This document shows positions 1 through 64,000 of a stretch of 64,000 nucleotides of DNA, in pieces; position 1 is the stretch's first letter, and each line of letters opens with the position of its first letter. Source of the DNA: Tubulanus polymorphus. Taxonomy: Eukaryota > Nemertea > Palaeonemertea > Tubulaniformes > Tubulanidae. The notes under the pieces were generated by a model. It had not been told where the DNA came from. It made no database searches and saw only the letters and a list, made by a program, of their open reading frames with translations. The stretch spans positions 3,256,072 to 3,320,071 of the forward strand of contig NC_134034.1 of assembly GCF_964204645.1 (NCBI RefSeq). Reading direction: 5' to 3'. A program made the position numbers and the translations under genes.

Positions 1-830
1 TTCATATACGAATCAGAAAAAATTACCTGTGATGACATGTTCGCTAGTTGCTGTCAGTCGATTTCAGCGGATATTTTTTGTCTTCAACTAACTACGCCGA
101 TCCCGGATCGCGTTTGTCGTGACGAATGAATATACTATTTCGTCTAATGCATGTATAATGGAGGGTGAGATAATTGATATGTGTGTTCAGATCACCAACT
201 GTTCAAATACAACGTTTAAGTCGGTATCTCCAGCTTCAGTCCGAAAAAGTCGGAATTATTTGTAACCTATAGCGGTCTAACGATTCGGACAATATGAGAA
301 ATATAAGACTCTGGTGGTATCGTTGCTTACCTAAGTATATTGTACCAGGGAAACGGTCCCACCTTACTTATTGTACAGAGGGCTTACATTGGTCGAATTG
401 CTACGTGACAATAGAAACACGAGTTCCATTTAACGGGTCATTCATGATATCTATACAACGAATGCGGGTAATTAGTAACCAGTAGTTATTTCACGTAAAA
501 TTTTAAGTCATTTAAGATAGGATATGATAAGTAATACTACGATTCAAAATCTTAAAAATGATAAAATGCATGCACAAGTTCAAGGTTATTCATAAATCGA
601 TATAAAATCGATTCATATAATATAATATTCCTACTTAGAATAAGAATCACTCTACGGTAGATATTACGTTTGAAATATTTAAATTCTGGAGTTTTTAATG
701 ATGATAATCGATGGATGATAATCGATGGAGTTTTATGAATACAGATGGACAGGTGGAAGATGCCCGATATCCCAATTTCATCACTCGTCAAAACGCTATG
801 TCGTAATGTACCTATATCGAGCGAAAAATC

Positions 831-1107
831 TGTTTAATAAACGCAGTAATTCTAGTGTTGGCCTGTTTCAATAAACGGAGTTACCCTAGTGTTGGCCTGG
901 TGAATAAACGCAGTTACCCTAGTGTTGGCCTGGTGAATAAACGTAATTACTCTAGTGTTGGCCTGTTTAATAAACGTAGTAACCATAGTGTTGGCCTGGT
1001 GAATAAATGTAGGCCAACACCAGGTTTACGTTTATTCACCAGGGCAACACTATGGTTACTACGTTTATTAAACAGGCCAACACTAGAGTAACTACGTTTA
1101 TTAAACA
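831..1107. repeat. 33-bp minisatellite arranged as an inverted repeat
   Basis: About five units of roughly 33 bp, each reading approximately 'aataaacgYagttacYctag' followed by 'tgttggcctg', run forward from 831 to about 1012. About three units in reverse complement then follow to about 1107. The array is therefore a palindrome with its centre near 1010 and could fold into a hairpin with arms of about 100 bp. Open reading frames across it are tandem-repeat artefacts. Confidence 0.85.
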
Positions 1108-1801
1108 TGACCCACCAGGATCCAATAGGTGTCGCTAGTGCGCAGCAGTGCTGCACTTGATCTTGAAAAAGAGAACGTCCCTGTTTTTTATTTGATTGCG
1201 GTAGATTCTGGTTAGATTTCTTTTGTTTCGATTTGGTGGATCCCCCAACAAACCCACCACGCCTGTCGGGCGCGAGACGGGGATTTGATTCCGGTTTATG
1301 TAAATAAAGAAAGGAGACCCAAAAACATACTGGCATACTGATAGATTTTCATTCACGGATAGGTTTATCAGTCCTGACAATAACCTGTTCGATAGACACG
1401 TACACATCTAGTTTTGTATTCCTTATAGCGCGTGGATACTTTTCAAACATTGCTACATATCGAAAATAATGTACTTGGTCAATTTCAAAGATATTAATGA
1501 ATTAGGGAAACCGATGCATTAGGGAAACGGATAATGCATAAAAATATTTCAGATGCGCGAAATAGATGTGCAAAATATTTTAGATAATCAGTTTCAATCT
1601 GAGATCCGAACCGTATAGTCTAGTATCTAGCAGTGTTGTTGATGTAATATGAGAATGTGTACATGGTCTGATATTGAGACCTACGAGCAATTATCTAACA
1701 CTTTGCTCGTAGTTGAGACTAACCGTACCGCGCTGATTAGCCAGTATATACGTACAATTCGTGGCGTGTAATTAGTGTTTTCTAATGCGGCAAAACGCGC
1801 G

Positions 1802-2857
1802 ATGTCGAAAAATGAATCAAAATGCGATGAAAAACTCGAACTATCGGATAGGTTCATACAGCGAGTCACATTTCTGCCTTTATTGATAACGTTCGGCATT
1901 TTCTTCAACAGTCTCAGTATCGTGATCCTAAAACGACAGTCGTCGCAGCACAGGTCGCTGTTTCTGCTCAGGGCTTTGGCCGTCGCTGATATTTCTTTTC
2001 TCGCCGTCAAATTCTTTAGAGAGTTCCTGCGTCCGTTGCTGAATGTATCAGTTTACGGGATATCCCTCCAACGCATCTCATCTCGACATGGTACGAGATT
2101 TGCAGGGTTTTATTGGTTGTATTTCGGTATGTTTATCTTCAATCGTTCGACGAAGTTGACGAGGAACTGGATAACGGTTCTGATGGCAACAGAACGGGCC
2201 GTGAGTCTTAGTTTCCCGCTGGTCGCGCAGGCTCACATCACCAAACGACGCCTATTAATATGCGTCAGCTTGCAATACGTTTTCTTCGCTTGCTTCGGTC
2301 TTTTTTATTTTATGTATATAGGCCATTCATTTTATTGGTTGGACGTTTGTACAGGAATTTACATCGCGGTACTCGCCCAAAGACATTTAAATCATACTCA
2401 AACCCTCCTTTTGTATTTCGTAGAAGAGATTTTAACAACGATTTTCACGAGTCTGATTCCGATGTTATTTCATATAATGCTCAACGTCGTTCTTGTATAT
2501 TTGCTGAAACGAATCGGTAAAAATAGACAAAATCTCGGCACCCAAGATTCGAAGTTCAGCAACCTCGATCGAAAAGCTACTAAAATGACGCTCGCTATTG
2601 TCATTTTATTCATCATCTTAGAGTTTCCCACATCGGTGTATACTTATAAGAATATGCTGGTGTCCATGGGCGTGTCGCAGCCGAGTAGTGAAGTTAGGGA
2701 TCTGCTAGCGCGTATATCAACTTTTGGGTCTGACGTGATGACTCCTTTAGATTCGAGCGTCAACTATTTCCTATATTGTGGGACAAACGACAGATTCAGG
2801 GCTGAAGCGATAAAACTATTTAAAAGTTTTGTAAGCAAATTCCGCTGTTTAAGTTAA
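1802..2857 (+). CDS. Rhodopsin-like (class A) GPCR, peptide-receptor type, copy 1
   Basis: A single-exon receptor of 351 residues. The ATG at 1802 (MSKNESKCD) is chosen because the frame upstream has no earlier ATG. Seven hydrophobic segments are visible. TM1 is near residues 20-45 (LLITFGIFFNSLSIVIL, with the TM1 Asn), and TM3 ends in a TERAVSLSFP variant of DRY. An extracellular-loop-2 Cys lies in LDVCTGIY. TM6 contains a FPTS segment in place of the usual CWxP, and TM7 contains SVNYFLY as a variant of NPxxY. The layout resembles invertebrate FMRFamide or other neuropeptide receptors, a family-level inference only; ligand and G protein cannot be read. The near-identical paralogue lies inverted at 4676-5746. 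A Ser/Thr- and Lys-rich tail ends in SKFRCLS. Confidence 0.85.
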   Translation: MSKNESKCDEKLELSDRFIQRVTFLPLLITFGIFFNSLSIVILKRQSSQHRSLFLLRALAVADISFLAVKFFREFLRPLLNVSVYGISLQRISSRHGTRFAGFYWLYFGMFIFNRSTKLTRNWITVLMATERAVSLSFPLVAQAHITKRRLLICVSLQYVFFACFGLFYFMYIGHSFYWLDVCTGIYIAVLAQRHLNHTQTLLLYFVEEILTTIFTSLIPMLFHIMLNVVLVYLLKRIGKNRQNLGTQDSKFSNLDRKATKMTLAIVILFIILEFPTSVYTYKNMLVSMGVSQPSSEVRDLLARISTFGSDVMTPLDSSVNYFLYCGTNDRFRAEAIKLFKSFVSKFRCLS

Positions 2858-4079
2858 CAGAGAGCTTTTTCCATTCATTTGAGCCACGATAATTGGCGCT
2901 TAAGTGCAACGAGATTCGTTCTTCGAGAATATGTCCGTTAAGATAATTGGCACATGAATGACACGGGATCTGTTTTTCTATTCAGCTGCCCACATTACGA
3001 TTTCAATGCTTGAGTCGTATTTCTGCTAATATCAATCACGAGACGGACGGCAAGGGCTTTCTATCATTTTGCGGAAAACTAAAAATAATCACGACAATAA
3101 TGATAAGGTTTTTTGCCGGTCGGAACGCCCTAGTGTATAATCACAAGAACAAAATAGGGTTTGCTGTCGGTCAGTCACAAAAACCCTGATAGAGGCCACG
3201 CAAATTCAAAGTTAGCCTGTTTCTCATCAATTTCATTTTCCGTGCGCGCATTCCGCGTGGAGATATCTGTTTCCGTTTCGCTTGAAAAAAGTAAAACATC
3301 TTCACGGTCGCCTCCCAAATGTTACTTTGGCAGGTGAGTATTTTGGTTTTGCTGTTTATCCTGATTGAAGGTCGTAAATGCCTAAATTTCCCCATTTGAA
3401 AAATTGAAAATATTCGCTCTAATCACTTTTTGAATATTGTAATAAGGTTTTTTATTTCTCTTTTTTTAAACAGGGAGGTAAAATGAAAGCCTGTCGCCCT
3501 CATTGTTAAGAAAAAAGGCTGACGAGAAACAATGGTATTTCTTTGCGTGGCCTTATCATCACGAGATTTATGTTATTTTTCTATTGATGAATTTACGTGT
3601 CTCTCTGATAATCAATGGCAAATATAAAACAATGCAGCGAAAATTAGTAGCCGTTTAGATTTCGTTAAGAACCAGTAGTTATCGCGAAGGCCTCGGCTGT
3701 TGTTTGCTGTCGACCTGGTGGCTCAGGTGTTGGGGTTCGAATCCATGAAAGTTGTGTAAATCCATCCTCTCCGGCAGGGATTCGAACCTGATGGGCTGGC
3801 ATCGATATTGCCAAGGTACACTCAATCGGGACAGTTCCTCACCAGCTTCACTGCGGCAATATCATTTATCAATTTCTCAAGATAACATCAAATAGTCATA
3901 TTGTTCCTTGAAATCCTACGAGCTGAAATTAACTGAAATTCATACCATATTCTCTACACAATACGAAGTGTGGCCATGTATTCCGTTTTGGTGCTTCGTG
4001 AAAGTCCCGCGGAGCGTGTAAATCTTTATTTTCTTGTTTTTATGTTTTGTAAATTATGAATATTGTTGTATAAATTCTT
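2858..4079. other. Intergenic spacer between convergent GPCR genes
   Basis: No gene is recognised. Near 3710-3760 there is a tRNA-like stretch with a B-box-like 'ggttcgaatcc', and near 3771-3840 a fragment of the tRNA-like foldback family ('ccggcagggattcgaacctg') found complete elsewhere in the window. Both look like SINE or foldback debris. Confidence 0.5.
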
Positions 4080-4660
4080 GTATTCTCTATATACAAATGT
4101 ACAAATGTTTGGTTAGAGAGAAATAAACCATTCGATCCATTCTACCGTCTGTCACACCTGCTCTCCGTGCGACATTTTGATCCGGGATTTCGCTAATAAT
4201 CCTTTTATCTACCTTTGCATCAATTTGTTCAGCGGAGGAATTCGCATTCAGAAATAAACAAAAAACTCTGCTAGTTGTTTTTGTTCTCATTTATCAGCGA
4301 TAGTTTACTCAGTATACGTTCGTGTAGTGCTGAAAAACTGCTCCGCGGACACTCGGAAACGTTGCTATGACGTCATTACCTATTCATTAGCATAGCAAAA
4401 TACAGTAGGTGGCGCCACGTGACGGGCCATAAAAGCCTTTTTTCAACATTACGCGAGCGTATGCTAGATAAACTATCGCTGATAGATGAAAACTCAAACA
4501 AATTTATGCCAGTTCATGATTTATTTCTGAATGCAAATTCCTTACTGAACAAATTGATGCATAATATTCACAGATCAATCGATTATTAGCGAAATTACGG
4601 ACCACAACGTCGTACGGAGAGCATGTGTGGCAGACAGTAATTGGCCGCTACGTCAAGGCA
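4080..4660. repeat. Foldback (inverted-repeat) element
   Basis: The segment 4130-4290 is repeated in reverse complement at about 4490-4650, including 'gaacaaattgatgca', 'ttattagcgaaatt' and 'cggagagca'. Inner arms 'tttatcagcgatagtttac' (about 4290) and 'aaactatcgctgata' (about 4470) also pair. The loop contains a full CRE-like TGACGTCA (about 4369) and a CTCF-like 'aggtggcgccacg' (about 4406). Related half elements lie near 59800-59935 and 60360-60420. Confidence 0.65.
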
Positions 4661-4675
4661 TGTTCACTCCGACAA

Positions 4676-5746
4676 TCACGACACTTTCTCTTGTCTTAAA
4701 CAGCGACACCTACTTCCAAAACGTTTGAATATTCTTATCGCTTCAGCCCTGAATCTGTCGTTGGTTCCACAATATACGAAATAATTGACGCACGAATCTA
4801 AAGGAGTCAGCAGGTCGGACCCTATAGTTGATACACGCGCTAGCAGATCCCTAACTTCACTACTCGGCTGCGACACGCCCATGTACACCAGCATATTCTT
4901 ATAAGTATACATCGAAGTTGGAAACTCTAAGATGATGAATACAATGACAATAGCGAGCGTCATCTTAGTTGCTTTTCGATCGAGGTTGCTGAACTTTGAC
5001 TGTTGGGTGCCGAGATTTTGTCTATTTTTACCAATTCGTTTCAGCAAATATACAAGAACGACGTTGAGCATTATAAGAAATAACATCGGAATCAGACTCG
5101 TGAAAATCGTTGTTAAAACCTCTTCCACGTAATATATAAGATGGCTTTGAATATGATTTAATTTTTTTTCGGCCAGTATTGGAACGTAAATTCCTGTACA
5201 AACGTCCAACCAATAAAATGAATGGCCTATATACATAAAATAAAAAAGACCGAAGCAAGCGAAGAAAACGTATTGCAAGCTGACGCATATTAATAGGCGT
5301 CGTTTGGTGATGTGAGCCTGCGCCACCAGCGGGAAACTAAGACTCACAACCCGTTCTGTTGCCATCAGAACCGTTATCCAGTTCCTCGTAAATTTCGTCG
5401 ACCGATTGAACGGAAACATAGCAAAATACAACCAATAAAACCCAGCAAATTTTGGATTATGACGAGTTACGACGCGTTGAAAGGAAATCCCGTAAACCGC
5501 TACATTCAGCAACGGACGCAGGAACTCCCGGAAGAATTTGACCTCGAGAAAAGAAATATCAGCGACGGCCAAAGCTCTGAGCAGAAACAGCGACCTGTGC
5601 TGCGACGACTGTCGCTTTAGGATCACGATACTGAGACTGTTGAAGAAAATACCAAACGTTATCAATACGGGCAGAACTGTGACTCGCTGTATGAACTTAT
5701 CCGATATTTCAAGTTTTCCATCGCATTTTGATTCATTTTTCGACAT
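4676..5746 (-). CDS. Rhodopsin-like (class A) GPCR, peptide-receptor type, copy 2
   Basis: An intronless receptor of 356 residues starting at the ATG at 5746-5744 (MSKNESKCDGKLEIS). By eye about nine residues in ten match the copy at 1802-2857, and differences are scattered substitutions without frameshifts, so both copies look functional. The same landmarks are present: the TM1 Asn, TERVVSLSFP at the end of TM3, LDVCTGIY in loop 2 and SCVNYFVY in TM7. Divergence clusters in extracellular loop 1 (residues 80-100) and the start of loop 2 (PILAEKKLNHIQSH versus AVLAQRHLNHTQTL), where ligand specificity could differ. The tail is five residues longer, ending RQEKVS. The ligand is unknown. Confidence 0.85.
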   Translation of the reverse strand: MSKNESKCDGKLEISDKFIQRVTVLPVLITFGIFFNSLSIVILKRQSSQHRSLFLLRALAVADISFLEVKFFREFLRPLLNVAVYGISFQRVVTRHNPKFAGFYWLYFAMFPFNRSTKFTRNWITVLMATERVVSLSFPLVAQAHITKRRLLICVSLQYVFFACFGLFYFMYIGHSFYWLDVCTGIYVPILAEKKLNHIQSHLIYYVEEVLTTIFTSLIPMLFLIMLNVVLVYLLKRIGKNRQNLGTQQSKFSNLDRKATKMTLAIVIVFIILEFPTSMYTYKNMLVYMGVSQPSSEVRDLLARVSTIGSDLLTPLDSCVNYFVYCGTNDRFRAEAIRIFKRFGSRCRCLRQEKVS

Positions 5747-5990
5747 CGCGCGTTTTGCCACATTAGAAAATATCCATTAACGTCACGAATAATACGTATG
5801 ATGATATGTTTTGGCGAATAAGTCTGAATAGCACGCAGACGAATTCCCGACGACAGCAGGAACAGCACTGCTAGATACTAGACTATACCACAGTTCGGAT
5901 CTTAGATTGGAACTGATTAAATTAACGCGCATCTGAAATTCTGATGCATTATCCGTTTCCCGATGCATTATCCGTTCATTAGATATTAAC

Positions 5991-8190
<2,200 letters not shown>

Positions 8191-8505
8191 CTACTATCCG
8201 TACATTATCGCCCCCTCGTGACATTTAGCCGATATTACACAATTTGAATTTACACTTAGACATTTGGACGGTATTATATTATGACATTTTATCGAAGTAC
8301 TGACAAATAGACGAAACGCTGATTTTTGAAGGGAATTGTCGCCCATACGCGCTATGTGGTGCGCCAGGTGCAATCGGCCTACCTTATATTGGATGAACGC
8401 GGGATCGTTGTGTATCACACCCGGTACACCGTACGGCGTGCTTCACTTCTTTCATCGAAGGTTCGAGTCGACGAAAATCAAATCGCTTCTTTCGACGCTG
8501 CTGCG

Positions 8506-14139
<5,634 letters not shown>

Positions 14140-14181
14140 ACGGAACAAACGTGTTATGATATCGCTACGCTCTCAGACTCC

Positions 14182-14597
14182 CCCGGCAGGGATTCGAACC
14201 TGATGGCATCGAGATTGCCACGGTACGAAACCCTGCCACGCTAGACGAGTGCGCAGCTACACCCGCAGCTTAGATGGTGTCATTATTAGCCAATCAGATA
14301 TCCCGTTTTATTTTAGCCCGGGTTTTCCGTTTATAGTTCTTCCGCGAAGTTTACCTTAGCGATTATACAACGAACAATCTGATTGGTGCCGCAAGTTTTC
14401 GTGCGGCACAGCTGCGCATTCAATTCAATATCTATTTCACGGAAAAGCAGAACAATAAAATCATAAGAAAGCTAAACAAATTTAAAAGAGAACGAGAAAA
14501 TAAAACCAATGTACCTGTGCACCCGGTCTAGTGTGGCAGGGGTTCGTGCCGTGGCTGTGCGTGGCGATGCCATCGGGTTCGAATCCCTGCCGTGGGA
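14182..14597. mobile_element. Foldback element with tRNA-like termini, copy 1
   Basis: The left end 'ccggcagggattcgaacctg' and right end 'gggttcgaatccctgccg' are inverted copies carrying a pol III B-box-like GGTTCGAATCC. The right end also has an A-box-like 'gtggctgtgcgtggcg'. Interior parts 'agccaatcagatatcccg' and 'caatctgattgg' pair as well. About 90 bp near 14420-14510 is extra relative to the copies at 44717 and 54255. Confidence 0.8.
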
Positions 14598-14913
14598 GGA
14601 TGACGTTCTGATCGTAGCACAATTTCTTTCCTGTAACTTTTCGTCCTTATATTAATATGCCGCTCTAGACTGTTGTTGACTCAAGGGGACAACCTCGACG
14701 CTCGGTCTATGAAACCTAAATCGTCTTCAAGATCAGTTCGTTCAAACCTGACTTGGCAAGTTAAACGAATACAGAAGAGTTACATTTTACAGAGAATCAA
14801 AAATCAATGTTCGAAAAGGAAATATATTTAAGACTAATTGAATCGAATTGCCGTAAAAGTATAGCTACAATTCGAATGAGTAGCCATATCTTATTAATAG
14901 AAACGGGGAGGTG

Positions 14914-15294
14914 CAGGGGTGGTTTCAAGGGGAGCAGGGGGAGCGCTCCCCCTCAAAATTTCAAGGTGCCTTAAAAATTGTTTTTGAAACTTTTTTTCAT
15001 TTAAGTAAAGTTTTTTTTATAAAACTAAACCATCCGTAATTGGGTGTTTCAAAAATATAGTTGATGATTTCCGGTGACTTTCATGGGGGGGGGGGGCGGG
15101 GGGCTAGACCACTTTTCCTTTTTTTGTCTCTTATCTTTGGCTGTTTAATACATGTCTAGGATACAGGATTCGCAAAGGCTCCCAGGTGCCACCAGAAAAG
15201 CCAAGATAGCTCTAAAATTGAATCAAATTTAGAAAATTTTCGGTGTGACGCTTTACCTGCCCCCCTCCATAATTAAACCCTAGATCCACCCCTG
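14914..15294. mobile_element. Non-autonomous hAT-like element
   Basis: It begins 'caggggtgg' and ends 'ccacccctg', giving a 9-bp terminal inverted repeat, and is flanked on both sides by a direct repeat 'gaggtg'. CAGGGGTGG termini are typical of hAT elements. No coding capacity is seen. Confidence 0.65.
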
Positions 15295-17372
15295 GAGGTG
15301 GCAAAGACCTCCACTCGAGAGACAACAGAGGAACTGTAGATTTTGCGATGGAACTGACCTTGAAGATGAATATTATCTTATTTCCAAAATGCCCTAGATT
15401 TCACGATTTGCGACGGAAATTCATAAAACCTCATTATTATAGATACCTATCTGTACATAGATACACAGTAGACTCCGCTCAACTCGAATTCATTGGCACC
15501 AGAAAAAAAATCATTGAGTTAAGCGGAATTTGTGTCCGAGGACGAATCCCAAACCAACGACAGAATACGCGGACAATTTTTACTGGTTTATTAGAATATA
15601 ACCGTTAACTGGAATACAAATTATAAACATAAAAGTTTACAGAATATTGTTGTAATTATCAAAAATCAATTAGACTGAACGGCAACAGAGGAAAATCAAC
15701 CGACTTACAATTTATTCCGCTTCTTCGTGTAACGAAACATTGCAGTGACCAAAACGCCACGCAGTCACAAACCCAACTGAACAGAAATGCACGTACAAAA
15801 TATTAAACCCGGAAATACTCAAACCGTGAAATCAGAATCACAGCAGCGAAAAGAAACATAGTAATCCAAAAGCTCTGAAGCAACCAGCAAACCCAACGGT
15901 CCGAAACAATTGCAGTTGGGGTTTTGACGAAATTTGTGAAAAAAAAATCGTTGAAAAATTGAAAAACCTCAATAAAACATTCGATCCGACATGGCTTGTT
16001 TGACTATCAGATGCAAAATATAAGTACATTCATTTGGCACGAAGGAAAATGAACGATCATGAACTGCCGCCTACCGCGTTATCGTAGTGAATTTTGTAAT
16101 AAATAAACGGGCAATAGGCCGTTAATTTTCGGGTATTTAGGATCGATTGTAATTAGGAGTTCGTGTACGTACGAATGACTGAATGTCTCCGTCAGCGGTG
16201 CTACCGATAGCCTACTAATCAAAGCAGTAAACACGTGCATGTTTTGACCGATCCTTGTGTTCGCTGCCGGGAGGTCGTCAAGATAGTCGAGTTAACACCG
16301 GGGTTTGAACGAAGTTTTGTTAAAAGATAGTCCGAGTTGAACGAATATTCGAGTTGAGAAATTAGTAGAGCGAATTTTAAATGTATGGTTTAACATAGGA
16401 GACAGAAAAAACTTTCAACATTTGCCGAGTTGAACAGATTTTCGACTAAATAGGATTCGATACCGTACTCAGTTATTGAGTACACAGAATGAGAACGAAT
16501 TGCTAAAAGTTAGGTAAATACTGTTTCTTAGGTCTGAAAAGAATCCAATCATGTTATATCATATGCTTAATCATATGCTTTTTAAGTTCTTGATTTATAT
16601 ATAAATGTATTAACCCTTTGTACAGCGCGTAGATTATTATTTTAGTTATGCGCTATATAAGAAATTAATTATTATTATATTATTATTATATCCTCGAAAT
16701 TACTACTCAACAAATTGACCGGTGCCGATACGGGAACGGCGTTATATTTTCCGAATTGTATTGTGTCGTGTATCGAAAGTACTGTATTCATAGAAAATTA
16801 TTGTAACGAAATTGAGGACCACGATGGTCTATTTCATTAAACTTAAACTTAATCTTATATAGTTTTCTTCGCGGGATTTAACACCAGGTGAGGCTTTGTA
16901 AACGCCTTCCCTGTTGGACTACGAACGACGAAACGACTGTATTAGAAGACGTCTAGTTTATTTCTCACCCACAGTATAGGGCTCCAACAGTATAAATACC
17001 TGTGTCCAATGATGTGTTAATCACAAACTGCTTTAACGTATAAAAGAGAATTCATGCTTGAAATGGTATACACTGAATACAGTTAAATCCAGATTATAGT
17101 ATTACAGTATTCACTATTATAGTATTCACAGGCTTTTCTTGATTATTTGGTGAACGGATTCGTCTGCCGGAATTCTGCGAACGAAATCATCAAATAGCTA
17201 TAAGTCCTCCGTCGGGTTTTCATGAGACTTTTCAAAAAAGAATACATTTTTATTTGGTCACGTCCGTCTTTACTTTTAACCGAATGATTTGTGTGTTGAA
17301 ATGATTCTGTCACTGGGTTCAAAATCTGTAATATCTATCAAATGTGTCCAATCCTGTAAATCAATTTTTTGT
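15295..17372. other. Repeat-derived intergenic region
   Basis: No gene is recognised. At about 15465 'cagtagactccgctcaactc' resembles a pogo/Tigger-type terminus, with related 'cgagttgaacgaatattcga' sequence near 16330-16430. At about 16640-16690 'tgcgctatataagaaatt' with ATT repeats, and near 16800-16860 'cattaaacttaaacttaatc', look like LINE 3' tails. Confidence 0.4.
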
Positions 17373-17825
17373 GAGTATACTAAATAAACCAGTCTAATGC
17401 CAACACTGCCGTCTTGTTTGCCTTCTATGCTCCAGCTCTCCCGTGATTACAATTTGCAAAAATGAATTCTTTTACTTTATTTCTCCGATATTTTGAATTC
17501 ATTTCATCACGATTTTCGCTGATATAGATTTTTTGTCTACAGTCCTTCCGAAATTTTATGCTGAACATACCACGAACAACGAAAACGATTTCAAATTCCT
17601 CCGCTTTTTCCTTGATCCCTTCCATTTTAAAACGTCAAGGCCGCGCTCCGAGTAATCAATTAAGAAAAGGCACGTGTAATGACGAAGATTCAAAGTTTAT
17701 TTTGCTCCATATTATTTTACAAATAAAACAAGGTGGCCAGTAGACGGCCTAAAAACCAACAAAACTAAGAGTTTTTGATTAAGTCACATTTTCAACGAAA
17801 TACTTAAATGAATGAATAACATGTT

Positions 17826-19980
17826 TTATAATGTATACATCCCTCCATTTAGCCAATCCTGGTCGATCTTGACGATAAATTCCTCCAATATCGCTTCGAG
17901 TTTCTCTCGAAGTTCCGCTTTAACAAATTCCTCGAATTCGTCTCGCGATATCTTTCTATTTCCGTCGGTGTCGGATTCCATCAGTGTCGCTCTTACTTTT
18001 TCTCCTTGTTCTCCGATCTGACCCAGAAATGACAGGTAACATTCGACTTCTTCCGCGTCCAAATCCCCGCTTTTATCTTTGTCGAATTCTTCGAAGGTGT
18101 CCTTCCACTTTTTAACGACTCTCTCGCTGGAATGATTGTGAAATGAATAAATGAGGCGACAGTATAATGAATTGACAGCCGATTAGTGTTTCGAGATGAT
18201 AATCCAACCCCCGGACTAAGAGGACTGCAATCGGTCAAGCAACCGAAGACAGAAAACAAGTGCCTACTTCATACAGACTTACAGAGTGAACCATTCCTAA
18301 TTATAGGGACGTTAGATTATTCAAGGCCCAGGGCCCAGTTCCAAAGTCATGGCTTAGACTTCAGACCAATTTAAGATCATTTTAGTTCTATAGCCAATCT
18401 AACAACTTAGGACCAGTCTTAAGATTTAAGACCTTTTTTGGACGTAACTCTCAACTGAAGAACCAGCCCCAGGACATATGATAAGCCCGAGACCTGACAC
18501 CATGATTTGGAAATTTCCATTCAAATTTGGAAACCTCATCAAAACCTTAGTTTCACACATTTTTCCTTGATTTTAAAACATTACTTAAAAGTCCAACGTA
18601 TTATGCTTACAACTATTTCAAAAAGCCGAATATCGAGCGACCTCAGTCAAGTACCGGCCATATGAAAAATCAACCCAACCCGCTTATTCTTCATGACATT
18701 GGCTTAAACGAAAAATCCAAGATGGCCGGTAACGTCAGTTTTCAATGGGGACTCTACGTTCGACTGCGGCAATCTACTTGTGGTAAGCGAAGATCCACCA
18801 GGTTCGCTAGTGTGCATTCAGACAACGACTCCCAGATTTCTTCTACGATTCAATTAAAATCTAACCATAATTTGTTGAATTCTTTGAATGGTGAGTTAAG
18901 TGAAGTTCACCCTATATATGAACCTAAAGATCATTCGAGTTTATCAAGAAGGTGATTTGCCTAATTTCTGATGAGGGAGGCTAAAAATCTAGATGAAAGT
19001 TCATCCAAAATGAATTAGATTTTGACAGGGTTGTTGCACCGATGCGCACGCCATCTAGTGGGATAGCTGGTGGCACCGAGTCCTCATTGTGATGGACATT
19101 TCACCTAATCCTCATATCAGGTTTTAGGTATTCATCTTGAAATGTGGGGTGTGTATCACACTAATGTGGTCCCTGGGAACGAACGACCTAGGGCGGACAC
19201 CGATTAATGAAATAAACCCCATCGAGGAGACTAGAAAAAAGAGGCACATTTAGGGAAATTTTGGTCCGGAAGAACAGCTAAGGTATTTCTTGGATAAAGC
19301 AGCCATTTCAAAGGGCAATAACGGGGTCCCTCTATCATTGTCAAATATTTTTTCGAATAAAGCCGAAAGTAACCGATTACTGGGAGAATGAGTGGTCAGA
19401 TTTGTAAGGTTTGACAATATAAGTCTTAGTAAAAAAGGCAACCACAACTGAACCACTGGACCGCCCCCAGAATCTGCCCCCGAAGTACCGCTGCCGCTGT
19501 CTCTTTTATGCATATGCACTATCGATGACATACCTGAACCAGTCGTGTACGAAGTCATTGAAATCTAACGGTTTTCTCTCTTCTCTGCAGTTGTACTTAT
19601 TATCCAAATGCTGAAAAAATATCACGTACAAATTCTTACAATATATCATCCGCATTTTGGATTTCTCAATGATATCGTTTACGAAAAATCGATTTCTGAA
19701 AGATAATACCTGTTCAAACACGTATTGCACGATATGTGGACAGAAAATTCGAGGCATCTTTCGAAGAGACATTTCATATCTGAAAAGATCTTACCTTGAT
19801 ATATTTCATATTCGGCAGGACCCTCGACTGTTCCTGAAACGGAAGCTTGCGACGTCCATGTCCGTTATAATTCTTGGTATATTGCTCCACGGCTTTCTCG
19901 AAAACTTTCTTGAATCTATCGGCGATCTGATATTTAGTAAAAATGACATCGAACAACTGAAAATATTTGACGTAGTCCAT
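17826..19980 (-). CDS. EF-hand calcium-binding protein, copy A (three exons)
   Basis: Exons complement(19795..19980), (19534..19610) and (17826..18126) join in phases 0 and 2 to give about 187 residues. The start is MDYVKYFQLFDVIFTKYQ. The C-terminal half has two EF-hand loops: DKDKSGDLDAEE and DTDGNRKISRDE. In the second loop the invariant Gly at position 6 is Arg, which differs from copies B and C and may weaken Ca2+ binding. The N-terminal half (YNGHGRRKLPF) looks like degenerate EF-hands. The likely role is a cytosolic Ca2+ buffer or sensor; no signal peptide or membrane segment is seen. The C-terminus (DQDWLNGGMYTL) is three residues longer than in B and C. It lies downstream of iGluR pseudogene A on the same strand. 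Confidence 0.75.
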
Positions 19981-21046
19981 TTCGATGTTTCAGTCGCTTT
20001 ACTTTGCGGTGTCAATTCGCCGAATGTGCCCGGTTTACAAGGTGCGTTTTGACCGCCGACCATAACCTCGAGACAGGTTTAGACGCATTCCCCCTGTCGT
20101 CGTTATGTTTTTAAGCAACCTTGGAAAATACCACTCAATCCATTCAATACACGGACGAACATTAGATATGCGTTTTGCGACGTACCACCAACGTAAGTTC
20201 TTTGTATATTTAATGAATTCTTTTGATGATTTGACTTATAGGATTAGGGGCATTGGACGGTTAACCTTTCAATGAACTCCGGACATTTCGATTTAAACGA
20301 ACATGCCGCGCATTAGATGTTTATATATGTGCATTTTGAACATGAACGTAAAAACAACGAACGAAAAGAAAATCAACGTAAATTCTCAAGATTTTAATGC
20401 GATCTTTAAATGCAAAAGATATAAACTAAAACTTTGAAATATTATTCGCAAAGGAATTTTTGTTGACGTTAGGAAATAAAACGTTTTACGAGAGCCAGCG
20501 TAGTTTATCTATCACGCGTGTTTTTTGTTGAACTCCGCCCACCTCGTGGCGTTTCAGTCCGTCTGAGTTTCCTAGACGCATAATATAATCATTTGAACCT
20601 CGTCTGCGAATCTTTCATATTACAGTAATTCATCATAATTCATCAATAATTTTACAATAATTGATTATAAAGTAAAATTTTACTGTTGATAATATTTTAT
20701 GATTTTCCAGTAATCAGTTATATCTTTTGATATTACAGTAATTGATAATATCTAACAATATTACTGAGATTAAAAGTATTTCAGAATATTCAGCTTATTT
20801 CACGTCGCGCTTCGTGCAGACAAGGTTTTGCTGAACCCATTTGTTATTCAACGAGGAACACATTCTGTTGATTATTTTCTCGGGTCGCTCTTCTGTAGAT
20901 CAACAGTAAGCGTTCTATAAGCGCTACCGACGACCCGACGGCTAGTCCGATAAGTAATATGAGGAATACGCCCGACATTTCAAAAAACGTCAACGGTTCG
21001 GTCTCTGACAATACGTCTGACCACCTGGTAGGATGGTCGCATTTAA

Positions 21047-21580
21047 ACTGACGCGCGGAACGCGTATAAATTTAAAGGTACGGGACTGTCACTCAGCGAG
21101 GATTACAGCCCAGAAACTTCGAATAAAATCCGCGAATTGCTCCCAATTAAAAAAGCGGCCGTCAAAGCTGGTCACAAAGCGTTCTTCAACTGGCAGGGTA
21201 ACCTTTTCGTAGACAAAAAACCGTATAAGGGTGATGGTAGCGAATTTAGACGTAAGAAAAAACCAATGAAAGTGGCCCCGCCGCAGGGGAACACGGTAGC
21301 CGAAAATCAAGACGCCACACGTGACGAAGGGGTTTTTTCGTTTCGTGCCGGACCAAGCCCAGAGAGCTTTGACAAACATGATACAGTGCCAAAAACCGTA
21401 TCTTATTCAAAATTCGCGGGGAAACCGAATCACAATAGAAAACATGCGTCATCAAAGCCTGATTCGAAACGGGCACGGGTTTCTTCATCGGTTACCTCAA
21501 CGGATGATGGCCTAGGCGATCTAGGCGAGGTGCTGAGGAACGCGCGCATGACACTAGATTGCGATCCGGTCCAGGCATAA
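21047..21580 (+). CDS. LINE ORF1 (5'-truncated)
   Basis: Open from the 5' end of the insertion with no ATG. It reads FKGTGLSLSEDYSPETSNKI and LLPIKKAAVKAGHKAFF, a pattern seen in ORF1-type proteins of CR1/L2/I-like LINEs, followed by a basic, Ser-rich tail (SSKPDSKRARVSSS). It ends in TAA at 21578-21580. The same frame continues directly into ORF2. Confidence 0.65.
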   Translation, partial: TDARNAYKFKGTGLSLSEDYSPETSNKIRELLPIKKAAVKAGHKAFFNWQGNLFVDKKPYKGDGSEFRRKKKPMKVAPPQGNTVAENQDATRDEGVFSFRAGPSPESFDKHDTVPKTVSYSKFAGKPNHNRKHASSKPDSKRARVSSSVTSTDDGLGDLGEVLRNARMTLDCDPVQA

Positions 21581-24500
21581 CGGGACACTGAGGCAAAATT
21601 ATCCATTCTATCACTAAACGTTGGTGGATTGAGGAGCAAATTACATGTCCCAGAATTTCAGGCGCTAATTCTGGAAAACGATGTTATCGCGCTAACTGAA
21701 ACTAAACTCGATGATACGGACGAACAGTGGATAAAGCAGTTTTTTAAAAGTTTAGGATACAAAATATTCCTTAAGAACCGGAAAAAAATATCATCGTTCC
21801 GTTCAGGAGGCATAGCGATCGCCGTTAGACTGAACTTAGCTCCACATGTATGCCCTATTGACAGCGAAAGTAAATTAGTTCTGTGGCTGCGCGTTCATAA
21901 GCAGCTAACTGGATCTGAAAAAAATATCCAGATTGGATGTGTTTACGTTCCACCCGAATCGAGCAGTTACGGTGGAAGTGAGTGTTTTGACGAACTGAAT
22001 CTCGAAATAATAGAGAATTATAATGCTAATGATTCGCACTTATTTATTTGTGGTGATTTTAATGCGTACACTGGAAGCCTATTTGATTATAGTGACCCAA
22101 ACGACTTTTTAACACAAGGGCTGGAATTCGAAAACGAGGTTTTTGCAGACACCCATACTTGTGTACAAATATTAAATTCCCTCAATATTACCAGACGTAA
22201 AACAAAGGATCTTTCTATTAACAACTACGGTTTACGGTTGGTGGAACTATGTAAAAACCATTCAATCATTATCCTGAATGGTCGAATAGCCCCTGATTTA
22301 ACAGTTGGTGATTTTACGTGCCATAAAGGAGATAATGAACATATTGTCGACTACATGATTTCGTCATCGTACCTTATAAACTATGTAAAGCGGCTGGAGG
22401 TAATGGCATTCGACCGGTTACTTTCCGACGTACATAGCGCCATCGTGACGCATCTACAACTTAAGACATCAGCGCCAGTTGTAACTGGTTCTCAAAATTT
22501 CGAACCGGAGGAGGTAGTGAACTGGGACCCAGATAAAAAAGACCAATTCGCACAAGACATTTCGAGAAATTCAACGGTCCTTATTGAAATAAACGAAAAC
22601 CTGATGAATGGGTCATTGAGCGCAAGCGAAGCCAATGAACGGCTTTGTGCTGTTATGTTACAATCAGCCGTTAAAGTAATGGGCAAACGAATTGTCAAAC
22701 GTAAATCGAAACCTCGGCCACCGGCCAAGGCTACCCAAAACGAAGTCGTTAGAAACACCAGGTTGGATTATCGTCGTGCAAAAAGAACATACTCATCTTT
22801 ACCCTCACGTAATAATCACTACATAATGAACCGTGCGTTCCGTAAATACAAAAACGCCATTCACAAATGGAATAGTGATAGGAAGACGGTTTTCAACAAG
22901 AAAATACGTTCACTGTCAAAATCTGACCCTCACAACTTCTGGAACTATTTCAAGAAGAACCACAATAACACGTGTAATGTCTCAAGCGCTGATTTTCTAA
23001 ATCACTTTAAATCTATGAACGAGCGTCCTGTGCTTGATGGAAGTGAACCACGGCTTCATAACGTCGAAGACTTTAACGGCAATAACTATGACCAAACCCC
23101 TTTAAATCAACCTATTAACGGGGATGAAATATTAAAGAGTATAAATAAATTAAAAAACTTTAAGGCTTGTGGTACGGACAAAATCCCTAACGAGTTCTTA
23201 AAATCGGCCGAGGAGAGTTTACTACCAACACTTATGTGTCTTTTTAACAATGTCCTTGATACAGGTAATATCCCCGAATCATGGTTAAACGGAATGATTA
23301 TACCTATTTTCAAACAAAAGGGTAGTGCTGATGACCCAAGTAACTATAGGGGCGTGACTTTGTTGAGCAATGTAGGCAAACTTTTTACTAGTGTCATCAA
23401 CAACCGGCTAACTAATTACCTAGAGACGAACAATATACTACTGGAAAATCGAGCAGGTTTCAGACAAAAACACGGCATTCTGGACCATATATACTCCCTT
23501 AAGTCACTTGTGGATATGTTTTTGAATAGTAATCGCAAGCTTTACTGCATTTTTGTAGATTACAAACGTGCCTTTGATAGCATATGGAGAAAGGCTCTGT
23601 GGCATAAGATGATCAATAGTGGTGTTACGGGCAAAGTTCTAAATGTAATATGTAGCATGTACCAGGGCATCAAGTCATGTGTATTTTCTAATGATAGTAA
23701 AACAGATGCCTTTGAAAGTTTTATGGGTGTCAGACAGGGAGAAAATTTGTCCCCTGTGCTCTTTTCAATATTTTTAAATGATCTGGAAGGCTATTTAGAT
23801 GCTCAAAATTGTCCCTCCCTAAATCTGCGCATGCGTAATGATGCATGGGTCAAATTGATGATCCTTATGTACGCAGACGATACAGTACTTATGAGCGAGA
23901 GTCCACAGGGTCTTCAGAAATTGATTGACAACCTGCATGTTTATTGCAAAGATTGGAAGTTACAAATAAATTGCGAAAAAACAAAAGTAATGATATTCTC
24001 GAAACGAAGACTCCGAAACCCTCCGGAGTTTAATATAAACGGTCGAGTGTTGGAGTTAGTATATAACTATAAGTATTTGGGTATACTATTCTCCCATACC
24101 GGGTCTTTTGCTCAGTGCCGAAAAGCGTTAGCAACCCAAGCACAGCGGGCTATGTTCTCTGTTTTAAAAAAGGTTAGCGAATATTCACTCGACGTTGATG
24201 TTAGTTTAAAGTTATATGATAGCATGGTATTACCAATCCTATTATTTGGTTGTGAAATTTGGGGTTACGAAAATCTCCGAGTTCTTGAGTGCGTGCAGCT
24301 GAAATTTTTTAAATATTTACTCAAGTTAAAGAAATCTACTAATAGCTCATTTGTCTATGGAGAACTGGGTCGTTTTCCTCTCGAAGTTTACGTACAGCTT
24401 AGAATTGTAAATTTTTGGGCAAAATTAATAACTGATGATAAATTATCGTCAAAGGTTTACAGTTGTGTTTATAATAGCTATATTGATGGTCAAGCTAACT

Positions 24501-25138
24501 CTTGGATGGATTCTGTGAAGAACATTTTGCTCCGAAATGGGCTCGGATATATTTGGGAAAATCAAAATATTCCAAACGTGAATTACTTGAGTCTGATTCT
24601 TAAACAGAGATTGCAGGATCAGTTTATGCAAGTCTGGCATGCAAAACTTACTGATTCCACTATGGCTGTTACGTATTTAACAATCAAATGCCGTTTCGAA
24701 ATGGAAAAGTATCTAACTGAATTAACCCCTAGGGACCGGTTAACTTTATGTAGATTTAGATGCTCAGCTCACAGGCTACCGGTGGAAGTTGGGCGGTGGC
24801 GTGGAATTGCCCGTGCCAATAGGCTGTGCCAAAAGTGTGATTTAGTGGCGGTGGGGGATGAATATCACTTTTTACTCGTCTGCCCGTACTTCCAGGAATC
24901 CAGAGCTAGATATATCCCGGAGCGTTATTGGAGATTCCCCAATAACGTAAAGTTGTATGATTTGTTCAACTCAAATTGCCAAACTCTTAAAAAATTGGCG
25001 TTGTATATACGCAAATGTTTAATACATTTCTAATGTTAAATGTTGCAATGTCTATTGTAAATTAATTTTGTGCTCTGTGCAATTGTATAATTGTAGAGTA
25101 AATAAACTTAACTTAACTAAAAAAAAAATTTAAATTTG
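21057..25138 (+). mobile_element. 5'-truncated non-LTR retrotransposon (LINE) inserted in copy A
   Basis: The insertion separates 'tttaaactgacgcg' from 'gtacctgaaaacaacg', which are contiguous in copies B (30075-30110) and C (35505-35540), so two empty sites define it. It carries a partial ORF1, an endonuclease/RT ORF2 and a tail 'taaataaacttaacttaact' followed by poly-A. It lies on the plus strand, antisense to the iGluR exon it interrupts. Confidence 0.92.
21581..25033 (+). CDS. LINE ORF2: AP-type endonuclease and reverse transcriptase
   Basis: A continuous frame of about 1150 codons with no internal stop. Endonuclease motifs in order are LSLNVGGLRSK, ALTETKLDD, GCVYVPPES, ICGDFNAYTGS and a LLSDVHSAIV variant of SDH. 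RT motifs are IIPIFKQKGS.DPSNYRGVTL, FVDYKRAFDS, GVRQGENLSPVLFSIFLNDL and the catalytic MYADDTVLM. The C-terminus has a zinc-knuckle-like CQKCD..GDEYHFLLVC. The superfamily (CR1, L2 or I-like) cannot be fixed by eye. No ATG occurs in frame before the endonuclease motifs: the first Met is in VDYMISSS, about 255 codons in. Initiation is therefore not a simple AUG start. The intact frame indicates a young insertion. Confidence 0.92.
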   Translation, partial: RDTEAKLSILSLNVGGLRSKLHVPEFQALILENDVIALTETKLDDTDEQWIKQFFKSLGYKIFLKNRKKISSFRSGGIAIAVRLNLAPHVCPIDSESKLVLWLRVHKQLTGSEKNIQIGCVYVPPESSSYGGSECFDELNLEIIENYNANDSHLFICGDFNAYTGSLFDYSDPNDFLTQGLEFENEVFADTHTCVQILNSLNITRRKTKDLSINNYGLRLVELCKNHSIIILNGRIAPDLTVGDFTCHKGDNEHIVDYMISSSYLINYVKRLEVMAFDRLLSDVHSAIVTHLQLKTSAPVVTGSQNFEPEEVVNWDPDKKDQFAQDISRNSTVLIEINENLMNGSLSASEANERLCAVMLQSAVKVMGKRIVKRKSKPRPPAKATQNEVVRNTRLDYRRAKRTYSSLPSRNNHYIMNRAFRKYKNAIHKWNSDRKTVFNKKIRSLSKSDPHNFWNYFKKNHNNTCNVSSADFLNHFKSMNERPVLDGSEPRLHNVEDFNGNNYDQTPLNQPINGDEILKSINKLKNFKACGTDKIPNEFLKSAEESLLPTLMCLFNNVLDTGNIPESWLNGMIIPIFKQKGSADDPSNYRGVTLLSNVGKLFTSVINNRLTNYLETNNILLENRAGFRQKHGILDHIYSLKSLVDMFLNSNRKLYCIFVDYKRAFDSIWRKALWHKMINSGVTGKVLNVICSMYQGIKSCVFSNDSKTDAFESFMGVRQGENLSPVLFSIFLNDLEGYLDAQNCPSLNLRMRNDAWVKLMILMYADDTVLMSESPQGLQKLIDNLHVYCKDWKLQINCEKTKVMIFSKRRLRNPPEFNINGRVLELVYNYKYLGILFSHTGSFAQCRKALATQAQRAMFSVLKKVSEYSLDVDVSLKLYDSMVLPILLFGCEIWGYENLRVLECVQLKFFKYLLKLKKSTNSSFVYGELGRFPLEVYVQLRIVNFWAKLITDDKLSSKVYSCVYNSYIDGQANSWMDSVKNILLRNGLGYIWENQNIPNVNYLSLILKQRLQDQFMQVWHAKLTDSTMAVTYLTIKCRFEMEKYLTELTPRDRLTLCRFRCSAHRLPVEVGRWRGIARANRLCQKCDLVAVGDEYHFLLVCPYFQESRARYIPERYWRFPNNVKLYDLFNSNCQTLKKLALYIRKCLIHF

Positions 25139-27021
25139 TACCTGAAAACAACGAATGAAAACATTTAACTGTTGGTCTGACTCGCTGTAATCAGGTGCTG
25201 GCAATCAGTGCAATCTAACTGTGGCAATCGATGATTCTAGTCATGGCATTTGAGGGTCTAACGTGGTTGTTATAGTGCGCAATAGGACATCAACTACTGT
25301 GGAAATTATAGAGGATTGCACCAGTGGAACGTGAGTATCTACCTGGTGTCGCTAATATGATGTACATAGGAAACCAGCTGCCGTGGCAATTGAGGATTAC
25401 ACTTGTGTTAAGTGAAGATCCACCAGGTGTCACTAGCGGACAACAGGATATCAACTGCGATTCGACACGCGAGGAACCACCAGGTGATGCTAGTGTAGGA
25501 CTAACTGTAATAGTAACACATAAAAGCAGGCAGTTATGTTGTTGGTCAGTTAGTAATCAATTCGGGCCCAATAAATTTGCATTTCAAAGTTAACGCCACC
25601 TGGTGGGTTGGCTGGCTGTTCCTCCGTTCGGATCAATAACGCTTGAGACGCATTTGATGTACATACACGTGGTCAGTGTTGTTGTACGAACCATTTCAGC
25701 GAACTGAAATATATTCAAGGGTTGGGCATTTAGAGGGAGGGAAAAGAGATTGGGGGGGGGGGGGGGGGGTGAGATTGAGTTATAGTAGATGGTCTTCCAC
25801 CAGACACCAGGTATATACGACCAGGGGAAAGTGTGGCAGAAATTCAAATGGTTTATATGTACGGAAATGAGTAATATGTTACTGGGGGCTGGCGGAGAAT
25901 TATGCGGATGTGAAGTTCCCCAAAATTACAAAACCGGAGCGGAGCATTTTTCCCAATATTACTTCTGACCTGTCTATTATCTCTTTTTGATCACCCTGAG
26001 TTCTTATGCGGGCTATCAACGAGTTCATTACGTGTCTTACTAAAGAACCCTTCGGCCCCTATCGATGGATATGCGTGCAGTATTATGATATGTTTGACAA
26101 TAAAACAAAGTTTGATTTGATGTTGGTTGAAAATCTGATTAAATGTCAGAGAAAATACTCACAAAAACTTGAAGGCGATCCAAAATATTCGTACTAGAAT
26201 TCAAATCATGATCGTCGTATGCGAATTTTACTCTTGTGAACGGTCTGTACGTCTCGAGCAGGTCGTAAAAAATTCCGCTGAAATTTCCATCTTCCGATTT
26301 CATAAAGAAAGGCGGCTCCTGTTCAGATACAGAATGATGAATAACATAGTGAGTTCACATTTCATAATTCATCGTTCACCCGGTGAGGCCCGTCTAGTTT
26401 GCTTGGTCTTCCGCACTTCATTTTCGACGCCGTCAAAACCGTTACAGTAATGAATGAAGCTTCTCTGCGTTATTGAATGGGTACTGTGCAAGTCGATGTG
26501 CACTACGTCATCAATATTGGTGTATCAAAATAGAAATTATATGCAACATTGTGAATTTTGGCAGTATACTAAATAAACCAGTCTAATGTCAACACTGCCG
26601 TCTCGTTTGCCTTCTATGCTCCAGCTCTCCCGTGATTACAATTTGCAAAAATGAATTCTTTTACTTTATTTCTCCGATCTTTTGAATTCATTTCATCACG
26701 ATTTTCACTGATATATATTTTTGTCTACAGTCCTTCCGAAATATTATACTGAACATACCACGAACAACGAAAACGATTTCAAATTCCTCTGCTTTTCCTT
26801 GTTCCCTACCATTAAAACGACTATAAAAAGCCGCACTCCGAGTAATCAATTAAGAAAAGGCACGTGTAATGACGAAGTTTCAAAGTTTATTTTGCTCCAT
26901 ATTTTACAAATAAAACTAGGTGGCCAGTAGACGGCCTAAAAACCAACAAAACTAAGAGTTTTTTATTAAGTCACATTTTCAAAGAAATACTTAAATGAAT
27001 GTATACATATTTAATACTGTG

Positions 27022-29010
27022 TTACATCCATGCATTTTCCCAATCCTTGTCGATCTCTTCGATAAAATTCTTCAATATCGCTTCGAGATCCTCCTTAATT
27101 TCCGCTTTAACGAATTTCTCGAATTCGTCGCGCGATATCCTTCCATTTTCGTCGGTGTCGGATGCCATCAGTGTCGCTCTTACTTTTTCTCCTTGTTCTC
27201 CGGTCTGACCCAGAAATGACAGGTAACATTCGACTTCTTCCGCGTCCAAATCCCCGCTTTTATCTTTGTCGAATTTTTCGAAGGTGTCCTTCCACTTTTT
27301 AACGACTCTATGGCTGGAATAATTGTGAAATGAATAAATGAGGCGACAGTATAATGAATTGACAGCCGATTAGTGTTTCGTAATGATAATCCGACCCGCG
27401 GGCTAAGACGGCAGTAATAGGTCAAGCAACCGAAGACAGAAAACAAGTGCCTACTTCATACAGACTAACAGAGTGAACCATTCCAAATTATAGGAACGTT
27501 AGATTATTCAAGGCCCAGGGCCCAATTTCACGAACATTTAACTCAATTTTCATTCAAATTTTGAAACCTCATTAAAAAATATAGTTTCACGAATTTTTTC
27601 TTGATTTGAAAACATTACTTAAAAGTCCAACGTATTATGCTTACGACTATTTCAAAAAGCCGAATATCGAGTGACCTCGGTCATGAAAAATCAACCCAAC
27701 CCGCATATTCTTCATGACATTGGCTTAAACGAAAAATCCAAGATGGCCGGTAACGTCAGTTTTCAATGGGGACTCTACGTTCGACTGCGGCAATCGAGGA
27801 TTCTACTTGTGGTAAGCGAAGATCCTCCAGGTGTCGCTAGTGTGCATTCAGACAACGACTCCCAGATTTCTTCTGAGATTCAATTAAAATCTAACCATAA
27901 TTTGTTGAATTCTTTGAATGGTGAGTTAAGTGAAGTTCACCCTATATATGAACCTAAAGATCATTCGAGTTTATCAAGAAGGGGATTTGCCTAATTTCTG
28001 ATGAGGGAGGCTAAAAATCTAGATGAAAGTTCATCCAAAATGAATTAGATTTTGACAGGGTTGTTGCACCGATGCGCACGCCATCTAGTGGGATAGCTGG
28101 TGGCACCGAGTCCTCATTGTGATGGACATTTCACCTAATCCTCATATCAGGTTTTAGGTATTCATCTTGAAATGTGGGGTGTGTATCACACTAATGTGGT
28201 CCCTGGGAACGAACGACCTAGGGCGGACACCGATTAGTGAAATAAACCCCATCGAGGAGACTAGAAAAAAGAGGCACATTTAGGGAAATTTTGGTCCGGA
28301 AGAACAGCTAAGGTATTTCTTGGATGAAGCAGCCATTTAAAAGGGCAATAACGGGGTCCCTCTATCATTGTCAAATATTTTTTTCGAATAAAGCCGAAAG
28401 TAACCGATTACTGGAGAATGAGTGTTCAGATTTGTAAGGTTTGACAATGTAAGTCTTAGTAAAAAAGGCAACCACAACTGAACCACTGGACCGCCCCCAG
28501 AATCTGCCCCCGAAGTACCGCTGCCGCTGTCTCTTTTATGCATATGCACTATCGATGACATACCTGAACCAGTCGTGTACGAAGTCATTGAAATCTAACG
28601 GTTTTCTCTCTTCTCTGCAGTTGTACGTATCATCCAAATGCTGAAAAAATATCACGTACAAATTCTTACAATATATCATCCGCATTTTGGATTTCTCAAT
28701 GATATCGTTTACGAAAAATCGATTTCTGAAAGATAATACCTATTCAAACACGTATTGCACGATATGTGGACAGAAAATTCGAGGCATCTTTCGAAGAGAC
28801 ATTTCATATCTAAAAAGATCTTACCTCGATATATCTATTATTTATGAGGACCCTCGACAGATCATCTAACGAGAGCTGGCAACGTCCATTTCCGTCATAC
28901 GTCTTGGTATATTGCTCCACGACGTACTTGAAAACTTTCTTGAATCTATCGTTGATCTGATATTTAGTAAAAATGACATCGAACAACTGAAAATATTTGA
29001 CGTAGTCCAT
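27022..29010 (-). CDS. EF-hand calcium-binding protein, copy B (three exons)
   Basis: Exons complement(28825..29010), (28564..28640) and (27022..27313) join in phases 0 and 2, giving about 184 residues. Loops DKDKSGDLDAEE and DTDENGRISRDE both keep the acidic ligands and Gly6. The N-terminal domain differs from A and C over a short patch (YTKTYDGNGRCQLSLDDL then VLINNRYIE). That patch looks more like a working EF loop and may reflect gene conversion or relaxed drift. The start of exon 3 reads S-H-R-V-V where C has S-E-K-V-V. Cytosolic Ca2+ binding is inferred from the fold only. Confidence 0.78.
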
Positions 29011-29876
29011 TTCGATGTTTCAGTCGCTTTACTTCGCGGTGTCAATTCGCCGAATGTGCCCGCCCGGTTTAGAAGGTGCGTTTTGATCGCCGACTATAAA
29101 CTCGAGACAGGTTTAGACGCATTCCCTCTGTCGTCGTTATGTTAATCCCATTCAATCCATTCAATACACGGACGAACCACCAATGTAAATTCTTTGTCTA
29201 TTTAATGAATTCTTTTGATGATTTGACTTATAGGATTAGGGGCATTGGACGGTTACTCTTTCAATGAACTCCGGACATTTCGATTTGAACAGACATGCCG
29301 CGCATTAGATGTTTATATATGTGTATTTTGAAGATGAACGTGAAAACAACGAACGAAAAGAAAATCAACGTTAATTCTCGAGATTTTAATGCGATCTTTA
29401 AATGCAAAAGATATATACTAAAACTTTGAAATATTATTCGCAAAGGAATTTTTGTTGACGTTAGGAAATATAACGTTTTACGAGAGCCAGCGTAGTTTAT
29501 CTATCACGCGTGTTTTTTGTTGAACTCCGCCCACTGAGTAACCTCGTGGCGATTCAGTCCGTCTGAGTTTTCTAGACGCATGATATAATCATTTAAACCT
29601 CTGCGAATCTTTCATATTACAGTAATTCATCACATTTTATAATATCGCAATAATTTTACAATAATTGATTATAAAGCAAAATTTTACAGTCGATAATATT
29701 TCATGATTTTCCAGTAATCAATTATACCTTTTGATATTACAGTAATTGATAATATCTAACAATATTACTGAGATTATTAAGTATTTCAGAATATTCAGCT
29801 TATTTCACGTCGCGCTTCGTGCAGACAAGGTTTTGCTGAACGCATTTATCATTCAACGAGGAACACATTGTGTTGA

Positions 29877-31606
29877 CTATTTTCTCGGGTCGCCGCCGCC
29901 ATTTTCCAGTAATTTCGCTCTTCTGTAGATCAACAGTAAGCGTTCTATATGCGCTACCGACGACCCGAAGGCTAGTCCGATAACTAATATGAGGAATACG
30001 CCCGACATTTCAAAAAACGTCAACGGTTCGGTCTCTGACGTTTCGTCTGACCACCTGGTAGGATGGTCGCATTTAAACTGACGCGTGGTGTACCTGAAAA
30101 CAACGAATGAAAACATTTAACTGTTGGTCTGACTCGCTGTAATGTCAGAATGCTCCCACTAAATGTGGGTCAGTTAGTAATCAATTCGGGCCCAATAAAA
30201 GTTAACGCCACCTGGTGGGTTGGCTGGCTGTTCCTCTGATCGGATCAATAACGCTTGAGATGCATTTGATGTACATACACGTGGTCAGTGTTGTTGTACG
30301 TACCAAGGTTTGGGCTTTTTTTTGGGGGGGGGGGGGTGATATGGAGTTATAGTATATGGTCTTCCACCAGACACCAGGTATATACGACCAGGGGAAAGTG
30401 TGGCAGAAATTCAAATGGTTTATATGTACGGAAATGAGTAATATGTTACTGGGGGCTGGCGGAGAATTATGATGTGGTATTCCTTAAAATTACAAAACCG
30501 GAGCGGAGCATTTTTCCCAATATTACTACTGACCTGTCTATTATCTCTTTTTGATCACCCCGAGTTCTTATGCGGGCTATCAACGAGTTCATTACGTGTC
30601 TTACTAAAGAACCCTTCGGCAAAGCTAATGCGAATCGTAACCCGTAAACCTCTTTAAGTCCATATTCGATTAAATCGCATCTTTGCGCTACAGTGTACCG
30701 CGCCGTTAGCGTATCGGTGATCAGTATGAAATTCTCGTTGACAATTCTTTCAACAGCGGTTTCTAAATCCGGCAGTACGTTACCGGTTCGGCGTATAAAG
30801 TTCCATACCATGATATCGGGATATTTCTGCGCTTTCGACAAAACTTTCTCCACTTGGGTGTTTTTGATGACGCCGAAATTGCCCTCGCCCCTTTCGATCA
30901 ATTCGTTGAGATCCTTTATCGGGTTTTCACCGGCACTCAATCTCAAGAACGCCGTCATATTGGCCGTATAGGCGGCCGATAGGGCTAGACCGAGAAACAT
31001 TACAACGGTGACGAGGATCCTACTGGGAATGGCGTTTGGATTAGTGTCCGAACTTCCGCTACTGAGTCGAGCCATCGTGAAGTAGAGACTGTCCACTAAA
31101 GAGATCGTGTCGGTTGTGTAGTCTATAAACGTCAACAACGACAGCAATATACTTATGACGAGTATCGTTGCCAGAATAACCAGCCAAAAAGTGCCGACGA
31201 ACGGTTTTAGAAATTGCCAGCGATTCTTCTCAACTCTGGGCAGCTTCGATACCAGGTGCAACCACGCCGGAAAAATCGGGTCGCTGAAATCCACGGAGGT
31301 TGTCCGCTCGAAGTCGTTAGAAAATCCACCAGCTACTATCTCCCCCTAGCGGTGGAAATGCGTGCAGTATTATGATATTTTTGACAAATACAACAAAGTT
31401 TGCTTTGACGTTGGTTGAAAATTTGATTAATTGCCAGAGAAAATACTCACAAAAATTTGAAGGCGATCCAAAATTTTCGCACTATATTTCAAATCATGAT
31501 CGATGTATGCGAATTTGACTGTAGTAAACGGTCTGTACGTCTCGAGCAGGTCGTAAAAAATTCCGCTGAAATTTCCATCTTCCGATTTCATAAAGAAAGG
31601 CGGCTC
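29877..31606 (-). CDS. Ionotropic glutamate receptor 3' half, copy B (S1-M1-pore-M3-S2-M4)
   Basis: Exons complement(31451..31606), (30534..31345) and (29877..30093) have compatible phases (0, then 2) and an open frame of about 394 residues. S1 holds EPPFFMKSEDGNF, and the agonist-binding Arg lies in ERTTSVDFSDPI. M1 is near FWLVILATILVISILL. M3 carries AAYTANMTAFL, the iGluR SYTANLAAFL signature. S2 has LRFALALPKGS, and M4 is MSGVFLILVIGLAFGSSVA followed by a short cytoplasmic tail. S1 is very short, as in divergent IR-like receptors. No ATD or signal-peptide exon lies between it and copy C, so this is either a headless channel subunit or a transcript that starts cryptically. A TAG lies in frame just upstream of the S1 acceptor. 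Confidence 0.72.
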
Positions 31607-32309
31607 CTGTTCAGATATGGAATGATGAATAACCTAGTGAGTTCACATTTCATAACTCATCGTTCACCCGGTGAGGCCCGCCTAGTTTGCTTGGTCTTCC
31701 GCACTTCATTTTCGACGCCGTAAAAACCGTTACAGTAATGAATGAAGCTTCTCTGCGTTATTGAATGGGTACTGTGCAAGTCGATGTGCACTACGTCATC
31801 AATATTGGTGTTTCAAAATAGAAATTATATGCAACATTGTGAATTTTGGCAGTATACTAAATAAACCAGTCTAATGTCAACACTGCCGTCTTGTTTGCCT
31901 TCTATGCTCCAGCTCTCCCGTGATTACAATTTGCAAAAAAGAATTCTTTTACTTCATTTCTCCGATCTTTTGAATTCATTTCATCACGATTTTCACTGAT
32001 ATATATTTTTGTCTACAGTCCTTCCGAAATATTATACTGAACATACCACGAACAACGAAAACGATTTCAAATTCCTCTGCTTTTCCTTGTTCCCTACCAT
32101 TAAGACGACTATAAAAAGCCGCACTCCGAGTAATCAATTAAGAAAAGGCACGTGTAATGACGAATTTTCAAAGTTTATTTTGCTCCATATTTTACAAATA
32201 AAACTAGGTGGCCAGTAGACGGCCTAAAAACCAACAAAACTAAGAGTTTTTGATTAAGTCACATTTTCAAAGAAATACTTAAATGAATGTATACATATTT
32301 AATACTGTG

Positions 32310-34451
32310 TTACATCACTGCATTTTGCCAATCCTGGTCGATCTTGACGATAAAATTCTCCAATATCGCTTCGAGATCCTTCTTAATTTCCGCTTTAACG
32401 AATTTCTCGAATTCGTCGCTCGATATCCTTCCATTTCCGTCGGTGTCGGATTCCATCAGTGTCGCTCTTACTTTTTCTCCTTGTTCTCCGATCTGACCCA
32501 GAAATGACAGGTAACATTCGACTTCTTCCGCGTCCAAATCCCCGCTTTTATCTTTGTCGAATTCTTCGAAGGTGTCCTTCCACTTTTTAACGACTTTCTC
32601 GCTGGAATAATTGTGAAATGAATAAATGAGGCGACAGTATAATGAATTGACAGCCGATTAGTGTTTCGTAATGATAATCCGACCCCCGGGCTAAGACGAC
32701 AGTAATAGGTCAAGCAACCGAAGACAGAAGACAAGTGCCTACTTCATACAGACTAACAGAGTGAACCATTCCAAATTATAGGAACGTTAGATTATTCAAG
32801 GCCCAGGGCCCAGTTTCACGAAAATTTAACTCAATTTTTTGATTAATTGCCATTGGTTACTTCATGTTTTCAATTAGGACAACAATTCAAACTCAACCGT
32901 TTTAAGCTTAAACTTTTCGTGAAACTGGGCCCTGGACATATCATAAGCCCGAATCCTGACACCATGATTTGGAAATTTCCATTCAAATTTTGAAACCTCA
33001 TCAAAAATATAGTTTCACGAATTTTTTTCTCGATTTGAAAACATTACTTAAAAGTCCAACGTATTAAGCTTACGACTATTTCAAAAAGCCGAATATCGAG
33101 CGACCTCGGTCATGTACCGGCCATATGAAAAATCAACCCAACCAGCATATTCTTCATGACATTGGCTTAAACGAAAAATCCAAGATGGCCGGTAACGTCA
33201 GTTTTCAATGGGGACTCTACGTTCGACTGCGGCAATCGAGGATTCTACTTGTGGTAAGCGAAGATCCTCCAGGGTCGCTAGTGTGCATTCAGACAACGAC
33301 TCCCGGATTTCTTCTAAGATTCAATTAAAATCTAACCATAATTTGTTGAATTCTTTGAATGGTGAGTTAAGTGAAGTTCACCCTATATATGAACCTAAAG
33401 ATCATTCGAGATTATCAAGAAGGGGATTTGCCTGATTTCTGATGAGGGAGGCTAAAAATCTAGATGAAAGTTCATCCAAAATGAACTAGATTTTGACAGG
33501 GTTGTTGCACCGATGCGCACGCCATCTAGTGGGATAGCTGGTGGCACCGAGTCCTCATTGTGATGGACATTTCACCTAATCCTCATATCAGGTTTTAGGT
33601 ATTCATCTTGAAATGTGGGGTGTGTATCACACTAATGTGGTCCCTGGGAACGAACGACCTAGGGCGGATACCGATTAATGAAATAAACCCCATCGAGGAG
33701 ACTAGAAAAAAGAGGCACATTTAGGGAAATTTTGTTTCGGAAGAACAGCTAAGGTATTTCTTGGATAAAACAGCCATTTCAAAGGGCAATAACGGGGTCC
33801 CTCTATCATTGTCAAATATTTTTTCGAATAAAGCCGAAAGTAACCGATTACTGGGAGAATGAGTGGTCAGATTTGTAAGGTTTGACAATGTAAGTCTTAG
33901 TAAAAAAGGCAACCACAACTGAACCACTGGACCGCCCCCAGAATCTGCCCCCGAAGTACCGCTGCCGCTGTCTCTTTTATGCATATGCACTATCGATGAC
34001 ATACCTGAACCAGTCGTGTACGAAGTCATTGAAATCTAACAGTGTTCTATTTTCTCTGCAGTTGTACGTATTATCCAAATGCTGAAAAAATATCACGTAC
34101 AAATTCTTACAATATATCATCCGCATTTTGGATTTCTCAATGATATCGTTTACGAAAAATCGATTTCTGAAAGATAACACCTATTCAAACACGTATTGCA
34201 CGATATGTGGACAGAAAATTCGAGGCATCTTTCGAAGAGACATTTCATATCTGAAAAGATCTTACCTTGATATATTTCATATTCGGCAGGACCCTCGACA
34301 GTTCATGTAACGAGAGCTGGCAACGTCCATGTCCGTTATACTTCTTGGTATATTGCTGCACGACTCGCAGGAAAACCTCCTTGAAACTATCGTCGATCTG
34401 AAATTTAGTAAAAATGACATCGAACAACTGAAAATATTTGACGTAGTCCAT
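32310..34451 (-). CDS. EF-hand calcium-binding protein, copy C (three exons)
   Basis: Exons complement(34266..34451), (34005..34081) and (32310..32601) are in phases 0 and 2, about 184 residues. It starts MDYVKYFQLFDVIFTKFQ. The canonical loops are DKDKSGDLDAEE and DTDGNGRISSDE, with all acidic ligands and Gly6. The C-terminus is IVKIDQDWQNAVM. Donors GTAAGA and GTATGT and acceptors TTTTTTCAG and TTATTCCAG are good. The N-terminal half has no canonical loop. The family (SCP-, calbindin- or calmodulin-like) is undecided. It lies about 0.85 kb downstream of the copy C iGluR stop on the same strand. Confidence 0.78.
32803..32937. mobile_element. Short MITE with GGGCCCAGTTTCACGAAAA termini (copy C intron)
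   Basis: The left end 'ccagggcccagtttcacg' and right end 'cgtgaaactgggccctgg' are inverted repeats about 130 bp apart, inside EF-hand intron 2 of copy C. In copy A the same site (about 18322-18475) holds a different inverted-repeat insert with related 'ccagggcccagtt' ends. In copy B it is partly deleted. A related end lies near 55000-55022. Confidence 0.7.
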
Positions 34452-35305
34452 TTCGATGTTTCAGTCGCTTTACTTCCCGGTGTCAATTCGCCGAATGTGC
34501 CCGCCCGGTTTAGAAGGTGCGTTTTGATCGCCGACTATAAACTCGAGACAGGTTTAGACGCATTCCCTCTTTCGTCGTTATGTTAATCCCATTCAATCCA
34601 TTCAATACACGGACGAACCACCAATGTAAATTCTTTGTCTATTTAATGAATTCTTTTGATGATTTGACTGATAGGATCAGGGGCATTGGACGGTTACTCT
34701 TTCAATGAACTCCGGACATTTCGATTTGAACAGACATGCCGCGCATTAGATATATATGTGTATTTTGAACATGAACCTGAAAACAACGAACGAAAAGAAA
34801 ATCAACGTTAATTCTCGAGATTTTAATGCGATATTTAAATGCAAAAGATATATACTAAAACTTTAAAATATTATTCGCAAAGGAATTTTTGTTGACGTTA
34901 GGAAATATAACGTTTTACGAGAGCCAGCGTAGTTTATCTATCACGCGTGTTTTTTGTTGAACTCCGCCCACTGAGTAACCTCGTGGCGATTCAGTCCGTC
35001 TGAGTTTCCTAGACGCATAATATAATCATTTGAACCTCTGCGAATCTTTCATATTACAGTAATTCATCATAATTCATCAATAATTTTACAATAATTGATT
35101 ATAAAGTAAAATTTTACAGTTGATAATATTTTATGATTTTCCAGTAATCAATTATACCTTTTGATATTACAGTAATTGATAATATCTAACAATATTACTG
35201 AGATTAAAAGTATTTCAGAATATTCAGCTTATTTTACGTCGCGCTTCGTGCAGACAAGGTTTTGCTGAACGCATTTATTATTCAACGAGGAACACATTGT
35301 GTTGA

Positions 35306-37418
35306 CTATTTTCTCGGGTCGCCGCCGCCATTTTCCTGTAATTTCGCTCTTCTGTAGATCAACAGTAAGCGTTCTATAAGCGCTACCGATGACCCGACGG
35401 CTAGTCCGATAACTAATATGAGGAATACACCCGACATTTCAAAAAACGTCAACGGTTCGGTCTCTGACGTTTCGTCTGACCACCTGGTAGGATGGTCGCA
35501 TTTAAACTGACGCGTGGCGTACTTGAAAACAATGAACGAAAACATTTAACTATTGGTCTGAAACGCTGTAATCAGGTGCCGGCAATCTGACTGTGGCAAT
35601 TGAGGATTCTAGTCATGGCATGTGAGGGTCTAACGTGGTTGTTATAGTGCGCAATATGACATCAACTACTGTGGAAATTATAGAGGATTCCACCTGTCCA
35701 GTGGAACGTGAGTATCTACCTGGTGTCGCTAGTATGATGTACATAGGAAACCAGCTACCGTGGCAATTGAGAATAACACTCGTGTTAAGTGAAGATCCAC
35801 CAGGTGTCACTAGCGGACAACAGGACATCAACTACGATTCGACTGGTGACACGCGAGGAACCACCAGGTGATGCTAGTGTAGGACTAACTGTAGTATTAA
35901 CACATACAAGCAGGCAGTTATGTTGTGGGTCAGTTAGTAATCAATTCGGGCCCAATAAATTTCCATTTCAAAGTTAACGCCACCTGGTGGGTTGGCTGGC
36001 TGTTCCTCCGTTCGGATCAATAACGCTTGAGACGCATTTGATGTACATACACGTGGTCAGTGTTGTTGTACGAACCATTTCAGCGAACTGAAATATATTC
36101 AAGGGTTGGGCATTTGGAGGGAGGGAGTGAGATTGGGGGGGGGGGGGGTGAGATTGAGTTATAGTATATGGTCTTCCACCAGACACCAGGTATATACGAC
36201 CAGGGTAAAGTGTGGCAGAAATTCAAATGGTTAATATGTACGGAAATGAGTAATATGTTACAGGGGGCTGGCGGAGAATTATGATGTGGTCATCCTTAAA
36301 ATTACAAAACCGGAGCGGAGCATTTTTCCCAATATTACTACTGACCTGTCTATTATCTCTTTTTGATCACCCCGAGTTCTTATGCGGGCTATCAACGAGT
36401 TCATTACGTGTCTTACTAAAGAACCCTTCGGCAAAGCTAATGCGAATCGTAACCCGTGAACCTCTTTAAGTCCGTATTCGATTAAATCGCATCTTTGCGC
36501 TGCCGCGTACCGCGCCGTTAGCGTATCGGTGATCAGTATGAAATTCTCGTTGACAATTCTTTCAACAGCCGTTTCTAAATCCGGCAGTATATTACCGGTT
36601 CGGTGTATAAAGTTCCATACCATGATATCGGGATATTTCTGCGCTTTCGACAAAACTTTCTCCACTTGTGTGTTTTTAATGACGCCGAAATTTCCCTCGC
36701 CCCTTTCGATCAATTCGTTGAGATCCTTTATCGGTTTTTCAACGGCTCTCAGTCTCAAGAACGCCGTCATATTGGCCGTATAGGCGGCCGACAGGGCTAG
36801 ACCGAGGAACATTACAACGGTGACGAGGATCCTACTGGGAATGGCGTTAGGATTAGTCTCCGAACTGCCGCTACTGTGTCGAGCCATCGTGAAGTAGAGA
36901 CTGTCCACTAAAGAGATCGTGTCGGTTGTGTAGTCTATAAACGTCAACAACGACAGCAATATACTTATGACGAGTATCGTTGCCAGAATAATCAGCCAAA
37001 AAGTGCCGACGAACGGTTTTAGAAATTGCCAGCGATTCTTCTCAACTCTGGGCAGCTTCGATACCAGGTGCAACCACGCCGGAAAAATCGGGTCGCTGAA
37101 ATCCACGGAGGTTGTCCGCTCGAAGTCGTTAGAAAATCCACCAGCTACTATCTCCCCCTAGCGGTGGAAATGCGTGCAGTATTATGATATTTTTGACAAA
37201 TACAACAAAGTTTGCTTTGATGTTGGTTGAAAATTTGATTAATTGCCAGAGAAAATACTCACAAAAATTTGAAGGCGATCCAAAATTTTCGCACTATATT
37301 TCAAATCATGATCGATGTATGCAAATTTGACTGTAGTAAACGGTCTGTACGTCTCGAGCAGGTCGTAAAAAATTCCGCTGAAATTTCCATCTTCTGATTT
37401 CATAAAGAAAGGCGGCTC
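35306..37418 (-). CDS. Ionotropic glutamate receptor 3' half, copy C (shifted M4 acceptor)
   Basis: S1 exon complement(37263..37418), pore exon (36346..37157) and M4 exon (35306..about 35521). The domains match copy B: the ERTTSVDFSDPI Arg, M1, AAYTANMTAFL in M3, LRFALALPKGS in S2 and MSGVFLILVIGLAVGSS in M4. The M4 acceptor, 'ttttcag|g' in A and B, is 'ttttcaag' here, so the only nearby AG moves one base and the normal join would shift frame. An alternative donor (TCA|GTAGTA, four bases beyond the usual GTCAGT) would restore the frame. Upstream at 42.0-45.4 kb lie ATD and signal-peptide exons on the same strand, so this copy is probably the 3' half of a full-length gene whose intron holds the DIRS remnant and the palindrome. 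Confidence 0.7.
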
Positions 37419-37831
37419 CTGTTCAGATATAGAATGATGAATAACATAGTGAGTTCACATTTCATAACTCATCGTTCACCCGGTGAGGCCCGTCTAGTTT
37501 GCTTGGTCTTCCGCACTTCATTTTCGACGCCGTCAAAACCGTTACAGTAATGAATGAAGCTTCTCTGCATTATTGAATGGGTACTGTGCAAGTCGATGTG
37601 CATTACGTCATCAATATTGGTATTCCCTTAAACATACATAGCCAACGTTAGCTTGGCCGGAAATAACGCCAGAAATAACGACTTTGAGAACCCGTATAGT
37701 GGCGCCCCAAACGGGAGATTCACCATCTTTTTACGCTGGCGTCGGCTTGAGCAAGACTGCTTGAATTGTTTGGTCGGAAAATCGGTTGAATTTATCGGTT
37801 GTTTAACGCCCATCTGGTTGTAAATATATGA

Positions 37832-39079
37832 TTTACAGTCACTGATCGAGACAGAGGAGTGGAAGATTGTCGATATGTCAATCGGCCGGTCACGCAGGTT
37901 TCGGACCCACCTCCTACGGGTGGTGCGCCGGGTTCCGTCCCGGCGGATTCCGTCTCCACGGGATCTCAATCGCGCCAACCGGCCCGGTTACGTCTGATTT
38001 CCCGGTCCCGGTCGAATTCAATAACTCGGTCCCCGGTCCGGTCACGGGCCCAGTCAACCGGTCGCTCCCGGTCGAAGGTCCGGTCTCGGTCAAAAACCCG
38101 TCCCCGGTCAGAAACTAGTTCACCTTCAGGTACCGGTACCCGGTCCCGGACCCCGGTCAAGGTCCGCAAGGCACGCGAATACTCGATCTCTGTATCACTG
38201 CGCAAAGGTTCTGCAGCCGATCGCTCGTTAAATGCGCACAGTGAGCGTCGCCCACGAGAGCGCCGTAGGAAAACGGATAAGAGACACCGTTCTCGATCTC
38301 CGAGTAGGAGCTCCGTTTCACGCGCGCAACACCGGAGAGATAATGATATCTACCGCCGGAGAAGAATGTCGTCGGTATCGTCGACCTCTCGGTCACGTTC
38401 CCGGTCCCCGGTGCGACACCGAAGGAAGCCTAATTCCAGCCTCAGGCCGGCTCCTTCAAGCGAAGAACTACAAGCACTTAAATCGGACCGTCTACCGCGC
38501 GGTTCTCCCTTCGGTTCAGAGCGCGACTCCTCTCCAGAGTTAGTTCTTGATAAAAATAATGATTTTGACTCGGAAGCCTCAGCGGATGGCACTTCCCAGT
38601 TGCCTCGTCCTGCGGTAGGCCCTCGTCAATCCGGCGGAAAATCCGTCCCGTTGGACGTCTCGCATCAGTCTACGGAAACGTTACGGACGAAAAGGGCAAC
38701 CTCTCCCGTTCCTTCAGTGGCTACGGACGTGTTGACGGCTGGAGAGATGCCGTTCTCCGAACTCATTCGAGACGTCTTCTCCAAATACAAGGGCACGGCA
38801 CCTAAGCTCAAAACTACGCAGCCACGCGGGCTGGCATCTCGTATTTTCCAGGAACCAGAGTACCCAGCGGCGGTGGTGTTAGCACAACACCCAACCTACT
38901 TGGAGGAGTACAAAGATTCGCTCGACCCAACGGTATGGGGAGCCCCTCGTTCCTCCCAGGACTGGTCGTGGCCTCCTCTCGAATCCGGTATCAAGGATCT
39001 AAAGTTCTTTTGGTGTACGGAGCCGCATATTACCGGATTTCGGCCTAGCTATTATGCGACTCCAGGTTTCGTCATTTAA
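37832..39079 (+). CDS. Gag-like SR-rich protein of DIRS-type element
   Basis: An open frame of about 415 codons with no ATG near its start; the frame opens after a TGA at 37829-37831 and the first in-frame Met is well inside (RRRRMSSV). Residues of about 55-215 are dominated by RS/SR dipeptides (RSRSKVRSRSKTRPRSE; SRSRSRSPVRHRR), which imitates a splicing factor. The C-terminal half (PFSELIRDVFSKYKGTAP; LASRIFQEPEYP) is more like DIRS-family gag. Position next to the recombinase, not the SR region, drives the call. Confidence 0.55.
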   Translation, partial: FTVTDRDRGVEDCRYVNRPVTQVSDPPPTGGAPGSVPADSVSTGSQSRQPARLRLISRSRSNSITRSPVRSRAQSTGRSRSKVRSRSKTRPRSETSSPSGTGTRSRTPVKVRKAREYSISVSLRKGSAADRSLNAHSERRPRERRRKTDKRHRSRSPSRSSVSRAQHRRDNDIYRRRRMSSVSSTSRSRSRSPVRHRRKPNSSLRPAPSSEELQALKSDRLPRGSPFGSERDSSPELVLDKNNDFDSEASADGTSQLPRPAVGPRQSGGKSVPLDVSHQSTETLRTKRATSPVPSVATDVLTAGEMPFSELIRDVFSKYKGTAPKLKTTQPRGLASRIFQEPEYPAAVVLAQHPTYLEEYKDSLDPTVWGAPRSSQDWSWPPLESGIKDLKFFWCTEPHITGFRPSYYATPGFVI

Positions 39080-39162
39080 ACCAGAAGCCATCTTCTGCGG
39101 GCAGGGAGTGGAGAATCGAGGCGCTGACTCAGGGAGTTTCCGGTGACTCGCCGGACTCGGCC

Positions 39163-39618
39163 TTGAGCCCAGTCAGGGCTTTGAGGATGTTCCTGTCTCG
39201 CTCCGAGCCCATGCATAAGTCCAGGGAAAGACTTTTTCTCCCCCTTTCGGAGAAGTCCAGGGACAAGGTGACCCGCTGGATAGTCTCACTCATCAAGGAG
39301 GCGCTCAACCGAGAAGGGGTGCCCGATTCCGCGAGAGTAGTGTCTCACCAGGTTCGGTCTCTGGCCACTTCGTGGGCGGTTTTCTCTGGTGGTTCTTTAG
39401 ACCAGGTTTGTAGGGCAGCTTTTTGGTCCTCCCCGTCTACCTTTGCGTCTTTCTACTTGCGTGACGTGTCGGGGCTGATAGGCTCTTTGACTGCTTTTGG
39501 CGCCGTTGTTCTCGCTCAAGAGAAGCGCTGTCTCATGTCAGGTTCCATTCGTTCCCGGCTCGGGGGACTAGGGACCTTGCGGTTGGCTTTTCCGGCCTTC
39601 GACATGTTGTGGCAATAG
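39163..39618 (+). CDS. DIRS-type tyrosine recombinase, C-terminal catalytic part
   Basis: The frame is open upstream to about 39060, overlapping the end of the gag-like frame in another frame, and has no clear ATG start. Catalytic elements are in order: HxxR in VSHQVRSLATSW (about residues 62-65 of this span), a Trp in AAFWSSPSTF, and the nucleophile Tyr in ASFYLRDV. The N-terminal part (SPVRALRMFLSRSEP; SRDKVTRWIVSLIKEAL) fits the core-binding region of DIRS recombinases. It ends DMLWQ-stop. It would act in integration of circular DNA copies; alone it is a relic. Confidence 0.72.
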   Translation: MSPVRALRMFLSRSEPMHKSRERLFLPLSEKSRDKVTRWIVSLIKEALNREGVPDSARVVSHQVRSLATSWAVFSGGSLDQVCRAAFWSSPSTFASFYLRDVSGLIGSLTAFGAVVLAQEKRCLMSGSIRSRLGGLGTLRLAFPAFDMLWQ

Positions 39619-39800
39619 TGTACATATGTTCAGTTTGTTAATCTCAATTTAGTTGCTGGAGAAGGGAGCACGTTTCCCATTCTCTTTGGCCATTTGGCCG
39701 TGTAATTTTGGGGTTCTGGACGATCTCTTCCAGCCGACCGGTTTTTCGTGGTGATGTTCACGACTACGGCCGGAGGATGTAGGTGTACATATAATTTTGA

Positions 39801-39902
<102 letters not shown>

Positions 39903-39906
39903 CAAT

Positions 39907-40504
<598 letters not shown>

Positions 40505-42069
40505 CTGTAAAACAGCAATATATCAAAGAGACACTGACCCGGTTTAACAAGCACATATACACTGAGTGTATAGGTGATAGTGGGGTACCGGCGCACACCA
40601 GATGGCGCAACAATGCACTCAGTAATTGTGAATATTTATATAGGCATATTTAATAGTTTTCCTCCATATACCATGTAAATGGTTGGAGTGTAAATAAAAT
40701 CGTAATCGTAATCAGTGAAAATTAGTTCATTTTCATTGAACTTTGAACTGGATTTTTAGGCTCCCAAATGGAACAAGTCTGACATCCAATAGACATATGT
40801 AAGTTTGACGTTCCCAATGAGTGTATGATATAGTTTATATTAAGAGAAATTTGCCGATGAGAAAAGTTGTTTCGAGTTTAAATGAAATGTAGTAGAAATT
40901 GTGGTAACCGAGTTACCACTAGCAAACCTGGCGGACACTCGCCTGCCATATATATGTGGAATCCTCGATTTCCACAGTAACGGTACCGGTTCCCCATTAT
41001 AATTTTACTGAATCATTGAAGCATTCGAGGATGAGAGTGTCGTCGCGTCGTAATATTAATAACTAATCATAACTACTTTACAGTATCGGTTAAATATATT
41101 CTAGCTGAATTTAAACTTTGTTATCTAGATTCGTTGAAACTTTATACAAATTTCTGCTTTACTTCGGCCAACATATTCTTAGTCGAAGATTCTTACCTTT
41201 AGTTCAGTCGAGTTACATCGAGTTTTCTTTTTATCCGTGTTGGTTTTAAGAAAATAAACGGCAGGCGCCTCACTACATTTCTTCAGTGAGAAGTTAAAAC
41301 GTCCGCTTAACCCATCAGCTTCGATGTCAGAATCCTAGAATCGACTAATTATTTCAGATACAAATTGAAAACCATTTTGGAGCACTAGCTTTCGTTTCAG
41401 CTCAATGGGAAACCGGCAAGGCTACCGAGGGAAGCGAGGATTGAGCGATAATCTGCTAGGATCGCTAGTGGCACTGGGAAACTGCGCTTCAATTCCCTTC
41501 TACATTTATATAAATTCGAGTTAACTTTTCCGATTAGTAAATCAATTTCCAGTGAAATCTATGCCATACACTGACCGCGAAAATCAGAAAGCCAGAAAAT
41601 CGAGTTCAAATTTCGCTGTAAAATGAACTGATTTTTCACTAGGAATAACCCGTTGTTTCTTTGCGCCATCGGATGTTGCCGGCATCACGTTCTAGTAGAT
41701 TGCTTATACGGTTATGGTTTCGTCGACCAGTTTTATGAGTTAAACTCCGGCTTTATGTTATAATTCGTCTAAACAACAATTACGTCGCAAAACCTGACGT
41801 GATTTTGCATTGTACGAATGCAGCAAGACCTTTCCACAAAACTCGCAAGCTATGTGTTGCGTGGGTAAGCGAATCGCGAATCGCGTTTACGTTAGCAAGC
41901 GAAGACAATTTTGCTGAATCATTAAAGTCATTGAGAATTGAAACCAAATCACAGATTTACTGAATCGGTAAGTAATTTGGGATATTAATGACTTACTGTA
42001 TCGTAGCAGTAGCTGAAAGTGCAATAAGCTGTGTAAGCAATCGTAATTTTACTGAGAATCTCAACTTAC
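40505..42069. other. Non-coding stretch within the presumed iGluR intron
   Basis: No exon is recognised. The segment 41380-41705 is a dispersed repeat also found at about 55940-56390. Both copies contain 'ttttccgattagtaaatcaa' and 'gtgaaatctaWRccatacac', and both are bounded by CTCF-like sequence ('gcgccatcggatgttgccgg' here, 'gcgccacctggtgttgccgg' there). The linker between ATD and S1 expected for an iGluR was not found here. Confidence 0.5.
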
Positions 42070-45000
42070 AAAAAATCCCTTCGATTTCTGTTCGTCTTGT
42101 CGTTCGGCGAATTGATTCAAAGCGAGAAGCGTGTCGAACAGTCCATAATCACGTGACTTGTTGCCCGTTGATAATTGGGTAAGGTTATATTTGTTTAACG
42201 CATCGAGGTTAAGCATGTCCAGAAACGAGAGCGATGGATTGGTCTTTGATACATCAACTCTAAATATGAGTGAATCGCGAATCGCGTTTACGAATCGCAC
42301 GTACGGAACATCTTCCTTAAAAAATAGGAAATGCAATCAAGAATATGTTGTAAGTAACTGATCATATCATATCATATCATATCATATCATATCATATCAT
42401 ATCATATCATATCGTATCGTATCATATCATATCATATATTATATATCATTATTATATATCATATATTATATATCATATATCATATATCATATGCTATTAT
42501 CAAGGAGGAGGTCATATATCATATATCATATATCATATATCATATGCTATTATCAAGGAGAAGGTATACTTACAAATGTCAAAAGGAGCCAACGGTAAAG
42601 ATATGTGTTCATGCCAGCCAAAGTTGCCTGTAAACGAATATTCATTCCGTAATAATTTCATAAACTATAACAGCGAACAGAAAACTGAAGGGCAATTCGT
42701 GGTGCAGACTTTCCAACCTCAATGCCCCGTCCAGTGTCCATGAGTGTGAATTGAAACCAAAAACGTCACATATATCATTACGCACTTACCACCGAGAATG
42801 TCCTATACGCATTTGGCTTTCTTGTGTATACAATGAAATGTGATACGCCCAGAGCTTGTGCACGTGAGTCGATCATATCGTTTCTTATTATCGGCATAAT
42901 CGTCAATGAAAGAACGGAGTCTCCAATCCAGAACGAGTGGATAGTGTTTGATGCACGGGATGTGTACCCGAAATCTCGCCACGTACGAGCTGAACGCGGC
43001 CAGAAAATCATCAAGTTCACCTGAAACGAAATGATTTTTATTCCGGGACATCGACATCGCTTCTTAGTAAATAGCATGATAGGACGTTTCTTGATTGGCT
43101 TTTTCAAAACTGGATATATATATTAGGTGGCTTCATTATTTTTGACATCTTTAATGACTTGCCGATGTAAGCAACAATACAAAACTAGAAAATCGACAAT
43201 GCTCTTATACCCGGTAAGATTGATACCCGACCATCCTCGCTTGCCAGGGTTTGATCACCTCACGCTATAGAGCAATTACCAATATAAACCCTTGCCGCAA
43301 ACCCTTCATTGGTCTATAACATCGCCCACGATTTCTTGGGCGGATATCCCCGCTCAGCGCCCACCAGTCTACGTATCAAGCCAATCAGATGTGTTTTTAC
43401 CAGCACTACGTTTGCTCTATAAAATACCTTGCATCTGATTGGCTAGATATATAGACTGGTGGGCGCTGAGCGGGAACCTTCCCACGAAATCGTGGGCGAT
43501 GTAAAAGACCAATGAAGGGTTTGCGGCAAGGGTTTGTATTGGCGTGAGCTACAGTGGGCGGCGATCAAACTCCGGAAAGCGAAGATGTACTCGACCGACG
43601 GGGTTCCTAGGAAATATCCACTCAAACGTCGACACAGGGCCCCGAGGAATAGTAATGGCACATTGTACCTGAATCGTGCGTGACGATGATAAAACGACCG
43701 CAAATCTTGTCTTCAGAACATTAATTTTAAAAAAATTGAGACTGCTTAAGAACATTCAAGCAATTTGGAAATCAATGGCCACTGATCCTCGCCTGATCGG
43801 AAGGGTTACTTGGGAATAGGTAATGGCACACATTTACCTGAACTGTGGGTGATGATGATAAAACGAAAGCAAATTGTGTCTTGTGAACTTTTAATGAATC
43901 TGAGAACGACGCTCATCGTCTGATATAAAGTCGGCAGGACGTTATACACATATTTTAACATTGCTGCTTTCCGGCTGTATTTGTATTCATTTCACCGATA
44001 GAATCATGCATCTTTTTTCAAGAGACTCACATTTTTCGTTGAGGCCGATCCCGCTGTTCATCTCCGGTCGAAAATCGACGAACGTAAAATCGAGAGACGT
44101 TTTCGGCGCATACGCGTACGATGAATGGCGCTCGAGAAATATTCGACCAACTCTTGCATATTCGAGAATTCATCGGTGACGAGGCAGACTACGAGAGAAG
44201 ATATTTCGAAATAAACGCAGACGGTTTAGAATTCTGTCCGTCGCAACTTTGCACGTGAAATTCGGTGACAGACATAGTCAAAGACAAGGCGTGCCACCAA
44301 AGTTCATATGAATCATAAGGCAAAATCGACGCAAAACTTTTATTTTACTATTATTCGTATTATTGTATAAGTTTATTTCTTTTCTAGAAAGTACAATATA
44401 AAATGCAGTCATCACTTATTACATGGGTAGAAAAGTTAAAGAAGGTACTTGTGATATTTCAGCAAAGAAAAAGTGCAAAAAGGGACCCCGAGGGGGTATA
44501 CTTTTGATAAAAAGCCTAATACGCTGGCGGAATGAAGTATGGATAGGAAGTTTAAACCAAGAGTTGGAGAGACCGGAATAATAGCTATTGGTACATTCTT
44601 AGTATATTCCGCTTCAAATTGCGCTCGATTATGTCGAAGTTAGACGCTAGCTGTAGTTCTGTCGGGAGAGAGCAGCCCAAACTCTAATACAATCAATGTT
44701 AGGAGAAAACCATCGTCCCCCGGCAGGGATTCGAACCTGATGGCATCGAGATTGCCACGGCACGAAACCCTGCCATAATCGACCGTGTGCGCAGATACAT
44801 GCGCAGTTCAGATGATGTGATTTTTAGCCAATCAGAAATCCCGTTTTATTTTAGCCCGGGTTTTCCCATTTATAGTTCTTCCTTGAAATTAGCCTCAACG
44901 ATTATACAACGAGCAATCTGATTGGTGCCGCCAGTTTTCGTTCGGAAAGCTGCGCATGTACCTGCGCACCCGGTCTACTGATGCAGGGGTTCGTGCCGTG

Positions 45001-45367
45001 GCTGAGTGTAGCGATGCCATCAGGTTCGAGTCCCTGCAGAGGGAGGATGGGAGAGAACAACCTGATACTCGTTCTATACTGAGGTAAGTGGAATCGATTA
45101 GAATTTTGGGTTTTATGAGTACCCAGATCAGTGGTCATCAATATCATAGTCATAAGTTTACGCAACGAAAAGATACACGTAAATTTAGCAATGCCACTTA
45201 CCGATAAGAGATATGAATGAAATAGAAATATTTTGAATAACTGTGGGTCATTTAAGGTAACACGTGTACGTACCGACTTTCATTGTCCTCGCGGAGCCGG
45301 CGGCGGAAATAACAACGAATAAAGCTATCCATATTGCTGAGTATAAGTGGCGTAGTAACGCGTCCAT
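42070..45367 (-). CDS. Ionotropic glutamate receptor 5' half: signal peptide and amino-terminal domain exons
   Basis: Exon 1 complement(45274..45367) encodes MDALLRHLYSAIWIALFVVI, a clear signal peptide, and ends at GTACGT in phase 1. A second exon is likely at complement(44031..44188), but its frame is inconsistent (see findings). Exons complement(42790..43020) and (42070..42315) are 231 and 246 nt, both phase 0. They carry MIDSRAQALGVSHFIVYT, SLIFRVDVSKTNPSLSFL and YGLFDTLLALNQFAE, which fit the periplasmic-binding-like ATD of iGluRs. Splice sites GTAAGT and TTTTTTAAG/CGTTTCAG are good. Strand, phase and position make this the likely 5' half of the copy C receptor at 35.3-37.4 kb. The ATD-S1 linker is not accounted for. 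Confidence 0.55.
42359..42565. repeat. (ATATC)n and (ATCAT)n pentanucleotide/AT-rich tandem repeats
   Basis: About 15 ATATC units are followed by irregular ATATCAT repeats that include two copies of a longer unit ending 'gctattatcaaggagRagg'. The array lies in the intron between two ATD exons. Confidence 0.9.
43239..43580. mobile_element. Foldback MITE (CGCCCACGA family)
   Basis: Arms at about 43245-43375 and 43455-43575 are reverse complements, sharing 'aacccttgccgcaaaccctt', 'catcgcccacgat' and 'gctcagcgcccaccagtct'. The outer ends are 'ggtttgatc' and 'gatcaaact'. A second copy at 48157-49100 is split by a solo LTR. Confidence 0.8.
44717..45043. mobile_element. Foldback element with tRNA-like termini, copy 2
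   Basis: Same family as 14182-14597: left end 'ccccggcagggattcgaacc', right end 'ggttcgagtccctgcaga', preceded by an A-box-like 'gtggctgagtgtagcg'. Inner pairing is 'gccaatcagaaatcccg' with 'caatctgattgg'. It lies in intron 1 of the iGluR 5' half. Confidence 0.8.
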
Positions 45368-45403
45368 ATCTCGATCGCTAAAAACACTAAAGCGAAATGT
45401 GAT

Positions 45404-45416
45404 GTTTATATATATG
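45404..45416 (-). promoter_or_regulatory. TATA-box-like sequence of the iGluR 5' half
   Basis: On the minus strand 'catatatataaacatc' lies about 40-50 bp upstream of the signal-peptide ATG at 45367, leaving room for a start site near 45378 and a very short leader. Supported by position only. Confidence 0.45.
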
Positions 45417-45419
45417 CGA

Positions 45420-48156
45420 CACCGAGTTCGTATCCGCGAACAATATCTTTATTTCCCGAAAGACAATAATCCCATTAGACGACACAGGCCGTGGCTTTCA
45501 GTTTTATTACTTTCCAAATGATGATTGTTTGTTTATTTCGTTTTCTAGTACGGATGACTATTTAATCGAATTGCCTAAAAACGTCGTAACAACCAGACTC
45601 GCAGATACGTGGGTAATTGTCGTAATAACGAAATTGGTAAAAGATAATTCCTCGAAAATATAAATCGCGCGATTCCGAATAAGTCAAAAAAACTTGCCAA
45701 TAATGCGCGTGTTTAGATATCGGCACTCAATACACATTCTCAGATGAAGTTAGTTCTGAAGGCGATTTCACAACGTTAAGACCAATCTTAAGATTTTGAC
45801 CGATTTTGGTGTATAAATGTCTATATCTTTAAGGTGACAGGTAAAAATTCCCCTGGGCAAAATTTCCCCCGTATTTGTTGATTTCACTCAAATGTTCAAT
45901 AGAATTGACACTCGAGTTCTTACGTTCAAAAAACTTCAGGTACATTCAAAATTCTATTGCACAACTTCCATTCTATATCAATAATTTCTGTAGATACAAA
46001 ATTATTTTTCGATTGAATTCGGTCATTTAAACTACTGGCTGATAAGAAGTGATCATGGTAAAGAAACTTAGTTCGAAAGTAACGATAAAATATCTATTTA
46101 CTTATGTATGCCGAGATATTTTTGTAAAAAGATTTAGATTTGATAGAAAAGTGAATACATGGGCCGATTTTTACCAAGGGGGATTTGCGGGGGGGGATAT
46201 ATTTACCTGGGGAATTTTTACCTACATCCTATCTCTACGTATAGGATATAGATGATGAAAACAGTAGCTTGACCTGCAAGCGCCTATTTATGTTATAATA
46301 CGCATGTTTATTTACATAAATTGGTCAATTTTTACATCATCAATTACCTAAAGCTACTGTTCCGTTTCTGTGTGTGTGTGCTACATATGATTAGATGATT
46401 GGTGAATGGTGAAGTATAGAGACGTAGTTGTAGGATCCTTTATGCGCTCTTCTTGTTGTATCTGTAGGTGCAAATGTAAATATGTTGTTGATACTGTAAT
46501 ATTTGATTTCTGTTGCTTTTTGCCCGATAGCGATGATCGTGTAATAAGGATCATGACATATATGAAAACAGTACCTTGATCCGTATCCTGTAAAGCCTGT
46601 ATAAAACAGTATATAGCCGGGTTCTACATCTAACTGTAGACTGACACCAGACTGTTGTCAGTCGTCGCGTAGCTTTGTTCACTAAAAACCAGGGCATGTA
46701 TTCATTCGAAATGATTCATTCATTCGCATAATTAATGATAAAGAGGTACGGGCGAGGAAGGGAGAGGGAAGTATGAGAGAGGGAGGTATGAGAGAGGACG
46801 CGAGGGAGAGAGGCATCACGCCGAGGGAGGGACGTGAGACATGATAACGAGCGACTAAATCGTGCTCATTCTTACCTGAGAACCGCCGATCGTCGCCTTA
46901 GCTTTTACCATATTCGTCGATAAGAATATCCGTGTATTTGATGGGAACCGGCAACAACGGCGCCTATGTTTCGGAGGGTAAAGGGTTTCGGAATGGCGCA
47001 AACAGCTGATATAGCTAGTAAAACACGCGTGGTACTTCCAAGCGTATTCGATCAAATGAAAAACCGGTCTGTAGAGAGAAAAAACACGTTACAACACGTT
47101 TGCTCTTTTCTAAAGAAAGAATCGTCTATATCGTCTACATTTCACGGGAAAACCGAACATTCGTTCGTCGCCTTTCAAATACACTGACAACGTCACCTAT
47201 CTTCGCTAAATATAAAAAAATCCAATCAAAATTTTATATATAATAAATTCGTTTTATATAATCACTGTTCTCATTTGCTTGTATTTGTTATTGTTTTTAT
47301 CGAAATGATAGAACAATAAGAATTATATTGAGTAATACTTTAAACAGTGTCCATTGTCTTATGTTTTTATGCTGCCATCTTAATATTCCAAGTTTTTATA
47401 TCTGTAATTTGTAAAGTCTGTTGAGATGTCTTTTGTAACGGACAGTAAATGAATATCATTTTCATTACTATCATTAATATGGATATTAAGAATATTCAAA
47501 TTTGATTTACTGCTCGACGGCCAGTAACAATTGGGAAACGACCGTGAGACAAAAAATAAGAAAGTGTGATAAGGTTGTTTATCAGGATGCGTGCGGGTGT
47601 GCGATACCATTTTTCAAAAAACAAAACAAAATATAAAAATGGATTTCTGTATGCGGGATGCGCATTTTTCTTTTCTATCTTTACTGACGAACCTTTTTTT
47701 TGACGCGCGCGGAAACTGAAACTGCGAGCTATTTTCCTTGCGTGGCCCAAGCATTCATTCCACTGCGGTTTTTAACATCACTCCCGGTTTAGCGGATCCG
47801 ATGAGGACGCCATATCAGCCAACCATTTCAACGATTTTCATGTTAGTGGATCGTTTTGTAAGGTGCCCGTGCAAATGTCGGATCCAGGGATTAGTCGCGC
47901 AGAAAATATTTGGAAAATCAGATGCAAAAGAAGCTCATTTTGGGTGAACATTTTGCTCCTTTTTCCAACAATATTCGTCCTCAAATCAAGTAAGTCGAAC
48001 ATGTGCATATTTTGAACGAAAACGAATGGATAATGATTGTAGGACAAGTAGCAATTTAGAGATTTTACAAGCACCTCCTCGTCAACATCGAATAATGATT
48101 GTAGGACGAGTGGCAATTTTAAAGAATTTACATGCGCCTGCTTAGCTTAGCGGCAA
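45420..48156. other. Intergenic region with no convincing gene
   Basis: A purine-rich tract (GGGAGAGG/TATGAGAGAGG repeats) lies at about 46745-46845. On the minus strand near 46870-46915 a short open segment MVKAKATIGGSQ ends at a good GTAAGA donor and could be a first exon of an unidentified gene, but nothing downstream joins it convincingly. The remainder shows no recognisable coding sequence. Confidence 0.4.
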
Positions 48157-49100
48157 CGTGTCCGCCCAAGAAATCGCGGGCGATGTAATAGACCAATGAA
48201 GGGTTTGCGGCAAGGGTTGTCACGAGGGTCCGTGGAAAACCCCAATAGGATATCCGATAGCAGAGAATCAACAACGGACGACAAGAATTCTTAAATTAAA
48301 ACAAAACGAATTACAAATTTATTCCAACGTAACTTCTACAGTTAATTAGAATGGAGTTAGAGTTAGAGTTTGATCACACTTCTCCAGTAGTGAGCCGTGG
48401 TGGTATCCGAGTGAGACGTGACCTTGATGGGTGCACACTGATCAACGTATGACGAGTCTCCCAGGATATTGCGAATGTTGACGACCGTCCGTTAGTAACT
48501 GAAATATCAGGCGCTCAGACGTTAACCGCACTAACTGACGTAGCTTGAGTACGGGAGGTTTCGAGACACGCACTCACTTGACGTATCTGAGTGGATATAA
48601 TTCACAAACTAAAAGACAACAATTATTGTTACGACATTTATAAGGGTCATAAACCCTGCAAACCAAACGTGCGTCTCAATTGTAATGTTATTTGATTATA
48701 ATACAAAGATTTATCCGAAGATAGAACAATGCAATGGTTTATCTATTAAGCAATTTGCTTGGAATGATTATTAAGAATGAATATTAGAATAGTTTAACTT
48801 ACCCCGTGAACAGCATACATGTGTTACTATACTACACCCAATACGGTGTCCTAACAGCTGGACGGGTTTGTCATGTCTAGTGAAACGACGCTTAAACCAA
48901 ATCTTATATAGAATTGACCGCTAGGGTTGAATGGTCACATTGAGAAAGGTGCGCCGATCCCAACAAACACACAGCTAGCTATAAGCTATGCATGCATGCA
49001 GAATGCATGAATATATGAAGTTATGAATGCAAGGTCGTGACAAGGGTTCGTATTGGCGTGAGCTTCGGCGGGTGGCAACCAAACCGTGGCAGGCGAGCTC
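48157..49100. mobile_element. Second copy of the CGCCCACGA foldback MITE, interrupted
   Basis: Sequence 48157-48217 ('gtccgcccaagaaatcgcgg', 'gaccaatgaagggtttgcgg') continues at 49043-49100 ('cgtattggcgtgagct', 'ggcaaccaaacc') in the same order as in 43460-43575. The solo LTR at 48218-49042 sits between them. Confidence 0.7.
48218..49042. mobile_element. Solo LTR
   Basis: 825 bp beginning TGTCACGAGGG and ending TCGTGACA, a TG...CA structure with an 8-bp terminal inverted repeat, flanked by the 5-bp duplication 'agggt' (48213-48217 and 49043-49047). TGTCACGA/TCGTGACA ends and 5-bp duplications are typical of Ty3/gypsy LTRs. No internal retroelement sequence remains, so it probably arose by LTR-LTR recombination. 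Confidence 0.75.
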
Positions 49101-49148
49101 CTCGTAAATAATCGATGGCAAAAACAGCATTGCAGCGAACGTACGATT

Positions 49149-50129
49149 TCAAGAGCAGCGTAACAACACTTTCATCCGTTCTTTAAATTTTATACTGAAC
49201 ACATAATAGAATATGCCGTTTACAGCTGAATTAATGGCTTGGAAAACGTCATTCACGAGTAATATTCGCCACAGGATGGACCATGGGGTAATACGTAATA
49301 AAGCATTGAATAGCATATCGGGAAAAACTGACACCATGAATATGGCTGATGCGACGAATACCATTCTGTAAGCCGTTCCATCGAGTTTATTTTCTTTACT
49401 CGTATCTGCACCTCCGGTCAATTGTTTCCTATTTCTAGCGTATATTCGTAATTTGATTATCATTATCGCATTTAAGATTGGTATAAGAGCGAACGGCAAA
49501 TATGAGGAGAAAACATTCTTTATCAAAGACGTATATCTAGGGTGGCTTGTAACAGATTTTGGGCCGGGGACAGTCAGGCCGTATGTACATGGATATTTTA
49601 CGTACACAACGATCCGGTCTTGCGCATGGTTTGCCTCAATCCCACTCCAAATGAGGATCCAAATGGCCGAAAAAACATAACAATGTTTCAGATTCCAATG
49701 TCGCTTTGCTTTAAGCGGAAAACAAATATGAACCGTTCGGTCGAACGTCACTAATAGGGTCAGAACGTTACGAATGTAAGATGCCCATTTTGAGATGGCA
49801 TTACTCGCAATATAGAGCTCAGTGGCTCCCACCGCGCCGTCTAAATAAAGACCTATCTTTCCATAGCGGAAAAGTTTCACGACCCAGGTTATATGGTTGT
49901 ACAAAACGACTCCGATGCAACAGACAATATCGAAAACCGCCAGTAACAATAACAAGAAATGCGAAGTCGCCGAGCTATTCATTTTATGTAGTCGATATAA
50001 GACCACCACTGTAAGCGAATTGATAACGAGGCCGGACCATGCGACCGGTCCTATCACCGTCGCTGAAACAAGATTCCACACTACTTTATCATAATACATG
50101 CACCTCGCTGACATCGAGGCGTTCAACAT
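49149..50129 (-). CDS. Rhodopsin-like (class A) GPCR, distinct from the GPCR pair
   Basis: A single-exon receptor of 326 residues from a true ATG at 50129. The N-terminus has an N-glycosylation motif (NAS). TM1 is near VIGPVAWSGLVINSLTVVVL with its Asn. TM2 has LLLLAVFDIVCC with the conserved Asp. TM3 ends TFDRTVHICFPLKAKR, a DRY variant. Loop 2 has a Cys (KYPCTYG), TM6 lies in VFVASAIFMVSVFPDML, and TM7 has AVNGIFYYVFS in place of NPxxY. The overall form matches invertebrate peptide (FMRFamide-like) receptors; the ligand is unknown. A (TA)n tract and a CG-rich minisatellite lie 165-365 bp upstream. Confidence 0.85.
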   Translation of the reverse strand: MLNASMSARCMYYDKVVWNLVSATVIGPVAWSGLVINSLTVVVLYRLHKMNSSATSHFLLLLLAVFDIVCCIGVVLYNHITWVVKLFRYGKIGLYLDGAVGATELYIASNAISKWASYIRNVLTLLVTFDRTVHICFPLKAKRHWNLKHCYVFSAIWILIWSGIEANHAQDRIVVYVKYPCTYGLTVPGPKSVTSHPRYTSLIKNVFSSYLPFALIPILNAIMIIKLRIYARNRKQLTGGADTSKENKLDGTAYRMVFVASAIFMVSVFPDMLFNALLRITPWSILWRILLVNDVFQAINSAVNGIFYYVFSIKFKERMKVLLRCS

Positions 50130-50293
50130 AACTGTAACCGTCAGCGAGTACGTACGAAATGGTAGGAAGCGGTGTAATTATACGTGCGTTTTGCGAGCGA
50201 CTGACTGATACGCGCCGAGTGTAAATCCCAAATCACAGCCCGTGACGATATAGGTAATAATACCGTACCGACATATAAACCGACATATAGGTT

Positions 50294-50304
50294 ATATATA
50301 TATA

Positions 50305-50346
<42 letters not shown>
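50294..50346. repeat. (TA)n microsatellite upstream of the GPCR
   Basis: Two TA runs separated by a TTA. No inverted repeat flanks. Confidence 0.95.
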
Positions 50347-50348
<2 letters not shown>

Positions 50349-50379
50349 CCGATGTGAGATATAGAAAACCAAAAGTTTT

Positions 50380-50492
50380 GAATTCTCGCGCGAGAAAACC
50401 GAACTTTTTGAATTCTCGCGCGAGAAAACCGAACTTTTTGAATTCTCGCGCGAGAAAACTGAACCTTTTGAATTATCGCGCGAGAAAACCAA
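50380..50492. repeat. 30-bp minisatellite with palindromic units
   Basis: Four units of about 30 bp, each containing the palindrome TTCTCGCGCGAGAA followed by 'aaccgaactttttg'. The last unit has TTATCGCGCGAGAA. Confidence 0.9.
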
Positions 50493-51029
50493 AAAAGGGC
50501 CACTGTGAAAATTCTTTTATCGTTGCTCTAGCCGAAAAGAAAATCTTTTTAGTACGGCCCGAATCAGCCACCATAGATGATAAAAAGAAACGGGTATAGA
50601 AAAAAAACGCCAGCGATTTCAATGAGTTTTATTTTCCAAATTCTTAAAATAATGCGGGTTCGCATTACGAAGCAAGTAAGACATCCTAGTACCAGGAGAT
50701 GGCTACACCCATAAGCCTTATATGACGTCATCAAGGTCTATCGATCGTTCACTCCGGCATCAATCAAGTTAGAGCGATAGTTTCTGACGTCATAAGAGAA
50801 CCTAATGGGATCGGTCATCATTTCTAGACAAGTCTGTACATTCACACGTTAGCTTTAGGGGGTTTATCACAATCGGGCGAGACGCATGCAGCGTGCGGAA
50901 TTGTTGTCATTTTAGAAGGTTTTATTGAATAAGTCTTTTTCGATGAAATCGTGGTTATCTTTAGAAGGTTTACCGCGTTCTCTGTAGGAAAAGCAGAGAT
51001 GATGTGTTTGGTTTGATTATCTAGTCGTA

Positions 51030-54000
51030 TTACCGCGCGCAAGCTCCGTCGTTACACGATATAGTTTCGCTGTTTGAACCGACGCAATCCGCGCCGCCAT
51101 TTTGCGGGGACGGATTCGTACAAGTCCTCGTCCTCATTTTAGTGCCATCGCCGCACGTGACACTACACAATCCGTAATTTCCCCACTTTGTCCAGTTTCC
51201 GTCTCCTGGGGAAAAAGTTTAAAAAAGTGGAGTAACTCGAAAGGGTCGTATTTCCTGATTCATGGACGTCGATCCGGATGCCTTGGATATTTCCGGGTAC
51301 TTACTTTTTGGGGGGCAATTTACAAATTCGACGTCATCGACGCAAATATCACCGAGATAGTCGAGACCCCTGGTGGCGTGAATTCGAACCTGAAACGATT
51401 AACGTTAATGTTTATTTCATACCATTCAGCAATGGCTAATGTCTAATGTCTAATGTCTAATGTCTGATGTTTGTAGTTCATTTTCAATTAAAAATGTCTC
51501 AAGTAAACTACTGAACACATGTGAAGTGTGGACGATCAGTTTTTGAAAGTGTGCTGATAAAATGTCTAATGTCTGGTGTTTGTAGGTCATTTTCAATTAA
51601 AAATGTCTCAAGTAAAGTACTGAACACATGTGAAGTGTGGACGATCAGTTTTTGAAAGTGAGCTGATAAAATGTCTAATGTCTGGTGTCTGTGGTTCATT
51701 TTCAATTAAAAATGTCTCAAGTAAAGTACTGAACACATATGAAGTGTGGACGATCAGTTTTTGAAAGTGTGCTGATAAAATTTCTAATGTCTGGTGTCTG
51801 TAGTTCATTTTCAATTAAAAATGTCTCAAGTAAAGTACTGAACACATGTGAAGCGTGGGCGATCAGTTTTTGAAAGTGTGCTGATAAAATGTCTAATGTC
51901 TGGTGTTTGTAGTTAAATCAATGAAAAAATGTAATGCAAAAAATGTCTCGGACGAAAACCTGAACATATGTGAAGATGTGAAGTGTGAACATGTCTATAG
52001 TGCCTGGTATTCTTAGTTGATTGTCAATCCAAAAATGCTTCGCGGAAAGTCCTGAACAGATGAGCTGATAAAATATCAGTAAGTATGTTCGTTTGTAGTT
52101 CATTAATAATGAGACAAAAATGTCCGAAAATAGGCAAAATCCAGTATGATAGGGTACATTTTCCCGAATGCACAGTGCAGAACAACTGTGAAACCGCCAT
52201 AAATATCAAATTCTAATTCTCCCTTGCCCTGCAATGAACACATATCTTACTGTAATATCATCTCCTTCTGGAACTGTCGCGATCGCCTCCTTCCAACCTT
52301 CACCTTGGTTGCCGGATATAGTGAAGATAGTGCTGCCGTCTGCCGTTACGCTCAGCGTGTTAATCGTCGCACCAAACATGTTATACCAAAGATGCATTTT
52401 ACACGTAGCATTTGACGTAACCGAATTCAATTCAAGAATGGCCTCGTCGTTTTCGTGCAAATCCGATGCCTCGATGTAGATAAAATGCCCTGAATAGAAT
52501 ACATCAGAATTCATCAGTGGACATAGTAGGTTTGATTTTCAATATTTTCTTTGTTAATGATGGTCTGGTGTCCGTGGCATAGTTCCTACGTATTCATATG
52601 AAATTTCTACAAAATTAGTAAATGGGAAATAATATTCCGCGCTTCATTTACATTTCGGCGCTGTTTGAAAACATGCTGGGCTTAAAATTAACAACTTAAA
52701 GAATGGTGATAATAATCTCTTATACAGCGCTAAATCGAAGCGAAGCAGCTCAAAGCGCTTTTCATTGAATTGGTATTTATTGCCCCAGCCTATAATCCTA
52801 ACCATGTACATCGTATCAGTCATCTCTTGGGAGAAGTAACAATCAGATCAGCTAATAAGCGCTGCGGTCAGGCCAGGTACCTCTATCAGGCCAGGTACCT
52901 ACTCATGGGTGGAGAGAGGCAATAATTATAAGTGTCTTCCCCGATGACTTTATGGTCATATGGGATTCGAACTCATGAACTGGTTTCCCAGAGCCGAACG
53001 CTTTAAGCACTCGGCCACACCGCTCCAAAAGCAGTCAAATAAACAGATCGTCTAAAGAGAAATGTTTTAACTCGTTTTCAAGAGTAATCAAATCAGAGCA
53101 TGATTCTGAAAGTTAAAACATTCATAAGATTCAAGCTTCTGAGGCAGAGGCACGGTGATCACAGTAGAGAGTGTTAAATGATGAATTCAGAACATTAATC
53201 ATAGTAGACATCGAATGATACATCAGTGGCATATGACTGCCTTGAATCAGTTCCTGATCTATACATCCTCAAATGGAAGCCTTAACATAATTGTTTCAAT
53301 TGGATTGGCAGATTTTTCCATCGCAACTTTACCAGTGTAGTCCTGCAGTGTATGGTCATCATCAGCACCGGTGTTACTAGATGGCGTGCCTATGTCTTTT
53401 ATGGTCCAATTAGCCGTCGTTCCCACGTTTGACCACAAGCTTTGATTACCGTGCTCGAACTCCGTACTGATCCCTGAAAAAAGACGAGGGCATCCATTAT
53501 GGAAAGTTGTCTCGATTGAAGATCGTCATTTTTTTGAATGAGTCTTGATGATAAAATGTCCAACGTCAGGTATTCGAAGTGCATTTCCATTCAGAAACGT
53601 CTGCGCCTGTTTGAAGTATGGCAATAAGTGTTTGGAAGCGTGCTGGCAAAGTCTGTTTGAAAAATGGTAATAAAGTAAAGTATTTCCTGTCTAAAGGGTC
53701 GAGGGATGTAGACTCCATTGAAGTATAGGCGTTCAGAAACCACAAGAGAATTGTGATTAAGTATCAACTACCTTTAGGGAACGCTGAATTCCGCACTCTG
53801 ATGGGCTGCAGAATACAACACTCTGATGGGATGCAGAGATCCAGACTCTGATTGGATGCAGAGTCCAACATTCTTATGGGATGCATTTGGATAAGTGTGA
53901 TATTTACCAACTTCACATTTCGCTGATTTACAGTTAGCTGTTTGTGTTTTGTCTCCGCTGCACTCGGCGCCTCCATTTTTAGGTGCCGGGTCGTCGCACA

Positions 54001-57000
54001 CGCGCGTCCGTATTTTAGTTCCAGATGCACCGCATTGGCCAGAGCATGCAGACCACGTGGACCACCTCGACCAATGACCGTCGATTGGAGCTGCGCAAAA
54101 AAGTAAATTGAGACGAAACACATTCATACGTTGGTAATATATTTACATATCAAAGATAGCCCGTTAAATATCTACATGAATTATGCATATTAGCTTTCAT
54201 AATTTACGCAAATATGCATAATTTGGATTCTATCGAGTATTTCGTGATCCCAGCACGGCAGGGATTCGAACCTGATAGCATTGAGATTCGCTGCGGTACT
54301 AGACCGAGTGCGCAGCTTAGATGATGTCAATATTAGCCAATCAGATATCCAGGTTTATTGTAGGGTTGTCCCATTTAATATTCTTTCGTGAAATCATACA
54401 ATTAGCGATTAGACAACGAGCATTATGATTGGTGGCGCAAGTTTTCACGCGGTAAATCTGCGCATGTAGCTGCGCACCCGGTCTAGTGTGGCACGGGTTC
54501 GTGCCGTGGCTGAGTGTGTAGCGATGCTGTCAGGTTCGAATCCCTGCCGAAGAAGGTTAGATGCCTGTGGCCTGTTGCTGTAGAACATTAGATGATCTTG
54601 GACTGCTCAAGATTGGTTTCAAAGTTGTTAGTTTGGCTTTCAAAGAAAAAATTATCCAAGACTTGTCTTAAATCTAGGCCATAATCGTGCATGTGTGAGC
54701 TACGATCGCGTTCTGTTTACCGTAACATTCGGTGTTAGTGCAAGCAACTGTTTCTGTTTCGACGTCGTACTCGTTCATATTCGGACAGTCGCCGGTGAAA
54801 CAAAATCGTTGACGTGATTTCTGACATTGTGAAGTACAAGGAGATGACCAAACAGACCACATCGAAATCTTGTCACTCGCGTCTGTAAAACAATAAAACG
54901 TTATCATTGGACATATTCAAGTCTAAGAATAAGTCCCTAATTCGAATTAAGCATTTTTGATTCGAATTATCACCTCTAATTCGAATCAAAAGTTAATTCT
55001 TTTTCGTGAAACCGGGCCCTGGTACTTACAGACTACTAAGTTCTCCAAGCATTATCTGTTAAAGGTTAAAAAAAGGAAAAACTGAATACACTGGATCTAG
55101 AGGCGATTCAAACCCACACGTCATGTAAAACTGGAGTCGAATTAAACCGACATAACTGTGGATATACAGTCAAATTGAACACACTGCACACAACGGTAGA
55201 ACTGGATGATCTAGAGTGAAATTAAACCAACACAACTGTGGAACTGAATCCAGACTCAAATTAAACCCACACAACACTGTGGAACTGGATCCAGAGTCAT
55301 ATTAAACGGACACATTATTACCTTGAAACTGGATCTAGAGTCGAATTAAACCCACACTACTGCGGAACTGGATCTAGAGTCGAATTAACCCCAAAACTGT
55401 GAAACTAGATCCAGACCAAAATGAACCCCATTCAACTGTGCATCTAGATCTAGAGTCCAAGGAAACCCAAACGGAACCAGAATAAGATTTACCCCACATA
55501 TCTTCGGAACTGGGTTCACTGTCACATAAAAATACAACAACACAACTTGCAAGTATTTGCATTTTTCTTTTAGAGAAAAAGGGACATCGTTCGCTTCGCG
55601 ATCATTTTTGGTTAAGGTTGAGACCTACCGTTTATGCAGGAGTATAATGCTTGTATTTCCAAGATATCTATAGCGCTCAGATCGTTTGATTGTCCGATTG
55701 GAGCTCCGCTAAGGCTGTTTATTGTCGCTTGCCCATTATTGCTGAAAGCATAGCCGCCGAAGTGCATCACGCTATCGTAATCGTAAATAGTCCCGTGAGT
55801 GTCGACTGTTCCCGGCGACATGCGGTCAAAATTGTCGTCTTTTCCTATTTTAAGTGAACAATCAAATAATTTAGCTACAATTCAAATCAATAATAGACGT
55901 ACTGCGGCAAGCGAGGATCAGCTAGGAGTCACTAGCGGTTATTCGGTTTGTCGTACATTGATTGGATACCGGCCAGGCTAACTGAGGAAAGCGAGGATTC
56001 GGCGATAATCCGCCAGGACCGCTGGTGGCACCGGGTAACCGCTCTGCCTTTAATTTCTTCTAAATTTCAACCAAATTCGAGTCAATTTTTCCGATTAGTA
56101 AATCAATTTTCAGTGAAATCGATAAAACTGAGTTAGAACGGGAATCATATATCTATCCAATGACTCGTTTGATGATTCTCGGATTTAGAAGCCTAAAAAT
56201 CAAGATCTAATTTCTTAGCCGATTTTCAATACGGATAACCCGGTGTTTTGTTGCGCCACCTGGTGTTGCCGGTATCCCATTTCATCTACAATTTCAATTC
56301 GAATGAACTTTTCCAATTTATAAATCGACTACTAGTGAAATCTAAACCATACACTGACGAATGGATAGGTAAAATATCTTACGACTCGTACTGTAATTTC
56401 TTTTCAAAATTAATCATTTAATTTAATTTCTGTAACAAATTATTTCTATTTTGTTGTATGATATTGTAATTTCATTCGTGAATGCACATTATCATTTTTA
56501 TATCGCTTATAAGGCGTTTTTACGAGCATCCGATTTTTGCGATCGATTTCGTGAACGATTTGCTCCGATCGTACGATCGAATCGAACGTTCGTAAAAATG
56601 ACGATGGATTTGGCTAATCACATGACATAAATATGGCGACGTTGAGGAAAAAAATGTATGGTTTTGAACTACCCGGTGCCGCCATCTTGGAAATCAAATC
56701 GCCAAATCGCTCGCCGAGCGAGTTGGTCGATTTCAAAAATCGATCGGAAAATCGTGTTCGTAAAAACGCCGATCGTGAAATCGATCGCAAAAATCGGTGC
56801 TCGTAAATGCGTTCCTACGATCGATCGCAAAAATCGGATGCTCGTAAAAACGCCTATAGTATTCGCAAGCGGGAACGTGAAAATCCAGTTATTACGTCAA
56901 GATTGAGCGTATTGATGCGCCATCTGGCGTGTGCCTCCAGAGTTTATTTTACGGTAAAAAATAAAGATTTTATTTTACCGTCCTGAATGTTCTCCCACAT

Positions 57001-60000
57001 AATCTCAACGTGCGCATCGCGATCCGGTCTCGAATGCTCGTGATAAAATCCTGCAAATTAAATTGCGGCTTTTTACATACTCTAAGCATAATTGGAAAAG
57101 CGATCAACAAGAATTTTCGATATAGCCGCTAGTTTTTCTGGTGCAACTGCAAATAACGCTCTTTAACCTCAGCAAAAATGGGAAATATAGCTTAAATAAC
57201 CGCTTTGATATATCAAAATTGAAAAAAAAATGGCAATTTTTTGACGCGCGGTTAAAATGTGCGGTCCTTAATTTCACATCGACACTGCTCTTAATTGTTG
57301 CGTTAAAAAGATCCAATAATCACCGGCAAATACCTAAATTTAATTTCCTTTTAAATGGTGCATTAATGAAGTTAATCAAGCAAGGGACTGCAGAGCTATT
57401 TGATATTCAATAAAAACTTATGTTTTAAAAATGAGCGCAAATTATCGCAACAATGGGGACCTTGAGGGACCGCAACAAAATGGCGCCTAGAAACTGGAAA
57501 CTTCTTTATTGAAGGCAGCGACTATCGCAATTTTGAGTTGCTCCCTAAGACCGAGAGGGAGAAAGAAGGAGAAGCCGATATGACAATTGTTTCGATCTTA
57601 CCCAGAGCATGCATTAGTTGATGTATGATAACGCCGATGGTTTCGCAGCCTGACCCGATCGATACGTCCTGGCCACCGGCTTGGTAGTAAAGCCGTCCTA
57701 CGTGAGACCAACAACTGCAGTACCGAGAAAGAAAAACAGACTTGATTTTGAAGCGCCGGTTTTATGAGTCGTTCAACCAGCTACAACCGATCCACCGAAA
57801 GGAGAAATCCGCCGGAACCACGAGAGATAGGTCGCAAGAAACTAATGATAGAGAGTCCAAAACAGAATCGCAACTGATAACAAAATTCATCCATGAAAAT
57901 AATTGTACAGCGCAGAGATCGATTGTTTACCATTTATATGATGTCACGCCTATCTGCGTATATATTGTAGTCATAGGAGAGGGAGACAGTAAATATTTAG
58001 AATATTCTATGTAATATAACACAAGTGTGGCTCAAGTCCATTATAGCATTAAATAGTTCCAGCAGAGACTTATCACATTGGACTTGTATTTGGAATTAAT
58101 CCGCCAATATTGGACTGATTGAATCTTACGACATTACGCCATAGGGACGTGCGAACATACCGTTTGTCGGTTCGTCGGTATGTCGGTTTGTCGGTTCGTC
58201 GGTTTGTCGGTTTGTCGGTATGTCGGTTTGTCGGTTCGTCGGTTTGTCGGTTTGTCGGTTTGTCGGTATGTCGGTTTGTCGGTTCGTCGGTTTGTCGGTA
58301 TGTCGGTTTGTCGGTTCGTCGGTTTGTCGGTATGTCGGTTTGTCTTGAAAAGTACGCAGCCGAATTACTCCTTTTCTAAAAATGTATCCTTGAGCGGGGA
58401 ACTATTCCACGCTATACTGGACTTGAACCACAAGGGCCGACTCAGCGAACACGAAGGTACAGAGCCGCAACACTTTCAGCGACCTTGACACCAAACAAGT
58501 GAACTAGCTAGGTGCGCGAATGTTGTTATGACGTCATAATACTCTAAATAAACAACACCGCGCGGTCTCGCGATACGCGCGTCGAAGGATCTAAAATCTA
58601 TTCTGCGATGTATTTTAAATAATGTTTATAAAAGAATCCATTTAAAGACTATAATTAACATATAAAACATTTAAAAAAAATCCAGAAATCGATCCTTTTC
58701 TAATATACTATTTTCAAGGATGAATCATTTTGTTATAGTTGTGATTCCTAATTGTAGTCATATTTCCTATAACCGTATCAAAACTCCTTTACGATCGTTG
58801 TGGTTAAAAAGGGCACGATTTCTGCGGAAAACCGCTTTAACTCACCCTGTTCCTTTAAAGAAGCGTAACCAATTTGTATCGCTGTCATTTTTCTCAGCAA
58901 ATTTCAAACACGTTTTTGCTTCGTAACCGTTCATTGCAACCCTGATTAGAATTTTCGTAGCTGTCGAAATAAACATTTTTGGGCTTTTTAGATTCGCTAT
59001 AGACCCAAAATGAGCTTAGACTGGTCTTAATTTATTAGATTGGTTATAGTAGCAAAATGAGCTTAGATTGGTCTTAAAATTTATTAGATTGGTTATAGAA
59101 CCAAAATGAGGTTACAAGATTGGTCTTAATTTATTAGATTGGTTATAGAAGCAAAATGAGGTTAGACTGGTGTAAACTTGTTACATTGACTATATAATGA
59201 AATGCTTTAGAATGGCAGGTGTTAGATTGGATACAGTCAACATGAGCTTAGAGCGGTCGTTAGATTAAATTTATGAAAAAATAGCTACGACTAGTTTCTA
59301 ATCCGAGCCTTGTAACAAAACCCTAGCCCTCTCACCAGTTGCGAGACTAGAATCCAGCACGTAAGGGATAACTCTTGATGGCCAAAGTCGTTGTCTCTGC
59401 ATCGGCGCGGCCCGTTTCGTGATGCTGCTCGCGTGTTGCGGGGCATTTTCGTCAATAGCAATATCTCCTTCCCTCAATTGAGGCATCTTCTCGCCGTTTT
59501 CGCTTTCTTTTTCTGCGCACGAAAGAAAAAGAATGGTGGTCATTGCCGCAATGAGGAAGTCAACGAACCATGAGCATAAATCTTGCTAGATGCGATCACG
59601 GGTTTACGGGACATTTTCTAATAAGACTTTGGACTTAAGATGTAACCTTCTTACACGCCATTTAAGGTTATCGATTCTTCATATCAATACATTAGCTTAG
59701 TTCAATTCAGTTTTGTTTGTTCGACAATCTTGGATCAAGGATACACACGCGTCATGCTGAAAAACGCGGTTCCGCAGCCCGTTTTAAGGCGCCGCCTATC
59801 GCCTCTTGTCATGCAAATGAATAGGCAATTACGTCATAGCAACGTCTCCGAGCGCCGGGGAGTAGTTTTTTTAGCGCATTATGCGAGCGCCTTTTGAGTA
59901 AGCTATCGCTGATAAATTGAAACCAAACAGCCTTATGAATAGGAATGGAATAGGACTTATTATGTCACCTTATCGTACGCCATTTTAGGCATCGATTCGA

Positions 60001-61464
60001 GTCTCGCAATTACGAAATATTACCATTCAAACGATCATTGAATTGAGACATACCTGACTGAGGAAACTCATTATCCAGTTGTTAAATATAAACAATTGAT
60101 AACCAATTCAGTGAATTAATGATTCAGTCGATCTAGCAACTTCTATAGCTACCTTCTGCGTTGATGCCGATGATTTTGTCGGTTACCGTTTTCAGACCCG
60201 CGGCTGCGTACGCATTTATTCTCAATATTCTCAATGTGTTTTTGTGAACATTTACGGAATTAGCTGAAGATATGAAAAAAAGAAATAAAATTTCAAACCG
60301 ATTCGAATTTCTTGTTATTGCTATTAAAACGATATGGAAGATTACGGAAGTGTTCTGAACTAAGCATTATGCGAGCGTATGTTGAATAAACTATCGCCAA
60401 TAAACGAAAACAAAACAACCCCCTATGAAAGATGGTGCTGTTCATTTATGATTTCGTAGTCCTCACTGAACAAATTCGATGCATATGAAAGGTAGAGAGA
60501 GTCTCGTAATTACAAAATATTACCCGATCGAATCCAAATGAATTCAAATGATCGTTGAATTGAGACATGCTTATTGAAGAAACTCATCATCCAGTTGTTA
60601 AATAAAAACAATTGATGACCAATTCATCGAATTAATCGTTCAGTCGGTCTTGCAACTTCTAGTTACCTTTCGCGTTGTTGATTCCGATGATTTGATCGGA
60701 TACCGTTTTCCGACCCGCGGCTGCGCGCGCATTTATTCTCAATATGGCGTCGTGGACATTTCCGGAATGAGCTGAAGATTTGAAAATAACGGAAATAATA
60801 CGATTTGATCGTCGCCAAATTTTCGAACAGATCGCTTTGTACCGTGCGAATATTCCTTTCTGGTGCCTACAGAAACTATCATCGAAAATTGTTAGCGTTT
60901 CAATTGACAAAAATAATAATCTGTTTAGTTACGAACGAAAATTGAAATTCGATATTCGACATTGATAATCTTATATCTTATCGTTTGAATAATACCTCAT
61001 ACCAGCATGAAAAAAAAATATTCGTAGAGGGTTCCAGTGTTAACCTTGTGTTGAATAAGTAAGATTTGACTGATAGTACTCAAAAAATTTACTAGATTAA
61101 TTAGATTAGAAACCCGAGAGTTCGCTAATTATGCATTGTAGCTTTTTTCAATTAATGTGAATTGCGTATTGTTTTTTTTGTTGTTATTTTGGCAGCGGGG
61201 ATTTATGAATCGCAATTACCAATTGTTTTCATGAGCAACATCCATGAAATCAAAGTTGATATCAAACTCATCGTCTAGAATTGTTATAAGGCGACAACCA
61301 TTTTGGCCAACAGTGCATTAGCTCAAGGAAACACATTTCAAACTCCCATTTTTGTCATTCTTATTGTCAGATATTGTATCATTCTATACCGCGATAGTCT
61401 TACCTCTCGCTGCTGTTAAAGTGGTGACGATTAACGTGGTCACTAACGCCGATGCTGCCAACAT
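51030..61464 (-). CDS. Secreted astacin-like protein with TSP1, TSP1, MAM, TSP1 modules; catalytic Glu and Met-turn Tyr replaced
   Basis: Exons on the complement: 61404-61464 (signal peptide [20 protein letters not shown]), 60667-60771 and 60153-60263 (two related 35-residue repeats), 59336-59512 (propeptide LREGDIAID and mature start [13 protein letters not shown]), 57602-57714, 56979-57050, 55629-55844 (rest of the astacin domain), 54721-54882 and 53908-54090 (TSP1, e.g. [16 protein letters not shown]), 53333-53473, 52251-52489, 51305-51389 ([30 protein letters not shown]) and 51030-51205 (TSP1, then stop). Nearly all junctions are phase 1. The zinc-site segment reads [19 protein letters not shown] where the family has HExxHxxGxxH, and the Met-turn reads SVMHF where it has SVMHY. 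Zinc ligands are kept. One exon between 57.7 and 59.3 kb (the CIxF segment) was not found. Probably a secreted, catalytically inactive astacin. Confidence 0.82.
51440..51915. repeat. 108-bp tandem repeat in the last MAM intron
   Basis: Four clear units start near 51461, 51569, 51677 and 51785, each containing 'ttttcaattaaaaatgtctc' and 'gtgtggacgatcagtttttg'. Decayed units continue to about 52110, and a related stretch lies near 53540-53640. Confidence 0.9.
52862..53028 (-). mobile_element. tRNA-derived SINE
   Basis: On the minus strand 'ggagcggtgtggccgagtg' (A-box-like) is followed by 'gagttcgaatcccat' (B-box-like) at tRNA spacing with a Ser/Leu-like long variable region. The acceptor stem does not pair and a non-tRNA tail follows, so it is a SINE rather than a functional tRNA gene. 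Confidence 0.65.
54255..54550. mobile_element. Foldback element with tRNA-like termini, copy 3
   Basis: Left end 'cggcagggattcgaacctga', right end 'caggttcgaatccctgccg', preceded by 'gtggctgagtgtgtagcg'. Inner 'agccaatcagatatcc' and 'cattatgattgg' also pair. It lies in the intron between the two TSP1 exons. Confidence 0.8.
55070..55500. repeat. Degenerate tandem repeat of about 50 bp
   Basis: About nine diverged units of 'aactggatctagagtcgaat' followed by 'taaacccacacaactgtgg'. It lies in the intron between the last astacin exon and the first TSP1 exon. Confidence 0.85.
55940..56390. repeat. Dispersed repeat shared with 41380-41705
   Basis: It shares 'aagcgaggattYRgcgataa', 'ttttccgattagtaaatcaa' and a terminal 'gttgcgccacctggtgttgc' with the other copy. 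Each end carries a CTCF-like core. No coding sequence is seen. Confidence 0.6.
56512..56855. mobile_element. MITE with perfect 36-bp terminal inverted repeats
   Basis: It begins 'aggcgtttttacgagcatcc' and ends 'ggatgctcgtaaaaacgcct', continuing inward through 'gatttttgcgatcgat' on both sides. Internal sequence is rich in GATCG motifs. No transposase. It lies in the astacin intron between exons 56979-57050 and 55629-55844. Confidence 0.85.
58160..58345. repeat. 8-bp minisatellite (CGGTNNGT)n with higher-order order
   Basis: About 22 units of CGGTTTGT, CGGTTCGT and CGGTATGT. The variants follow a recurring TATG-TTTG-TTCG-TTTG order rather than a random one. Open frames across it (VGLSVCRF repeats) are artefacts. 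Confidence 0.93.
59000..59270. repeat. Degenerate ~60-bp repeat ('gattggttatagaaccaaaatgag')
   Basis: Four diverged units of 'ttattagattggttatagaa' plus 'ccaaaatgagcttagactgg'. The reverse complement is dispersed at about 18370-18440 and 61730-62060, so it is an interspersed family tandemly expanded here. Confidence 0.7.
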
Positions 61465-62493
61465 TGTAGTCGCTTCGAATCTCGACCTTTGGATAACTAC
61501 AAAGATACGGAGAAAAATTATCTTAACGCAACGACAAAAAGTGATTTGTGAAACCACTAGGTTCGCGTGTGATGCTGGACCCAGTTCAGTATTTTTGAGT
61601 AGACTGTGCGTTCGAATTGCCAGTTTACATTAGATTTCGTCCTTTACTATTTATTCTAAAAGTTGAAAATGCAATTTGACTCTAGAATACTCCGCAGTCG
61701 TGGTTGAGGTTTGAAAAGTTAATTTAAGACCACCTTAGTTCTATATAAGGCTTAACAAAAACGATACCTTGTTTCTCGGCAGCGGCCGGGTCATTTTTGT
61801 ACAATACGATAAAATTCATAAACAGTTCATTTCTATAGCGGCCGGGTCTGTTATGGTAAAATTGATCACGATTTTAAAAAAAAGTAATGTATAGGGTAGA
61901 TAGGCGGCCGGCCGGGTCAACATTTAAGCTCAGCAGAGCGGAGAAACAAGGTATCATTTTTTTTAGCCTAATCAATCTAACAACTTAAAGACCAGTCTTA
62001 GTTCATTTTCGTTCTATAGTCAATCAAACGACCAGTCTCACTACTTACAACCAATTCTAGACTATAAATTCATGACTGCGCTACTGTGCCCAAATGTATG
62101 TGACCGCCAATGTAACACCACGAAATTGCCAGCCTGTCTTCATATTGGAAAAATCCTATAATCATTACCTCCCTATTCTACACGTGGATTACTTGGAAAT
62201 ATAGGCGCGTCTTGTAGAACATACTTATTAGACTTTGAGCAATGTAAATAATCTACTTAGCAATATTGTCTTCAATCGATTTGGACACAAAAAAAACTTC
62301 CGTATTTCTACATCAATAAATAATGGCTGGGTGTATATCAACTACGTGTCGTACTATAGAACGAAGGGTTCTTGAAGGAATTTTACCAAGTTCTTCGATT
62401 CCGTAAACAAGAAATTCTGTGAATTAGCCTGACCACCCGTAACTATATATCTTAACTTCGATTTCCAATTCCAAAAACAAACCCGCTCAAGTT
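61465..62493. other. Intergenic region upstream of the astacin gene
   Basis: No gene is recognised. It contains a fragment of the 'ctatagccaatctaacaac' dispersed repeat and three 'gcggccgggtc' motifs (about 61785, 61840, 61905) of unknown meaning. Confidence 0.4.
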
Positions 62494-62940
62494 TCATTTC
62501 CGACAGGCGGGTTTGTAAAGAGACACGCCAGATATAAAATCAAACCAGCCGATAAAATGAACTCGAGGGATAATCATCCCTGCGTATTTCAAGTTAAAAT
62601 AGATGAAAAATCCGATAGCATAGATATTTGTCTTCGAAAACCGAGAACCGAATGACTTAATGCGGAAAGGAACAAACAAACATAGACAACCCACAATCAA
62701 AAGAGAGAATCGAAAGACGGTTTTGACGGTTGCTTTGAGCCATTCAGAAATATCTTCTTTTTCTTTCGGCCCATAGCATTCGAGTTGGACCAGCGATCTT
62801 AAAAAAAGTTTTATTCGATCGTTGGTTACATCGTTCGAAAAAACGTACCTTATATTAAGAATAGCCTGAGTTGATGTTGCTCCGTATTTTACAAACCCAG
62901 AACAGAACCGACAGTCGGCAGTCTGGTGGTTTAGAATCAT
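62494..62940 (-). CDS. Unidentified membrane-protein ORF or exon
   Basis: An open frame of 148 residues from an ATG at 62940. Two hydrophobic stretches are visible (VFRFSLLIVGCLCLFVPF, about residues 75-92, and IYAIGFFIYFNLKYAGMII, about 105-125) after an acidic hydrophilic segment (YGPKEKEDISEW). A strong donor AG|GTACGT within ILNIRYVFS, and an acceptor-like TTTTTTTAAG about 40 bp further on, leave the exon structure open. A TATA-like 'tatttatatagtc' lies near 63112-63124 on the same strand. No family is recognised. Confidence 0.35.
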   Translation of the reverse strand: MILNHQTADCRFCSGFVKYGATSTQAILNIRYVFSNDVTNDRIKLFLRSLVQLECYGPKEKEDISEWLKATVKTVFRFSLLIVGCLCLFVPFRIKSFGSRFSKTNIYAIGFFIYFNLKYAGMIIPRVHFIGWFDFISGVSLYKPACRK

Positions 62941-63697
62941 TTTTATTTAGGCGCGTATCAGGCCGCGGCACCTGCGTCACATCGGACTTTTCTTTTATTG
63001 CATATTCTAATATCCGCTATCAATACTTCCACTGTTTTCTAATCTACTCAAGTTTTTATCGACGTATCCCAGGCATTCTTCGTACGTATTGCGCGGCGGG
63101 TCTAGAAGGAGACTATATAAATATAGATTGATGCCTTAATCAATTTTTACTGAACGGACTATGCGACATCTGTTAGTGAAGTGTTCGAGTAGCGTGTTAC
63201 CATAAAATACGTCCAATATTGATAGAAAAAAATTAAGTTTGCAATAACATAAAATCCGCATCCTGGAGATTTAGCGAAACGAATATATCATACGTCATCC
63301 TTTATTTGTTACTTGAGGGTTCGAGGATTATACTAAAAAAAACAAGAAAACGTCTATCGAGTATTATACTAAAAAAGACAAAAAAGTCCAATATGGCCAG
63401 GGATAAAGCACGTTCGTATTAACATAAAATCTGCATCCCGGAGATTTAGCAATTCGTGGCAGAAATGAACTATAAAAACAAATCGCGTGTTTAGATTCAC
63501 TCGATCATTTCATTTGTAATATCTTTATTCGCGTATGAAATGAATTTCTATGTGAACTAATCCAGCGTCGATCTTAGCATCATCGTTATCACCGTCGTTA
63601 TAATTTTTTATAGATGATTATCCGTTATTTCATCTGGAAGCCTATATTCGCTCGCATACATAATATCAGACCGACTGCAGGTGTCTGCGTTTCATAT
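62941..63697. other. Intergenic, nothing recognised
   Basis: AT-rich sequence with a short duplicated motif ('acataaaatcYgcatccYgg' at about 63249 and 63423). No coding sequence or known element is supported. Confidence 0.4.
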
Positions 63698-63790
63698 GAT
63701 TAGCGTCATCAGTAGCTCGGTAGGATAAGGCGTAACACCATCAGTGCTGAATGACGAGAAGGTTCGAGTCCTACTAGTCCAAGAGCTAGC
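63698..63790 (+). mobile_element. tRNA-like SINE head
   Basis: An A-box-like 'cagtagctcggtaggataag' and B-box-like 'aggttcgagtcctac' at tRNA-like spacing. The 5' and 3' ends do not form an acceptor stem and there is no CCA context, so a tRNA-derived SINE is more likely than a tRNA gene. Confidence 0.5.
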
Positions 63791-64000
63791 TACGGGTTGT
63801 TTCTATCCATAAGACTTAGAAAGTATGTTTGGTCCAGCGGACAGGCATATTACTGAGTACTTTAACTGGCTCTAAGCCGGGGATGGGCCACCTGCAGCCT
63901 TTAAGATTTAGGGGTTTAGGGTGTGTGTATTTAACCGATTTTACTGACAAAATTTTCCGGGGGTAAATGGGTTCCAGCTAATTCCTAATGGCCAACGTGC

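Follow-up and report, generated by a model that had tools for sequence, protein, structure and literature searches.

An astacin homologue of Tubulanus polymorphus with its zinc ligands kept and both catalytic residues replaced: a candidate pseudoprotease

The gene described here encodes an astacin-like protein in which the three zinc His are kept and the catalytic Glu and the Met-turn Tyr are replaced. On balance, it is read as a constrained, secreted, zinc-binding astacin pseudoprotease that would descend, by duplication, from a protease with a similar architecture and presumed activity. A selected non-catalytic role of any sort, a wider statement that overlaps with the scaffold explanation given below, appears likely. 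The window is the whole stretch of DNA that was analysed (64,000 nt of Tubulanus polymorphus, GCF_964204645.1, NC_134034.1:3,256,072-3,320,071, forward strand); exon coordinates are positions in the window.

Gene model and active site

The gene lies on the minus strand, from 61464 to 51030, and comprises 14 exons and a 651-codon ORF in frame (transcript-free model built from sequence and homology). All 13 introns have intact AG/GT borders, and neither a stop codon nor a frameshift interrupts the ORF of this model. The modules of the modelled protein are, in order, signal peptide, propeptide, astacin, TSP1, TSP1, MAM and TSP1. The features are listed below with the basis of each assignment in brackets.

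61404..61464, minus strand: exon 1, initiation codon and signal peptide (model; first exon homologous in both paralogues)
60667..60771, minus strand: exon 2, part of the propeptide, encoded by copy A of an exon that is duplicated (model, paralogue comparison)
60153..60263, minus strand: exon 3, part of the propeptide, encoded by copy B of that exon (model, paralogue comparison)
59336..59512, minus strand: exon 4, propeptide end, GD, dibasic KR site and start of the mature domain (model, alignments)
58846..58960, minus strand: exon 5, first astacin cysteine; overlooked in the first-pass annotation (model, paralogue alignment)
57602..57714, minus strand: exon 6, zinc site HQLMHALG with Gln (codon CAA) at the position of the catalytic Glu (model, alignments)
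56979..57050, minus strand: exon 7, third zinc His, family-specific Glu, RPDRD (model, alignments)
55629..55844, minus strand: exon 8, Met-turn SVMHF with Phe (codon TTC) at the Tyr position; last astacin cysteine (model, alignments)
54721..54882, minus strand: exon 9, TSP1-like module 1 (WSxWS/Cys pattern and paralogue counterpart; absent from the best Pfam stretches)
53908..54090, minus strand: exon 10, TSP1 module 2 (model, Pfam)
53333..53473, minus strand: exon 11, MAM domain, part 1 (model, Pfam)
52251..52489, minus strand: exon 12, MAM domain, part 2 (model, Pfam)
51305..51389, minus strand: exon 13, MAM domain, part 3 (model, Pfam)
51030..51205, minus strand: exon 14, TSP1 module 3 and stop codon TAA (model, Pfam)
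50921..50926, minus strand: AATAAA, putative polyadenylation signal some 100 bases past the stop (consensus match only)

The first-pass annotation had described open, phase-compatible exons and an exon missing between 57.7 and 59.3 kb. This exon is now located (58846-58960); with it, all 14 exons join in frame and the modelled ORF is intact. A nearer acceptor (exon start 58941) was rejected as the frame is lost; the upstream acceptor is in frame, and its position agrees with the alignment of exon 5 from both paralogues. The Asp of GD in exon 4 is a candidate for the zinc-blocking propeptide residue. The copies in exons 2 and 3, aligned together with intron sequence over 278 columns, are 87% identical. 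Scans for bacterial promoters and for tRNAs have no bearing on this animal gene.

In the Pfam profile search, the window protein matches Astacin PF01400 from position 2 to position 188 of the 189 in the profile (209 bits); it also matches MAM (74 bits) and three profiles of the TSP1 type. The zinc site, as the first reading had it, contains Gln (CAA) instead of the Glu of HExxH with all three zinc His kept, and the Met-turn SVMHF likewise contains Phe (TTC) in place of Tyr; both are read on the minus strand. In the four alignments shown, all with human BMP1 chains, the Glu of HELGH stands opposite the Gln and the Tyr of SIMHY opposite the Phe. The three His of HxxxHxxGxxH, the Met-turn Met, the family-specific Glu and RxDRD are kept, and the four cysteines expected to form the two astacin disulfides are present in the model (TCLKF, GCWS, GSGC, LYSC; residues by sequence). 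The whole-domain profile match, the three zinc His, the family-specific Glu, RxDRD and the four cysteines are those of an astacin (M12A) homologue; of the residues that mark an active M12A enzyme, the general-base Glu and the Tyr two residues past the Met-turn Met are missing. An intact coding sequence and the derived loss of an essential catalytic residue mark the protein as a candidate pseudoprotease, its fold being assigned by sequence. The possibility that an intron conceals an alternative, mutually exclusive HE exon was rejected: a regular-expression scan of both strands of the window found no second zinc-site exon.

Paralogues and zinc sites across the genome

Two paralogues, P1 (L040, C10:668401-678400) and P2 (L039, C10:647501-657500), are located on the same chromosome as the window gene. 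Their architecture is alike, with identical exon and module order where found. P1 is 70-83% identical to the window gene over catalytic exons 4-8, has similar exon borders and is followed by additional TSP1 exons; in P2, a search up to C10:660500 did not recover exons 13-14. A single exon of the duplicated propeptide kind was found in each paralogue, versus two in the window gene, and a second copy was not found in the searched stretches of either. Both paralogues retain HEIMH and SLMHY, whereas the window gene lacks the catalytic Glu and the Met-turn Tyr; since P1 and P2 have HE and Tyr, the two losses are, by sequence comparison, derived in the window gene relative to these two paralogues. 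HE and MHY are also present in five further relatives. The 44 invariant positions are those with an identical residue in every other gene represented, with at least six of the seven represented. The window gene is changed at three of them (Glu, Tyr and one Arg), a number that is not unusual: other genes are changed at 0 to 5 otherwise invariant positions.

The survey of astacin zinc sites covers 128 of 131 loci (L001-L130 minus L039 and L040, L131 being also excluded) and refers to the family matches listed; very degenerate sites may score below the cut-off. Outside it are, among others, C11:1020550, C11:1105891, C11:1149319, C11:2729314 (similar in score), C4:1045095, the zinc exon C4:3886810 and the fragments C2:25976103 and C11:4574115. 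HExxH is found in 84 of the 89 sites read (at least 89 sites exist); these 84 include C8:7634097, whose third His is substituted, and the third His is unread where it is on the next exon. Five of the sites read are not HExxH, the window gene and C1:24057034, C1:24073645, C4:7056638 and C6:10561819. Three of these last four also lack the Met-turn Tyr; unlike the window gene, the only one to retain all three His, each of the four has lost at least one zinc His. In-frame stops lie inside the family matches of C1:24057034 and C1:24073645, which may be decayed or whose matches may run into introns. The Met-turn is unread for 28 of the 89 sites. At the 61 paired sites, Tyr is present in 56/56 HExxH sites and missing in 4/5 others (Fisher p 9.6e-6, the rows not being independent). 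This joint loss at the sites read supports treating Glu and Tyr as one functional unit.

Selection tests and competing explanations

For the catalytic domain, omega is 0.265 in the unrooted test and neutrality is rejected (p=1.8e-7), the unrooted branch taking in the paralogue stem and the time preceding the loss. Rooting with a synonymous clock gives omega of 0.31 and 0.27 (p=5.6e-5 and 1.0e-6). In the rooted, clock-free test, omega of the window lineage is 0.60, and neither omega = 1 (p=0.70) nor an omega equal to that of the paralogues (p=0.26) is rejected; a separate omega for the window lineage performs better than a single one (p=0.004), its estimate of 1.85 being poorly determined. From these clock-free results, relaxed constraint on the active-site half is possible. 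The first-pass proposal of a selected pseudoprotease instead of random decay thus stands in part: the intact ORF, the derived losses, the genome-wide joint loss of Glu and Tyr and the unrooted and clock omegas agree with it, but the clock-free rooted test cannot reject omega = 1.

A non-catalytic adhesion or scaffold protein, in which selection would keep TSP1 and MAM while the zinc cleft would be purely structural and substrate-free, overlaps with the broad reading and is less likely. It is consistent with the omegas of the TSP1 pair (0.29, p=0.0013) and of MAM exons 11-12 (0.36, p=0.0025), which reject neutrality in the unrooted test, and with the longest MAM exon, among the parts closest to the paralogues (87% identity to P1, 82% to P2). 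The MAM of meprin beta reportedly contributes to dimerisation (PMC9848320). However, the catalytic domain is constrained as in the paralogues (unrooted and clock tests), and zinc ligands and cleft motifs are retained.

Somewhat doubtful is a recently inactivated duplicate, which would have functioned as a protease over most of the branch, would have lost Glu and Tyr late and would now drift without function. The clock-free rooted result permits it, and the propeptide region appears unconstrained (signal peptide and propeptide: omega 0.78, p=0.51, indistinguishable from neutral in the unrooted test) and has undergone an exon duplication within the window lineage. Against this, no nonsense change is seen in the 651 lesion-free codons, versus about 12 to 21 expected on a fully neutral branch (range from silent divergence of 0.16 or 0.29 per site), so that by our estimate any neutral phase takes up no more than about one seventh to one quarter of the branch. 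It also argues against drift that, of the otherwise invariant positions, just Glu, Tyr and one Arg have changed, and that the replacements of both chemical residues are near-isosteric.

That the window protein is still an enzyme, of weak or altered activity, is very improbable. The zinc ligands are whole, and Yiallouros et al. in 2000 are said to have found a few per cent of activity left in astacin after Tyr-to-Phe alone. Yet Glu is found in 84/84 other sites read with both His of HxxxH, and PMC9848320 gives this Glu as the general base/acid required for catalysis. An assembly or base-calling error at the two codons is hardly credible, because CAA is two bases away from the GAG of both paralogues and the Phe codon, 1.86 kb distant, has changed separately; losses of Glu and Tyr also co-occur in other genes.

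Under the preferred reading of a constrained zinc-binding pseudoprotease, a protease of the type SP-pro-astacin-TSP1-TSP1-MAM-TSP1 would have been duplicated in this genome to give the window gene. Its product would fold, bind zinc and be processed, and probably binds targets or partners with no cleavage, as do other known pseudoproteases. It could engage the substrates or join the multimers of the active paralogues without cleaving, and would then serve to bind substrate, to compete or to be a partner that lacks catalysis, with TSP1 and MAM positioning it in the matrix; a 'decoy' role may be inferred. A specific substrate-binding or competing mechanism is put forward tentatively. Both chemical residues have undergone near-isosteric exchange, Glu for Gln and Tyr for Phe, with zinc ligands and cleft whole, and such exchanges are the kind of laboratory change that yields trapping mutants. 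A natural substrate trap, which would retain the uncut substrate of the active paralogues P1 and P2 and so weaken or localise what they do in the matrix, is a more speculative proposal; latency would then be imposed by the enlarged, duplicated propeptide.

Comparison with known systems

No natural astacin pseudoprotease is described in the titles and abstract openings of the literature searched. An astacin family review (PMC9848320) retained only matches with an intact zinc motif, so genes such as the window gene would be filtered out there. PMC4398375 was rejected as a precedent: its inactive enzyme is a chitinase-like protein and not an astacin.

ADAM7 (HQLGHNLGMQHD) resembles the window protein in that His are kept and Glu is replaced by Gln (PMC11266112). 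ADAM7 and other inactive ADAMs are M12B adamalysins, another metzincin family, and differ by their disintegrin and transmembrane architecture. The catalytic domain is common to the window protein and to the active M12A enzymes BMP1/tolloid-like 1, meprin beta and crayfish astacin (PDB matches down to 1.8e-44). Zinc His, Met-turn Met, family-specific Glu, RxDRD and four cysteines are shared with active astacins, and MAM with meprins; the general-base Glu and the Met-turn Tyr are lacking and TSP1 modules are added. Pseudoproteases are known in many families, and a zinc-keeping dead astacin beside two relatives with a whole site is a clean natural comparison, informative about what the astacin domain does besides cutting.

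Gene model, protein modules and other features of the window

The window lies at C10:3256072-3320071; its intron-rich genes and types of domain suggest an invertebrate animal. The window gene was modelled from exons and splice sites: 14 exons on the minus strand (61464 to 51030) give 651 codons and a TAA stop. AG and GT are found at 13 of 13 introns, and an AATAAA lies about 100 bases past the stop. The exon that the first-pass annotation had reported as missing was located at 58846-58960, and the motifs that it had named are all present on the minus strand at their positions. The order of the modules is: signal peptide, propeptide, astacin, TSP1-like, TSP1, MAM, TSP1 (Pfam matches: Astacin, 209 bits; MAM, 74 bits; three TSP1-type profiles). 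The propeptide keeps a GD, giving a candidate zinc-blocking Asp, and terminates in KR; the next residues align, from the second one on, with the chain start of BMP1. Repeats within the gene and other features of the window are the following.

59999-60798 (-): propeptide exon and flanking intron, tandemly duplicated in frame (copies 60499-60798 and 59999-60288, 87% identical across 278 aligned columns)
58160-58345: intron 5 holds a minisatellite built of TCGGTTTG-like units
1772-2854 (+), 4679-5776 (-), 49152-50177 (-): three long GPCR ORFs, Srw profile (Pfam); the first two form a close inverted pair
30470-31345 (-), 36279-37157 (-): two almost identical 292-codon ORFs; the first matches Lig_chan (Pfam)
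17826-18182, 27022-27369, 32310-32657 (-): EF-hand ORF present as three near-copies (Pfam basis: the 17826-18182 copy)
21581-25030 (+): non-LTR retrotransposon-like ORF, open over 1150 codons, with endonuclease and reverse transcriptase domains
10051-10440 (+): cyclophilin-type ORF fragment, Pro_isomerase (Pfam)

Active-site residues and direction of change

In the alignment with human BMP1, the Gln of the window gene faces the Glu of HELGH and its Phe faces the Tyr of SIMHY. The window gene keeps all three His, the Met, the Glu past the third His, RPDRD and the four cysteines of the astacin domain. Motif positions and this alignment thus confirm the earlier claim that both residues were replaced while the three zinc His were retained.

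Searching the genome (267.8 Mb, 77 contigs) at the protein level revealed two close relatives on the chromosome that carries the window, and 10 kb around each was fetched: P1 (C10:668401-678400, stretch L040) and P2 (C10:647501-657500). Their exon content and order match those of the window gene where exons were found, but one propeptide exon was found in each versus two in the window gene. Exons 13 and 14 of P2 were not found in a search up to C10:660500. P1 extends beyond the architecture of the window gene with additional TSP1 exons: five of them, similar to exon 14 and spaced by about 330-340 bases, lie past it (L040:7456-9675). Both paralogues encode HEIMHALG and SLMHY; the Glu codon is GAG in both versus CAA in the window gene, and the Tyr codons are TAC and TAT versus TTC. 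HE and MHY are also kept in five more distant relatives (L101-L105) whose zinc-site exon likewise stops after HALG. Since these seven genes keep both residues, the two losses are derived in the window gene.

Residues of exons 6-8 (127 aligned codons, eight genes) were compared, and a position was called invariant when the other genes carrying a residue there, at least six of the seven, were unanimous. Of 44 such positions the window gene departs at three, namely the catalytic Glu, the Tyr of the Met-turn and an Arg that belongs to a GQR motif. Changes in P1, P2, L101, L102, L103, L104 and L105 number 0, 1, 0, 3, 0, 5 and 1, so a count of three is unremarkable; the unusual point is that these changes include both residues of the chemistry.

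HExxH is found in 84 of the 89 astacin zinc sites read in this genome.

Astacin sites other than HExxH: location (fetched stretches); zinc site; Met-turn
Window gene; HQLMHALG; SVMHF
C1:24057034 (L100/L107) and C1:24073645 (L099/L106); QQLLTVLG; SLLHF
C4:7056638 (L077/L109); RELIHVLGFGYE; SVMHL
C6:10561819 (L087/L108); QQLLHVLGMKAE; SLLHY

Among these five, the window gene alone retains all three zinc His. Among the 61 sites with a read Met-turn, Tyr is kept in 56 of 56 HExxH sites and absent from four of five others (Fisher p 9.6e-6, a guide rather than a strict probability because the genes are related). The four other degenerate astacins, which have lost zinc His and mostly also the Met-turn Tyr, are candidate pseudoproteases or pseudogenes. 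Family matches of the C1 copies cross three and one in-frame TGA, which may reflect decay or a match running into an intron. The C4 astacin adjoins a tandem array of HExxH genes.

Selection on the window lineage

Omega (dN/dS) was estimated with a custom codon model; all tests pool the time before and after residue loss. In the three-gene tree (window gene, P1, P2), whose window branch includes the stem of P1 and P2, neutrality on that branch is rejected for the catalytic domain (omega 0.265 over 191 codons, p=1.8e-7), for the first two TSP1 modules (omega 0.29, p=0.0013) and for MAM exons 11-12 (omega 0.36, p=0.0025), but not for signal peptide plus propeptide (omega 0.78 over 84 codons, p=0.51). 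In the rooted test (five outgroups, FastTree topology, no clock), the window lineage has an omega of 0.60, a value compatible both with neutrality (p=0.70) and with equality to the paralogues (p=0.26). A separate window-lineage omega fits better than a single one (p=0.004), its value, 1.85, being poorly determined. We consider the split of silent changes uncertain here because the outgroups are highly divergent. Under the assumption of clock-like silent changes, exons 6-8 give a window omega of 0.31 (p=5.6e-5) and exons 5-8 one of 0.27 (p=1.0e-6); in neither case does the value differ from that of the paralogues (p=0.49 and 0.91, respectively). No nonsense change is present on the window branch versus about 12 to 21 expected if neutral throughout (silent divergence of 0.16 or 0.29 from exons 5-8, extended to the whole CDS).

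The first-pass proposal of a selected pseudoprotease therefore stands in part: the derived losses, the lack of nonsense changes and the unrooted and clock-based omega below 1 favour it, whereas the rooted estimate without clock, compatible with neutrality, does not.

Predicted function and known parallels

In astacins, according to PMC9848320, catalysis requires the motif Glu as general base/acid, and a swing of the Tyr stabilises the intermediate. The window protein should therefore not cleave peptides. Its sequence retains parts that would serve folding, latency, processing and zinc holding, and it is best read as a secreted pseudoprotease. Since a zinc-bearing cleft and MAM/TSP1 modules would still be offered, it could bind molecules that are substrates or partners for P1 and P2 and leave them uncut. 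A decoy or trap function is plausible; the protein may act as a substrate trap, as a partner in hetero-oligomers or as a matrix scaffold.

Databases contain M12A entries flagged as non-peptidase homologues. No natural inactive astacin was found in the titles and abstract openings searched, which is weak evidence of absence, subscription journals being mostly outside the search. PMC4398375 was rejected as a precedent: its subject is a chitinase-like protein. The nearest published parallel found is ADAM7, with HQLGHNLGMQHD (PMC11266112).
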